A stretch of 48,552 nt of DNA, taken from assembly GCA_021154885.1 (NCBI GenBank), contig JAJKHS010000008.1, forward strand, positions 1 to 48,552, read 5' to 3'. The stretch is from Thermoanaerobaculum sp. (GTDB lineage: Bacteria; Acidobacteriota; Thermoanaerobaculia; Multivoradales; UBA5704). The position numbers and the translations under genes were made by a program. Shown here piece by piece: positions 1 through 48,552 of the stretch. The notes beneath the pieces were generated by a model. It saw only the letters and a list, made by a program, of their open reading frames with translations. It made no database searches and was not told the origin of the DNA. Position 1 is the stretch's first letter, and the number at the start of each line of letters is the position of its first letter.

Positions 1-432
1 CAGGCGCTGCTCGCCGGAGGCCAGGTCCTGCTGCGGGCCGAGAGCCACGCCTGGAGGGGCTCGTTCACTCTGGAGCCGGTGGGCGGACGGCGGCTCGACC
101 CGGAGCTGCTTCTGGAAGCGGGGTATCTGCTGCCGGTGCTGCCCGATTTCCAGGTGATGCTGCCAGAAGACATGCTGTGGATGCTCGATCTCGAGAAAGG
201 CGATCTACTCGCTTGCAAGCAGAGTCTGGCCACGGCCGACTTCGAGCCCTGCGAGTTGAAGAAGCCTCCGCAGGGCTGGCACGGGGTCGAGCTGGGGCCG
301 GGAGGTCTGCTCGCCCTGCCGGAGTCGTTGCGCGTTCCCTCGGCTCTCAAGCCCAACGCCCAAGTCCGCCTGGAGGTGACTCTCTCACCGCGGGCGGCTC
401 TCCAGGTGAGGCCGTGGGTGGGCCTCGAATGA
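1..432 (+). CDS. C-terminal part of an unknown protein, possibly AbrB-like
   Basis: The frame is open from the first base of the window to a TGA at 430-432, so this is the last 143 codons of a gene that begins outside. I do not recognise a family with certainty. Two segments, one around LPEDMLWMLDLEKGDLL and one around LPESLRVPSALKP, each look like the 'LP..L...L.L..GD' pattern of AbrB-type swapped-hairpin domains, which would suggest a DNA-binding or regulatory protein. That is a weak resemblance. The next gene starts ten bases downstream on the same strand and encodes a helix-turn-helix-like protein, so the two may be co-transcribed. Confidence 0.55.
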   Translation, partial: QALLAGGQVLLRAESHAWRGSFTLEPVGGRRLDPELLLEAGYLLPVLPDFQVMLPEDMLWMLDLEKGDLLACKQSLATADFEPCELKKPPQGWHGVELGPGGLLALPESLRVPSALKPNAQVRLEVTLSPRAALQVRPWVGLE

Positions 433-442
433 CGGGCACCCC

Positions 443-772
443 ATGACGAACGTCAAACGGCTGGTGCTGTTTGCCGGGCTGCCGATCGTCCTCCGGAAAC
501 TACGGGGGGCAAGGTCGGTGAGGGAGGTTGCGGCGGGAGCGGGTCTGGTCAAGGAGAACCTGGCTCTCCTGGAACATAGACCCTCTCGGCGATTCGGCAA
601 CAGGATGCTTCAGGAACGCCCTGGAAAGACTCCCCGGCTCGACTCTCTGGACAGCCTTCTACGCTTCTACGGTGTCTCCCTGTCTGACCTGGAAGTGCTT
701 CTTCAAAAGGTTCAGGGCGGGGCGGATGACGAAGGGGAAGGGGGCCAAGGGGACCCAGGAGGTGAGGCCTAG
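443..772 (+). CDS. small XRE-like helix-turn-helix protein
   Basis: This 109-residue protein has the layout of an XRE/Cro-type HTH. It shows LRKLRGARSVREVAAGAGL (helices 1-2), then a glutamate-containing helix (LALLEH), then DSLDSLLRFYGVSLSDLEVLL, which matches the usual helix 4-5 ending of such domains. The recognition helix is less canonical than usual, and an 18-residue insert lies between the two conserved blocks. The C-terminus is acidic and glycine-rich. It follows the preceding gene by ten bases. Its TAG stop lies in a CTAG palindrome that also provides the stop of the convergent methyltransferase gene. Role as a transcriptional regulator is inferred from fold only. Confidence 0.6.
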   Translation: MTNVKRLVLFAGLPIVLRKLRGARSVREVAAGAGLVKENLALLEHRPSRRFGNRMLQERPGKTPRLDSLDSLLRFYGVSLSDLEVLLQKVQGGADDEGEGGQGDPGGEA

Positions 773-1446
773 AACGGCCCGCCCATCTCCAGGATCGTGG
801 GCTTGAGCTTGGCGGCGACCCCCATGCCGTCGCCCAGAGGGATGACGACGGACTGGAGCTGGGGGTGCATCATCAGGTAGCCGTTGAAGGCCCGCAGGGC
901 GTCCGCCGACCGATCCTCCTCCTCGGGCGGCACGGCCACGTGCCCGCTCCACAGCAGGTTGTCCACCAGGATCACCCCCCCCACCCGCAGCCGTGGCAGG
1001 ACCTGGTCGAGGTACCGGCGATACTGCATCTTGTCGGCGTCGATGTAGACCAGGTCGAAGGTGCCGGGCAGGCGTTGCAGGATGTCGAGGACGTCGCCCT
1101 CGATCAGCTCCACCCGGTCCGCCACTCCCGCCTTCTCCACATAGCTCCGCGCCCAGGCGAGGCGGCCGGGGTCCACGTCGACGGAGACGACGCGGGCCTC
1201 CGGCGCGCCGCGGGCCAGGCAGATGGCCCCGTAGCCGATGGCGGCGCCGATCTCCAGGATCAGGCGCGCCCCGGTCGCCCGGGCCATGATGCTCAGGAAG
1301 CGGCCGACCTCGGGGTCGGAGATGGGGACGTCCTCCCGCCGCGCGTGCTCCTCGATCTCCCGCAGGACGGGGTCGCGCGGCGGCAGGAGGCGCTCGATGT
1401 AGCTCTCCTGCTCGGCGTGGAGGATGGCGCCCTTGCCGTGCTTCAT
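769..1446 (-). CDS. class I SAM-dependent O-methyltransferase (Methyltransf_3 family)
   Basis: This 225-residue protein has the usual length of caffeoyl-CoA/catechol-type O-methyltransferases. The SAM-binding motif I LEIGAAIGYGAICLA is near residue 65, the acidic ribose-binding segment VVSVDVD near 88, the metal/SAM motif LVYIDADKMQYRRYLD near 131, and VDNLLWSGHV near 160. The family transfers methyl groups from SAM to hydroxyls in a divalent-metal-dependent way; bacterial substrates are mostly unknown. It starts six bases after the lipoprotein gene stop, so both probably share the promoter at 2406-2434. It ends in a CTAG tetranucleotide shared with the facing HTH gene. Confidence 0.88.
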   Translation of the reverse strand: MKHGKGAILHAEQESYIERLLPPRDPVLREIEEHARREDVPISDPEVGRFLSIMARATGARLILEIGAAIGYGAICLARGAPEARVVSVDVDPGRLAWARSYVEKAGVADRVELIEGDVLDILQRLPGTFDLVYIDADKMQYRRYLDQVLPRLRVGGVILVDNLLWSGHVAVPPEEEDRSADALRAFNGYLMMHPQLQSVVIPLGDGMGVAAKLKPTILEMGGPF

Positions 1447-1452
1447 GGCGGC

Positions 1453-2394
1453 CTACCGCGGCGCCGACGGCGAGGCGGGATTGGCCTGGTCCGCGGGCTG
1501 GGCGGCGGGTTTGCGCGACCCGCCCGGAATCCAGGCGATGTTTTCCAGCGAGACCGAGCGCTTCCCCCTGGCGATCCGCGACTGAATGGTGAAGTTGGCC
1601 GACAGTTGGACGCGGCAGGGAGCGTCCGGCGGCGGCGAGTCCATGGCCACCTCGGCGTCGTGGATGCCGGGTCCGGAGAGGTTCGTCTCGCCTCCGCCGC
1701 AGTTGCCCTGCACCAGGACCGAGGGGGAGCTGGCTCCCGGATCGAGCGCCAGCTTGTAGTCCGGCTTGTCCGTGGCCGGGATCTGGATCACCAGCCAGAC
1801 GACGCCCGGCCCCTTCTGGTCGACCACGCGGATATCTCCCCGGTCGGCCATCCAGCGCCGCGCCACCACCTGGCGATCACCCCCGGGCTCGACCGGCAGC
1901 CAGGTCGGCGAGAAAGTGAATTTGGGCCCTGGATCCTCGGCCGGCACCTCGACCTCGAAGGCCTTGTACTCGTCCCTCCCCACCGGCTCGCCGAGGCCGT
2001 CGAGAGGCCAGCGCTTGCCGTCCCGCCCGTAGAGGCCGGCGACCACCTGGTACTTGCCGGCGGGGAGAGGCGGCGCCAGGGCCGACTGGTAGACCTTGAA
2101 GTCGTCGGTCAGCGGCTCGCCCTCCCGCCAGCGCTGCGGGAACGGATGGTCGAAGGTGCGGGCCACCTTGTGCTCGCCGTCCAGGAGATGGACGAAGACC
2201 GTGGGCGTCTCCCCCTCCAGGGGCGCGGAGGGCGTCCAGGTCAGGCGGACGGTCTGGGCCTGCCCGAACGGCAGGCGCACCAGGCGCGGCTCGACGTCCA
2301 CCCGCGCCACAGGGGTCTGCTTGCCGCCGCCACAGGCCGCGGCCAGCGAAACGGCAGCCACCGAAAGGGGGAGAAAGATTTTTTTGAGGTTCAT
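1453..2394 (-). CDS. hypothetical lipoprotein
   Basis: The 313-residue product starts with a lysine-containing n-region, a hydrophobic stretch and a lipobox (SLAAAC, cysteine 21), followed by GGG. It is therefore expected to be a lipid-anchored envelope protein. The mature part is rich in beta-strand-like segments. Residues 40-140 resemble the unnamed domain seen in membrane glycosyltransferase-associated proteins (RLPFGQAQTVRLTW, FVHLLDGEHKVARTFDHPF, AGKYQVVAGLYGRDGKRW). The C-terminus is Pro/Ala-rich. No catalytic motif is visible. It has its own promoter and precedes the methyltransferase gene with a six-base gap. Function unknown. Confidence 0.75.
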   Translation of the reverse strand: MNLKKIFLPLSVAAVSLAAACGGGKQTPVARVDVEPRLVRLPFGQAQTVRLTWTPSAPLEGETPTVFVHLLDGEHKVARTFDHPFPQRWREGEPLTDDFKVYQSALAPPLPAGKYQVVAGLYGRDGKRWPLDGLGEPVGRDEYKAFEVEVPAEDPGPKFTFSPTWLPVEPGGDRQVVARRWMADRGDIRVVDQKGPGVVWLVIQIPATDKPDYKLALDPGASSPSVLVQGNCGGGETNLSGPGIHDAEVAMDSPPPDAPCRVQLSANFTIQSRIARGKRSVSLENIAWIPGGSRKPAAQPADQANPASPSAPR

Positions 2395-2405
2395 GAGTGA
2401 CAGGG

Positions 2406-2434
2406 ACGCTAGCTAGCAACGGGGCCGCTGTCAA
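2406..2434 (-). promoter_or_regulatory. sigma-70-type promoter for the lipoprotein/methyltransferase pair
   Basis: On the minus strand TTGACA (2434-2429) is followed after exactly 17 bases by TAGCGT (2411-2406). The ATG of the lipoprotein lies 11 bases further on, so the leader would be only about five bases. This is one of the few -35 boxes in the window that matches consensus fully. Confidence 0.7.
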
Positions 2435-2437
2435 GCC

Positions 2438-2806
2438 TCACGGACGGTAGGTCGCGGAGCAGTCCGGCCCCTCCCAGACGGTGACCTCCACCAGCGGCGC
2501 GCCCGGCAGCTTCTCTCTCAGGGCGGAGAAGAACCAGGCGGCGAGCCGCTCGGTCGTGGGGCTGGTCCGGTCGAAGGGGGGGACGGTGTTGAGGTCGCGG
2601 TGGTCGACTCCGGAGACCAGCTCGCGCAACGCGGCCTGCACCGCCACGAAGTCGTAGGCCATGCCTTCGGCGTCCAGCTCCGCGGTCTCCAGGGCGGCCT
2701 CGACCCGCCAGGAGTGGCCATGGGCAGGCTCGGGTGATCCCTTGTAGGACGTCAGGTGGTGGGCCGCCTCGAAGCGGCTCCCCACCCGCAGCACGTACGA
2801 CGGCAC
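2438..2806 (-). CDS. 6-pyruvoyltetrahydropterin synthase family, PTPS-III type
   Basis: The 122-residue protein belongs to the PTPS/QueD fold (T-fold). Zinc-ligand histidines are in FEAAHHL and in HGHSW, a catalytic aspartate/histidine is in VDHRDLN, and the pterin-anchoring glutamate is in VTVWEG. The catalytic cysteine of QueD and classical PTPS (C-x3-HGH) is absent; the sequence reads E-P-A-H-G-H. E-x2-HGH is the signature described for PTPS-III enzymes, which make 6-hydroxymethyl-dihydropterin from dihydroneopterin triphosphate and so bypass FolB in folate synthesis. No queuosine genes are nearby. It follows udk by four bases and probably shares its transcript. A QueD annotation by similarity alone would likely be wrong. 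Confidence 0.82.
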   Translation of the reverse strand: MPSYVLRVGSRFEAAHHLTSYKGSPEPAHGHSWRVEAALETAELDAEGMAYDFVAVQAALRELVSGVDHRDLNTVPPFDRTSPTTERLAAWFFSALREKLPGAPLVEVTVWEGPDCSATYRP

Positions 2807-2810
2807 CGTG

Positions 2811-3497
2811 TCACCTCCCGCCCAGGAGCTGCTGCACGTGGGCCACCACCATCTCCAGGGCCACCTTGTTCTCCCCGCCCTCGGGGATGATGATGTCCGC
2901 CCAGCGCTTGGAGGGCTCCACGAACTCCAGGTGCATGGGGCGGACCGTCTCCAGGTACTGGCGCAGCACGTCCTGCACCGAACGCCCGCGCTCCGCCATG
3001 TCGCGGCCCAGGCGGCGGATGAGCCGCAGGTCGGCGTCCGTGTCGACGTAGATCTTGAAATCGAGGAGCTCGCGCAGGTTGGGCTCGACGAAGATCAGGA
3101 TCCCCTCCAGGATGATCACCGGCTGGGGCGTCACCCGCTTGGTGCGCGTGGTGCGCCGGTGGCGGACGAAGTCGTAGATCGGCACCTCCACCGGATGCCC
3201 CGCCTTGAGCGCCGCGAGATGGGCCACCAGCAACTCGTTGTCGAGGGCCGACGGGTGATCGAAGTTGTGGTGCAGCAACTCGGTCTCGGTGCGCCAGTCG
3301 ACGTCGCTGTAATAGCTGTCCTGCTCGATGAGGGTGATGCGGTCGGCGCCCACGGCGTCGACGATGGCCCGCGCCACCGTGGTCTTGCCCGAGCCGGTGC
3401 CCCCCGCCACGCCGAGGACGCAGGGCCTGAACCGCGAGGCGGCGAGGAGGGGCTGCAGCAGCGGCTCGGTGTCGATCATGGCGGGCATGGCGGGCAT
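2811..3497 (-). CDS. udk: uridine kinase
   Basis: The 228-residue protein carries the P-loop GGTGSGKTTVA near residue 34, EQDSYYSD (the DxYY base-binding block), HPSALDN, and VPIYDFVRHRRTTRT, all typical of uridine/cytidine kinases that phosphorylate uridine or cytidine with NTP in pyrimidine salvage. Three in-frame ATGs (3497, 3488, 3479) are spaced by a 9-bp tandem repeat. I chose 3497 because a TACAAT box ends eight bases before it, which fits a leaderless start. The PTPS-III gene follows at once. Confidence 0.92.
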   Translation of the reverse strand: MPAMPAMIDTEPLLQPLLAASRFRPCVLGVAGGTGSGKTTVARAIVDAVGADRITLIEQDSYYSDVDWRTETELLHHNFDHPSALDNELLVAHLAALKAGHPVEVPIYDFVRHRRTTRTKRVTPQPVIILEGILIFVEPNLRELLDFKIYVDTDADLRLIRRLGRDMAERGRSVQDVLRQYLETVRPMHLEFVEPSKRWADIIIPEGGENKVALEMVVAHVQQLLGGR

Positions 3498-3503
3498 GGC
3501 GGG
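3477..3503. repeat. 9-bp tandem repeat over the udk start
   Basis: The unit GGCGGGCAT is repeated about three times. Read on the minus strand it encodes Met-Pro-Ala units, each giving another possible ATG. Comparable 9-bp arrays occur at 6749-6776, 14609-14653 and 15966-15986. Confidence 0.75.
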
Positions 3504-3505
3504 GG

Positions 3506-3511
3506 ATTGTA
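3506..3511 (-). promoter_or_regulatory. -10 box for udk (leaderless)
   Basis: TACAAT on the minus strand, eight bases before the ATG at 3497, with no Shine-Dalgarno sequence between them. No convincing -35 box was found. Confidence 0.5.
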
Positions 3512-3524
3512 GCTCTTCCCGGGA

Positions 3525-4349
3525 TCAGCGCTGGCAGCGCGGGCAGTAGTAGGTGCTGCGGCCGGCCTGGACGAGCCGCCGCACCGGCCCGCCGCAGGCC
3601 AGACAGGGCTCCCCCTCCCGGTCGTAGGCCGCGAGCGACACCTGAAAATAGCCGCTGCGCCCCTCGCCATCCGCGAAGTCGTTGAGCGTGGTCCCCCCTT
3701 GGGCGATGGCCTGGCGCAGCACCGCCACGACCGAGTCGGCGATCCGGTCCCAGCGCGCCGCCGCGATCCGCGCCACCGACCGCACGGGGTGGACCCCCGC
3801 CCGGAACAGCGACTCTGAGGCGTAGATGTTCCCCACGCCCACCACCACCCGGGCATCCATGAGGAAGGCCTTGACCGGCCCCCGTCTGCCGGCCGCCGCC
3901 CGCGCCAGCACCTCGCCGGAGAATCCCGCCTCCAGCGGCTCCACTCCCAGATGGGCGAAGTGGGGGTCCGCCTCGATCGCCGCCGTCTCCAGGGCCAGCA
4001 CGAGGCCGAAGCGCCGCGGATCGCGCAGCCGCAGCCGCCGGCCGGAGCGCAGGTGGAAGGCCACGTGCTCGTGGGGCTCGAGCGGCGCCTCCCCGGCGGC
4101 GAGCGTCAGCCGGCCACTCATCCCCAGGTGCACGGCCACCGTCCGCCCCCCGGCGAGATCGATCAGCAGGTATTTCGACCGCCGCCGCAGGGCCACCACG
4201 TCGCGCCCCGCCGCGCCCCGCCGCAGCCGGGCCGTCTCCACCGGCTCGCGCAGCGCCGGATTCCGCACCTCGACGCGTACGATCCGGTCCCCTACCAGGT
4301 GGGGCTCCAGGCTTCGGCGCAGGACTTCGACCTCGGGCAGCTCGGGCAT
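3525..4349 (-). CDS. mutM: formamidopyrimidine-DNA glycosylase
   Basis: A 274-residue Fpg/MutM that excises 8-oxoguanine and formamidopyrimidines and cuts the abasic site by beta,delta-elimination. The start at 4349 gives the invariant N-terminus M-PELPEVE, with Pro1 as the Schiff-base nucleophile after Met removal and Glu2 as catalytic acid. RRRSKYLLIDL holds the conserved lysine, VGVGNIYASE the helix-two-turn-helix signature. The C-terminal zinc finger has CLAC and CPRC, with the conserved arginine in QAGRSTYYC. A longer in-frame ORF upstream is not part of the gene. TAGAAT lies seven bases before the ATG, so the message is probably leaderless. udk follows after 27 bases with its own -10 box. 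Confidence 0.95.
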   Translation of the reverse strand: MPELPEVEVLRRSLEPHLVGDRIVRVEVRNPALREPVETARLRRGAAGRDVVALRRRSKYLLIDLAGGRTVAVHLGMSGRLTLAAGEAPLEPHEHVAFHLRSGRRLRLRDPRRFGLVLALETAAIEADPHFAHLGVEPLEAGFSGEVLARAAAGRRGPVKAFLMDARVVVGVGNIYASESLFRAGVHPVRSVARIAAARWDRIADSVVAVLRQAIAQGGTTLNDFADGEGRSGYFQVSLAAYDREGEPCLACGGPVRRLVQAGRSTYYCPRCQR

Positions 4350-4356
4350 GAGGGGG

Positions 4357-4362
4357 ATTCTA
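4357..4362 (-). promoter_or_regulatory. -10 box for mutM (leaderless)
   Basis: TAGAAT on the minus strand, separated by seven bases from the mutM ATG; there is no room for a ribosome binding site. Confidence 0.5.
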
Positions 4363-4388
4363 TGGCGAACGAGAGCGAACGAGATGAC

Positions 4389-4418
4389 TTGACAATGAGG
4401 CGTAAGTTGGCGTAAAAA
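4389..4418 (+). promoter_or_regulatory. promoter for the radical-SAM-like gene
   Basis: TTGACA (4389-4394) and GTAAAA/TAAAAA (from 4412) are separated by 17-18 bases. The ATG at 4428 is only nine bases beyond the -10 box, so the transcript would begin at or within a few bases of the start codon. Confidence 0.6.
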
Positions 4419-4427
4419 AGGCGCAAC

Positions 4428-4991
4428 ATGATCAACCAAGCCACCTTCCCTCTCCTCCTCGCTCTTTCGCCGGCCTTCCAGGCCGATCCCTCGGCGGCGC
4501 TGGAGCGGCGACTCCGCCGGTCTCTCCTCCGCCGCGAGCCCATCTTCGCGGGCACCTTGACCGAGCCCTACGAGCCGGGGAGCGGGGAGTCGCCGCTGCG
4601 CCTGCTCCTCGCCGCCGAGGGGCTGGAGATCAGCATCACGACGGCGTCGCCGCGCATCCTGCGTGAGCTGGACCTGCTGGTGGAGCTGGACCGGCGCCAC
4701 TCCGTGGCCGTGCGCATCGCCGTCCCCGTGTCGCGGACCCCGGACGCCGCCGCCCGGCTGGAAGCGGCCCGGAGATTGGCCGCCGAGGGAATCACGACCC
4801 GGCTGGTCCTCACGCCGGTCCCGGGGGCGCGGACCTCGGACCTGCGCGGCTTCCTGGCTCAGGCCCGGGAGGCGGGCGTTTTCGACGTGGAGATCGAGGC
4901 CGGTCCGAAGCTCCGGAGCCCCCTCCTCGCGGCCTTCCGGAGCCTGCGCCTGGAGCACGGCTTCCCCCGCGACGTCCCCGGCCGGGGGTGA
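4428..4991 (+). CDS. radical-SAM/SPL-like domain lacking the iron-sulfur cluster motif
   Basis: The 187 residues resemble the C-terminal two thirds of the PA0069/SplB-like radical SAM proteins. GTLTEPYEP matches the segment that follows the cluster-binding region. It is followed by a strand-helix series (LEISITTASPRILRELDLL, VAVRIAVP, ARLEAARRLAAEGITTRLVL, FLAQAREAGVFDVEIE). In these families a CxxxCxxC motif near the N-terminus binds the 4Fe-4S cluster; here the whole N-terminal part is missing and the frame contains no cysteine at all. A good promoter stands directly before the ATG, so it may be expressed and have a non-catalytic role, or be a decayed remnant. Confidence 0.6.
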   Translation: MINQATFPLLLALSPAFQADPSAALERRLRRSLLRREPIFAGTLTEPYEPGSGESPLRLLLAAEGLEISITTASPRILRELDLLVELDRRHSVAVRIAVPVSRTPDAAARLEAARRLAAEGITTRLVLTPVPGARTSDLRGFLAQAREAGVFDVEIEAGPKLRSPLLAAFRSLRLEHGFPRDVPGRG

Positions 4992-4992
4992 T

Positions 4993-5274
4993 TCACTGGA
5001 CGCCGGGCCAGCCGCCGCCGGGCCAGCCATCACCGGTCCCCAGCGCCAGCTCCCGGCAGCGTTCGATCACCGTCCGCAGCAGCCATCGGCCCGGGTTCTG
5101 GCGATCCCACCGCTTGCTGATGAGAATGGCGCAGCTCTCCTCGACGATGCGCCGCGCCTGGTCCTCCGTCACGCCATAGGCGGCGAAGATCTCCTTCAGG
5201 ACCGGCTGAAGACGGGTGAGCAGCTCGGCTGCGGATTCCATGAGAGGGGTGAGAGCATACGCCCGACTCTCCAC
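4993..5274 (-). CDS. small protein resembling sigma-factor region 2
   Basis: A 93-residue ORF that starts with GTG one base after the holA stop (TAG-G-GTG), suggesting reinitiation. A second possible start is the ATG at 5241. The segment EESCAILISKRWDRQNPGRWLLRTVIERCREL resembles in outline the region-2 helices of small sigma factors (acidic start, then NP.RWLL.....C..L). No region 4 (DNA-binding) follows, and the tail is Gly/Trp/Pro. Function not known; the sigma-like resemblance is only a hint. Confidence 0.5.
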   Translation of the reverse strand: MESRAYALTPLMESAAELLTRLQPVLKEIFAAYGVTEDQARRIVEESCAILISKRWDRQNPGRWLLRTVIERCRELALGTGDGWPGGGWPGVQ

Positions 5275-5275
5275 C

Positions 5276-6772
5276 CTAGGCCCGCCGGGCCCCCTGGCTC
5301 AGCCGGGCCACCAGACGGGCGAGGGCCACGTCGGCTTCGCCGCTCTCACCCTTGATCTGCAGCTCCGTGTCCAGGAGGTCGGAGGGGAGCCTGGCCAGGA
5401 AGGGCTCCGGCAGGCGGCTCGCGGCGAGGTAGGCGCGGTGGAGACGGAAGGGGTGGAGGCCGGCCAGCGGATTCTTGCCGCCGATGGGGATCTCGCCCTG
5501 AAGCGCCGGCGCGTGCTGGCTCTTGAAACGGGCGTAGTTCGGCTCGCCGGCGGGCACGCGGGCGACGCGCATCATGCCGCGGATGGCCACGAGCTGGCGG
5601 CAGAAGGAGGAGAGGAGGGAGAAGAAGGTCAGGCGGGCAGCCAGCGCGTCCTCCGCCGAGCCGATCAGGCGGTGAAGCCGGTCCAGGGCCTCGCCGCCAC
5701 GCCCGGCGGCGATGGCGTCCAGGAGCTGCCAGACGTCCTCCTCGCCGCGGTCCTCCACCGTCTGCTCCACGAGCTTGCGGTCGATCCGCCCCTCCGCCTC
5801 GACCAGATTGGCGAGCTTGCGGTACTCGCCGGCGAGGCGGGCGGTGGAGTCGGAGTCCACGCCGCCCGTGGACCGGCCGCGGCCGTCGCTCTCCTGCCGC
5901 AGCGTACGCCGGGCGAGCTCGGTCAGGGCGTCGGGGGTGATCGCGACGCCGGTCTGCCGCTCCAGCTCGCCGGCCAGGAGCTCCAGCCCCTGCCAGCTTC
6001 CACGGTCAGCCTCGACGCGGCCCAGGCTGAGGACGGCGCCGCGCTCCTGGAGCAGGCGGACGACGGGGTGATCCGCCGCCACGGCGCTCTCGGCGAGCAC
6101 CAGGGAGTGACCCGGGGGGAGCCCGCCGCGGACGGCCTCGGCCAGCTCCGAGAGGTCGCCCTCTCCCATCCCCTGGAGCCCTTCGCGGCGGGCCGCCTCG
6201 AGCAGCCCGGCGAGGGCGCCCCGCAGCTCCTCAACCTGCTTCTTGCCCCGGCCCTTGCCGCCGCTGCCGCTGCGGCGCGCCTTGCCCCCTTCGAAGACCC
6301 AGGCCGGCAGCTCGCCCAGCGCCTTCTCGGGCGCGCCGGCCTGCGCGTCGACGTCGAAGAGGTGAAGGGCCTGAAGCAGGCGCGAGGCCGCCTGCCGCTC
6401 CCGGCCCGAGAGCGGCCGCAGCCCTGAATCGGCCAGGGGGACCACCTCCGCCGCGTCGTCGATCAGGTCGCCGGCGGCGTTGCGGTCGGCGAAGACGGCG
6501 GAGTCGACGGCCAGCGACACCTTGCCCGGCATGAACAGGGAGAAGGTGCGGAGGTCCTGGAGAAGGGAGGAGAGGGAGGCGGGGCGGCGGTGCATCTCGA
6601 CGGCCTCGGGCGGGAGCCCCACGGCCTGGGCCAGGGTCCGGGCGATCCGCTGCGCGGCGGGCTCCGCCAGTACCACGTCGCCCTGCACCAGGCAGACCTG
6701 AGGCAACGGCGCCCGGCTCAGCCGGGAGAGGAAGGACTCGACGGGATCGGCCATCTGGGCCATCTGGGCCAT
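5276..6772 (-). CDS. holA: DNA polymerase III delta subunit with a large insert
   Basis: Clamp-loader delta opens the beta clamp for loading on primed DNA. The N-terminus (VCLVQGDVVLAEPAAQRIA) and the clamp-binding region (RTFSLFMPGKVSLAVD) are recognisable. So are the AAA-like central part (HSLVLAESAVAADHPV, GRGRSTGGVDSD..ARLAGEYRKLANL) and the C-terminal collar (EEDVWQLLDAIAAGRGGEALDRLHRL, FCRQLVAIRGM, FRLHRAYLAASRLPE). Length is 498 residues against about 340 normally. The excess is roughly residues 107-215 and includes a Gly/Lys/Arg-rich linker (KARRSGSGGKGRGKK). The start codon is uncertain because ATGs recur every nine bases (6772, 6763, 6754); MADPVESFL is the likely conserved start. 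Confidence 0.85.
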   Translation of the reverse strand: MAQMAQMADPVESFLSRLSRAPLPQVCLVQGDVVLAEPAAQRIARTLAQAVGLPPEAVEMHRRPASLSSLLQDLRTFSLFMPGKVSLAVDSAVFADRNAAGDLIDDAAEVVPLADSGLRPLSGRERQAASRLLQALHLFDVDAQAGAPEKALGELPAWVFEGGKARRSGSGGKGRGKKQVEELRGALAGLLEAARREGLQGMGEGDLSELAEAVRGGLPPGHSLVLAESAVAADHPVVRLLQERGAVLSLGRVEADRGSWQGLELLAGELERQTGVAITPDALTELARRTLRQESDGRGRSTGGVDSDSTARLAGEYRKLANLVEAEGRIDRKLVEQTVEDRGEEDVWQLLDAIAAGRGGEALDRLHRLIGSAEDALAARLTFFSLLSSFCRQLVAIRGMMRVARVPAGEPNYARFKSQHAPALQGEIPIGGKNPLAGLHPFRLHRAYLAASRLPEPFLARLPSDLLDTELQIKGESGEADVALARLVARLSQGARRA

Positions 6773-6776
6773 CTGG
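6749..6776. repeat. 9-bp tandem repeat over the holA start
   Basis: GGCCATCTG is repeated three times. On the minus strand it encodes Met-Ala-Gln units, giving several in-frame start codons, the same arrangement as at udk. Confidence 0.75.
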
Positions 6777-6841
6777 AAAAGAGACGGACGAAGGCGAGGA
6801 GGCCGCGATGGCGCTCCTCGCCTTGGAGTCTCAGGTTTGGG

Positions 6842-7249
6842 TTATGAGGCCTCGACCTCCAGGAGCCCCTTTTCCGCCAGTTCCTGACAGTCGATGCAGA
6901 AGCGCGCCCAGGGCACCGCCTCGAGGCGCAGGACGTGGATGTTCTGCCCGCAGTTCGCACAGCGCCCGTAGCTCCCCTCTTCCATCCGGCGCAGCGCGTT
7001 CTCGATCTGGAGGAGCGTCGTCCGTTCGGTGTCGGACAGGGAGAACATCAGCTCCCGGTTGTAGGCGTTGTTGGCGCGGTCCACGATGTCTTCCGTCCCG
7101 TCGTCCGCGGACTCCTGCCCCGCCCGGAGGTCCTGCTTGTACATGTTGAGGATCTCGTTCCGCTGGTTCTGCAACCGCTCGCGCAGGGCCTGGTACTGGT
7201 CGTGTTGTGGCTCCTCCACGGTTGGCTTGGCCTTCTCGGTTCTGGCCAC
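6842..7249 (-). CDS. DksA/TraR-family zinc-finger protein
   Basis: A 135-residue protein with an N-terminal coiled coil (YQALRERLQNQRNEILNMY). The acidic tip motif EDIVDRA (DxxDxA-like) inserts into the RNA polymerase secondary channel in DksA. A C4 zinc finger (CANC ... CIDC) precedes the C-terminal helix. I start it at the GTG at 7249 because AAAGGAGAAG lies just before it, although the frame is open to a TTG at 7279. It is expected to modulate transcription of rRNA or stress genes; which of the DksA functions it performs cannot be told from sequence. Confidence 0.88.
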   Translation of the reverse strand: MARTEKAKPTVEEPQHDQYQALRERLQNQRNEILNMYKQDLRAGQESADDGTEDIVDRANNAYNRELMFSLSDTERTTLLQIENALRRMEEGSYGRCANCGQNIHVLRLEAVPWARFCIDCQELAEKGLLEVEAS

Positions 7250-7300
7250 GCTGCTTCTCCTTTCGACAGGGGCGCTCAAAAAAGTTCCCTATGATACCGC

Positions 7301-7786
7301 CTACAAGGGCTCGCGATGATAGCTCATTCCCGCCTCGATCGAGAGCGCGCGGTAGAGCTGCTCGTACAGCACGACCCGTGCCAGCTCGTGGGAGAGCGTC
7401 ATGGGACCCAGCGAGAGGACCGCGCGGGCGCCGTCGACCACGGCGCGGTCGAGGCCGAGGTCGGAGCCGATGAGGAAGGCGATGGGGTGGGGCCACTCCT
7501 CACGCAGGCGGGCGAGGCGCTCGGCGAGCTGCTCCGAGGAGAGCTGTTCGCCCCGGCTGTCGAGGGCGATGCTCCAGGCGGACGGCGGCAGGGCGGCGAG
7601 CAGGGCCTGCCCCTCGGCCCGCAGCCGCTGGGGATCGTCCGCCGCCGCCCGGGCGCGGACGGGCACGTCCCGCACCGGCGTCGATCGAGCGATGCGGGCG
7701 ATGCGGCGCCGGTAGGAGTCGCAGATCTCTTCCCAGTGGGAGCGTTGGTGCCGTCCTGCCCAGAGGACGACGAGCTCGCGGCCCAC
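7301..7786 (-). CDS. rlmH: 23S rRNA pseudouridine-1915 N3-methyltransferase
   Basis: A 161-residue SPOUT methyltransferase. The C-terminal trefoil knot is clear: FLIGSDLGLDRAVVDGA, then LSLGPMTLSHELARVVLYEQLYRALSI, with the usual terminal YHR segment. RlmH methylates pseudouridine 1915 in helix 69 of 23S rRNA on assembled ribosomes. The GTG start at 7786 sits one base after the def stop (TGA-G-GTG), so translation is probably coupled to def; this start gives the family length. Longer readings of the frame overlap def and are rejected. Confidence 0.92.
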   Translation of the reverse strand: MGRELVVLWAGRHQRSHWEEICDSYRRRIARIARSTPVRDVPVRARAAADDPQRLRAEGQALLAALPPSAWSIALDSRGEQLSSEQLAERLARLREEWPHPIAFLIGSDLGLDRAVVDGARAVLSLGPMTLSHELARVVLYEQLYRALSIEAGMSYHREPL

Positions 7787-7787
7787 C

Positions 7788-8336
7788 TCAGCCGACCGCG
7801 GTCTCGTCGAGGTCCGGCTGCGAGCCGCCGACCAGGTAAGCCTCCCACTCGTCGAAGAAGGCCAGGGAGCGGAGGTCCCGCATACGGTCGAGGAAGACGA
7901 TGCCGTTGAGGTGGTCGAACTCGTGCTGGACGATGCGGGCCTCGAAGCCGGAGACCACGTAATCGAGGGGGCGCCCCTCGCGGTCGAGCCCCTGCACCCG
8001 CACCTTCGGATGCCGCGGCACCAGCCCACGCAGGTCGGGGATCGACAGGCACCCCTCCCAGTCGTAGGCCAGCTCCCGGGCCTGCGGGGTGATCATGGGG
8101 TTGACCACCACGTGCAGCGGGATCTCCGGCGGGCCGGCCGCCTGGTAGACGAAGACCTGGGCCTCCTCGCCCACCTGGGGCGCGGCGAGCCCCACGCCGT
8201 GGGATTCGTGCATCGTCTCGATCATGTCGTCGATCAGCGCCTGGAGCTCCGGATCGCCGATCCGCTCCGGCGGGACGGGGAGGGCCGGAGTGCGGAGGGC
8301 GGGGTGGCCGAGGCGGACAATGGTTCTCAGGGGCAT
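7788..8336 (-). CDS. def: peptide deformylase
   Basis: A 182-residue metalloenzyme that removes the formyl group from nascent peptides. All three signature motifs are present: GVGLAAPQ near residue 47, EGCLS near 93 and the metal-binding HEFDH near 138. The first gene of the def-rlmH pair. TATAAT lies eight bases before the ATG, indicating a leaderless transcript. Its start region faces the divergent alpha/beta hydrolase gene. Confidence 0.96.
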   Translation of the reverse strand: MPLRTIVRLGHPALRTPALPVPPERIGDPELQALIDDMIETMHESHGVGLAAPQVGEEAQVFVYQAAGPPEIPLHVVVNPMITPQARELAYDWEGCLSIPDLRGLVPRHPKVRVQGLDREGRPLDYVVSGFEARIVQHEFDHLNGIVFLDRMRDLRSLAFFDEWEAYLVGGSQPDLDETAVG

Positions 8337-8344
8337 GCGCCGGC

Positions 8345-8350
8345 ATTATA
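8345..8350 (-). promoter_or_regulatory. -10 box for def (leaderless)
   Basis: A perfect TATAAT on the minus strand, eight bases before the def ATG. Confidence 0.65.
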
Positions 8351-8390
8351 TCCTGTGGAATATCCTGCGGACTGAAAAGCTCCGCAATGG

Positions 8391-8396
8391 TATCCT
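8391..8396 (+). promoter_or_regulatory. -10 box for the alpha/beta hydrolase gene
   Basis: TATCCT ends eight bases before the ATG at 8405. The same hexamer occurs at 8349-8354 and 8361-8366, so three copies stand in this short divergent region; which is used is unknown. Confidence 0.4.
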
Positions 8397-8404
8397 CCCG
8401 GACC

Positions 8405-9397
8405 ATGGTGAGAGGCACGGGGCGGTCCCTCGCAGGCGATCGTGGACGGCGCTGGACCCGGCGCCTGCTGCTGGCAGGCCTGGCGGTGGGGGTTCCCGTC
8501 GCGGTGGGCGCCCTGCTGCGCCGCCGCGCCGAGCCGCCCGCGGCGCCCCGCTGGGGCCGCGCCCACCGCTACGCCGGCCGCTCCGGCCCCGAGGTGGTCT
8601 TCCAGGAGCTGGGCAGCGGTCCGCCGGTTCTCCTCCTTCACTCCTTCGGTCCCGGCTACGACGCCCAGCAATGGCGCGCCGCCGCCGAGGTCCTGGCCGG
8701 GCGCTACTGCGTCTACGTCCCCGACCTCCCCGGCTGGGGGCGCACCCGCGGCGCCGGAGCCCTCCGGCCTGAGCCGTACCTCGACCTCCTCGCGGACTTC
8801 CTGGCCAGCGTGGTGCGGGAGAAGGCCGTGGTGGTGGCGGCGGGCCTGGCGGCTGCCTATGCCGTCCAGACCGCCGTGGAGCATCCGGGCCGGGTGCGCG
8901 CTCTCGCCCTGGTATCGCCCCTGGGCCTGGGCGACGACGACCCCGCCCTGACCGTGGCCCAATCCTTCGTGGGGAAGCTCCTGAGCGTGCCGTTGCTGTC
9001 CGCCTCGGTGCTGGACGCCCTCACCGGCCGGGCCGCCGTGGAGCACCACCTGCGCAAGGAGGTCTACGCCGCTCCCGAGCGGGTGGACGCGGCTCTCCTC
9101 GAGCATCACTACCGCGCCAGCCACACCCCCGGCGCCAGGGCCGCCCTCGCCGCCTACCTGCGGGGCGACCTCTGGCTGGATGTCGCCGAAGAGCTCTCCG
9201 CGCTCGAAGTGCCCGTCTGGCTCGCCTGGGGCCGGCAGGCCAGGACCCCGCCCGTCGCGACCGCGGACCAGTGGCTCCAGCACCTTCCCGAGGCCGGCCT
9301 CGCCGTCTTCGAAGGCGCCGGCGCCCTCCCCCATGCCGAGGTCCCGGCCCTGTTCTGCAGGGGGCTGGAGCGGTTCCTGGAAGAGTTGCCGGACTAG
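8405..9397 (+). CDS. membrane-anchored alpha/beta hydrolase fold protein without the nucleophile serine
   Basis: The 330-residue protein begins with Arg-rich residues and a hydrophobic helix (LLLAGLAVGVPVAVGALL), so it is probably anchored in the membrane. The fold is clear: HSFGPGYDAQQWR (oxyanion-hole loop), YVPDLPGWGRT, ALALVSPLGLG, PVWLAWGRQ, and a late histidine in LPHAEVP. At the nucleophile elbow, where the family has GxSxG, it reads VVVAAGLAAAYAV, with glycine in the serine position. It is therefore probably not a serine hydrolase; a binding or scaffolding role is possible. An ATG at 8387 in frame is an alternative start. Its stop is in a CTAG shared with the convergent serine hydrolase. 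Confidence 0.8.
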   Translation: MVRGTGRSLAGDRGRRWTRRLLLAGLAVGVPVAVGALLRRRAEPPAAPRWGRAHRYAGRSGPEVVFQELGSGPPVLLLHSFGPGYDAQQWRAAAEVLAGRYCVYVPDLPGWGRTRGAGALRPEPYLDLLADFLASVVREKAVVVAAGLAAAYAVQTAVEHPGRVRALALVSPLGLGDDDPALTVAQSFVGKLLSVPLLSASVLDALTGRAAVEHHLRKEVYAAPERVDAALLEHHYRASHTPGARAALAAYLRGDLWLDVAEELSALEVPVWLAWGRQARTPPVATADQWLQHLPEAGLAVFEGAGALPHAEVPALFCRGLERFLEELPD

Positions 9398-10539
9398 GGG
9401 GCCTGACTCCGGAACACCTCCGCCGTGTCGAAGGCCAGGGCCTCGGCGTTGGTGTCGGAGCTGTTGGACAGGACCATCACCGAGAGGCTCTCCCGGGGGT
9501 AGTGGAGATAGTAGGAGGTGTAGCCCATCCAGAGCCCCGAGTGGCCATAGTAGAGGTTGCCGGTGTCGCCCGCGTAGTCCACGTTCCAGCCGAAACCGTA
9601 GGAGAAGGGCTGGCCGTCGTTGAAGCGGCCGGGCGTGAACATCTCCGCCAGCAGGTCGGCCCGCAGCAGGTAGCCGCCGAAGAGCATGCGGTCGTAGCGG
9701 GCCAGGTCGGCGACGGTCGAATAGACCTCGCCCGAGCCGTAGAGGAAGTTGAGGGAGCTGGAGTCGTCGAGGACCCAGCCGCCCAGGCTCCGGGAGTCCC
9801 AGCCGCCGAGACCCCGGGTGTAGCCCCGGGCTCGCCTGCCCTGGCGCACCCGCGCATCGTCGAAGACGAAAGTGTCCGCCATGCCGGCCGGACCGAAGAT
9901 CCGCTCCTGCATGAACTGTGGAAAGGGCTCTCTGGAGATCCTCTCCACCACCAGGCCCAGCAGGTCGAAGCCCGAGTCGCTGTAGGCGTACCGGGTGCCC
10001 GGCGGGAAGTCGAGGCGGCGCCAGGACGCGAGGAGCCGGAGGGCGTCCTCCGCCGTGGGCCTGCCGGGCCACTCCTCCAGAGCCGCATAGGTGTCCGGAA
10101 TGCCGCTCGTGTTCTGCAGCAGGTGCCGGATCTTGACCCTGCCCCCCCAGCCCCGCATCTCCGGCACGTAACGCACCGCCCGGTCGTCGAGCCGGAGCCT
10201 GCCGTCCTGGACGAGGAGCAGGGCCGCCACCGCCGTCATCTCCTTGCCGCACGAGGCGAGGTGGAAGGCCGTCTCCGGGTCCACCGGCGTCCGCCGGCGC
10301 AGATCGGCGGCGCCGTACCCCGCCTGGAAGACCACCCTCCCCTTGCGCACCACCCCCACGGCCGCCCCCGGAGTGTCCCGATCGAACGCCGCGAAGAGCT
10401 CGTCCAGCCGCTGCCGCGTCGTCTGGCCGGGCCGCGGCCGCCGGCCGGCCTGGGTGACCGAGACCGCCTCCAGCGACAGACAGGCGCAGACGGCGATCCC
10501 CAGCATCGAGATCGAGAGGATGGGATGTCTCCAAGTCAT
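9394..10539 (-). CDS. secreted class-C beta-lactamase-like serine hydrolase
   Basis: A 381-residue protein with an N-terminal signal or anchor sequence. The active-site SxxK is S96-C-G-K99 (HLASCGKEMTAV), followed by the tyrosine motif YSD (YAYSDSGFDLLGLVVERI), which replaces the common YxN. HSGLWMGYTSYY provides the KTG-equivalent HxG. These features define the beta-lactamase/D-aminopeptidase/esterase group (Pfam Beta-lactamase). Substrate cannot be told: peptidase, esterase or penicillin-binding activities all occur. It converges on the alpha/beta hydrolase gene and overlaps it by four bases. Confidence 0.88.
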   Translation of the reverse strand: MTWRHPILSISMLGIAVCACLSLEAVSVTQAGRRPRPGQTTRQRLDELFAAFDRDTPGAAVGVVRKGRVVFQAGYGAADLRRRTPVDPETAFHLASCGKEMTAVAALLLVQDGRLRLDDRAVRYVPEMRGWGGRVKIRHLLQNTSGIPDTYAALEEWPGRPTAEDALRLLASWRRLDFPPGTRYAYSDSGFDLLGLVVERISREPFPQFMQERIFGPAGMADTFVFDDARVRQGRRARGYTRGLGGWDSRSLGGWVLDDSSSLNFLYGSGEVYSTVADLARYDRMLFGGYLLRADLLAEMFTPGRFNDGQPFSYGFGWNVDYAGDTGNLYYGHSGLWMGYTSYYLHYPRESLSVMVLSNSSDTNAEALAFDTAEVFRSQAP

Positions 10540-10738
10540 CTTCGGACCCTCGCCCTGCGGACGAATCGCCCGCGATCAAGATAACTCAGGACGCGAAAAC
10601 CTGCGGGCCGGCGCGGAATCGCCCTTTCAGTTATTCATACCTATTTCTCTTTATATTGAAACGATAGATGCTGGCCAGGGGGCTTGACCGCCTTGCGCCT
10701 TCAGCCGTACTATCTGAGCAAAACCAAAACGGAGAAAC

Positions 10739-10773
10739 TTCCGGAGATGATCTCCGGTAGATGATCTCCGGAA
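10739..10773 (+). promoter_or_regulatory. inverted repeat in the leader of the 10792 gene
   Basis: TTCCGGAGAT (10739-10748) and ATCTCCGGAA (10764-10773) form perfect 10-bp arms. A third partial copy sits between them (GATCTCCGG at 10749-10757), so two alternative hairpins can form. It is 18 bases upstream of the ATG and next to the ribosome binding site AAGGAGGG (10781-10788). It could be an operator or a structured leader controlling translation. Confidence 0.6.
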
Positions 10774-10791
10774 CTTCATGAAGGAGGGAAA

Positions 10792-11124
10792 ATGCTAAGG
10801 ACCAAAGTCTGCTTGCTGACCTTCTGTCTGCTGATCGGGCTGGCCGCCGCCGGCGCGGCGGCACACCATCCCACCTACCTGGTGGGCAACGGCGCCGTCT
10901 CCTCCATCAACCTCGCCCCGGCCGGCATCGTGGTCAAGGGCAAGCACCATGGCACGCAGACGTTCACGCTCGCCGCAGGGGGCGTCGTGGACAACCTCAG
11001 CCACCAGAACGTCGGCTTCGGCGCCATCAAGGTCGGCGACATCGTCCGGGTTCGCTACAAGGTGTCCGGCTCGACCCTGTCGGCCGCGCACATCACCATC
11101 GAAGGTCACGCCAAGCCGCACTGA
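10792..11124 (+). CDS. small secreted protein, DUF5666-like
   Basis: A 110-residue protein with a clear signal peptide (LLTFCLLIGLAAAGAAA, cut before HHPTYL). The mature part has short beta strands: GNGAVSSINLAPAGIVVKG, TQTFTLAAG, KVGDIVRVRYKVSGS, LSAAHITIEG. This is like the OB/barrel-like DUF5666 domains that occur in envelope proteins. It has a strong Shine-Dalgarno AAGGAGGG and an inverted repeat in its leader, in a relatively AT-rich stretch. Bidirectional terminator downstream. Function unknown. Confidence 0.75.
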   Translation: MLRTKVCLLTFCLLIGLAAAGAAAHHPTYLVGNGAVSSINLAPAGIVVKGKHHGTQTFTLAAGGVVDNLSHQNVGFGAIKVGDIVRVRYKVSGSTLSAAHITIEGHAKPH

Positions 11125-11170
11125 CGAGCTGCTGTAGATTTATATCCTTTCTTTGGGTCAACCCACTTCA

Positions 11171-11205
11171 GGAGGGGAGCTGGCTGAGTTCCGCCGCTCC
11201 CCTCC
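11171..11205. terminator. bidirectional terminator-like hairpin
   Basis: GGAGGGGAGC (11171-11180) pairs perfectly with GCTCCCCTCC (11196-11205). It lies between two convergent genes (the 10792 gene and the aquaporin gene). No long T-run follows, so termination efficiency is uncertain. Confidence 0.6.
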
Positions 11206-11267
11206 ATGCTTCAGATCCGCGAAGCTTCAGATTCTCGTTCGATTCTCCAGATTCTCGAAATCGCGCT

Positions 11268-11960
11268 CTACTTCTTCCGCGAGCGCTCCTCCTCGTACAC
11301 CGTCTTGTACAGCAGGCCGGCCGCCACGCCGCCCAGGGCGGGGCCGACGAGGTAGACCCAGAGGTCGGAGAAATTGCCGGTGGCGAGCGCCGGGCCGATG
11401 CTGCGGGCCGGGTTGAGGCTGGCGCCGGTGAGGGGGCCGCCCATCAGGATGCAGAAGGTCAGGGTGAGGCCGATGGCGAGGCCGCCGGGCACGGAGGCCT
11501 TGCCGCTGATGCCGGCGTTCATCACGGCGTTGACCAGGAAGAAGGTCAGGATCGCCTCGAGGACGACCCCGATGGCCGGCGTGACGTTGATGGTCACGTC
11601 CCTCACCTGGAGACCGTGGGCCAGAGCGGTGCGGCCAAGATCGGTTCCCGTGCCGCCCAGCACCCAGGCGAGCACGAAGGCGGCGAGGATGCCGCCGGCG
11701 ATCTGGAAGACGATGTAGGAGAAGGCGCGGGCGGCGTCGATCTTGCCGGCCGCCCAGACGCCCAGGGTCACCGCCGGGTTGATGTGCGTGCCCGAGATGT
11801 GGCCGTAGGCGTAGGCGAAGCCCAACACCACGAGGCCGTGGGCGAAGGCAACGCCCACCAGGCCGCCCAGTCCCAAAGCCCCGGTGCCGGCGCCGATGAA
11901 GATCAGCGCGAAGGTGCCGATGAACTCGGCGAGCAGCGACGTCGACAGCTTGTGGTACAT
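11268..11960 (-). CDS. aquaporin (MIP family)
   Basis: A 230-residue channel with six membrane helices in two homologous halves and both NPA boxes: GTHINPAVTLGVW in loop B and LTGASLNPARSIGPAL in loop E, the latter with the selectivity-filter arginine. The N-terminal LLAEFIGTFALIFIGAG is the family's first helix with its AEF motif. The residues and length fit a water-selective AqpZ-type channel rather than a glycerol facilitator, but this is a judgement from loop spacing. Shine-Dalgarno AAGGAGGG precedes the ATG at 11960. Confidence 0.92.
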   Translation of the reverse strand: MYHKLSTSLLAEFIGTFALIFIGAGTGALGLGGLVGVAFAHGLVVLGFAYAYGHISGTHINPAVTLGVWAAGKIDAARAFSYIVFQIAGGILAAFVLAWVLGGTGTDLGRTALAHGLQVRDVTINVTPAIGVVLEAILTFFLVNAVMNAGISGKASVPGGLAIGLTLTFCILMGGPLTGASLNPARSIGPALATGNFSDLWVYLVGPALGGVAAGLLYKTVYEEERSRKK

Positions 11961-12084
11961 GCAAGCCCTCCTTCAGAGGAAAGACGGACGAAACGGCGGC
12001 GATAGTGTAACGCAGCGCAGCGGCCCCACCGGAATCAGCCGGGATCAGTAAAAAGCAGCGGGCTTTGGCGCCGGCGGTTCCGGT

Positions 12085-12090
12085 TACAAT
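12085..12090 (+). promoter_or_regulatory. -10 box for selD (leaderless)
   Basis: TACAAT ends seven bases before the ATG at 12098; no Shine-Dalgarno sequence can be seen in between. A weak -35 candidate (GCTTTG) lies 17 bases upstream. Confidence 0.55.
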
Positions 12091-12097
12091 CCCCGCC

Positions 12098-13150
12098 ATG
12101 GCACTGTTCCGGCGGAAATTCCGCCTCACCGCCTGCGCCACCACCGGTGGCTGAGCGGCCAAGATAGGTCCGGGGGACCTTTCGGCGATGATCGCCCCGC
12201 TCGTCCGGCTCGCCGGAGGAGATGAGAGGATCCTCGTCGGTCCGGAGACGGGCGACGACGCCGGGGTCTACCTCCTCGACGGCCACGCCCTGGTCGCCAC
12301 GGCCGACTTCATCACCCCGGTGTGCGACGACCCCCGCCGCTTCGGCCGGGTGGCCGCCGCCAACTCGCTCTCGGACGTCTACGCCATGGGGGGCAGGCCC
12401 CTCTTCGCCCTCAACCTCTGCTGCTTCCCGGAGTTGGAGGGGGAGGGCGCGGCGGCGCTGAGCGGCGTCCTCCAGGGCGGCGCCGAGGGCATGGCACAGG
12501 CCGGCGCCGTGCTGCTGGGCGGCCACTCGGTGCGCGACGAGGAGCTGAAGTATGGCCTCTCGGTCGTCGGGCTGGCCGATCCCAAGCGGCTGCTCACCAA
12601 CGCCGACGCCCGGCCTGGGGACCGCCTGATCCTCACCAAGCCCCTAGGCACGGGCGTGCTGGTCAACGCCTTCAAGGTGGACAAGATCGACGAGGCGGGG
12701 CTGGAGCCGGCCCTAAAGGAGATGGAGCGGCTGAACGACGTGGCCGGCCGCCTCGCCATGGAGCACGGCGTGCACGGCGCCACGGACGTCACCGGCTTCG
12801 CGCTGGCCGGCCACGCCATGGGCATGGCCAAGGCGTCCGGCGTGGCGATCCGCTTCGTCTTCGAGCGGCTGTCCGTCCACGACGACTTCTACCGGTTGGT
12901 CAAGGCGGGGGTCACCACCGGCTGCACGGTGGCGAACGAGGACAACGTCCGCGGCATCCTGGAGGACCGGGCCGGGCTCGACCGGCTCCAGCGCGAGATC
13001 CTCTTCGATCCCCAGACCTCGGGCGGCCTCCTTCTCGCGAGCCCGCCCGAGAGCGCTGCCCCCCTGCTCGCCGCCCTCCTCGCCAGCGGCCACCGCGCGG
13101 CCGAGATCGGCGAGGTTCTCGCGGGGCCGCCAAGGATCGAGGTGGTATAG
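12098..13150 (+). CDS. selD: selenide, water dikinase (selenophosphate synthetase), selenocysteine-containing
   Basis: SelD makes selenophosphate from selenide and ATP for selenocysteine and selenouridine synthesis. A frame that stops for a TGA at 12152-12154 would start only at 12188 and lose the catalytic N-terminus. Reading the TGA as selenocysteine gives a 350-residue protein whose N-terminus is TACATTGGUAAKIGPGDL. Sec is at residue 19 and the essential lysine three residues later (Lys22), the exact spacing of Cys17/Lys20 in E. coli SelD. Further conserved blocks: ETGDDAGVY, TADFITPVCDDP, AANSLSDVYAMGG, LLGGHSVRDEELKYGLSV, TDVTGFALAGHA, FDPQTSGGLLLA. A hairpin fitting a bacterial SECIS follows the UGA. 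No selA, selB or selC is in the window. Confidence 0.93.
12152..12187 (+). promoter_or_regulatory. putative bacterial SECIS element of selD
   Basis: It begins with the UGA codon (12152-12154). AGGTC (12166-12170) pairs with GACCT (12176-12180) around a five-base loop CGGGG, 16-20 bases after the UGA, extendable by GCC/GGC across an internal loop. Distance and a G-rich apical loop are as expected for the SelB-binding hairpins of bacteria. Confidence 0.7.
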
Positions 13151-13169
13151 CCTCTTGCCTGGGATTTTC

Positions 13170-13256
13170 CCTGGGACCGCCGGCGTCCCGCCGGCCTTCT
13201 AACTCCGTTTTTAAAAAAGCGGAGTAAGTTGCCGGCGGGACGCCGGCGCTCCCAGG
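13170..13256. repeat. 87-bp compound palindrome between selD and yceH, possibly also a terminator
   Basis: The outer arms CCTGGGA and TCCCAGG flank a self-complementary block GCCGGCGTCCCGCCGGC (13179-13195), whose reverse complement lies at 13231-13247. The centre holds ACTCCG (13202-13207) and CGGAGT (13220-13225) around a T5A6 core. The whole can fold as one long stem or as two smaller stems. It fills the space between two convergent genes, as expected for a bidirectional terminator, but its compound structure resembles dispersed REP-type elements. Confidence 0.75.
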
Positions 13257-13913
13257 CTAAATCCCGAGTTGCCGCTTGAGCTCTTCCAGATCCGACGTCA
13301 GCTTCGCCACCAGCTCCTCCAGGCGCTCCACACGGGAGGAGAGGGCCGGGCGGGCGGCCAGCGCCAGCGCCTCGGGGGGCTCGGAGACCTCCTGGGGCTC
13401 CGGCTCCGGGGCGAGCTCTCCCACCAGGTGGATCCAGCGGATCTCCTTCTGGCCGGGCCGGCGGGGCAGGTCCCGCACCAGGGGCTCGTCGATGGCGGCG
13501 AGCCGGCGCAGGGCCTCCTCCACCTCCTCCACGGAGGCGAAGGAGTGCATCCGCTCGCTGCGGGTGCGCAGCTCGCCCGGGGTCTGGGGACCGCGCAGCA
13601 GCAGCAGCGTCATCAGGGCCTTGCCGGCCCGGTCGAGCCCCCAGCGCCGGACCACGCTCTGCTGCCAGCGCTCGGTGCGGGCCCCTTCGGTGCGCCAGAC
13701 CAGGACGTCCTGGCGCAGGCGGTCGAGGGCGTTGACCACCTGCTCCTCGGTGAGCTGCATCACCGGCTCGCGGTTCGTCTTCTGATTGCATGCCAGGAGG
13801 ATGGCGTTGACGGACAGGGGGATCGTCTCGGGGTTCGTCTGCTCCTTCTCGAGCAGCGAGCCGAGGACCCGGATCTCCACCGGGTCGAGTTGTCTGGGGA
13901 TACGCGTCGACAT
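13257..13913 (-). CDS. YceH-like protein (DUF480/UPF0502)
   Basis: The 218-residue protein matches the DUF480 family: LDPVEIRVLGSLLEKEQTNP at the N-terminus, SVNAILLACNQKTNREPVM, then a second winged-helix-like half (RWGLDRAGKALMTLLLLRGPQTPGELR). The C-terminus is a coiled coil (SRVERLEELVAKLTSDLEELKRQL). Function of the family is not established; the two winged-helix domains suggest nucleic-acid binding. The start at 13913 is chosen because the conserved region begins there and a TAAGAT box lies seven bases before it. The longer frame to 13976 is unlikely. Confidence 0.85.
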   Translation of the reverse strand: MSTRIPRQLDPVEIRVLGSLLEKEQTNPETIPLSVNAILLACNQKTNREPVMQLTEEQVVNALDRLRQDVLVWRTEGARTERWQQSVVRRWGLDRAGKALMTLLLLRGPQTPGELRTRSERMHSFASVEEVEEALRRLAAIDEPLVRDLPRRPGQKEIRWIHLVGELAPEPEPQEVSEPPEALALAARPALSSRVERLEELVAKLTSDLEELKRQLGI

Positions 13914-13920
13914 GCACGCG

Positions 13921-13926
13921 ATCTTA
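13921..13926 (-). promoter_or_regulatory. -10 box for yceH (leaderless)
   Basis: TAAGAT on the minus strand, seven bases before the ATG at 13913. A small hairpin CCGAA-TCTT-TTCGG (13927-13940) is directly upstream and might be an operator. Confidence 0.5.
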
Positions 13927-13940
13927 CCGAATCTTTTCGG

Positions 13941-14319
13941 ACAAACCCCCTTGATTTTTCTCCCGAGAGGTGTCATGATGCGCTCAAATTCCGAATCGGC
14001 GCATAGAATGAGATAAGGTTGGAAGCGGCTTCACGAGAGATCACCCCCCGCCACACCCCCGCAGCAACCCCATCAGCACATATATTTCCTTAGTCGTGCG
14101 ATATATGAGGATCACCAGGCATAGAGGGGGACGCGCGAGAGCCTAGGGATCCAGGAGTATCGAGCCGAGCGCGCGCGACGTACCGACCGGGCGTAGCTCC
14201 TTGCAGTCACCGAGCGCCGACTCGACGCCCCATATGATTTTCCCCCTTTGTGGGGGCCGGAGGATGCCGCCTCGCGCGGCGAACGACAAACCTGTTTCTT
14301 TGTTGCAAGGAGCAAGAGC
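13941..14319 (+). other. long non-coding region ahead of cspA
   Basis: No supported ORF. It has a lower GC stretch with an inverted repeat CATATAT (14079-14085)/ATATATG (14101-14107). It ends in a typical Shine-Dalgarno AAGGAG at 14307-14312. In other bacteria cold-shock genes have long structured 5' leaders that act as temperature-sensitive switches; this region may be one, but I see no conserved cold-box that I can name. Confidence 0.4.
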
Positions 14320-14526
14320 ATGGCTGAACAAGGTACGGTGAAGTGGTTCAATGACGCCAAGGGGTATGGGTTCATCGTGCGCGAGCGGGGCGCGGACGTC
14401 TTCGTCCACCACGCCTCGATCATCGCCGAGGGTTTCCGCACCCTGAGCGAAGGGGACCGGGTCTCTTTCGACGTGGTGGAGGGGCCGAAGGGTCTGCAGG
14501 CCAAGAACGTCGTCAAGATCTCCTGA
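14320..14526 (+). CDS. cspA: cold-shock protein
   Basis: A 68-residue single cold-shock domain (OB fold) with the RNA-binding motifs RNP1 KGYGFIV and RNP2 DVFVHH and the typical start [14 protein letters not shown]. It binds single-stranded RNA/DNA and melts secondary structure. Start at 14320 follows AAGGAG at the right distance; the longer frame upstream is ignored. A strong hairpin follows the stop. The symbol is used in the generic family sense. Confidence 0.95.
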
Positions 14527-14562
14527 CCTGCTTCCACCCGCTGCTTCGATAATCGCGAATCG

Positions 14563-14592
14563 CGCCCTGCCGGGAGCTCTCCTGGCGGGGCG
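14563..14592 (+). terminator. hairpin terminator after cspA
   Basis: CGCCCTGCCGGGAG pairs with CTCCTGGCGGGGCG (two G-U pairs) and is followed by TCGTCGTTT. The stem is long and GC-rich; the T-tract is weak. Confidence 0.6.
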
Positions 14593-14608
14593 TCGTCGTT
14601 TCGGGCAG

Positions 14609-14653
14609 GACAGCAAAGACGGCAGGGACGACAAGGACAAGAAGGACAGAGGG
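14609..14653. repeat. five 9-bp degenerate repeats
   Basis: Consecutive units GACAGCAAA, GACGGCAGG, GACGACAAG, GACAAGAAG and GACAGAGGG. They lie between the cspA terminator and the antiporter promoter and have no coding role that I can see. Confidence 0.6.
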
Positions 14654-14656
14654 AGC

Positions 14657-14662
14657 TAAGAT
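14657..14662 (+). promoter_or_regulatory. -10 box for the antiporter gene (leaderless)
   Basis: TAAGAT ends eight bases before the ATG at 14671, with no Shine-Dalgarno sequence. Confidence 0.5.
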
Positions 14663-15961
14663 CGCGGTGCATGCGCCAGGCCGCCGCCGCCCTCGCCGTC
14701 CTCGGACTCTTCGCCTCCCTCCCGGCGAGCGCGGCAGAGGCCGGCGGCAGTGGCCATGGCGGTCCGGTGGTGCCGGTCCTTCTCGGGCTGGTGCTCATCC
14801 TGGCGGCGGCCAAGGTGGGGGGAGAGATCTTCGAGCGTATGGGCCAGCCGGCCGTGCTGGGCGAGCTGCTGTTCGGGATCGTCCTCGGCAACCTGGCGCT
14901 CGCGGGGTATGGGGGCTTCGGGTTCCTGGCCACGGAGCCGGGGCTCGAGATCCTCGCGCAGCTCGGCGTGATCCTCCTGCTGTTCCAGGTCGGCCTGGAA
15001 TCGAACATCCGGGAGATGCTGTCGGTGGGGTGGTCGAGCCTGCTGGTGGCGGTACTGGGAGTGATCGCTCCCTTCTTCCTCGGCTGGGGGGTCTCGGCCT
15101 GGCTGCTGCCGGGGGAGGAGACCCTGGCCCACCTCTTCATCGGCGCCACCCTCAGCGCCACCAGCGTCGGCATCACGGCCCGGGTCCTCAAGGACCTCGG
15201 AAAAACCTCCACGCGGGAGTCGAAGATCATCCTCGGCGCCGCGGTGATCGACGACGTCCTCGGCCTCGTGATCCTCTCGGTGGTGGCGGGGACGATCAGC
15301 GCCGCGAACACCGGCGGCAGCCTCGCCACCCGGGACGCGCTGGGGATCGTCGCCAAGGCCATCGCCTTTCTCGTGGGCGCGATCCTGGCCGGCGGCTGGC
15401 TCTCCCGCCGCGTCTTCCGGCTGGCGAGCACCCTCCGGGTCCAGGGGCTCCTGCTCGCCCTGTCGCTCGCCGCCTGCTTCCTCCTCTCCTATCTGGCCGA
15501 CCGCATCGGCCTCGCCACCATCGTCGGCGCCTTTGCCGCCGGGCTGATCCTCGACGGCGTGCAGTATCGCGACCTGGGCGAGCGCACCAAGCACACGATC
15601 GAGGAGCTGATCGTTCCCATCGCCGGCTTCCTGGTGCCGGTGTTCTTCGTCCTGATGGGCGTGCGGGTCGATCTCTCGAGCTTCGGCCAGGTGGAGGTGC
15701 TGGGCTTCGCGGCCCTGCTGTCGCTGGCCGCCATCCTGGGCAAGATGATCTGCGCCGCCGGTGTGCTGGAGCCGGGGCTCGACCGCCTCTCGGTGGCGGT
15801 GGGCATGGTGCCGCGGGGAGAGGTGGGACTGATCTTCGCCGGACTGGGCGCCCAGCTCACGCTCCACGGCCGGCGGGTGATCACGCCGCCGGTCTTCGCG
15901 GCCGTGGTGGTGATGGTGGTCGTCACCACCCTCCTCACCCCGCCAGCTCTGAAGATCAGTT

Positions 15962-17929
<1,968 letters not shown>

Positions 17930-17970
17930 CACTCCCCGCCTTCTGAGGAGGCGCGGAACGAAGGAACTGA

Positions 17971-18047
<77 letters not shown>

Positions 18048-18074
18048 TCGAAATCACCGCCGTAGAGGCGTTTC

Positions 18075-18110
18075 AAAGGTAGGGACCGCGAAAGCGGCCC
18101 TACCTTTTTT
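18075..18110 (+). terminator. intrinsic terminator after the tRNA
   Basis: AAAGGTAGGG-A-CCGC pairs with GCGG-CCCTACCTTT around a GAAA tetraloop, followed by TTTTT. A textbook terminator with a one-base bulge. Confidence 0.85.
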
Positions 18111-18166
18111 CCTTCCTGCCCTCTCCACGTCAGCGCATTCGCGCAACTGACTGGGATGGAGCTTGC

Positions 18167-20221
18167 ATGCCGCTCCGGACGAGCGGCGGGCGGGGGGCCC
18201 GGGAGAGGTCTGGCAGATCGATGATCGAGACGGAACCGGAAGTCCAGCAGGAAGAACGGCTCTCCGACCGGGTCAAGAGGGCTCTCCTCGGCGCTCCCCG
18301 GGACGTGGCGGACACCACCCACCTGCACAACATGACGCTGATCGCCTTCCTGGCCTGGGTGGGGCTGGGAGCGGACGGCCTGTCGTCCTCGGCCTACGGC
18401 CCGGAGGAAGCGTTCCGCGCCCTGGGCCAGCACACCTATCTGGCCGTGGGCCTCGCCCTCGCCACGGCGCTGACGGTGCTCATCATCTCCGCCTCCTACA
18501 GCGGCATCATCGAGCAGTTCCCCACCGGCGGCGGCGGTTACGTGGTGGCCTCCCACCTGCTGGGGCCCAGCATCGGCGTCGTCTCCGGCTGTGCCCTGGT
18601 GGTGGACTACGTGCTCACCATCACGGTCTCCATCGCCTCCGGCGGCAATGCCATCTTCAGCTTCCTCCCCGCCCACATGGACGTGTGGAAGCTGCCGGCG
18701 GAGTACGCGGCCATCGTCCTCCTCATCGGTCTCAACCTGCGGGGCGTGAAGGAGTCGGTGCAGGCATTGCTGCCCGTGTTCCTGGTCTTCCTCGCTACCC
18801 ACGCCCTGCTCATCGGCTGGTCGATCACCAGCCATGTGGACAACATCCCGGAGGTCTCCCACCACCTCTCCCAGGGCTTCCACTCGGGTCTCCAGACCCT
18901 GGGGGTGATGGGGATGATGCTGCTGCTGTTGCGCGCCTACGCCCTGGGCGGCGGTACCTACACCGGCATCGAGGCGGTCTCCAACGGTTTGCAGATCATG
19001 CGCGAGCCGCGGGTGGCCACCGGCAAGCGGACGATGGTCTACATGTCCATCTCCCTGGCCTTGACGGCCGGCGGCATCCTCATCGGCTACCTGCTCCTCA
19101 ACGTCCAGCACTTCCCCGGCAAGACGATGAACGCCGTGCTCGCCGAGCGGGCCTTCGGCACCTGGCACCTCGGCGCCATGCCGGTGGGCTACTGGCTGGT
19201 GCTGGTGACGCTGATCTCGGAGGGGCTGCTGCTGTTCGTGGCCGCGCAGGCGGGCTTCATCGACGGGCCGCGGGTGATGGCCAACATGGCGGTGGACTCG
19301 TACCTGCCCCACCGGTTCGCCGCCCTGTCCGAGCAGCTCTCGATGCAGAACGGCGTCCTCCTGATGGGAGTCGCGGCGCTCGCCATGCTCTCCTATACCC
19401 GCGGCAACATCCAGACGCTGGTCTACATGTACTCGATCAACGTGTTCCTGACCTTCTCGCTCTCCCAACTCGGTATGACCCGGTTCTGGAAGGACAGGAA
19501 GAAGGACCTGGCGCGAGTGAAGCACCTCGCGATCCACCTCGTGGCGCTGCTGCTCTGCGTGGGCATCCTGGTGGTGACCGTCTTCGAGCGCTTCACCCAC
19601 GGCGGCTGGGTGACCATCGTCATCACCTCGGTCTTCGTGCTGATCTGCTACGGCATCCACTCCCACTACCGCCGGTCGGCGGAGGGGCTGCGCCAACTCG
19701 ACGACATCCTCGGCTCGCTGCCCGCCACCGGCGAGGCCAAACCCAAGAGCCTGGACCCCAAGGCGCCCACGGCGGTGCTGCTGGTCTCCGGGTTCTCCGG
19801 CTTCGGCGTCCACACGGTGTTGTCGATCCTGCGCTACTTCCCCGGCCTCTACAAACAGTTCATCTTCATCTCCGTGGCCGTGGTGGACTCGGGCTCGTTC
19901 AAGGGCAAGGAGGAGATCGAGGCGCTGAAGCAGCACACCGAGGAGGACCTGGCCAAGTACGTGGACCTCGCCCGGCGCATGGGCTTCGCGGCGGACAGCG
20001 TCTACGGCGTGGGAATCGAGGTGGTCTCCCAGGCCTCCGACCTGTGCGAGCAGGTGGCCAAGCTCTATCCCAAGGCGACGATCTTCACCGGCAAGCTGGT
20101 CTTCCGGCGCGAGCGCTTCTTCTACGGCCTGCTGCACAACGAGACGTCGAAGATCATCCAGCGCCGCCTGCAGTGGGTGGGCGTGCCGATGGTCGTGCTG
20201 CCGATCCGGGCCCGGGTCTAA
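18167..20221 (+). CDS. KimA-like APC-family potassium/amino-acid transporter
   Basis: A 684-residue membrane protein with about 12 helices and a C-terminal cytoplasmic domain. The order of blocks matches the KimA/YdaO potassium importers: GLGADGLSSSAYGPEEAF, EQFPTGGGGYVVASHLLG, CALVVDYVLTITVSIASGG, NLRGVKESV, GGGTYTGIEAVSNGL. The tail (FGVHTVLSILRYFPG, FRRERFFYGLLHNETSKIIQRRLQW) resembles the C-terminal domain found in KimA proteins. Potassium uptake driven by protons is the best guess; amino-acid transport is possible in this superfamily. Start is uncertain: 18167 has GGAG nearby, 18221 is an alternative that removes an Arg-rich extension. It stands alone between two terminators. Confidence 0.85.
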   Translation: MPLRTSGGRGARERSGRSMIETEPEVQQEERLSDRVKRALLGAPRDVADTTHLHNMTLIAFLAWVGLGADGLSSSAYGPEEAFRALGQHTYLAVGLALATALTVLIISASYSGIIEQFPTGGGGYVVASHLLGPSIGVVSGCALVVDYVLTITVSIASGGNAIFSFLPAHMDVWKLPAEYAAIVLLIGLNLRGVKESVQALLPVFLVFLATHALLIGWSITSHVDNIPEVSHHLSQGFHSGLQTLGVMGMMLLLLRAYALGGGTYTGIEAVSNGLQIMREPRVATGKRTMVYMSISLALTAGGILIGYLLLNVQHFPGKTMNAVLAERAFGTWHLGAMPVGYWLVLVTLISEGLLLFVAAQAGFIDGPRVMANMAVDSYLPHRFAALSEQLSMQNGVLLMGVAALAMLSYTRGNIQTLVYMYSINVFLTFSLSQLGMTRFWKDRKKDLARVKHLAIHLVALLLCVGILVVTVFERFTHGGWVTIVITSVFVLICYGIHSHYRRSAEGLRQLDDILGSLPATGEAKPKSLDPKAPTAVLLVSGFSGFGVHTVLSILRYFPGLYKQFIFISVAVVDSGSFKGKEEIEALKQHTEEDLAKYVDLARRMGFAADSVYGVGIEVVSQASDLCEQVAKLYPKATIFTGKLVFRRERFFYGLLHNETSKIIQRRLQWVGVPMVVLPIRARV

Positions 20222-20244
20222 GCGGGTCAACCGCTGAAGCAGAA

Positions 20245-20277
20245 AGGCCCTCCCGCCGATCCCGGCAAGGAGGGCCT
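20245..20277. terminator. bidirectional terminator hairpin
   Basis: AGGCCCTCC (20245-20253) and GGAGGGCCT (20269-20277) form a perfect 9-bp stem between the convergent transporter and beta-helix genes. Confidence 0.7.
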
Positions 20278-20298
20278 GCAAGCTTCTCGACGGAGCTG

Positions 20299-21108
20299 TT
20301 ACTGCTGACCGATGGGGGCTGGGGGAGCTACGCCGGCGCCCTGGTCCAGGATACGGTTGTTGCCGAAGCTGGTGAGCGTGCCCCCGGCAGCGGTCAGGAG
20401 GCTGCTCGCGTTGGCGATGATGGTGGTGTTACTTATCCGGAGGATGGTGCTGCCGTTGGTGCCGTCCACACTGATGCCGAAGTTGTTGTTCAGAAGCTGA
20501 ACGCCATCGACGAGGGCCTTGGTCGCGACGTTGGCGTTGCCCGTCTTGACGAAGATCCCGCCGCTCGAGCCTCCCTTATTGTCGCGGATGATCGTGTTGA
20601 TGACGAAAAGCAGGCTGGTGCTGCCGGCGCTGACGCTCGTGGGCTGGAAGTCGATGCCCTTCTGGACGAAGTTGTGGATCGTGCAGTTCTCGACGTGGAC
20701 CGCGCCGGCCGCGAGGACCTTGATGCCCGCGAGACCCGTCCCCAAGCCTTCGATGTCGAGCCCGCGGAGGATCACCACGTCGGTCGGGGCGGCGTTGACG
20801 ATGATGGCATTGGTGCCCGACACGAGCACGCCGGCCTCGAAGCCCTCCGAGGAGATGGTGATTCCCTTGGTGATCGTCACTCCGCCGAAACCACCCGGAT
20901 CGAGGACGTTGATCTCGCCGTTGGGCGCGGTCTTCGAGATGGCGCCCGCGAAGGTCTTGCACGGCGCCGTGCGGCTGCAGGGGTTGGCGTCGTCGCCGAC
21001 TCCCGAAACCCAGGTGCGCGTCGCCTGGGCCTGCGCGGCGGCGCTCAGCGTGAGCAGGACGAGAAATGACAGCAGCAGGATACGGACAGAGAGTCTCGGT
21101 CGCCTCAT
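20299..21108 (-). CDS. secreted right-handed beta-helix protein
   Basis: A 269-residue protein with a signal peptide (RILLLSFLVLLTLSAAAQAQA). The mature part begins TRTWVSGVGDDANPCSRTAPCKTFAGAI, a start seen in many secreted parallel beta-helix proteins. It continues with short strand repeats (GEINVLDPGGFGGVTITKGITI, VILRGLDIEGL, VHVENCTIHNF, VINTIIRDN, LRISNTTIIAN), consistent with the pectate-lyase-like fold. No catalytic cluster of acidic residues can be assigned. Start at 21108 follows GGAGGAA; an upstream ATG at 21141 is not needed. About 130 bases upstream hold no gene. Confidence 0.85.
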   Translation of the reverse strand: MRRPRLSVRILLLSFLVLLTLSAAAQAQATRTWVSGVGDDANPCSRTAPCKTFAGAISKTAPNGEINVLDPGGFGGVTITKGITISSEGFEAGVLVSGTNAIIVNAAPTDVVILRGLDIEGLGTGLAGIKVLAAGAVHVENCTIHNFVQKGIDFQPTSVSAGSTSLLFVINTIIRDNKGGSSGGIFVKTGNANVATKALVDGVQLLNNNFGISVDGTNGSTILRISNTTIIANASSLLTAAGGTLTSFGNNRILDQGAGVAPPAPIGQQ

Positions 21109-21239
21109 GACAGTTCCTCCAAAAGGATTTGTGTTGAACACACGTTACCGGCGCTTGATCGACGAGAATGGCGCAACCTCAAACTATAGGCCCACCTCCC
21201 GCTCGACGTCAATGTCAGGCGAAGCCGCGAGACCGAATG

Positions 21240-21923
21240 TTACATGGACGGCGCAGCTCCGATCACAATAACGAATTCGCCTTTTAGCGACGGTCTTAGT
21301 TTCAGTTCTGCGAACAGTGTGGAGAGCGATCCGCGCAGGACCTCCTCATGCATTTTCGTCAGCTCGCGGGCGACGGCGGCGGGGCGATCACCCAGCTCTT
21401 CCAGAGCATCGGCCAGGCTGGCCAGCAGGCGGTGGGGGGATTCGAAGACCACCATCGTGTGGCCGAGGTTTGCCCAGGCTTTATAAAAGGTTCGGCGCTT
21501 GCCGGTCTTGGGCGGCGGGAAGCCGGCGAAGGTGAAGGGGTAGGGGGGCAATCCGGAAACCACCAGCGCGGCGAGGGGGGCGGAAGGGCCGGGGATGGGC
21601 TCGATGCGCGCTCCGGCGGCGGCGGCCTCGCGCACCAGCACGAAGCCGGGATCGGAGAGGAGGGGGGTGCCGGCGTCGCTCGCCAACGCGATCGTCCTCC
21701 CCTCGTGCAGGTCGGCCAGCAGGCGCGGCAGACGCTGCCGCTCGTTGTGCTCGTGCAGGGAGACGAGAGGTTTCTTGATCCCGAAATGGGCCAGCAGGCG
21801 GCCGGTGTGGCGGGTGTCCTCACAGGCCACCAGGTCGGCGGACTCGAAGGCGGCCCGGGCTCGCGGCGACAGGTCGTCGAGGTTGCCGATCGGCGTGGCG
21901 ACGACCAGGAGCCGGCCGGCCAT
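21240..21923 (-). CDS. rsmI: 16S rRNA (cytidine-1402 2'-O)-methyltransferase
   Basis: A 227-residue SAM-dependent methyltransferase of the tetrapyrrole-methylase fold. Signatures: VVATPIGNLDDLSPRA, ACEDTRHTGRLLAHFGI, ALASDAGTPLLSDPG, PGPSAPLAALVVSGLP and VFESPHRLLASL. It methylates the 2'-OH of C1402 in the decoding centre. It starts 13 bases after nadE, probably as the last gene of the nitrilase-nadE-rsmI transcript. The protein lacks the C-terminal extension of E. coli RsmI (286 residues). Confidence 0.93.
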   Translation of the reverse strand: MAGRLLVVATPIGNLDDLSPRARAAFESADLVACEDTRHTGRLLAHFGIKKPLVSLHEHNERQRLPRLLADLHEGRTIALASDAGTPLLSDPGFVLVREAAAAGARIEPIPGPSAPLAALVVSGLPPYPFTFAGFPPPKTGKRRTFYKAWANLGHTMVVFESPHRLLASLADALEELGDRPAAVARELTKMHEEVLRGSLSTLFAELKLRPSLKGEFVIVIGAAPSM

Positions 21924-21936
21924 TATCTTCTTACCA

Positions 21937-22770
21937 TCAATCGCGCGGGATCTCCTGGTCCAGGTTCACCGCGCTGCCCGAGAGCCGGGCGATGAGCATC
22001 AGCCGGCGCTTGAAACGGAACTGCTGCTCGAGGGCGACGACGCGGCGCACCACCCGCTCGTCGTAGCCGCGGGCCGCCACCTCCTCCGGCCGCAGCCCCA
22101 TGTCGAACAGCAGGTAGAGCACCTCGTCCGCGGTTTCGTATTCGAAGCCGAGCTCGCCCTCGTCCGTCTGGCCGGGCCACAGGTCGGCCGAGGGGGCTTT
22201 GCCGATCACCTGCTCGGGCAGGCCGAGGTGGCGCGAGAGTTGCCAGACCTGACCCTTGTAGAGGTCGCCCAGGGGGTTGAGGGAGCTGGCGTTGTCGCCG
22301 AAGACGGTGGAGTAGCCGAGGAGGATCTCGGTCTTGTTGGAGGTGCCGAGGACCAGGGAGCCCAGCTTCTTGGCCTGATCGAAGAGGATGGTCATCCGCT
22401 CGCGAGCCATCTTGTTGCCCCGGCGATCGGGGCCGGCGTCGGACTCCAGGGCGAAGTAGGCGTCCACCATCGGCGAGATGTCGATCACCTGGTGGGGCAC
22501 CCCTAAATGCTCGGCCACCAGCCGGGCGTCCTGCTCGGATTCACGCGCCGACGTGCGGTAAGGGAGAAGGAAGCCGTGGACGCGCTCGGGTCCCAGGGCG
22601 CGGGCGGCCAGGGCGGCGGCGAGGGAGGAGTCGACGCCTCCGGAGAGGCCCACCACCACTCCCTGCGTGCCGGAGGTCTCCACGGCGTCGCGGATGAAGC
22701 TGGTGAGCACCGCCTCGGCGAGCGGGGCATTGAGGGTGAGCCGCGCCTTCACCTGGTCGCGCCGGATCAC
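21937..22770 (-). CDS. nadE: NAD+ synthetase, synthetase domain only
   Basis: A 277-residue protein with the ATP-pyrophosphatase loop GLSGGVDSSLAAA near residue 34 and the NaAD-binding/adenylation segments LGTSNKTEILLGY and STVFGDNASSLNPLGDLYK. It converts nicotinic acid adenine dinucleotide to NAD. The glutaminase domain, fused in many NadE proteins, is encoded separately just upstream (22767-23606); the two overlap by GTGA, with this gene starting at the GTG. Together they probably form a heteromeric glutamine-dependent enzyme. Confidence 0.92.
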   Translation of the reverse strand: MIRRDQVKARLTLNAPLAEAVLTSFIRDAVETSGTQGVVVGLSGGVDSSLAAALAARALGPERVHGFLLPYRTSARESEQDARLVAEHLGVPHQVIDISPMVDAYFALESDAGPDRRGNKMARERMTILFDQAKKLGSLVLGTSNKTEILLGYSTVFGDNASSLNPLGDLYKGQVWQLSRHLGLPEQVIGKAPSADLWPGQTDEGELGFEYETADEVLYLLFDMGLRPEEVAARGYDERVVRRVVALEQQFRFKRRLMLIARLSGSAVNLDQEIPRD

Positions 22771-23606
22771 GAAGTGGGCCCCGCGATGTCGAAGCGCTCG
22801 TCGTCGAGCAGGGGGAGGCGCCAGCGCAGGCGGTCCGAGTCCCGCAGGTCGATCTCGGTCACCAGCAGGTGCTCGACCAGCAGGGGCGCCCGCTCCATCA
22901 TCTCGCCGCCGGGGCGTACCACGTGGCTGCCGCCGGGATAGAACGACCCCTCCTCCCAGCCCACCCTGCCGCAGTAGGCCACCCAGCAGGTGTCGAGCAG
23001 AGCGGTGGAGCGGGTGAGGGTCTCCCAGCTCTCGTGGCTCTCGGGGAGGGCGCCGGCGCCGATGCGGCCGGGGCTGGCGGAGAGGACGATGATCAGCCGG
23101 GTGCCGGCCACGGCCAGCCGGCGGGCGAGCTCCGGGTGCCAGAGGTCCTCGCAGATGAGCACGCCCACTTTGCCCCACGGCAGGTCCGCCAGCTCCAGCC
23201 GGCGGCCGGCGCCGAAGAAGCGCTCCTCCTGGAAGATGCCGTAGGTGGGGAGGTAGAGCTTGCGGTGGACATAGGACGGCTCGCCGTCCGAGAGGAGGAC
23301 GGCGCTGTTGTGCAGCACGCCGCGCTCCCCCTCCTCGACGAAACCGAGGAGCACGCGCATGGGCCGCGCCGCCTCGGCCAGCCGCCGCAGGATGGGCGAG
23401 CCTGGCGGCAGGGCCACCCGCGGCGTCAAATGGAGGAGGCGGTAGCCGGTGAGGGACAGCTCGGGGAAGACCAGGAGGTCCACCCCGGCGGCCCGCGCCC
23501 GCTCGATCCAGTCGAGGTGGCGCTCGGCGTTGCGCTCCACGTCGCCCAGGCGGCAGTCGATCTGCGCCAAGCCGATCTTGAGCAGGGTGGAGGGGGATTC
23601 GGCCAT
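22767..23606 (-). CDS. nitrilase-superfamily amidase, probable glutaminase partner of NadE
   Basis: A 279-residue nitrilase-fold protein with the complete Glu-Lys-Cys triad: glutamate in FPELSLTGY, lysine in VHRKLYLPTYG, cysteine in VLICEDLWHPE. The order IGLAQIDCRLGDVERNAERHL and FQEERFF is the same as in the N-terminal glutaminase domain of glutamine-dependent NAD synthetases. The gene directly overlaps nadE, which has no such domain. I therefore infer that it supplies ammonia from glutamine to NadE; an independent amidase role is the alternative. Confidence 0.88.
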   Translation of the reverse strand: MAESPSTLLKIGLAQIDCRLGDVERNAERHLDWIERARAAGVDLLVFPELSLTGYRLLHLTPRVALPPGSPILRRLAEAARPMRVLLGFVEEGERGVLHNSAVLLSDGEPSYVHRKLYLPTYGIFQEERFFGAGRRLELADLPWGKVGVLICEDLWHPELARRLAVAGTRLIIVLSASPGRIGAGALPESHESWETLTRSTALLDTCWVAYCGRVGWEEGSFYPGGSHVVRPGGEMMERAPLLVEHLLVTEIDLRDSDRLRWRLPLLDDERFDIAGPTS

Positions 23607-23617
23607 GGTCCGGCCCG

Positions 23618-23627
23618 ATGCTAGCAT
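23618..23627. promoter_or_regulatory. symmetrical -10 element between divergent genes
   Basis: ATGCTAGCAT is a perfect palindrome containing TAGCAT on both strands. On the plus strand it ends seven bases before the ATG at 23635; on the minus strand it ends 11 bases before the nitrilase ATG at 23606. It could fire in both directions. Confidence 0.5.
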
Positions 23628-23634
23628 GAGCCCC

Positions 23635-24468
23635 ATGAGGAACGATCGAACCCTGCTGCTCCTCCTCGCCGCTCTCGTCCTGCTGCCGGGGACGCCCGCC
23701 GCGGCCCAGGCGAAGAAGCCGGCCCAGGCGCTCCCGGCCCCCGCTGCCAAGCCTTCCGCCGCCGCTCCGGCAGGCAAGACCGTGCTGCAGGACCGGGTGC
23801 TGGCGGTGGTGGACGAGGATCCCGTCCTGGCCTCGGACGTGGAGCGGGTCCTCAAGCTGGGCCTGCAGCCGCCCAATCCCGGGGAGAGCGACGACCAGTA
23901 CCGCAAGCGGGTGCTCAACTCCCTGGTCGAGGAGCGGCTCCGTTTTCACGAGATCGACCGCTACGGCTTCGAGCAGGTGCCGGTGGACGAAATCGAAAAG
24001 GCCGTGGCCAAGGTCCGCGCCGGCTTCAAGGACGAGGCTTCCTTTCAGAAGGCGCTCAAGGAGGTGGGGCTCACCCCCAAGGGGCTGCGCCAGCTCATGG
24101 CGCGCCAGCTCCTGGTGCTCACCTACGTGGACGAGCGCCTGGGGCCTCGGGTCTTCGTCACTTTCGACGACATCAACAAGTACTACCGCACCGTGCTGGC
24201 GCCGGAGATGCAGAAGAAGGGGCAGCCCGTGCCCCCGCTCGAAGAGGTGCGGGAGGACGTCCGCGAGGTTCTGAAGCAGCAGAAGCTCACCCAGGAGCTT
24301 CAGACCTGGACCGAGGAGCTGCGCGCGAAGGCCGACGTGGTGATCTACCCCAACCAGCCCGGCAACGCCCCCCTGCCGCCGGTGGTGAAGAAGATCGACG
24401 CCACCACCGCGAAGAAGGCCGAGACGAAGAGCGCGCCGCCGAAGGGGCCGACCAGGCCGCCGGGGTGA
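23635..24468 (+). CDS. periplasmic SurA N-terminal-like chaperone
   Basis: A 277-residue exported protein: signal peptide (LLLLLAALVLLPGTPAAAQA), then a Lys/Pro/Ala linker. The block LQDRVLAVVDEDPVLASDVERVL matches the start of SurA/peptidyl-prolyl isomerase chaperones. It is followed by the helical N-domain (LNSLVEERLRFHEIDRYGF, LTPKGLRQLMARQLLVLTYV) and a C-terminal helix (LEEVREDVREVLKQQKLTQELQTW). No parvulin domain can be seen between them, so it is probably a foldase/chaperone without isomerase activity. I chose 23635 because the -10 element lies seven bases upstream; an ATG at 23626 is also in frame. Confidence 0.82.
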   Translation: MRNDRTLLLLLAALVLLPGTPAAAQAKKPAQALPAPAAKPSAAAPAGKTVLQDRVLAVVDEDPVLASDVERVLKLGLQPPNPGESDDQYRKRVLNSLVEERLRFHEIDRYGFEQVPVDEIEKAVAKVRAGFKDEASFQKALKEVGLTPKGLRQLMARQLLVLTYVDERLGPRVFVTFDDINKYYRTVLAPEMQKKGQPVPPLEEVREDVREVLKQQKLTQELQTWTEELRAKADVVIYPNQPGNAPLPPVVKKIDATTAKKAETKSAPPKGPTRPPG

Positions 24469-24472
24469 GTGA

Positions 24473-26713
24473 TTAATACAGCTCCGCGTACTCCCCTGCC
24501 CCCACCATTACCCGGCGGACGAAATCCCGGGTCTCCAGGGTCCCGATCTTGGTGAAGTATTCGTCCGGCTCCTGGGTGAAGCACCAGCTCTTCCAGACCT
24601 GGGCCTGGGACTCGCCGGCCTGGTGGGCGGCCACGGCAGCCATGGCGGCGACAGGGGCGTTGCCGAAGACCTTGAGCAGCGCGGCGAGCTCGGCCGCGCC
24701 GATGGCAATGGAGACGCCGGGGCTGTAGAGCTCCTCCGGCGTCACCCGCGCCGCCAGGTTGAGCTGACCGCTCACTTGGCGCGCCGTGGCCGGGCTGAGG
24801 TGGGCCAGGCCACGCTGGGCCGCGGGAGAGAGGGCCGAGGGGTCGAAGCGGCTCTCCTCGCGGAGGAGGGCGGCGAGCAGGCGGGGATCGACGCCGCGGA
24901 TCCGCCCCTGGGCCAGGATGGCGTCCTGGAAGGGGAAGGGGTAGAGGAGCCGGCGGTAGTCCCGCGGCTGCATCGCGAGCGGCAGCTTGCGGGGCGCCCG
25001 CTCGCGCAGCGCCTCGGCCAGGGAGATGGAGCGCGCGGGCTCGCCGCCCCGGGCCAGCAATCGGCTGCCGGTATAGGCGAGGTTGGGATCGGAGACGGGG
25101 AAGTGCTCGCGCACGGCCGGCGCCCCCTCGTGCCAGATCCCCAGGGCGAGGAGCATCTCCTCCGGGCGGGTGAGACGGTGGGTCCACAGGGGCCAGCGGC
25201 GCACCGGCACCTCGGCCAGCTTGAGATAGGGCGCCGTGGCGCGGTCCGCCAGGAGCATCTGCTCCAGCTTGTGCTGGGCCGCCCGGCCCGCGGGATCGCT
25301 CGCGCCCAGGAGCAGCCAGGCGCCGTAGAGGTCGTCGCGCCGGCTCGACGCGGCGCGGCGCCGTGCTTCGGCGGCGGCCGTGGCGTTCAACGGCTCGGCG
25401 GCGAGGCGGGACAGGGCGGCGCGGGCGAGCGGGTGATACGGATCGGCGCGGGCGACTTCCAGGTAGCGGTCCACGGCCTCCCGCGGGTCGTGCTCCAGCT
25501 CGGCCAGCCGGCCTTCCCAATAGACGACTTCGAGCTGGTCGTTGCGATCGCCGGCGGCGGCCCGGTCCAGCCAGGCGCCGGCGCGGTCCGCTCGGCCGCG
25601 GGCGAGGTCGGAGGCGGCGAGGAAGAGGGCGGCGCGGGTCGCCGGGCCACGCCACTCCGGCCGCGCCAGGAGCTGTTGGAACAGATACAGGGCCGAGGCC
25701 TCGGCGCCGTTGCGCCACTCCAGGCGCAGGGCCCCGAGGAGCGCCGGCGCGGTCCACTCCCGGACCTGGGAGTCGGCCTGCCAGGCCTGGCGATAGAGCG
25801 CGGCGGCGGCGGGCCAGGCGCCGCGCAGCTCGTGGGCGTGCCCCTCCTGGTAGAGGGCGCGGGCCTTCTCGCCGGGAGTCCGCGCCAGGGCGACCAGGCG
25901 GCTGAAGGTCACGGATGCCTCGGCGTAGCGCTGCTGGGAGAGGAGCGCCTGGCCGATGAGCGCCTGGGCCTCGAAGGCGTCCCGCGTCGAGAGCGACTGG
26001 CGATCTCCCGCCCGCTGCAGGTGGCGCAGGGCGCGGTCGAGCTCCTGGTGCTGCTGGAAGGTCTTGCCCAGCAGCAGGGGCACGCGGCCGTGCTCGGCCT
26101 CGGCGACCAGCGGCGAGAGGCTCTCGGCGGCGAGGCGGGCGAGCTCGTCGTCGTAGCTCTCCTCCAGCAGGCTCACCAGCAGGCTGCGGGCCAGCTCGCG
26201 ATAGCCGGAGCGCAGGGCGCACTCCGCCTGGGCGAGCTGGATCTCCCGGCGCTGCGGTTTCGGCAGCGCCGCCTCCTGCCGCAGGCCCCCCAGCAGCCGG
26301 CACTCCCCCCCCTTGGCGAGGACCTGGGCGAACAGGTGGACGGCTTCGGGGATCAGGGGCGAGCCGGGATCGCCGGCGACCACCTTGGAGACGAGGCCCG
26401 CCGCCACCTCGGGGTGGCCGGTGTTCACCTGCACGACGGCCATGCGATAGCGGCTGTAGAAGGCGAGCGCGGGGTTCAGGGCCAGGGCCCGGGAGAAGGC
26501 CTGGACGGCGTCGCCCGGCCGGCCCAGAAGGTCGAGGAGATAGCCGTTGAGATAGTCGAGGCCCAGGCGGTGCGCGGCATCGGGAGCCTGCGCCAGCTCC
26601 TGCTCGACCCGCCCCAGCGTCTGCTGGGGTTTGCCCGCGAGCTGCAGCTCCACCAGGTCGGGCCGGGGATCCGCGACGGTGATGGCGAGTGCGAAAGCGA
26701 GGGTGCCGAACAT
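24473..26713 (-). CDS. soluble lytic murein transglycosylase with tetratricopeptide-like array
   Basis: A 746-residue protein. The first 560 residues are helical repeats of TPR/superhelical type (AVQAFSRALALNPALAFY, ARALYQEGHAHELRGAWPAAAALYRQAW), as in Slt70. The C-terminal catalytic domain has DPRLLAALLREESRFDP, with the catalytic glutamate of the ES/EES motif. SPAAQRGLAHLSPATAR replaces the usual GLMQLMP, and AAVAAHQAGE matches the AYNAG block. It cleaves the glycan strands of peptidoglycan with 1,6-anhydro formation. The N-terminus has a short hydrophobic segment that may be a signal peptide. It follows murA by 39 bases and is probably co-transcribed. Confidence 0.87.
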   Translation of the reverse strand: MFGTLAFALAITVADPRPDLVELQLAGKPQQTLGRVEQELAQAPDAAHRLGLDYLNGYLLDLLGRPGDAVQAFSRALALNPALAFYSRYRMAVVQVNTGHPEVAAGLVSKVVAGDPGSPLIPEAVHLFAQVLAKGGECRLLGGLRQEAALPKPQRREIQLAQAECALRSGYRELARSLLVSLLEESYDDELARLAAESLSPLVAEAEHGRVPLLLGKTFQQHQELDRALRHLQRAGDRQSLSTRDAFEAQALIGQALLSQQRYAEASVTFSRLVALARTPGEKARALYQEGHAHELRGAWPAAAALYRQAWQADSQVREWTAPALLGALRLEWRNGAEASALYLFQQLLARPEWRGPATRAALFLAASDLARGRADRAGAWLDRAAAGDRNDQLEVVYWEGRLAELEHDPREAVDRYLEVARADPYHPLARAALSRLAAEPLNATAAAEARRRAASSRRDDLYGAWLLLGASDPAGRAAQHKLEQMLLADRATAPYLKLAEVPVRRWPLWTHRLTRPEEMLLALGIWHEGAPAVREHFPVSDPNLAYTGSRLLARGGEPARSISLAEALRERAPRKLPLAMQPRDYRRLLYPFPFQDAILAQGRIRGVDPRLLAALLREESRFDPSALSPAAQRGLAHLSPATARQVSGQLNLAARVTPEELYSPGVSIAIGAAELAALLKVFGNAPVAAMAAVAAHQAGESQAQVWKSWCFTQEPDEYFTKIGTLETRDFVRRVMVGAGEYAELY

Positions 26714-26752
26714 CCGGAGCCGTGCGGCGCCGGCGGCTCGATCCCGGGAGAA

Positions 26753-28018
26753 TCAGCTCATGGGGACTGACCAGCGTGCGACGCGCGCGCCCAGCTTCTG
26801 CAATTTCAGTTCCATTCCCTCGTAACCCCGATCGAGGTGATAGATGCGGTCCACCACCGTCTCGCCCTGGGCCGCCACGCCGGCCAGGACCAGGCAGGCG
26901 GAGGCCCGCAGGTCGGTGGCCATCACGCCCGCGCCGGTCAGCGGCTTGGGACCGTAGACGCGGGCGCGGCCGCCGTCCACCCGGATGTCGGCACCCATCC
27001 GCGCCAGCTCCGGCGCGTGCTGGAAGCGGTTTTCGAAGACGGTTTCGCTGATCGTCGCAACTCCGTCCGCCCGGGTCATGAGGGCCATGTACTGGGCTTG
27101 GAGATCGGTGGGAAAGCCGGGATGGGGCGAGGTCTCGAGGTCGAGGGACTGGATGTCGCCCGCGCCTTGGACGCGGATATCTTCAGCGCTCACTTCGACG
27201 CTCGCTCCCACCTCGGCCAGTTTGTCCAGCAGGGGCGCCAGATCGGCGGCGCTGGCACCCTCCAGTGTCACATCGCCGCGGGTCAGCACGGCGCCGATCA
27301 GGTAGGTGCCCCCCTCGATGCGGTCGGGGATGATGGCGTGCTCGGCGGCGCCCAGGCTCTCGACACCGTCGACGACGATGGTCTCCGTGCCGGCGCCGGA
27401 GACGTGGGCGCCCATGGCATTGAGGAGGTTGGCGAGGTCCACCACCTCGGGCTCGCAGGCGCAGCACTCCAGCACGGTGGTGCCGCGGGCCAGGGTGGCC
27501 GCCATCATCACGTTCTCGGTGCCGGTCACCGTCGGCATGTCGAACCGGAAGCGCGCCCCCACCAGCCGGGCGGCGGTGGCCTCGACGTAGCCATGGGTGA
27601 GCTGCACGTCCGCGCCCAGGGCGGTGAGCCCCTTGAGATGCTGGTCGATGGGCCGCACGCCGATGGCGCAGCCGCCGGGGAGCGACACCCGGGCGTGCCC
27701 CTCCTTGGCGAGCAGCGGCCCGAGGACCAGGACGCTGGCGCGCATCGTCCGGACCAGGTCGTACGGGGCGTCGTGCTCGGGGTTCGGCCGCTCGCGGCGG
27801 AGGATGAGGGCGCCGCCCGTCTCCTCGGTGACGACGCCGAGGTGGTCGAGCAGCTTCTGCAGGGTGCGGATGTCGCGCACGTGCGGCACGCGGCGCAGGG
27901 TGAGCGGCGCGTCCGTGAGCAGGCTGGCGGTGAGCGCCGGCAGCGCGGCGTTCTTGGCGCCGGAGGCCCGCACCCGGCCGGCGAGGCGGGTCGGCCCTAC
28001 GATGTGGAACTTGTCCAT
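26753..28018 (-). CDS. murA: UDP-N-acetylglucosamine 1-carboxyvinyltransferase
   Basis: A 421-residue MurA, which transfers enolpyruvate from PEP to UDP-GlcNAc, the first committed step of peptidoglycan synthesis. The N-terminus VRASGAKNAALPALTASLLT contains the conserved Lys-Asn pair. PGGCAIGVRPIDQHLKGL carries the catalytic cysteine targeted by fosfomycin, so no cysteine-to-aspartate resistance change is present. HPGFPTDLQAQYMAL has the catalytic aspartate, and DLRASACLVLAGVAA is the C-terminal signature. It starts three bases after the prmC stop. Confidence 0.96.
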   Translation of the reverse strand: MDKFHIVGPTRLAGRVRASGAKNAALPALTASLLTDAPLTLRRVPHVRDIRTLQKLLDHLGVVTEETGGALILRRERPNPEHDAPYDLVRTMRASVLVLGPLLAKEGHARVSLPGGCAIGVRPIDQHLKGLTALGADVQLTHGYVEATAARLVGARFRFDMPTVTGTENVMMAATLARGTTVLECCACEPEVVDLANLLNAMGAHVSGAGTETIVVDGVESLGAAEHAIIPDRIEGGTYLIGAVLTRGDVTLEGASAADLAPLLDKLAEVGASVEVSAEDIRVQGAGDIQSLDLETSPHPGFPTDLQAQYMALMTRADGVATISETVFENRFQHAPELARMGADIRVDGGRARVYGPKPLTGAGVMATDLRASACLVLAGVAAQGETVVDRIYHLDRGYEGMELKLQKLGARVARWSVPMS

Positions 28019-28021
28019 TGC

Positions 28022-28870
28022 CTACCCTCTCCCCCGGCGCAGCACCAGCACGCGCGGGATGCCGGCGTAATCCTCCCGCACGCGGATCAGCTCCAGGCCC
28101 GAGGCTGCGGCGCGGCGGCGGGCGGCGGCGAGCTGGCCGCAGCCGATCTCGACCACCAGTCTAACCTCGGAACGCAGCGCCGCGCACTGGGCGAAGAGGC
28201 GGGCCAGGACCGAGTCGCCGCAGCCGGGAGCGAAGAGCGCCAGGGCGGGCTCGAAATCGCGCACCTCGGGCGAGAGCGACGGTGCGTCGCCAAGGTCGAT
28301 GTAGGGCGGGTTGCTCACCACCAGATCGAAGCGGGCGAGGTCGAGACCCGCCGTGAGGTCTGTCCCCACCAACGAGACTCTCTCCGCGGCGCCGAGCCGC
28401 CGGGCGTTCTTCGCGGCCACGGCGAGAGCGCCGGGCGACAGGTCGGCGGCCACGGCCCGGGACCCGGGGATCTCCAGGGCCAGGGTGACGGCGAGGATGC
28501 CGGAGCCGGTGCCCACGTCGAGGATCCACGGCCGCTCGGGCAGCGGCGCGGCGAGCGCCTCCTCCACCACGTGCTCGGTCTCCGGCCGCGGGATGAGCAC
28601 CCGCGAGTCGACGAGGAACGGCCGCCGCCAGAATTCCCGCTCGCCCAGCAGGTAGGCCGCGGGCTCGCCCGTGAGGCGGCGGGCCAGCAACTCCCGGAAC
28701 CGCGCCTCGGCCACGGCAGGAACCTCGGCCTCCCCCCGCGCCAGCACCTGCGCCTCCGACAGGCCGAGGACATGGCCGAGGAGGAGCGCCGCCTCCCGGG
28801 GCGGCGCGCCGAAGGACGTGGCCACGAGGAGCGGCCTGGCCGCGGCGAGGAGAGCGCGGATGGTGGGCAC
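28022..28870 (-). CDS. prmC: release-factor glutamine methyltransferase
   Basis: A 282-residue HemK/PrmC that methylates the glutamine of the GGQ motif of release factors. The N-terminal helical domain ends in RLTGEPAAYLLGEREFWRRPF, followed by VLIPRPETEHVVEEAL, the SAM motif ILDVGTGSGILAVTLAL, and the catalytic NPPY in LVVSNPPYIDLGD. The GTG at 28870 is six bases after TACACT, indicating a leaderless start. The longer frame upstream is rejected as it is low in homology. Confidence 0.92.
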   Translation of the reverse strand: MPTIRALLAAARPLLVATSFGAPPREAALLLGHVLGLSEAQVLARGEAEVPAVAEARFRELLARRLTGEPAAYLLGEREFWRRPFLVDSRVLIPRPETEHVVEEALAAPLPERPWILDVGTGSGILAVTLALEIPGSRAVAADLSPGALAVAAKNARRLGAAERVSLVGTDLTAGLDLARFDLVVSNPPYIDLGDAPSLSPEVRDFEPALALFAPGCGDSVLARLFAQCAALRSEVRLVVEIGCGQLAAARRRAAASGLELIRVREDYAGIPRVLVLRRGRG

Positions 28871-28876
28871 GCGGGG

Positions 28877-28882
28877 AGTGTA
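28877..28882 (-). promoter_or_regulatory. -10 box for prmC-murA-slt (leaderless)
   Basis: TACACT on the minus strand, six bases before the GTG start of prmC. Confidence 0.45.
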
Positions 28883-28955
28883 TCCGGGTGAGCCTGGCCC
28901 CGCCCCGCCCGGGCGGGGTGGAGCCCAGGGATGCTCCCTCACCGGCCCACCGGCT

Positions 28956-29426
28956 TCAGCCGAACCTCCACGCGCCCGCCGCGCCGGGCCGCACCTCCGC
29001 CGTGGCCTTGGCGGGCGCGTACCCCTCCTTCTGGACCGTGATCCTGTACGTCCCGGCCGCGAGGCGGGTCTCGAAGACGCCGTCCTCGCCGCTGCGGATG
29101 GTGGGGGTGGAAAAGGAGTCGCGCGGGTCGTTCGCCTTGCCGTCGACCGAGACGGTGGCGTCCGCGACCGGCTCCCCCGTGCCAGAGACCACCTGTCCAA
29201 GCAGGGCTTCCGTCGCGATGTCGATCGTGATCTCACGGTCGCCCGCGATCTCCAAGGTATGCTCCTGGTGGATGGCGCCCAGGGAAGCGACGACGGACAG
29301 GTGATGGCTCCCGGGCTTCAGGTCGTGGATCTCGAAACGCCCGTCGTAGCGGCTCTGCGCCGAGTGAAATCCGGAGGACCCGCCCCAGATCGCGACGTTC
29401 GCTGCGGACAGAGGGACCCCGTCCAC
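28956..29426 (-). pseudogene. C-terminal piece of a carboxypeptidase-regulatory-like protein
   Basis: The 156 codons contain two beta-sandwich repeats of the CarboxypepD_reg type: DGVPLSAANVAIWGG ... YDGRFEIHDLKPGSHHLSV, and GQVVSGTGEPVADATVSVDG ... GEDGVFETRLAAGTYRITVQKEGY. No signal peptide or convincing start is present, and the family normally begins with one. A related domain with a signal peptide is encoded 1.25 kb upstream on the same strand (30678-31079), with a lower-GC two-gene insert between. I infer that this is the distal part of a gene broken by that insert. Confidence 0.6.
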
Positions 29427-29524
29427 GAGGCCCCGCCGGAGAGCGTGGCACCCTTACCGGCACTGGGTTCGTGGAGAGGGCCGATCGGCCGGAACCGTAG
29501 GCGGGAACTTGCTAATGGAGAACA

Positions 29525-29550
29525 GCCCCCGCCATGAGGACGGCGGGGGC
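29525..29550. terminator. GC-rich hairpin at the left end of the two-gene insert
   Basis: GCCCCCGCC (29525-29533) and GGCGGGGGC (29542-29550) form a perfect 9-bp stem just after the stop of the 192-residue membrane protein gene. No T-tract on the minus-strand side, so terminator function is uncertain. Confidence 0.5.
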
Positions 29551-29558
29551 GATGGGCT

Positions 29559-30137
29559 TTAAGCCGCTTCCTGTAGTGGTTGGTAGGCGTTTGCAAGCGC
29601 GACAGAATCGATTCTCGCCGCCAGGCCACGGCCCGCCGGAGACTTCCGTGCCCTTCTTTGCGCCCTAGTAGTACGCCGATCGAGGAGCACGAAGAACAGG
29701 AGGCAACCGAACAGCGAAGTCATCATTAAGTGCGCGAAAAACGCCTTGTGCATCTGCTCGCGCAGGCCTTTGACCCATTCCCGCTGCGTCGGGCTTAGAG
29801 AGTTGGTCGATTCGCGCCATCTGCGATCGAAGTCGTAGTCCGGCGAGAACACGTGCGGATCTAGGACAAATGCCATGGCGATGAGCCTCAGGGTACCGAA
29901 GCGATGGCCGAATCGGAGGAAGCCGTTCAGAGTGCTGCGTAGTAGCCCGTAAGCCGGATGGTCGAAGCGGATCTTGCCGTCCGCAGCTCCGTCAAATAGT
30001 TCGGCCCGAATCGCGAACAGCCGCGCTCGGAAAAGGTCCCTCCTGTAGTCTCTATATGGCCAGAAGAAGAGCCATGCGAGTCCAACCAGAGAGAGGCCGG
30101 AACTGAGGACGACAGCGATCGTGTCGTAGTTGGTCAT
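29559..30137 (-). CDS. small two-helix membrane protein of unknown function
   Basis: A 192-residue protein with an N-terminal membrane helix (AVVLSSGLSLVGLAWLFFW). A polar middle follows (YRRDLFRARLFAIRAELFD, HPAYGLLRSTLNGFLRFGHRF), then a second helix (HLMMTSLFGCLLFFVLL). I do not recognise the family. It follows the 132-residue membrane protein gene by three bases, and the pair forms a lower-GC block unlike the flanking DNA. Probably acquired. Confidence 0.65.
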   Translation of the reverse strand: MTNYDTIAVVLSSGLSLVGLAWLFFWPYRDYRRDLFRARLFAIRAELFDGAADGKIRFDHPAYGLLRSTLNGFLRFGHRFGTLRLIAMAFVLDPHVFSPDYDFDRRWRESTNSLSPTQREWVKGLREQMHKAFFAHLMMTSLFGCLLFFVLLDRRTTRAQRRARKSPAGRGLAARIDSVALANAYQPLQEAA

Positions 30138-30140
30138 GTT

Positions 30141-30539
30141 TCAGTCCTCCCCGTAATCCCCTTGCGAGTCTAGGTCAGTGGAGCTGCGCCCAGGGTCAAT
30201 TAGCTTCTCGTATTTACGTAATCTAGATCCCATTTGTTTCGTGTCTCTACGACGCAGCCCGCGCTGCTGCATCCCATAACCAACACCGCCCGCCCCAAAA
30301 ATCCAAGCCAAGGCTTCGCTGACCCTGACGTCCGCGAGGAAACGAATGCCGATGGTGGCAGCGGTCTGAAGGCCGGCCAAACTCTTGATACAGTCGGTGA
30401 CGAAGAAGACGATAAGAGCGATGATGCCCCAACGAACTGCCACTTCAACAACTGGGGCCCCTTTTTCGACCAAGAGGAAGCGCATCTGGTGTGCATCATC
30501 CTGCTCGGGACCATCGTCCTTCTCTCTCCGCTTTGCCAC
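30141..30539 (-). CDS. small membrane protein of unknown function
   Basis: A 132-residue protein: charged N-terminus (MAKRREKDDGPEQDD), a hydrophobic segment (WGIIALIVFFVTDCIKSLAGL) and a second weaker one (ALAWIFGAGGVGYGMQQR), then a basic tail. First gene of a two-gene insert; a TATAAT box lies about 130 bases upstream at 30671-30676. No family recognised. Codon use is less GC-biased than that of the neighbours. Confidence 0.6.
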   Translation of the reverse strand: MAKRREKDDGPEQDDAHQMRFLLVEKGAPVVEVAVRWGIIALIVFFVTDCIKSLAGLQTAATIGIRFLADVRVSEALAWIFGAGGVGYGMQQRGLRRRDTKQMGSRLRKYEKLIDPGRSSTDLDSQGDYGED

Positions 30540-30670
30540 GGTTCGGGACTCCTCTCGCGTTGAGTTTTCCGAATAGTAGCTGGAATCCTCATGAATCGCG
30601 AGAGTCCGCGGCGCTTAGATGAGGTGCAGCTCCAACCGCAAAGCGGGACAGTTTCGCGCGCGGCAGGTGC

Positions 30671-30676
30671 ATTATA
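30671..30676 (-). promoter_or_regulatory. -10 box for the two-gene insert
   Basis: A perfect TATAAT on the minus strand, immediately after the stop of the interrupted gene at 30678. It is about 130 bases before the first ORF of the insert; the intervening leader holds no ORF. Confidence 0.45.
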
Positions 30677-30677
30677 C

Positions 30678-31079
30678 TCACATGCTTCCCCCAAAGCCTA
30701 ATCCACCCCCGGAGATGTCGAGGTGCGTCGGCTCCAGGTCCGTGTCCTCGATCAACGGGATCAGGGGATGCTCCAGGGCGAGATAGCCGTCCGCCCGCAT
30801 CCGCAGGCGATAGGCGCCGGCCTGCGGCGCGGCGATCTCGAAGAACCCTTCCGCGTTCGAGCGGACCGTGGCAAGAGGCGGCGGATCGGCCTCCCCGCGC
30901 AGGCGCCGGACGGCTTCGGCGTAGCCTCCCCAGGCGGCGAGCAGCTCGACGCGGGCGCCGGGGAACCCCCGGTTGCCCACCACCACCTGGCCGCGAACGT
31001 GGATCGGCGCGGCGGCGGCAGGCAGGCCGAACAGGAGAGTCATTCCCACGCAGCCCAGGAGAGTGAAGTGGCGAGCCAT
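30678..31079 (-). pseudogene. N-terminal piece of a carboxypeptidase-regulatory-like protein
   Basis: The 133 residues begin with a signal peptide (LGCVGMTLLFGLPAAAA). A first carboxypeptidase-regulatory-like beta domain follows: IHVRGQVVVGNRGFPGARVELL ... RSNAEGFFEIAAPQAGAYRLRMRADGYLALEHPL. The protein ends abruptly in GGGLGFGGSM. In this type of secreted protein further repeats normally follow; such repeats are found at 28956-29426, beyond the lower-GC insert. TAGAAT lies seven bases before the ATG, so the broken gene may still be transcribed as a leaderless mRNA. Confidence 0.6.
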
Positions 31080-31086
31080 CAAGCAA

Positions 31087-31092
31087 ATTCTA
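31087..31092 (-). promoter_or_regulatory. -10 box (leaderless) of the split gene
   Basis: TAGAAT on the minus strand, seven bases before the ATG at 31079. Confidence 0.5.
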
Positions 31093-31147
31093 TCCCTCTT
31101 CCCACTGTGATAGAAGGACCGCCGGTCGCTTTTTCCCGGAGGACTCC

Positions 31148-32887
31148 ATGAGAAGAGGCTCCCTGCTCTTCGGCTCCCTGCTCCTGCTCCTTGCCTCTCC
31201 CGGCTTCCCGGCCGACGCTCCCGGCTGCAAGGACTCCGAGCCCTATTTCAAGATCGCCGATGCCAACCTGGCCCAGGATGCCGACGGCTACCAGGCGTTC
31301 GCCTTCTACCGGCAGGTGGCCTCCAGCGCGGCGAGCGCCGCCGCGCCCGCGCTGGGCGCGCGGATCGCCGGCCTGCGCGACGGCGTGCCCGTGGCTGCCG
31401 CGGACCGGCAGCTCGCCTCCTGCATGCTGCGCAGCTTTCTCCTCGCCCGCTACGGCGACCGCATGGTGAAGGATCTCCAGGAGATGGTGGGCTTCCGCAC
31501 CTTCGCCGTCGAGGGCCAGGAGAACTGGAACGCTCCCGAGTTCGTCCGCCAGCGCGAGTGGCTGGAGCGGCACGCCCGGCTCCTGGGGCTCGACTTCAAG
31601 AGCTATGACGGACGGGTGGACGAGATCACGCTGCAGGGTCCCAAGCCCGTCCTCGCCCTGCTCACCCACGGCGACGTCCAGGGCGTCGAGAACCAGACCT
31701 GGACCTCACCCCCGTTCGAGGGCAAGCTGGTCGACGGCCGCGATGACCGGATCATTGGCCGCGGCACCGAGGACGACAAGGGCCCCCTCATCGCCGCCCT
31801 CTACGCCCTGGCGGCGCTCCACGACAGCGGCTGGCCCCTGCGCTCCACCCTCCACCTCCTGGTGGCCAACGGCGAGGAGTCGAGCTGGGACGAGATCCCT
31901 TACTACCTGGCCCGCGCGCCCATGCCGGACCGGACGGTCGGCCTCGACGCCGCCTACCCCGTGGTCAACGCCCAGAAGGGCTACGGCATCCTCCGCTTCC
32001 GCTCCCAGCCGGTGGCGGAGCCCCAGAAGGGGAACAGTAAGGGGAAGTGGCGGGTCGTGCGAATGAGCGGCGGCAGCGGCATGTCCATCATCCCCGAGAA
32101 GGGCGAGGCGGTTCTCGAGCGTCTGGGGTCGGATCAGGAGAAGAAGAACGCCCAGGCGGACCTCACCCGCTCCGCCGCCGCCTGGGTTAAGGCCCATCCG
32201 CCGGCCAGGCTGTCCGTGAGCCGCGAGGGCGGACTCCTCAAGGTCCAGGCCGCGGGTCACGCCGGCCACTCCTCCGAGCCTTCCACCGGTCACAACGCCC
32301 TCGGAGACCTGACCGCCTTCCTCGCCACCCTGGACCTCCGGATGGATGCCTGGGGCGCGCTCGCCGCCTTCACCGGGATCGCCGTGGGCACGGAGACGAA
32401 CGGCCGCTCGCTGGGCATCGACCACCGCGATGCGGTGACGGGAGAGCTGACCTCCAATCTCTCGTTCCTGCGCGAGGACAAGGGCGCGCCCGTCGCCGAG
32501 GTGAACGTCCGGACGCCGCGGGGGCTCACCAAAGCGCAGATCGAGAAGAGCGTGGCGGAGCGCACGGGCGTCTTCTCCCGGCGCGCCGCCGCCACGGTGA
32601 TTCCCGAGGTGGAGATCTCGAACGAGCCTCACATCGAACCCGCCGAGGGCGAGCTGGTCTCCGCCCTGCTCGCCACCTGGCAGGACGTCACGGGCACCCC
32701 CGGCAAGGCCGTCGCCATCGGCGGCGGCACCCAGGCCCGCCTCTTCAAGGGGGGCGTGGACTTCGGCCCCGCCGAGTCCATGGCCCAATACCGGGGTCAC
32801 GGCGTGGACGAGTACCTCACCCCCCAGGAGCTCCACCGCATCGCCGTGCTGACGGCGGCAGCGGTGTGGAGGCTGGAGGCGCAGTAG
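31148..32887 (+). CDS. secreted M20-family dipeptidase
   Basis: A 579-residue exported metallopeptidase. After the signal peptide (LLFGSLLLLLASPGFPA) and an unfamiliar 90-residue N-terminal region comes the M20 core. LLTHGDVQGV has the first zinc ligand and its aspartate, IIGRGTEDDKGPLIAALYA the bridging aspartate, and VANGEESSWDEIPYY the general-base glutamate. A dimerisation domain (GHAGHSSEPSTGHNALGDL) and AIGGGTQARLFKGGVDFGP near the C-terminus complete it. The order matches the PepV/dipeptidase subgroup that splits dipeptides with two metal ions. GGAGG before the ATG. It converges on htpG across a dispersed repeat. Confidence 0.9.
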   Translation: MRRGSLLFGSLLLLLASPGFPADAPGCKDSEPYFKIADANLAQDADGYQAFAFYRQVASSAASAAAPALGARIAGLRDGVPVAAADRQLASCMLRSFLLARYGDRMVKDLQEMVGFRTFAVEGQENWNAPEFVRQREWLERHARLLGLDFKSYDGRVDEITLQGPKPVLALLTHGDVQGVENQTWTSPPFEGKLVDGRDDRIIGRGTEDDKGPLIAALYALAALHDSGWPLRSTLHLLVANGEESSWDEIPYYLARAPMPDRTVGLDAAYPVVNAQKGYGILRFRSQPVAEPQKGNSKGKWRVVRMSGGSGMSIIPEKGEAVLERLGSDQEKKNAQADLTRSAAAWVKAHPPARLSVSREGGLLKVQAAGHAGHSSEPSTGHNALGDLTAFLATLDLRMDAWGALAAFTGIAVGTETNGRSLGIDHRDAVTGELTSNLSFLREDKGAPVAEVNVRTPRGLTKAQIEKSVAERTGVFSRRAAATVIPEVEISNEPHIEPAEGELVSALLATWQDVTGTPGKAVAIGGGTQARLFKGGVDFGPAESMAQYRGHGVDEYLTPQELHRIAVLTAAAVWRLEAQ

Positions 32888-32907
32888 GTCGCGCCAGAAT
32901 CCCCCCA

Positions 32908-32998
32908 ACCCAAGACCCTCATCACCCCGGCCCTCTTCTCCCGCCCCTCCCAACCCCCCTCCCCGGGAGAAGAGGGAGACCAGCAAGACCGCTCCAGC
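32908..32998. repeat. dispersed intergenic repeat, copy 1
   Basis: It contains CCCTCTTCTCCCG (32931-32943) and its perfect inverse CGGGAGAAGAGGG (32964-32976). Flanks are shared with a second copy at 48409-48503, including CCCAAGACCCTCATCACCCC on the left and AGACCAGCAAGAC on the right. It sits between convergent genes (M20 peptidase, htpG) and may act as a terminator or be a small mobile element of MITE/REP type. Confidence 0.8.
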
Positions 32999-33007
32999 CG
33001 GGCCCCC

Positions 33008-34966
33008 TTACCCCCGCGCCATCAGATCCGCCACCGCCTTGTTGAAGCGCACGGGGTCAGGCAGCTCGCCGCCCTCGGCGATGAGACCGTAGCCGAAGAG
33101 GAGCTGGGCGTAGTCTTCGAGCACCGGGTCTTCCTTGTCCTTCTCGAAGCGCTCGCCGATCCTGGTCAGGATCTCGTGCTTCGGGTTGAGCTCCAGGATG
33201 CGGCGCTGCTTGGGGCCGCCGCCCTTGCCCTTCTGCAGGAGCTTTTCGAGCTGCGGGCTGTAGTCGTGCTCGGCGCCCACCAGGCAGACCGGCGAATTGG
33301 TGAGACGGTTGGTGAGGCGCACCTGCTTGACCCAGGTGTCGAGCTTTTTCTGAATGGCATCGAGGAGCGGCTTCATCTGCTCCTCCTTCGCCTTGAGCTC
33401 CTCCTCCGTCTGCTTCTTCTCTTCCTCGCTGCCCAGCGCCACCGTCCCCTTGCCCGCCGACTTCAGCTTCTTGCCGCCGTACTCGTGGAGCGACTGGGTG
33501 AGCAATTCGTCGACCGTGTCCACCAGGTAGAGGACCTCGTAGCCTTTCTCCTTGAACGCCTCCAGGTTGGGAGAGTTCTCCACCTGCGAGCGCGACTCGC
33601 CCGTGAGATAGAAGATCTCGTTCTGCCCCTCCTTCATGCGCTCCACGTACTCCTTGAGCGTGGTGAGCTTCTCCGGATTCTCCGGGTCATGCGACGACTG
33701 GAAGACCAGCAGCTCCAGCAGCTTCTCCTTGTTCTCGTAGTCGGCGCTGACCCCCTCCTTGATGGCGCGGCCGAACTCGGCCCAGAACTTGAGGTAGGTG
33801 TCGGGCTCCTTCTCCCGCATCTCCTGAAGCACGTCGAGGATCTTCTTGGTCAACCCCTTGCGGATGAGGGTGATGAAGCGGTCCTGCTGCAACATCTCGC
33901 GCGAGACGTTGAGCGCCAGGTCCGGCGAGTCCACCACGCCGCGCACGAAGCGCAGGTACTGGGGGAGCAGGTCCTCGCACTTCTCCAGGATCTGGATGCG
34001 CTTGACGTAGAGCTGGAGGCCCGGCTTCGAAGCTACGTAATAGAGGTCGTACGGCGCCTGCGCCGGGACGAACAGCAGCGCCTGGTACTCGATGCGCCCC
34101 TCGGCCTTGTAGGAAATGACCTTGAGCGGCTCGGTCCAGTCGTGGGCGATGTGCTTGTAGAACTCGGTGTAGTCCTCAGGCTTGACCTCGGACTGCGGCC
34201 GGGTCCAGATCGGCTTCATCGTGTTGAGGGTCTTCTCCTCCAGCGGCATCACCGGCTTCTCGCCCGTCTCCTTCTCCTTGGCAAGGTCCTCGATCTCGGG
34301 GTCCTTCTCGGCCTTGAGGACGATCGGGTAGCTGACGAAGTCGGAGTAGCGGCGGACGATGCGGCTGATTACCCAGCGGTCGGAGTATTCGTCGACGCCG
34401 TTGTCCTTGTCCTCGGGCTTCAGATAAAGGGTGATGGAGGTGCCGCGGCCGGATTTCTCCGTCTCTTCGACCGTATAGGTGCCGTCGCCGGTGGACTCCC
34501 AACGGGTGGCGGCCGTCTCGCCCGCCCGGCGAGTCACCAGCACGACGCGCTCGGCGGCCATGAAGGAGGAGTAGAAGCCGACGCCGAACTGGCCGATGAG
34601 CTCGGCGATCGACTGCTTGGACTCGCCTTGCTTGATACGGTCCACCAGCTCGCGGGTGCCGGACTTGGCGATGGTGCCGATGTTGGCGATCACCTCCTCG
34701 CGACTCATGCCGATGCCGTTATCGTGGATGGAGAGGGTGCGCAGGTTGCGGTCCGCCTCCAGGCGGATCTTCAGATCCTCGTCCCCCTCCAGGAGCTCCG
34801 GGCGGGTCAGCGCCTCGAACCGGAGCCGGTCGAGCGCATCGGACGAGTTCGAGATCAGCTCGCGGAGGAAGATCTCCTTGTTCGAGTACAGCGAATGGAT
34901 CATCAGGTCGAGGAGCTGCCGGGTTTCGGCTTGAAACTGCAGGGTCTCGACGGTCGCAGTGGCCAT
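33008..34966 (-). CDS. htpG: chaperone HtpG (Hsp90)
   Basis: A 652-residue Hsp90. The N-terminal GHKL ATPase domain has SNKEIFLRELISNSSDALDRLRF split over the first helices, HDNGIGM, and GQFGVGFYSSFM. The middle domain has the family's FVRGVVDSPDLALNVSREML with the catalytic arginine, and the C-terminal dimerisation domain ends in LLFGYGLIAEGGELPDP. Start at 34966 follows AGGAGGA. The N-terminal MATATVETLQFQAETRQLL is the normal start. The longer frame to 35053 is rejected. A cytosolic ATP-driven chaperone. Confidence 0.96.
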   Translation of the reverse strand: MATATVETLQFQAETRQLLDLMIHSLYSNKEIFLRELISNSSDALDRLRFEALTRPELLEGDEDLKIRLEADRNLRTLSIHDNGIGMSREEVIANIGTIAKSGTRELVDRIKQGESKQSIAELIGQFGVGFYSSFMAAERVVLVTRRAGETAATRWESTGDGTYTVEETEKSGRGTSITLYLKPEDKDNGVDEYSDRWVISRIVRRYSDFVSYPIVLKAEKDPEIEDLAKEKETGEKPVMPLEEKTLNTMKPIWTRPQSEVKPEDYTEFYKHIAHDWTEPLKVISYKAEGRIEYQALLFVPAQAPYDLYYVASKPGLQLYVKRIQILEKCEDLLPQYLRFVRGVVDSPDLALNVSREMLQQDRFITLIRKGLTKKILDVLQEMREKEPDTYLKFWAEFGRAIKEGVSADYENKEKLLELLVFQSSHDPENPEKLTTLKEYVERMKEGQNEIFYLTGESRSQVENSPNLEAFKEKGYEVLYLVDTVDELLTQSLHEYGGKKLKSAGKGTVALGSEEEKKQTEEELKAKEEQMKPLLDAIQKKLDTWVKQVRLTNRLTNSPVCLVGAEHDYSPQLEKLLQKGKGGGPKQRRILELNPKHEILTRIGERFEKDKEDPVLEDYAQLLFGYGLIAEGGELPDPVRFNKAVADLMARG

Positions 34967-35263
34967 GAATGTCCTCCTGGTCTTTGAGTCTAAAGTCCGA
35001 GCCGCGCGCAGAGCGGCGGCGGCCTCCAAGCCGCCCCTTCGAACGCCGCGCACTGGGCTGGGAATTCCCCCTGGCGACTTCCAGCACGAAAGTCTGACGA
35101 CAGGGGCGTCAAGTAAATGTTAGTCGAAGACGCGCAGAATTGCAAGCGGATCGTCTCCCTTGACGACGAGGAAGGCTCGTCGCAAGCTTCAGCCGTCGCG
35201 ATCACGCCGGAGCTTCCAGGGCGGGGCGCATGGCGCGTCATCGCCTCTTCCAAGGAGAGATTC
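34967..35263 (+). other. intergenic region ahead of the lanthipeptide-like gene
   Basis: No supported gene. It must hold the htpG promoter (minus) and the promoter of the 35264 gene (plus). I could not assign either with confidence; TTGACG at 35159-35164 is the only -35-like box on the plus strand, and no matching -10 was found. The only clear element is AAGGAG just before 35264. Confidence 0.3.
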
Positions 35264-35425
35264 ATGAAAAAGCAGATCCGGAAGAAGCTGTCGCTGAGCA
35301 GGGAGACGCTGCGCGGTCTGGAGGAGGGGAGCTTCAAGGATGCAGTCGGCGGCGCCACGGCGCAACGGACCGTCTGCGGCTCCTGCCCGCCTTCGGCGTG
35401 CCATCCCACGCTCTGCTGCCCGTGA
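35264..35425 (+). CDS. lanthipeptide-like RiPP precursor with double-glycine leader
   Basis: A 53-residue peptide. The leader MKKQIRKKLSLSRETLRGLE has the pattern K-K-L-x-L-x-x-E-T-L-R-x-L, which is the hallmark of precursor peptides annotated as class I lanthipeptide/GG-leader natural products. The leader ends in AVGG at residue 30. The 23-residue core then contains five cysteines (38, 41, 46, 51, 52), three threonines and two serines, the raw material for thioether rings. AAGGAG precedes the ATG at the right distance. No LanB/LanC, LanM, protease or exporter gene is in the window, so any modification must be done in trans. An in-frame ORF from 35117 would hide the leader and is rejected. 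Confidence 0.78.
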   Translation: MKKQIRKKLSLSRETLRGLEEGSFKDAVGGATAQRTVCGSCPPSACHPTLCCP

Positions 35426-35438
35426 AGCTTGCGAACGT

Positions 35439-35471
35439 GCCGGGCGGCCGGTGGTGAGCCGGCCGTCCGGC
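35439..35471. terminator. terminator-like hairpin after the precursor peptide gene
   Basis: GCCGGGCGGCCGG (35439-35451) pairs with CCGGCCGTCCGGC (35459-35471) with one G-U pair and a seven-base loop. It separates the precursor gene from the convergent DUF421 gene. Confidence 0.6.
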
Positions 35472-36047
35472 CTAGCCGATCTCGATCCGCACTGTCTGGA
35501 CCCCCTGCTCGACCCGGACCTCCACCACCCGAGGGCTCTCCTTCCTGGTGATCACGCTGATGTCGCCGTTGCGCTCGAAGCGGGCTTCCTGCACGCGGCC
35601 TGGGTCGGTCACGTGGGCGACCAGGCGGAGGGCTTCTTCGAGGTCGCCGGGGCTGAGGCGGAGCCTTCGCACCCCTTCTTCCAGGACCCGGCCGTCCTGG
35701 ATCAGGAGATGCGGGCTCCCCTTGAAGAGCTTGCCCAACCGGCGGTTGCGGAAGGTGACCCAGGCCAGGAACTGATGGGTGACCACCAGCACGATGGACG
35801 CCGCGGCGGTCATGAGCACGGTGCTCGAGCCGTTGATCGCGCGGCTGAGCACCGATCCCAGGACGAAGCCGAGGACCACGTCGAAGGCGGTCTCCCGGCC
35901 GAGGAAGCGGTTGTCCCCGATCCGGAGGATGGCCCAGCCGAAGAGGTAGATGAGAAGCGCGCGGAAGCAGACCTGCAGGGCATTGACGTCCTTGGCCTCC
36001 TGTCCGGCGCCGAAGAGCCATTGCAATCCATGCCAGAGTTGATCCAT
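35472..36047 (-). CDS. DUF421 (YetF-like) membrane protein
   Basis: A 191-residue protein with three N-terminal membrane helices (VCFRALLIYLFGWAILRI, FDVVLGFVLGSVLSRAI, VLMTAAASIVLVVTHQFL). The DUF421 cytoplasmic domain follows (FKGSPHLLIQDGRVLEEGVRRLRLSPGDLEEALR, RVQEARFERNGDISVI). YetF-type proteins are of uncertain function; some have been linked to lipid or spore-related processes. The start at 36047 follows GGAGGTCGAG. It is divergent from the gene at 36663, with the hicBA module lying between them. Confidence 0.85.
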   Translation of the reverse strand: MDQLWHGLQWLFGAGQEAKDVNALQVCFRALLIYLFGWAILRIGDNRFLGRETAFDVVLGFVLGSVLSRAINGSSTVLMTAAASIVLVVTHQFLAWVTFRNRRLGKLFKGSPHLLIQDGRVLEEGVRRLRLSPGDLEEALRLVAHVTDPGRVQEARFERNGDISVITRKESPRVVEVRVEQGVQTVRIEIG

Positions 36048-36093
36048 CTCGACCTCCAATCCATCCCGTCGTCCGCCTCCGAGCGCCTGCAAC

Positions 36094-36125
36094 GCCCGAG
36101 CCTGTAAGATCGCGGCGAGGAGGTC
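36094..36125. repeat. 32-bp direct repeat, left copy, flanking hicBA
   Basis: It matches 36628-36659 at 30 of 32 positions. The repeat includes GCCCGAGCCTGTAAGATC, containing an extended -10 box (TGTAAGAT), and ends in GAGGAGGTC, a Shine-Dalgarno sequence. Here it leads only into a four-codon ORF (ATG AGT GGC TGA at 36138), so it looks like a duplicated gene front. Confidence 0.8.
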
Positions 36126-36161
36126 GCGGTAGGAGGAATGAGTGGCTGATCGCCGCTGGCT

Positions 36162-36350
36162 CTAAAACTGGGGTGGCAGGCCGGCCTGCTTACAGATCTC
36201 GTTCGCCGTGATCCGGTCGAGGGTCCGGTGTCTCTTGACAGGGATTGACTTCGAGTCGTTCGTGTAGATGGAGTGGTTGGCGCCTTCCCGCAGCAGGTAG
36301 AAGCCGTTGGACTGCAGATACTGGATCAGGTCACGCCGTTTGACGGACAT
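36162..36350 (-). CDS. hicA: HicA-family mRNA interferase toxin
   Basis: A 62-residue double-stranded-RNA-binding-like toxin: MSVKRRDLIQYLQSNGFYLLREGANHSIYTN, with the catalytic histidine in GANHSIY, then VKRHRTLDRITANEICKQAGL. HicA cleaves mRNA when released from HicB. Its start overlaps the hicB end by 20 bases, so the antitoxin gene comes first (hicB-hicA). The module sits between 32-bp direct repeats. Confidence 0.9.
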   Translation of the reverse strand: MSVKRRDLIQYLQSNGFYLLREGANHSIYTNDSKSIPVKRHRTLDRITANEICKQAGLPPQF

Positions 36351-36570
36351 GGTCCAGATCGATGGCCACCGGTTCAAAGAGATCGTTGCCGCAAGGGATT
36401 TCCTTACCCTGCTGACGATAGGCGAGGATCATCTCGCAGAGGGCATCTCGCAGCATCGACCGGCACTCTTCGACTCCGCGCCCTTCCGTGACCACCTCCG
36501 GCCACTCAACCAGTTGGCCCAGATAGCCGGAATCGATTTTCGTGTAACGGGCAGTATAACTCGTGACCAT
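36331..36570 (-). CDS. hicB: HicB-family antitoxin
   Basis: A 79-residue protein with the degenerate RNase-H fold of HicB: YTARYTKIDSGYLGQLVEWPEVVTEGRG, then ECRSMLRDALCEMILAYRQQGKEIP. No DNA-binding C-terminal domain follows, so this is the short form and autoregulation may depend on the complex. GAGGAG upstream of the ATG and TAGGAT about 20 bases before suggest its own promoter. It neutralises HicA encoded just downstream. Confidence 0.9.
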   Translation of the reverse strand: MVTSYTARYTKIDSGYLGQLVEWPEVVTEGRGVEECRSMLRDALCEMILAYRQQGKEIPCGNDLFEPVAIDLDHVRQTA

Positions 36571-36627
36571 CGCAGTGCTCCTCGTCGAGGCATCCTACAC
36601 CAAGCCGCTACAACTCGCAGGTCAGGA

Positions 36628-36659
36628 GCCCGAGCCTGTAAGATCCCGGTGAGGAGGTC
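36628..36659. repeat. 32-bp direct repeat, right copy, with promoter and ribosome binding site of the 36663 gene
   Basis: Same repeat as at 36094-36125 with two mismatches. Here it works as the front of a gene: TGTAAGAT (36637-36644) is an extended -10 box, and GAGGAGG (36651-36657) is the ribosome binding site for the ATG at 36663. Confidence 0.8.
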
Positions 36660-36662
36660 CTG

Positions 36663-37157
36663 ATGGCCTGGGGACGAAAACGTGAAGGCGGCGGGTGCGT
36701 GGGCTGGCTGGCCCTGCTGCTGGCGGGCCTGGCCCTGCTGGTGGCCTGGGCGGCGTACAAGCGCACGGGCGGCGAGGTTGGGACCGTGCTGAAGGACGCG
36801 GGAGTCCAGAGCCGCGGCGCGGCCGGGGCCGACAGCGATCTGGCGGCGTGGCAGACCGACCTGGCGCAGGCCCGGGACCGGCTCCTCGGCCGCCGGGACG
36901 AGGTGGCGAGCGACCGCAACCTGGAACAGGTGCGGCGCGACGTGGAGCAAGTCCGGACGAGCCTGGAGCAGGCCTATCGCAAGGCCGGCGCGGCGAAGGA
37001 GCAGTGGAAGGACCTCGACGCCGGTCTCCAACGTCTGGAGGGACAGCTCAAGGAAGGGGGCTCGAAGGCCCTGGCCACCCTCGACCAAACCCTGGCGAAG
37101 CTCCGCGCTGCCACGAACCCCGAGCCGAAGAAGGACGACGGAGATGGTCGGCGCTGA
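36663..37157 (+). CDS. membrane-anchored coiled-coil protein
   Basis: A 164-residue protein with one N-terminal membrane helix (VGWLALLLAGLALLVAWAAY). A long charged coiled coil follows (LAAWQTDLAQARDRLLGRRDEV, LEQVRRDVEQVRTSLEQAYRKAG, LDAGLQRLEGQLKEG). The C-terminus is Lys/Asp-rich. I do not recognise the family. Its 3' end overlaps the aminotransferase-like gene by 14 bases, so the two are co-transcribed from the promoter in the 36628 repeat. Confidence 0.7.
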   Translation: MAWGRKREGGGCVGWLALLLAGLALLVAWAAYKRTGGEVGTVLKDAGVQSRGAAGADSDLAAWQTDLAQARDRLLGRRDEVASDRNLEQVRRDVEQVRTSLEQAYRKAGAAKEQWKDLDAGLQRLEGQLKEGGSKALATLDQTLAKLRAATNPEPKKDDGDGRR

Positions 37158-38166
37158 TCCGATCCTCGAGCCGGACGCGGTGATCCGGGAGGTCTCGCCG
37201 GCGCTCTGGCTCACCCTCTCGTCCCTGGGCCGGGCCCTGCGCCAGCCCGCGTCCTTCCTGCCGCTGCAGACGGCGGAGGCCCGGGGAACGACCTTCAACG
37301 CCACCATCGGCCAGATCACCGACGGCCGCGGCGGAGCCGTCCCCCTCCCCACCATGGCTGCGGCCCTCGCCGGTCTCGACGAGGCGGAGCGGAGCCGGGC
37401 CTTCCTCTACTCCTCGGTCAAGGGTTTCCCCGACCTGCGGCGCCTCTGGCGGGAGTGGCAGCGGCGGGGAGTGCGCGCCGAGATCCCCTCTTCTCTCCCC
37501 ATGGTCACCGTGGGCACGACCCAGGCCCTGGCCCTGGCGGCCAAGCTGGTCGTCGCCGAAGGCCGCAAGGTAGTTCTGCCTGCGCCGTTGCGGGACGCAG
37601 ACCGGGAGCTGTTCAAGGTCCGGCTGGGGGCGGAGGCCATTCCGTGCGACTGCTGCCAAGGCGGGAGCTTCGATCCGGCGGCCGTCTCCCGTATCCTGGC
37701 CGAGCTGCCGGACGGCGAGCCCGCCGTGGTCGTGCTGGAGTTCCCGCGGGAGGATACCGGCTACGAGCCGAAGTCGCGCGAGCGCACGACCTTCTGTTGG
37801 GCGCTCGCCAGTGCCGCCGAGCGCCGGCCCGTGGTGGCGATCGTGGACGACACCTGGGAGGGCCTGGGTACGCCGAGCACCTCCCTCTTCTGGGGCCTGA
37901 TCGGCCTCCACCCCAACCTGGTGCCCCTCAAGGTCGACGGCGCGGAAGGCCAGCTCGGTTTCGCCGGCGGCCGAATCGGCTTCCTCACCTTCCCCTTCGA
38001 GCCCGAGAGCCCGATCACCGTCGCGCTGGAGAGCAAGCTCAAGATGCTGCTGCGGGCCGAGGTAGGGTCACCCTCGGCGGCGTCGCAGGTGCTGTTGTTG
38101 CAGGCTTTGCAAGCACGGGTTCAAGGGATCTGTACTCCTCCCCAACTATTAGGACAAAGCCCATGA
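37144..38166 (+). pseudogene. truncated PLP aminotransferase-like gene fused to a PIN-toxin tail
   Basis: The 340-residue product matches fold-type I aminotransferases over about 320 residues: GTTFNATIGQITDG, FPDLRRLWREWQRR, VTVGTTQALALAAKLV, VVLEFPREDTGY, VAIVDDTWEGLG, GFAGGRIGFLTFPFEPESP. It stops about 100 residues short, after LLLQALQ. The last residues, GICTPPQLLGQSP, do not belong to the family; they match the C-terminus of PIN toxins, including the remnant at 43980-44165 (VLCTPLQLLDRRFP). At the PLP-lysine position, where homologues read DGATKE, it reads DGAEGQ. Both points suggest an inactive remnant. Its stop overlaps the start of the 38163 gene (ATGA). Confidence 0.65.
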
Positions 38167-38390
38167 CGAAGAACAAGGCCGAATGGCGCGACCCGATAGT
38201 CGAGGAGATCCATCGCTTTCGTGAGGAATACGCCAAGAAGTTCGACTACGATCCCGAGAAGATGTTCCTCGACTTGAGGCGGCGGCAGGAGGAGAGTGGG
38301 GATCCCGTGGTTTCCTTCAGCCCCAAACCCGCTGTCGCAGCCAATCCTCCAATCGCACCCGCACGTCCCTCGAAGCGTCGCGGTACTTGA
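38163..38390 (+). CDS. small antitoxin-like protein, paralogue 1
   Basis: A 75-residue protein: AEWRDPIVEEIHRFREEYAK then KFDYDPEKMFLDLRRRQEES, ending VVSFS. The WRDP[IL]V-E-[IV] and EYA-KFD[YF]DP patterns are shared with the protein at 44162, and small proteins of this type accompany PIN-domain toxins in many genomes, where they are presumed antitoxins. The C-terminal 18 residues (after SFSPKP) are encoded by the antisense strand of a duplicated dapD 3' end, so this tail is an accident of recombination. The ATG overlaps the stop of the PIN-derived tail of the preceding gene. Confidence 0.7.
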   Translation: MTKNKAEWRDPIVEEIHRFREEYAKKFDYDPEKMFLDLRRRQEESGDPVVSFSPKPAVAANPPIAPARPSKRRGT

Positions 38391-38398
38391 CGACCCCT
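38329..38398. repeat. duplicated dapD 3' end, copy A
   Basis: On the minus strand it reads VVKYRDASRDVRVRLEDWLR, compared with VIVKYRDASTDVRVRLEDW plus LR in the real DapD. About 70 bases are shared with copy C at 44395-44467 at roughly 88 percent identity by eye, and the core CGCAGCCAATCCTCCA is identical in all three copies. Confidence 0.85.
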
Positions 38399-38414
38399 GG
38401 GGGTTCATGCCGGC

Positions 38415-39047
38415 TTAGCCAGCCTCCGGCACCCCATCGAAGAATTCAACCGCGCCCGTTTCCAGAGAATACTCGGCGCCAACGACCAGCAGACGATCGT
38501 CCTGGATCAGTTGCTCGAGCACCTGGGAGCCGTGTCGCAGGTGGTTCGCGGAGGCGCGGATGTTGGCGCGAACCGCCTGGTTTACCAGAGCCTCCAGGTC
38601 GTGACCGAGGCCGGCCTCGATCAATCCCTCCACCGACGGCCGCACGCGATCGACGATCGCCCGCAGATTGCGCGACTGGTTTTCTGTCGGCCTCCGCAGC
38701 TCTTCGAGGGTTGCCAGGATGGCTCCGCACTGCGAGTGGCCGAGCACCACCACCAGGGGCGTGCCGAAACGCGCGGCTGCGAATTCGACGCTGCCAACCT
38801 GGGAAGGCGCGACGATGTTGCCGGCAACGCGAATGACGAACAGGTCTCCCAGGCCCTGATCGAACACGATCTCCGCAGGAACGCGCGAATCCGAACAGCC
38901 GAGGATGATCGCAAAAGGTTCCTGACTCTTCGCCAGCTCGGCGCGCCGGCTCTGGCTGAGAAAGGCGTCCGACGCGCGCACGTCCGACCTGAACCGGAGA
39001 TTTCCCTCTCGGAGACGTTGAAGTGCTTCGCGCGCGGAGATCATCAT
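38415..39047 (-). CDS. beta-class carbonic anhydrase
   Basis: A 210-residue beta-carbonic anhydrase that interconverts CO2 and bicarbonate. Zinc ligands and the Asp-Arg dyad are in LGCSDSRVPAE (Cys, Asp, Arg), the remaining ligands in LGHSQCGAI (His, Cys). FVIRVAGNIV and GSVEFAAARFGTPLVVVLGHS are conserved blocks. No signal peptide. It overlaps the end of the glyoxalase-fold gene by four bases, and both lie just inside the left dapD-tail repeat, so they are part of the accessory segment. Confidence 0.93.
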   Translation of the reverse strand: MMISAREALQRLREGNLRFRSDVRASDAFLSQSRRAELAKSQEPFAIILGCSDSRVPAEIVFDQGLGDLFVIRVAGNIVAPSQVGSVEFAAARFGTPLVVVLGHSQCGAILATLEELRRPTENQSRNLRAIVDRVRPSVEGLIEAGLGHDLEALVNQAVRANIRASANHLRHGSQVLEQLIQDDRLLVVGAEYSLETGAVEFFDGVPEAG

Positions 39048-39415
39048 GGGTTCGTGGGTTGCTGGTAGAGGCCGAAGACGTTGCCCGCGGGATCGCGGAA
39101 CCTCGCGGTGATCTCAGGTGCATCCGCGCCGATGGGCTGCACGATCTCCCCCCCGTGAGCGACGATCGTCTCGACGGTCGCGGCAGCACTGTCGACCATG
39201 ATGTAGATCAACACGCCGGGCGCGGTGGACGGCGGCCGGCCCTGTACCCACGTGCCGCTCACCTCGCCGACGCTATCGTCAAAGGCGATCGTCCCGTCGC
39301 CGCGCTGCCGGGTGTGCCAGCCGAAGACAGCTTCGTAGAAGGAGATCGATCGACGGATATCGGTCGCGGGAATCTCGAGGTAGCAGATTTTGCCGTTTGA
39401 CAGAGTGGGAGGCAT
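39044..39415 (-). CDS. glyoxalase/VOC-fold protein
   Basis: A 123-residue vicinal-oxygen-chelate protein: KICYLEIPATDIRRSISFYEAVFGW is the first beta-alpha-beta unit. GVLIYIMVDSAAATVETIVAHGGEIVQP is the second, with RFRDPAGNVFGLYQ at the end holding the conserved DP.GN. Metal ligands and substrate are not certain. AAGGAG precedes the ATG. It is the first gene of a pair with the carbonic anhydrase. Confidence 0.87.
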   Translation of the reverse strand: MPPTLSNGKICYLEIPATDIRRSISFYEAVFGWHTRQRGDGTIAFDDSVGEVSGTWVQGRPPSTAPGVLIYIMVDSAAATVETIVAHGGEIVQPIGADAPEITARFRDPAGNVFGLYQQPTNP

Positions 39416-39506
39416 CAGGGGCTCCTTTGCGTGGTCTACGCTCGTCCTGGTGAAAGATACACGGGTTTCTCAATCCTCGTCAAACCGATGGGCCGCGGAT
39501 AAAGAC

Positions 39507-40508
39507 TCAGGCGGCGATGAGCTCCTTCAGCGCTTTCGCCGCGGGAATGAGTACGCCCACGACAACGCTCGTCATTGACAGGACGTCCAGAGGCCAACTG
39601 CGTTCGGCGCGCACGGCATCATGCCACTTGAGCACCGTGTTGACGGCCTCCGCGGCGTCTTTACTCCCGGATTGACGCCACTCGGAAAATTTCTCCTGAA
39701 GAATCTCTGACAACTGCCGCAATCTTTCCTGTTTCGCCTTCTCCAACAGGACATGGATGTAATACTCAACCGCACAAAAGAAAAACACGACGGTGGCGGC
39801 GAGGGGAATCACCCACCAGCCCACGGGACCGTTGGCGAGAAACCATGTACCACCCGGGCTCAACCAGATCCCGATCACCGCCAGCAGGTACGCCAGCAAG
39901 CCGCCGGCGAACACCTGCATCAGCACGCCGTGAAGAACGCTGATCTCTGCTTGCGGCCAGGCGAACGGCAGCACCTTGACGCCAAATCCTGAAAGCTGAT
40001 GCAAGACCGTGAGGAGCCGCAGGAACGCCCATCCCGCCACACCGGTCAAAAAGAGAAGGAGCGCAGAAAACAGATAAAAGACGAAGAGCGCTCCTCCAGA
40101 CCATGGAATCCAAGCCCATTTGATGGTTGGAATGCCCGCGGTTACCAGAACAGCCCCCAGGGCATAGGGACGAAAACCACCGAAGGCGGAATCCAACGCC
40201 TGATCCCACCAGGCAGAGGCGCTCTCAGGGCTTGCCGACATCTCGACGACGGCGGACTTTGCGGCGCTTAGACGCTTCAGCATGAAACTCGTGAGCAGCG
40301 GCAGGAAGGCGGCCAGGACGATCAGCACGATCTCTGCGGGCACGTACTCCCCCTGCCAATCGCCAGCCCATTGCGAGAGCAGAGCGCCGAGACCTACGAG
40401 GACCACCGCAAGGGCCACCCCCTTCGGAAATCGGACGACGACGGTTCGGCTGGCGGCGGCTGCCGACAAGACCTGCCGGGGAGGAGGATTACCCTGGTCA
40501 GTCTTCAT
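39507..40508 (-). CDS. polytopic membrane protein of unknown function
   Basis: A 333-residue protein with about seven hydrophobic segments (VALAVVLVGLGALLSQW, AEIVLIVLAAFLPLLTSF, ALFVFYLFSALLLFLTGVAGW, GLLAYLLAVIGIWL, GWWVIPLAATVVFFFCAV). An amphipathic region follows (EKAKQERLRQLSEILQEKFSEW), then a last hydrophobic segment at the C-terminus. No family recognised. Its start overlaps the end of the truncated antitoxin-like gene by four bases (ATGA). Confidence 0.7.
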   Translation of the reverse strand: MKTDQGNPPPRQVLSAAAASRTVVVRFPKGVALAVVLVGLGALLSQWAGDWQGEYVPAEIVLIVLAAFLPLLTSFMLKRLSAAKSAVVEMSASPESASAWWDQALDSAFGGFRPYALGAVLVTAGIPTIKWAWIPWSGGALFVFYLFSALLLFLTGVAGWAFLRLLTVLHQLSGFGVKVLPFAWPQAEISVLHGVLMQVFAGGLLAYLLAVIGIWLSPGGTWFLANGPVGWWVIPLAATVVFFFCAVEYYIHVLLEKAKQERLRQLSEILQEKFSEWRQSGSKDAAEAVNTVLKWHDAVRAERSWPLDVLSMTSVVVGVLIPAAKALKELIAA

Positions 40509-40735
40509 CTGTGGGCCTTGGCCCGTCCGCTGGAAGCCTTGGATGGGCGAGGAAACGGTACGAGTCGGATCTCGACTTCGCAGCCGACGACGCGCGCCCG
40601 AGCCAGTAGTTCCCGGGCGAGAGCGTACTCGTTCCCGAGGTTCTCGTAGGTCTCTCCGAAACCCTTGCGCTTCAGGGCCTTCTCGAGGAACGCCTCATGG
40701 TCGTGAGCGACGGGTCGATACTTAAGATCAGCCAT
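40505..40735 (-). pseudogene. truncated XRE-type antitoxin-like gene
   Basis: The 76 codons start MADLKYRPVAHDHEAFLEKALK and continue with YENLGNEYALARELLARAR. This is the usual lead-in of HigA-type antitoxins, which in complete proteins is followed at once by an XRE helix-turn-helix. Here the sequence after LLARAR is unrelated (VVGCEVEIRLVPFPRP) and no HTH exists. The toxin partner is not next to it. I take it as a remnant, although translation may persist because the next gene overlaps it. Confidence 0.6.
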
Positions 40736-40765
40736 CTTGCACCTCCTTCGCGTCATAACCCATCT

Positions 40766-41455
40766 TCACGCCGTCTTGGGTCCACTCCCGGCAAGTTCCT
40801 TGACCAGCGATTGTCTTTGTGCCGTTGTTTCAATCAGTCTTGCTTGATACCGCCGCATCGGATCGAGCAACTCACTCGCAGCAATGTGGGAAAGCGCTGG
40901 AATCAGCGGCTTGCCGAGGGCCCATGCGGCACCGGTTTCCATCAACACCCATGGGCGGTTAATCGACCGCGGAGTGAGCAGAACCAAAATGCGCTTTGAT
41001 CCAATCAGTGCCGCACGAATTGAATCCTGCCATTCAGTTGCTACCTGGATGTCCTTCTCGGCCATGAAGCACCTAAGCCCAACCCTTTCAAGGTCACTTC
41101 GCAATTCATCGGCGATGGCCGTATCGCCTGCCGCGTAGCTGATGAACAAATCGAACTCAGGTGCGGAAGGAACAATCGTATCTAGCCACTCTTCGAATCG
41201 TGGTGTATCTGACGACACACGGAGGGCCTCTTCTGTGACCTGAAATTCGAACCCGGCTCCCGAGCTCGTGAAGCAAGGCTGAACGTCGCCAATCATCCGA
41301 TGACCGCCCAGCGTCTCAAGCCAGTTGGCGATTCTTGCAGCACCAACGCTCTTGAGGTCGGAGTCATCCGTTGGTCTTGCATAGGCCTCTGGGTCCCTTC
41401 GGCGTGCGGCGACACCGACTTCCAGCAAGCGCCTTACCAGTGACCGATCATCCAT
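40766..41455 (-). CDS. TIR-domain protein with N-terminal winged-helix-like region
   Basis: A 229-residue protein. Residues 1-90 resemble a winged helix (SVGAARIANWLETLGGHRMIG, then a beta-rich wing FEFQVTEEALRV). Residues 100-210 are a TIR domain: EFDLFISYAAGDTAIADELRSDLERVGLRCFMAEKDI, SKRILVLLTPRSINRPWVLMETGAAWALGKPLIPAL. The glutamate in WVLMETGAAWA is at the position of the catalytic residue of NAD-cleaving TIRs. Such proteins act as effectors in anti-phage and other immune systems. The start at 41455 has GAGGA eight bases before; 41503 and 41518 are alternatives. It follows the membrane-protein gene directly, and both are in lower-GC DNA. Confidence 0.85.
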   Translation of the reverse strand: MDDRSLVRRLLEVGVAARRRDPEAYARPTDDSDLKSVGAARIANWLETLGGHRMIGDVQPCFTSSGAGFEFQVTEEALRVSSDTPRFEEWLDTIVPSAPEFDLFISYAAGDTAIADELRSDLERVGLRCFMAEKDIQVATEWQDSIRAALIGSKRILVLLTPRSINRPWVLMETGAAWALGKPLIPALSHIAASELLDPMRRYQARLIETTAQRQSLVKELAGSGPKTA

Positions 41456-41524
41456 CTCCGAGTTCCTCGCCAGCGGGACGGGTGGACCAACCAAGTCGTT
41501 CATCAGGCGGCAGGCCAAGAATGT

Positions 41525-42367
41525 TCAGTCCCATATCCCGACTATGAAAACCAAGAGAAGAAAACCCGCTCCAACGACTGAAGAGCCAAAAAATAGATCT
41601 GTTGCTAAAAAGCCAAAAATGAATCGCCACCAGGCCTCCTTCTTCGTGGGTGAGTAGACAGCGTCCATTGCGCGGAAGCCTAGCCACAGTCGCCACAAGC
41701 GAGCGACAAGAAACACAGCGAGTCCTAAAAGTGAAATTACTGATCGCCAATGATCGCCGAGCAGTACCAGGGTGATGCCAATAGCAGCGGGAATATCTGT
41801 GAGCGACAGATCTAGGAAGACGACGAGGTGAGTTGAGAAGCCCGTTGAGGTCTTGAGCGAGCGGTAGACCGCGAAAGAAGCAGTTGCCGCGACTAATAGG
41901 ATACCAAGAGATACCAAGACATAAACCGGGAAGATGATTAAAGAACTCTCTAATCCAGATTTTGCGTTAGCCTTGATTTGACCGACGAGATGACTGCGAT
42001 AGAAAAGGGCAAAATAGGTGATTGCCGTGATGTTAAGAGCAAGGTAGGCCAGTATCTCGTTTCCCAGAAGGAAGAGGGTGGCGTCAGGTACCGATCTGCC
42101 GTTGGCATCACGGAAATGGCTCGACGGCGCGAGGACGAGTTTGCCCCAACGTTCCGACCAGCCCTGCAGGAGTTCCGGGAGTTTCTCGATCATCGGTATC
42201 CTTATCTCTGAGATGAAGAGGTCGATGTCTCCGGTCATCCGATGGCCGAGATACGCTCCGGCCAGAGCCGCGCCGCCACCCAGGTGGCAGGGGATGCGCC
42301 TCTGGCAGGCACGCACGAAGTCGAGGACGGAATCCGGGACGACCCGGCGATCGAATGTCTTACGCAT
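41525..42367 (-). CDS. chimera: AbiEii-like nucleotidyltransferase N-terminus fused to a membrane protein
   Basis: A 280-residue ORF made of two parts. Residues 1-60 match the beginning of AbiEii/AbiGii-type nucleotidyltransferases (FVRACQRRIPCHLGGGAALAGAYLGHRMTGDIDLFI, with GG...D-D/L metal motif), GC-rich like its upstream partner. From about residue 95 on it is a four- to six-helix membrane protein (LAYLALNITAITYFALFY, SSLIIFPVYVLVSLGILLVAA, SVISLLGLAVFLVARLW, GSSVVGAGFLLLVFIVGIW) in much lower-GC DNA. The nucleotidyltransferase catalytic core after the metal motif is missing. I infer insertion of a lower-GC segment (membrane protein plus TIR gene) into the toxin gene, in frame. Confidence 0.65.
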   Translation of the reverse strand: MRKTFDRRVVPDSVLDFVRACQRRIPCHLGGGAALAGAYLGHRMTGDIDLFISEIRIPMIEKLPELLQGWSERWGKLVLAPSSHFRDANGRSVPDATLFLLGNEILAYLALNITAITYFALFYRSHLVGQIKANAKSGLESSLIIFPVYVLVSLGILLVAATASFAVYRSLKTSTGFSTHLVVFLDLSLTDIPAAIGITLVLLGDHWRSVISLLGLAVFLVARLWRLWLGFRAMDAVYSPTKKEAWWRFIFGFLATDLFFGSSVVGAGFLLLVFIVGIWD

Positions 42368-42713
42368 GATGGGGGCGGATCTGGCTCAGCGGCGGCCACT
42401 CCGGCGGCGGGAGCTGCAGCAGCCAGGCCCACATCTCTCGGGAACGCCCCAGGTACCGGATCAGGTAAGGCCAGAGCGTACGGATGTCGTCGGAGGTGAC
42501 GAAGAGCCAGACGTCGCGAGAGTTGGCTTCCCGCAGCAGGGCACCCATCCAGTAGGCCCGCTCTTCCGGATCGGACGCGCGGAGGTGCTCCTTGAGCTGG
42601 CCGACCGTGGTGTCCGTCCACCAGAGAAAGTAGGGGCGCGCGGTGTCGTCCAGGAGGGACTCCGTGGTCGGTGGGAGGCGACCCGCAGGCCCAACAGGAT
42701 AGGTGCTGCCCAT
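42360..42713 (-). CDS. conserved partner protein of AbiEii-like nucleotidyltransferase
   Basis: A 117-residue protein (YFLWWTDTTVGQLKEHLRA, ERAYWMGALLREANSRDVWLFVTSDDIRTLWPYLIRYLG, FWAWLL-like end). Proteins of this shape usually stand immediately upstream of a nucleotidyltransferase, as here (overlap of eight bases), and the pair is regarded as toxin-antitoxin-like. In this window the toxin partner is broken, so this gene may be an orphan antitoxin. The fold is all-helical; no DNA-binding motif seen. Confidence 0.65.
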   Translation of the reverse strand: MGSTYPVGPAGRLPPTTESLLDDTARPYFLWWTDTTVGQLKEHLRASDPEERAYWMGALLREANSRDVWLFVTSDDIRTLWPYLIRYLGRSREMWAWLLQLPPPEWPPLSQIRPHHA

Positions 42714-42763
42714 GGCGCAATTACCCTACCACGGCCTCCCGCACGCGGGTCCTCCACCCGCCC

Positions 42764-43408
42764 TCACCCGTGCACCGCCGGCGAGACCCCCAGCCCGCGG
42801 GCGAGGCCGGCTTCGAATTCGCGCCAACCGAGGAAGCGGGCGGCGAGAGCTTCGGCGTCGATTCCGCGGCCGGCGAGGCGGTAGAAGAGCTCCCAGTGGC
42901 GACGCTCCGCGGGGCCGAGGTCGGAGAGGAGGAGCACGACGTCCCGGTCTTCGACGACCTCCAGGAGACGGGTGAAGCGCTCGCAGCTCCGCGCCTCGAC
43001 GAGCGCCCCGAAAAGCAGGCGGTCGACCTTCGTCCAGGGGTCGCGGCCGGGGACGATCCGCTCCCTCAGGCTCTGAGCCCAGGGGTTCTTCCGCCGCCCG
43101 CCGAGCGGCCAGCCCCGCTGATTCAGAATCGCGACCACCCGCCGGAAGTGCTGTACCTCTTCGGCCGCCAGCGCCGCGACGCGCTCGACGAGCTCGGCGT
43201 CGTCGGGATAGTAGCCGGCGAGCGAAAGGGCGTACATTGCGACCTGCTGCTCGCAGACCGCGTGATCGGCGAGGAACTCGGGCAGGTTCGCCGCGGCGAG
43301 CTCCGCCCATGAGCGCGGCGTCGGATGCAGCAGGGGAAGCGTGGCGTAGACCTCCGCGAAGGGGATCGGCTCGGGAAGGCCGCTGTCGTTGCCGGCGGAG
43401 CGTCGCAC
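42764..43408 (-). CDS. miaE: tRNA-(ms2io6A)-hydroxylase-like diiron protein
   Basis: A 214-residue ferritin-like protein. The diiron ligands are recognisable: glutamate in DHAVCEQQVAMYALSL, EEVQHF (E-x2-H), EARSCERFTRLL (E ... C/E) and ERRHWELFYRLAG (E-x2-H). The block ALVEARSCERF is diagnostic for MiaE, which hydroxylates the isopentenyl side chain of modified adenosine 37. It starts with GTG at 43408, eight bases after TATGAT, so leaderless. It lies within the accessory zone between the broken nucleotidyltransferase locus and the minisatellite. Confidence 0.88.
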   Translation of the reverse strand: MRRSAGNDSGLPEPIPFAEVYATLPLLHPTPRSWAELAAANLPEFLADHAVCEQQVAMYALSLAGYYPDDAELVERVAALAAEEVQHFRRVVAILNQRGWPLGGRRKNPWAQSLRERIVPGRDPWTKVDRLLFGALVEARSCERFTRLLEVVEDRDVVLLLSDLGPAERRHWELFYRLAGRGIDAEALAARFLGWREFEAGLARGLGVSPAVHG

Positions 43409-43416
43409 GAGGCCGG

Positions 43417-43422
43417 ATCATA
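43417..43422 (-). promoter_or_regulatory. -10 box for miaE (leaderless)
   Basis: TATGAT on the minus strand, eight bases before the GTG at 43408. Confidence 0.5.
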
Positions 43423-43470
43423 CTATCGGGGAGGGCCGATGGCGCGAAACAGCCCGCAGCGACGATCTGC

Positions 43471-43760
43471 TTCGAGTTGCAGATGACCTCATCCGAGTTG
43501 CGGATCATCTCATTCGAGTTGGCGATGACCTCATCCGAGTTGCAGGTCCCTTCATCCGCGGTGTGAGTGACCCCATTCGCGGGGCGAGTGACCTGCCCCG
43601 AGTTGCAGGTCCTCTCATCCGAGTTGCAGATCACCTCATCCGCGGATCGAGTGACCGCATCCGGGTTGCAGGTCTTCTCATCCGCGGAGTGAACGACCTC
43701 ATCCGCGAAGTGAGCGACCTGATCCGAGTTGCAGAGGACCTGATTCGCGGGGCGGGCGCC
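43471..43760. repeat. 21-bp minisatellite, 13 full units plus a partial one
   Basis: Units run in register from 43471 to 43743, with a partial unit to about 43760. Typical unit: TCCGAGTTGCAGATCACCTC-A; variants carry TCCGCGGAGTGA or TTCGCGGGGCGA in the first half. Because 21 is a multiple of three, both strands stay open. The plus strand would encode heptads like DDLIRVA, the minus strand heptads like CNSDEVI. I see no start, ribosome site or partner that makes either frame a credible gene, so it is listed as a repeat. Confidence 0.85.
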
Positions 43761-43807
43761 ACGCGACTCGAACGCGGCAGGCTTCACCCAGCGACGGCGG
43801 AAGTATT

Positions 43808-43868
43808 TACCGCAGCCAATCCTCCAGCTGCACCCGCACGTCAGTGGTATTTGACGATCAGCGGCATT
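43808..43868. repeat. duplicated dapD 3' end, copy B
   Basis: ACCGCAGCCAATCCTCCA is identical to the true dapD end, followed by CACCCGCACGTC. An internal deletion of about 13 bases then shifts the frame (minus strand reads PLIVKYH, then TDVRVQLEDWLR in another frame). It lies right after the minisatellite and before the PIN-toxin remnant. Confidence 0.8.
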
Positions 43869-43979
43869 GCATCGGTCCGGCCTCGCGCCTTCCCCAGCCT
43901 CACCTGGTCGGTATGCACAGTCACGACGTCATCGTACGGGTCGAGCCGGGGCCGCCTTCGGCGGCGTCGTAGGAATGCC
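43869..43979. other. unassigned stretch between dapD-tail copy B and the PIN remnant
   Basis: No gene supported on either strand. It ends in a GC-rich run that joins directly to the PIN-toxin C-terminal half. The missing N-terminal half of the PIN gene is not here. Confidence 0.4.
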
Positions 43980-44165
43980 GCCCGGGACGCGTTCCACATC
44001 GCCATCGCGGCTGTCCACCGGATGGACTTCCTGCTCACTTGGAACTGCCGTCATATCGCGAACGATGTCCTGATCCCCAGGCTCGGCTCTATAATGGAGG
44101 CTCACGGGTATGCCAGCCCCGTGCTATGTACGCCCCTTCAACTCCTGGACCGGAGGTTTCCATGA
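43980..44165 (+). pseudogene. C-terminal half of a PIN-domain (VapC-like) toxin gene
   Basis: About 61 codons read RDAFHIAIAAVHRMDFLLTWNCRHIAN, then IMEAHGYASPVLCTPLQLL. RDAFHIAIAAVH holds a conserved metal-binding aspartate, and LLTWNCRHIAN is the characteristic block of one group of VapC-type PIN ribonucleases. The N-terminal half, with the first acidic residues, is absent and replaced by unrelated sequence containing dapD-tail copy B. The stop overlaps the next start by ATGA, so the normal toxin-then-antitoxin coupling of the module is preserved. Confidence 0.75.
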
Positions 44166-44380
44166 AGGAAAAAGCAGCTTGGCGTGACCCCCTCGTCGAC
44201 GAGGTTCGGAAGCGCGGCCAAGAGTACGCAGCCAAGTTTGACTTCGATCCTCACAAGATGGGTGAAGATCTGAGGCGGATTCAGAAGGAGTCCGGAGAAT
44301 TCGTCGTCTCCTTCAGCCGCGAGGAGGGCGTAGAGGACGCGGAGCCTTCCCGCCCTTCCCGTCGCCGGACTTCATCTTGA
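44162..44380 (+). CDS. small antitoxin-like protein, paralogue 2
   Basis: A 72-residue protein (AAWRDPLVDEVRKRGQEYAA, KFDFDPHKMGEDLRRIQKES, VVSFS), about 55-60 percent identical to the 38163 product before its altered tail. It starts inside the stop codon of the PIN-toxin remnant (ATGA), as expected for a PIN/antitoxin operon. The toxin half is broken, so this may be an orphan antitoxin. It ends 19 bases before the convergent dapD gene. Confidence 0.75.
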   Translation: MKEKAAWRDPLVDEVRKRGQEYAAKFDFDPHKMGEDLRRIQKESGEFVVSFSREEGVEDAEPSRPSRRRTSS

Positions 44381-44394
44381 ATCCAGCAACCAGA

Positions 44395-44467
44395 GCCCGC
44401 TACCGCAGCCAATCCTCCAACCGCACCCGCACGTCCGTCGAAGCGTCACGATACTTGACGATCACCG
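44395..44467. repeat. true dapD 3' end, copy C of the repeated segment
   Basis: The stop codon and last codons of dapD itself. The same 60-70 bases reappear at 38329-38398 and 43808-43868, so this is the parental copy. Confidence 0.85.
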
Positions 44468-45281
44468 GCGTGTAGAGGGCGAGCCCCCAGTCTTTGCCGG
44501 CCCCTTTGGGGACGGCGCGCGAGCCGGGGACGACGACGGCTTCTTCAGGGATCACCAGCGGCTGGTCTTCCGTCGCGCGGTGGATGGTCTCGCGGACGAG
44601 GTCGTAGACGGGGGTGGAGCGGGTGAGGATGGTACCGGCTCCCAGGACGGCCCGGCGCTTGACGACCGTCCCTTCGTAGACGCCGCAGTTGCCGCCGATG
44701 AGGACGTCGTCCTCGACGATCACGGGCGAGGCTCCCACCGGCTCCAGCACGCCGCCGAGCTGGGCGGCGGCGGAGAGGTGGACGCGCTGGCCCACCTGGG
44801 CGCAACTCCCCACCAGCGCATGGGAGTCGACAAGCGTGCCCTCGCCCACCCAGGCGCCGGTGTTGATGAACATGGGCGGCATGCAGATCACCCCCCGGCC
44901 CAGGTAGGCGCCGTCGCGGATCGATGAGCCGCCGGGGACGACCCGTACGCCGTCCGCCGCCGCCAGCGGCCGCGGCGGGTAGGTCGACTTGTCGAGGAAC
45001 GGAAGGCGGATGCCGTCCTCACTGCTCCCCAGCGACATGTCCACGACGTCGCCCATACGGAAGCCGGCGAGGATCCCCTGCTTGACCCAGGGGTTCACCC
45101 GCCAGCCGGTGGGGGACTCGGGGTCCGGCTCGGCCGCCCGCGCCTCGCCGCGGTTGAGCGCCTGCTTGAAGCGCTCGAAGAGGTCGCGCTCCGGCCGTCC
45201 ATAGACCTCCGGGGGCTCGGCATAGAGGCGCTCGACGTCGCGGCGGAGCGCCTCCAGGTTCCCCGGGTCGTCAGACGGCAA
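44400..45281 (-). CDS. dapD: 2,3,4,5-tetrahydropyridine-2,6-dicarboxylate N-succinyltransferase
   Basis: A 293-residue left-handed beta-helix acyltransferase of the DapD family, for the succinylase branch of diaminopimelate/lysine synthesis. It shows the hexapeptide-repeat core (VRVVPGGSSIRDGAYLGRGVICMPPMFINTGAWVGEGTLVDSHALVGSCAQVGQRVH, listed here as its successive turns), then GGVLEPVGASPVIVEDDVLIGGN. The C-terminus LYTPVIVKYRDAS ... LEDWLR is the segment copied elsewhere. It overlaps dapA by 11 bases as the last gene of lysC-dapB-dapA-dapD. Confidence 0.93.
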   Translation of the reverse strand: MPSDDPGNLEALRRDVERLYAEPPEVYGRPERDLFERFKQALNRGEARAAEPDPESPTGWRVNPWVKQGILAGFRMGDVVDMSLGSSEDGIRLPFLDKSTYPPRPLAAADGVRVVPGGSSIRDGAYLGRGVICMPPMFINTGAWVGEGTLVDSHALVGSCAQVGQRVHLSAAAQLGGVLEPVGASPVIVEDDVLIGGNCGVYEGTVVKRRAVLGAGTILTRSTPVYDLVRETIHRATEDQPLVIPEEAVVVPGSRAVPKGAGKDWGLALYTPVIVKYRDASTDVRVRLEDWLR

Positions 45282-46191
45282 GCCGGACCTCTAAGGGCTC
45301 GGACTCGGGGGTCTCGGGGATCAGCCCCAGCCCCAGGAGGACCTTCTCGATCTTCTTCAGGCTCTCCGGCTTGGGCGGCACCGCGGGCAGACGGAAGACG
45401 GGCTCGATCAGTCCCATGAGCGCCAGGGCCGCCTTCACCGGGCCGGGGTTGGACTCGATGAAGTTGACCTCCATCAGGGCGTGGAGCCGGCGCTGCATCT
45501 CGCGGGCGGCGGGGAAGTCCCCCTCCAGACAGAGGGAGGCCAGGCGCGCCATGGCGAAGGGCACTTCGTTGGAGACCACGGAGATGACGCCGACGCCGCC
45601 CAAAGCGATCACGGGCAGGGTGATGGCGTCGTCGCCGGAGAGGACGGCGAAGCTCTCGGGCACGGTCTGGAAGATGGCCGCGATCTGAGAGATGTTGCCG
45701 GACGCCTCCTTGACTCCCACCACGGTTTCGATCTCGGCCAGGCGCTTGAGCGTCGCCGGATCGACGTTGGTGCCGGTGCGGCCGGGGACGTTGTAGACGA
45801 CGATGGGGAGGCGCGTGGCCCGAGCGACCTCGCGATAGTGCTGAAAGAGCCCCTCGGGCGTGGGCTTGTTGTAGTAGGGGGTGACGACCAGCAGGCCGTC
45901 CGCCCCCAGGCCCTCGAGGTCGCGGGCCAGCTCCACGACCTCGCGGGTGTCGTTGCCGCCGCAGCCGGCGAGCACGGGGGTCTTGCCCTTGGCCTCTTCC
46001 AGGGTGATCTCGACTACCCGCAGATGCTCCTCGCGGGCGAGGGTGGGGTTCTCTCCCGTCGTGCCGCAGGGGACGAGGAAGTGGATTCCGCCCTCGATCT
46101 GGCGGCGCACCAGACGGCGCAGGCCCTCCTCGTCGAGCGAGAGATCGGAACGGAACGGGGTGACCAACGCGGTGCCGCATCCTTGAAACAT
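45271..46191 (-). CDS. dapA: 4-hydroxy-tetrahydrodipicolinate synthase
   Basis: A 306-residue class I aldolase condensing pyruvate with aspartate semialdehyde. The catalytic lysine is in ETVVGVKEASGNISQ, the Tyr of the proton relay in VVYNVPGRTGTNV, and the Thr-Thr pair in PCGTTGENPTL. N-terminus GCGTALVTPFRSDLSLDEEGL is typical. GGAGGG precedes the ATG. Third gene of the lysine operon; it overlaps dapD. Confidence 0.96.
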   Translation of the reverse strand: MFQGCGTALVTPFRSDLSLDEEGLRRLVRRQIEGGIHFLVPCGTTGENPTLAREEHLRVVEITLEEAKGKTPVLAGCGGNDTREVVELARDLEGLGADGLLVVTPYYNKPTPEGLFQHYREVARATRLPIVVYNVPGRTGTNVDPATLKRLAEIETVVGVKEASGNISQIAAIFQTVPESFAVLSGDDAITLPVIALGGVGVISVVSNEVPFAMARLASLCLEGDFPAAREMQRRLHALMEVNFIESNPGPVKAALALMGLIEPVFRLPAVPPKPESLKKIEKVLLGLGLIPETPESEPLEVRLAV

Positions 46192-46235
46192 GGTTCCCTC
46201 CAGGTGCGCGCCGGAGCGGCGCGCCAGCCATCATT

Positions 46236-46967
46236 CTAAGTCCGCTCGCGAACGATCTCTTCCCAAACCTGACTGAATTCGTAGAAACCCTGGCGGCCGA
46301 TCATCCAGCGGGCGGCGCGCAGGGCGCCGTGGGCGAAGCCGGCCCGGCTGCGCGCCCGGTGCTCCAAGGTGATCGTGTCCGCCTCGGAATCGAAGCCGAT
46401 CTGGTGAGTGCCGGGGATCGACCCCGCCCGGTTGCTGGCGACGTCGATGGGACGGGTGTAGCCCGCCTCCTCCATCACCTTCTTGATCTGGAGGAGGGTA
46501 CCGGAGGGCGCATCCTTCTTCTTGCTGTGGTGGATCTCGTAGGCCCAGGCCTCGTAGGCGTCCTCCTCGGCCAGCAGGCCGGCCGCGGTCGCGGCGAGAC
46601 GGTAGAAGACCTGCACGCCCACCGAGAAGTTGGCGCCGTAGAGGAGGCCGCCGCCGTGGCGCTCCACCGCCTCGCGCACCGCGGACAGGCGATCCCCCCA
46701 GCCGGTGGTGCCCACGACGAGGGGGATGCCCAGCGCCGCGATACGCTCCGCGTTAACGGGCACGGCGGCGGCGGTCGAGAAGTCGATCGCGACGTCGATT
46801 CCCCGGTTGATCCCCAAAAAGCTCTCCGCAGTGATGGCAGCGCCGCCCGGATTGTCCGCGCCGGCGAGCCGCAAGGCCACCTCGAAGCCGTGGCCTGGGG
46901 CGAGCTGCTCCAGGAGCCTGCCCATTTTGCCGTAGCCGATCAGTGCCACCCGCGCAAGACGTTTCAT
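46236..46967 (-). CDS. dapB: 4-hydroxy-tetrahydrodipicolinate reductase
   Basis: A 243-residue reductase. The NAD(P)H-binding start is VALIGYGKMGRLLE, and DVAIDFSTAAAV and VVGTTGW are conserved. The catalytic block is EIHHSKKKDAPSGT, with the His pair and lysine. It reduces the DapA product toward tetrahydrodipicolinate. It overlaps lysC by four bases (ATGA-type) and precedes dapA by 44 bases. Confidence 0.95.
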   Translation of the reverse strand: MKRLARVALIGYGKMGRLLEQLAPGHGFEVALRLAGADNPGGAAITAESFLGINRGIDVAIDFSTAAAVPVNAERIAALGIPLVVGTTGWGDRLSAVREAVERHGGGLLYGANFSVGVQVFYRLAATAAGLLAEEDAYEAWAYEIHHSKKKDAPSGTLLQIKKVMEEAGYTRPIDVASNRAGSIPGTHQIGFDSEADTITLEHRARSRAGFAHGALRAARWMIGRQGFYEFSQVWEEIVRERT

Positions 46968-48355
46968 TCCACCGCCTCCTCGACTCCGCCGGGGAGCAGC
47001 TCCTCATGGAGGGCCGCCACCAGCTCCGGGAGCTGCTCCGCGTCGGCCAGCAGGCGGACGGTGGGCGCGGCCACGCCCTGGAGGACGAGCCGCGGCTCGC
47101 AGCCGTGGCCCGCGGCGAGGGCCCGCTCCACCAGCTCGGGGCTGGTGGCCAGGTCCTCGGAGACCAGGGAGACGACGCAACGGCCGCGGGTGATCCACAT
47201 CTCGGCCGATTGTCCCACGGCGGCGAGGAGCGCCGAGTGGACCTCGGAGAGCCGGTCCTCGCGATCCAGAGCGAGATCGGCGAGGTCGCCCTGGCCGTCG
47301 AGCACCAGGAGCGCGGGGCGGAAGCGCTCGCAGACCTCGCCGAGGCTCGCCAGCAGGCCGTCGCCGTCGCCGACATGGCCCTGGGTGGCGCGGGCGGAGA
47401 TCAGGTGAGCGTTGGAGCGGCAGGCGATGGACTTGACGACCGGCGGCGCGTCCGGATTGCGGCGGCCGATGACCGTGCCCTCGGCTTCGGGGTGGCGGGA
47501 GTCGAGGATGCGGATGGGAACGCCCGCCCGGCTCGCCGGTCCCAGGGTGCCGTGGTGGGGCTTCTTGGCTCCCGAGCAGGAGAGCTCCAGAGCTTCGGCG
47601 AAGGAGAGGGTGCGCACCCGCCGCGCTCCCGGGTAGAGGCGCGGGTCCGCCGTGCGCATGCCGTCGACGTCGGTCCAGATCTGCACCTCCTCCGCGCTCA
47701 GGGCGGCGCCGACGATGGCGGCGGAGAAGTCCGACCCCTCCTTGCCGAGGGTGGTCGTCGCCTCCTGGACCGTGGCGCCGACGTAGCCGCCCACCACCGG
47801 CACCGTGCCCTGGCGCAGCAGGGGGAGGAGGGCGGAGCGCAGCCGGGCGTCCGTGGGACCGTAGAGCGGCCGGGCGCGAGTGAAGTCGTCGTCCGTCACC
47901 ATCACCCGCCGGCAGTCGACCCAGGAGGAGTCGATACCCGCGTGCGAGAGGGCGAAGGAGAGGATGGCGCTCGCCAGCAGCTCGCCGTAACCGGCCACGG
48001 CGTCGGCGGCGCGGGGCGTGAGGGAGCGGGTGGCCAGGATCTCGTCGAGGCGCGTGCGCAGCTCGTTGAACCAGGGATCGAGCCTGGCGTCGAGCGCCGG
48101 CCGGCCGGCGGGGGGCACCACGGCGTAGGCTTCGCGCCGGTGGTAGAGCTCGATCTGGTCGAAGAGGGAGTGGACTTGGGTCCCCTCGCCGGCGGCAGCG
48201 GCGGCGGCGCTCTCCAGCAGGTCGCGGGTGGTCTTGGCCATGGCCGACACCACCACCACGGGACGGCGCTCCAGGCGTCCGCGGACGATCCCCTCCACCC
48301 GCTCGATCGCCTCGGCGGTGTCGACCGAGCTGCCGCCGAACTTCATGACGATCAT
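46964..48355 (-). CDS. lysC: aspartate kinase
   Basis: A 463-residue monofunctional aspartokinase, the first step of the aspartate pathway. The amino-acid-kinase domain has MKFGGSSVDTAEAI, TTTLGKEGSDFSAAIVGAAL (where GRGGSD is more usual) and VQIWTDVDGMRTADPRL. The C-terminal third has ACT-like regulatory segments (HLISARATQGHVGDGDGLLASLGEV, CVVSLVSEDLATSPELV), suggesting feedback control by lysine or threonine; which one is not visible. It is the first gene of lysC-dapB-dapA-dapD. The upstream region is filled by a palindromic repeat. Confidence 0.93.
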   Translation of the reverse strand: MIVMKFGGSSVDTAEAIERVEGIVRGRLERRPVVVVSAMAKTTRDLLESAAAAAAGEGTQVHSLFDQIELYHRREAYAVVPPAGRPALDARLDPWFNELRTRLDEILATRSLTPRAADAVAGYGELLASAILSFALSHAGIDSSWVDCRRVMVTDDDFTRARPLYGPTDARLRSALLPLLRQGTVPVVGGYVGATVQEATTTLGKEGSDFSAAIVGAALSAEEVQIWTDVDGMRTADPRLYPGARRVRTLSFAEALELSCSGAKKPHHGTLGPASRAGVPIRILDSRHPEAEGTVIGRRNPDAPPVVKSIACRSNAHLISARATQGHVGDGDGLLASLGEVCERFRPALLVLDGQGDLADLALDREDRLSEVHSALLAAVGQSAEMWITRGRCVVSLVSEDLATSPELVERALAAGHGCEPRLVLQGVAAPTVRLLADAEQLPELVAALHEELLPGGVEEAVE

Positions 48356-48408
48356 GGGGCGCCACCCCCTGGCCCCCTGGGCGCTACCTTGGCCTCAGAG
48401 GGCCCCCT

Positions 48409-48547
48409 CCCAAGACCCTCATCACCCCGACCCTCTTCTCCCGCCCCCTCGCCACCCCCCTCACCGGGAGAAGAGGGAGACCAGCAAGACAGCTCCAACC
48501 GGGTTCCCCTCTCCCGGTGAGGGGGGTGGGAGGGGGCGGGAGAGGGG
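48409..48547. repeat. dispersed intergenic repeat, copy 2, with an extra large palindrome
   Basis: 48409-48503 repeats the element at 32908-32998: CCCAAGACCCTCATCACCCC, then CCCTCTTCTCCCG (48431-48443) and CGGGAGAAGAGGG (48465-48477), then AGACCAGCAAGAC. In addition, about 35 bases (48435-48470) reappear inverted at 48511-48547, so a second, longer hairpin can form and compete with the first. It lies just upstream of lysC. Confidence 0.8.
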
Positions 48548-48552
48548 ACAGG

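Follow-up and report, generated by a model that had tools for sequence, protein, structure and literature searches.

How a probable lanthipeptide precursor is matured when no lanthipeptide enzyme is encoded near it is the question raised by a short open reading frame in the DNA of an uncultured acidobacterium (hereafter the host), which is represented by a draft genome only (8.2 Mb, 161 contigs, 96.6% complete). The stretch analysed (48,552 nucleotides; hereafter the window) is the entire contig C8 of this genome. An earlier note, made from these letters alone, had described a 53-residue reading frame preceded by a Shine-Dalgarno (SD) site; its leader closes with GG, and five Cys, three Thr and two Ser are found in its 23-residue core. 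All of these elements were confirmed, and the features of the locus are as follows.

33008-34966, minus strand: htpG (Hsp90), left flank, divergent; host gene outside the system, start codon placed by comparison with G001 in an alignment
35148-35475, no strand: 328-nt segment carrying the precursor gene, versus 11 nt in the same-genus genome G001 (contig C784)
35252-35257, plus strand: SD-like AAGGAG, with the ATG 6 nt downstream
35264-35425, plus strand: precursor peptide ORF (LanA-like), 53 aa
35264-35353, plus strand: leader, 30 codons, L-x-L-x-x-E-T-L motif, GG end
35354-35422, plus strand: core peptide, 23 codons, five Cys and five Ser/Thr
35472-36092, minus strand: YetF/DUF421 protein, right flank; host gene outside the system

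The translation consists of the leader MKKQIRKKLSLSRETLRGLEEGSFKDAVGG followed by the core ATAQRTVCGSCPPSACHPTLCCP. The leader is basic, is 30 residues long and follows the pattern KKLSLSRETLRGLE...GG, with the two glycines at residues 29-30. The core carries Cys at its positions 8, 11, 16, 21 and 22, Thr at 2, 6 and 19, and Ser at 10 and 14, and so contains both Cys and Ser/Thr, as a class I LanA requires. As in exported peptides of the GG-leader/C39 type, a double glycine precedes the core and C39-ABC proteins are encoded in the host genome. The NCBIfam model NF038153 (lant_leader_L1a, 'class I lanthipeptide') aligns with residues 1-30 at an E-value of 2e-4, and its score of 21.5 bits lies 0.5 bit below the cut-off of 22. 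No other NCBIfam model matched the precursor, and a Pfam search yielded no match. RiPP precursors of 53 amino acids are expected to be disordered, and a PDB search returned three matches with E-values from 0.5 to 4.9, which we took as chance.

Built from the remaining 48 leaders of the family described below, without this precursor, a profile scores it at 42.6 bits (E 3.6e-12), whereas the highest score among 2000 shuffled versions of the peptide is 5.6 bits. Its resemblance to the family is not due to chance. The profile of all 49 leaders, which includes this precursor and which was also used to scan LanB loci and stretches of the host's own genome, finds it as the sole match at E<=1 in the 48.5-kb window. 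The third-position GC content (GC3) of the gene is 0.85, compared with 0.93 for the adjoining htpG.

Whole-genome searches placed no LanB-N, LanC-like or C39 match on contig C8. Because the window is the whole of this contig, the absence extends over 35 kb on the left side of the precursor and 13 kb on its right, and the statement in the earlier note that no LanB, LanC, LanM or exporter protease is encoded in the 48.5 kb holds for the three families searched. The precursor does not lie beside LanB/LanC genes, a location that is usual, although not defining, for a class I LanA. Elsewhere in the genome, where the earlier note had advised looking for modification genes, the same searches identified three LanB-N, 16 LanC-like and three C39 matches. 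Among 14 control genomes, C39 matches were common (8/14) and LanB-N was found above its cut-off in none.

The host genome also encodes many relatives of the precursor. A search with the precursor returned 50 matches at E<=10, and NF038153 returned 46 matches at E<=1, 22 of which exceed its cut-off. This model had a match in three of the 14 control genomes, and in none of them above the cut-off. From 52 places entered, 49 precursor peptides were rebuilt, including the one in the window, after three places without a usable start had been dropped (C32:63374, C16:21118 and C34:26581). Two more places found by the search (on C100 and C133), where only middle or core residues matched, were left out of the 52. 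The genome-wide search for further leader peptides suggested earlier was thus productive: the 49 peptides are encoded at 40 loci on 29 contigs, and 33 of these loci hold a single precursor. Start codons were picked partly by SD score and leader ends were set by a cut rule of our own, so core lengths are perhaps off by a few residues.

Across the 49 peptides, the mean pairwise identity is 48% for leaders (22% when shuffled) and 28% for cores (26% when shuffled). Cysteine accounts for 16.4% of core residues versus 0.1% of leader residues. By our cut rule, the leader ends in GG or GGG in 32 of the 49 peptides and in GA or AG in 16. The paired terminal cysteines (CCP) of the window peptide had been considered unusual, a view that does not stand, since CC occurs in seven of the 49 cores, the window core among them, and four peptides of the related genome G010 end in CC. 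One host peptide (contig C88; positions 9985-10173 of locus L098) combines the family leader, at 22.3 bits, with a hydrophobic core devoid of cysteine.

Upstream of the 49 genes we found a strong SD, six pairs of genes with local similarity, and nothing else in common. The SD is purine-rich and falls at -13 to -8, in a set whose starts were partly chosen by SD score. No 6- to 8-mer located between -150 and -21 exceeded the largest count in shuffled sequence, and a common promoter or regulon was rejected for now because no such word is enriched beyond the SD. Within the limits set by short contigs, 45 of the 49 precursors, including that of the window, have no LanB, LanC-like or C39 match within 10 kb on their contig. 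The family looks as if a few enzymes serve a whole peptide library.

Related genomes provide the physical link between this leader and class I enzymes. The host belongs to the same genus as G001 and G002, to the same family as G003 and to the same order as G010. One contig each of G001, G002 and G003 agreed exactly, in all tested 40-mers, with the records JAICSG01 (Thermoanaerobaculia bacterium), QHVW01 (Acidobacteria gp7 AA5) and DIHE01 (Holophagales bacterium UBA5704), respectively, and one contig each of G008, G023 and G029 was likewise identical to a named record. In G010, contig C240 encodes a C39-ABC exporter (incomplete there), one precursor, LanC and LanB, and contig C255 encodes a C39-ABC exporter, six tandem precursors, LanC and LanB. 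This linkage, and the presence of enzymes elsewhere in the host genome, support the earlier idea that the precursor is modified in trans.

The leader is conserved in related genomes, a point on which the earlier note had made its reading depend: at E<=0.01 it occurs in eight of 59 genomes searched, including the host. LanB-N matches below 1e-100 were obtained in nine of the 59, and six more have weaker matches below 1e-10. All eight leader-bearing genomes are among the nine with a strong LanB, and the exception is G024, where a strong LanB match is accompanied by no leader at this threshold. These co-occurrence counts are not independent because the genomes are related. Both LanB domains were confirmed in G000, G003, G008, G010, G023 and G029, and not in G001, G002 and G024. 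Of the best 80 among 138 LanB loci from named genomes, 30 have a family-like leader in the searched flank (E<=0.01), versus none in reversed DNA, and no such leader was found in the searched flank at the remaining 50. Some of these 80 loci are the same contigs as among the 59 genomes.

The size of the family varies strongly between genomes. Leader counts at E<=0.01 are 26 in the host, 25 in G002, 16 in G001, seven in G010 and five in G003, and three further genomes of the 59 have one or two each. When 297 genomes sampled from the phylum, the host among them, were searched, six gave a leader match at E<=0.001, with 17 in the host (25 of 51 candidates scored) and at most two in each of the others; G001, G002, G003 and G010 are absent among the matches of this sample. 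The high counts in the host, G002 and G001 indicate that, within the genomes sampled, the large scattered expansion belongs to the genus of the host. Two arrangements in relatives were observed in passing. In G002 (C540, positions 3069-6966), three tandem LanC-like genes are followed by a family precursor, and several stand-alone LanC proteins per genome may widen the range of ring patterns. In G023 (locus L265, positions 13605-14870), a methyltransferase-like protein (PRMT_C/PrmA), possibly a tailoring enzyme, is encoded between LanB and a C39-ABC exporter.

Considering these results together, we assign a probability of roughly three in four (0.77) to the reading of the window peptide as an orphan precursor of a class I lanthipeptide, modified in trans, and one of about 49 that have a common leader and differing cores. 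Candidates for the enzymes involved are found on several host contigs. Two host proteins, on C75 and C1, carry both the Lant_dehydr_N and the Lant_dehydr_C domain and are ~31% identical, and a C83 protein consists of the LanB-N domain alone. The LanB on C75 (4618-7956, 1112 aa) faces a family precursor that precedes a LanC. This LanB resembles the solved dehydratases 5ehk (MibB) and NisB (4wd9), and it clusters with the LanB proteins of G001, G002 and G003 (the G002 row is unreliable). Another family precursor, again followed by LanC, is present on C1, so that stand-alone LanC proteins are encoded on both contigs. Contig C1 additionally contains reading frames that repeat VSIHAPARGAT / FQSTPPRGGR (locus L115, ~9900-19000), and this region looks like a long CRISPR array.

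All three C39 proteins of the host are C39-ABC exporters. When compared with exporters linked to the leader in other genomes, the C83 exporter yields values of 57% and 54% (G010) and 60% (G023), and the C45 exporter 55% and 54% (G010) and 58% (G023). The C83 protein is the nearest but the C45 protein is close behind, so either one is a candidate. Two further observations concern these same contigs. The C83 stretch (locus L116) holds a small Cys/Ser/Thr-rich reading frame and the LanB-N-only protein (5434-5601 and 6694-9318) together with the exporter; the small reading frame has a different leader type and no NCBIfam match, and the stretch is perhaps a split-LanB RiPP cluster. On C45 (locus L117, 16250-18601), a fusion of HopA1 and LanC-like domains is encoded beside a LanM and the C39-ABC exporter. 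Class V lanthipeptides are the group with which HopA1 domains are associated.

In the mechanism that we propose, the LxLxxETL leader of the window precursor would be bound in trans by a host LanB, for which the C75 protein is the best candidate. This enzyme would dehydrate up to five Ser/Thr residues of the core with glutamyl-tRNA, the cosubstrate described for class I dehydratases (PMC9993889). The calculated monoisotopic mass of the core is 2301.979 Da in its linear, reduced form and would be 2211.926 Da once fully dehydrated. A stand-alone LanC, from C75 or one of those on C1, would then add Cys thiols to give up to five (methyl)lanthionine rings, and removal of the leader after Gly-Gly, like export, would fall to a C39-ABC exporter (C83 or C45). 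We infer the action of the C75 LanB on this precursor, as well as the rings, the cleavage, the export and any activity of the product.

Because the C1 LanB, the C83 LanB-N-only protein and five LanM proteins are also present, the C75 LanB is one candidate among several. Five of the host LanC-like proteins are of the LanM type (DUF4135 plus LanC; one is cut by a contig end) and another is of the LanKC type, combining RamC_N, kinase and LanC domains. A distance of ~5 kb separates one family precursor (C143:50602) from the LanC domain of a LanM. However, when the leader profile was applied to 13 stretches of the host genome carrying LanM, other LanC-like, C39 or C83 genes, the only strong match was that at C143, with chance-level matches (E 0.5 and 0.65) on two more. 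Moreover, the same leader adjoins LanB in G010 and on C75, and NF038153 is the sole NCBIfam model that the window precursor matches, at just under its cut-off. Modification by a LanM, by the C1 LanB or by the C83 protein is therefore unlikely in our estimation.

The precursor might also be a C39-exported peptide that lacks lanthionine, with a disulfide core (microcin-like) or with modifications made by a radical SAM or azole-forming enzyme. Two relatives of the window precursor match the radical-SAM target model TIGR04149 at 16.1 and 21.4 bits, below its cut-off of 25; the window precursor has no match to this model at E<=10. A GMC-family oxidoreductase (ThaO) has been described beside a Cys-rich class II precursor in a metagenome-assembled genome (MAG) of the family UBA5704, and the same account credits an oxidoreductase, TheO, with the installation of thiazoles (PMC13083261). 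However, Ser/Thr residues equal or outnumber Cys in 48 of the 49 host cores, the Cys-free C88 core included, and all eight of the 59 genomes that carry the leader have a strong LanB match. We consider a product of this kind very unlikely.

The window locus also informs on how single precursor genes come and go. The window and G001 share the neighbouring htpG and DUF421 genes, and homology between the two extends up to 35147 and resumes at 35476. The precursor gene lies inside the extra 328 nt and is absent from the corresponding site in G001. Similarly, a gap on C91 measures 868 nt in the host, where two additional precursors are present, versus 88 nt in G001. In two neighbouring gaps compared between G001 and G002, each genome has a precursor where the other has none. 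Single precursor genes are thus present in one sister species and absent from another, and either gain or loss fits these observations. The members of one orthologous pair, G001:C1206 and G002:C637, differ at one of 20 core residues and at five of 30 leader residues, and the near-identical core suggests that selection maintains some cores.

The same comparison bears on whether the window gene is a silent or decaying copy, that is, a family member by descent that has lost its expression. It is missing at this site in G001; the drafts of G001, G002 and G003 hold no clear orthologue, their best match by E-value being 52% identical; and no sigma-70-like promoter was found at 34960-35500. However, the frame is intact and retains its SD, the GG, the full set of Cys and Ser/Thr residues and a GC3 of 0.85, and we regard loss of expression as quite improbable.

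A perfect 12-nt inverted repeat (35180-35191 / 35423-35434) brackets the precursor ORF in the window. Inverted repeats of at least 12 nt occur at two of the 49 precursor loci, where the null mean is 0.07 and the maximum in 30 shuffles is one. The repeat is commoner than expected, yet it is not a family feature. Terminal inverted repeats acting as transposon ends were rejected, since 47 of the 49 loci have none and the arms in the window do not coincide with the limits of the 328-nt segment. Neither inverted repeats nor upstream similarity at the 49 loci revealed a mobile-element signature common to the family.

Leaders of the type seen here have been described before. Class I precursors of Bacteroidetes described by Walker et al. 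(2020), with an LxLxKx5L motif, many of them with GG and matching NF038153, share with the host family the leader motif, the GG end and the LanB, LanC and C39 partners (PMC7268733). As that survey describes them, the Bacteroidetes precursors sit inside clusters, whereas 45 of the 49 host genes are away from enzyme matches, and a class I cluster with ten precursors is presented there as a notable exception (PMC7268733). The survey covered seven genes on each side of LanC-like genes, a span in which scattered precursors would be missed (PMC7268733). Another known system from a MAG of the family UBA5704, the tha cluster, resembles the host in the family named and in having a lanthipeptide precursor with a Cys-rich core, but differs from the host family in that it is described as a single cluster with a class II LanM and a GMC oxidoreductase (PMC13083261). 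Class I enzymes are also documented to be tolerant when used in engineering (PMC12328550).

Natural lanthipeptide systems in which few enzymes act on many substrates are described for class II, where ProcM and SyncM produce the prochlorosins and synechococsins (PMC10783134). Like the host family, these have many scattered precursors with a conserved leader and a very variable core, and few enzymes; they are class II systems with one LanM and Nif11-type leaders, whereas the host has an L1a leader, linked LanB and LanC, and belongs to the Acidobacteriota (PMC10783134). A CCG motif has been tied to the promiscuity of ProcM (PMC10783134). This ProcM-like motif is absent from all LanC and LanM proteins checked in the host, in which three LanC and four LanM proteins have CHG instead (the fifth LanM, at a contig end, was outside the check). 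By analogy, the host family would best be read as a class I counterpart of the prochlorosin system, but its L1a leader, its LanB and LanC partners and the CHG of the checked enzymes place it outside that system. We give an even chance to the fuller proposal that one substrate-tolerant LanB and several LanC proteins process ~49 scattered precursors with unrelated cores, whose genes are gained or lost between sister species as single ~0.3-kb intergenic units.

The open-licence literature that we searched contains no report of scattered class I precursors, of this family, or of a natural class I system with few enzymes and many substrates. Scattered precursor genes of this kind are missed by mining that begins from enzyme genes. 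If the proposal is true, a tolerant natural LanB with ~49 ready substrates would test class I leader recognition that ignores the core, and such a LanB would be a practical enzyme for peptide libraries. In addition, the empty sites in sister species offer a way to observe how natural-product precursors encoded by single genes are gained and lost.
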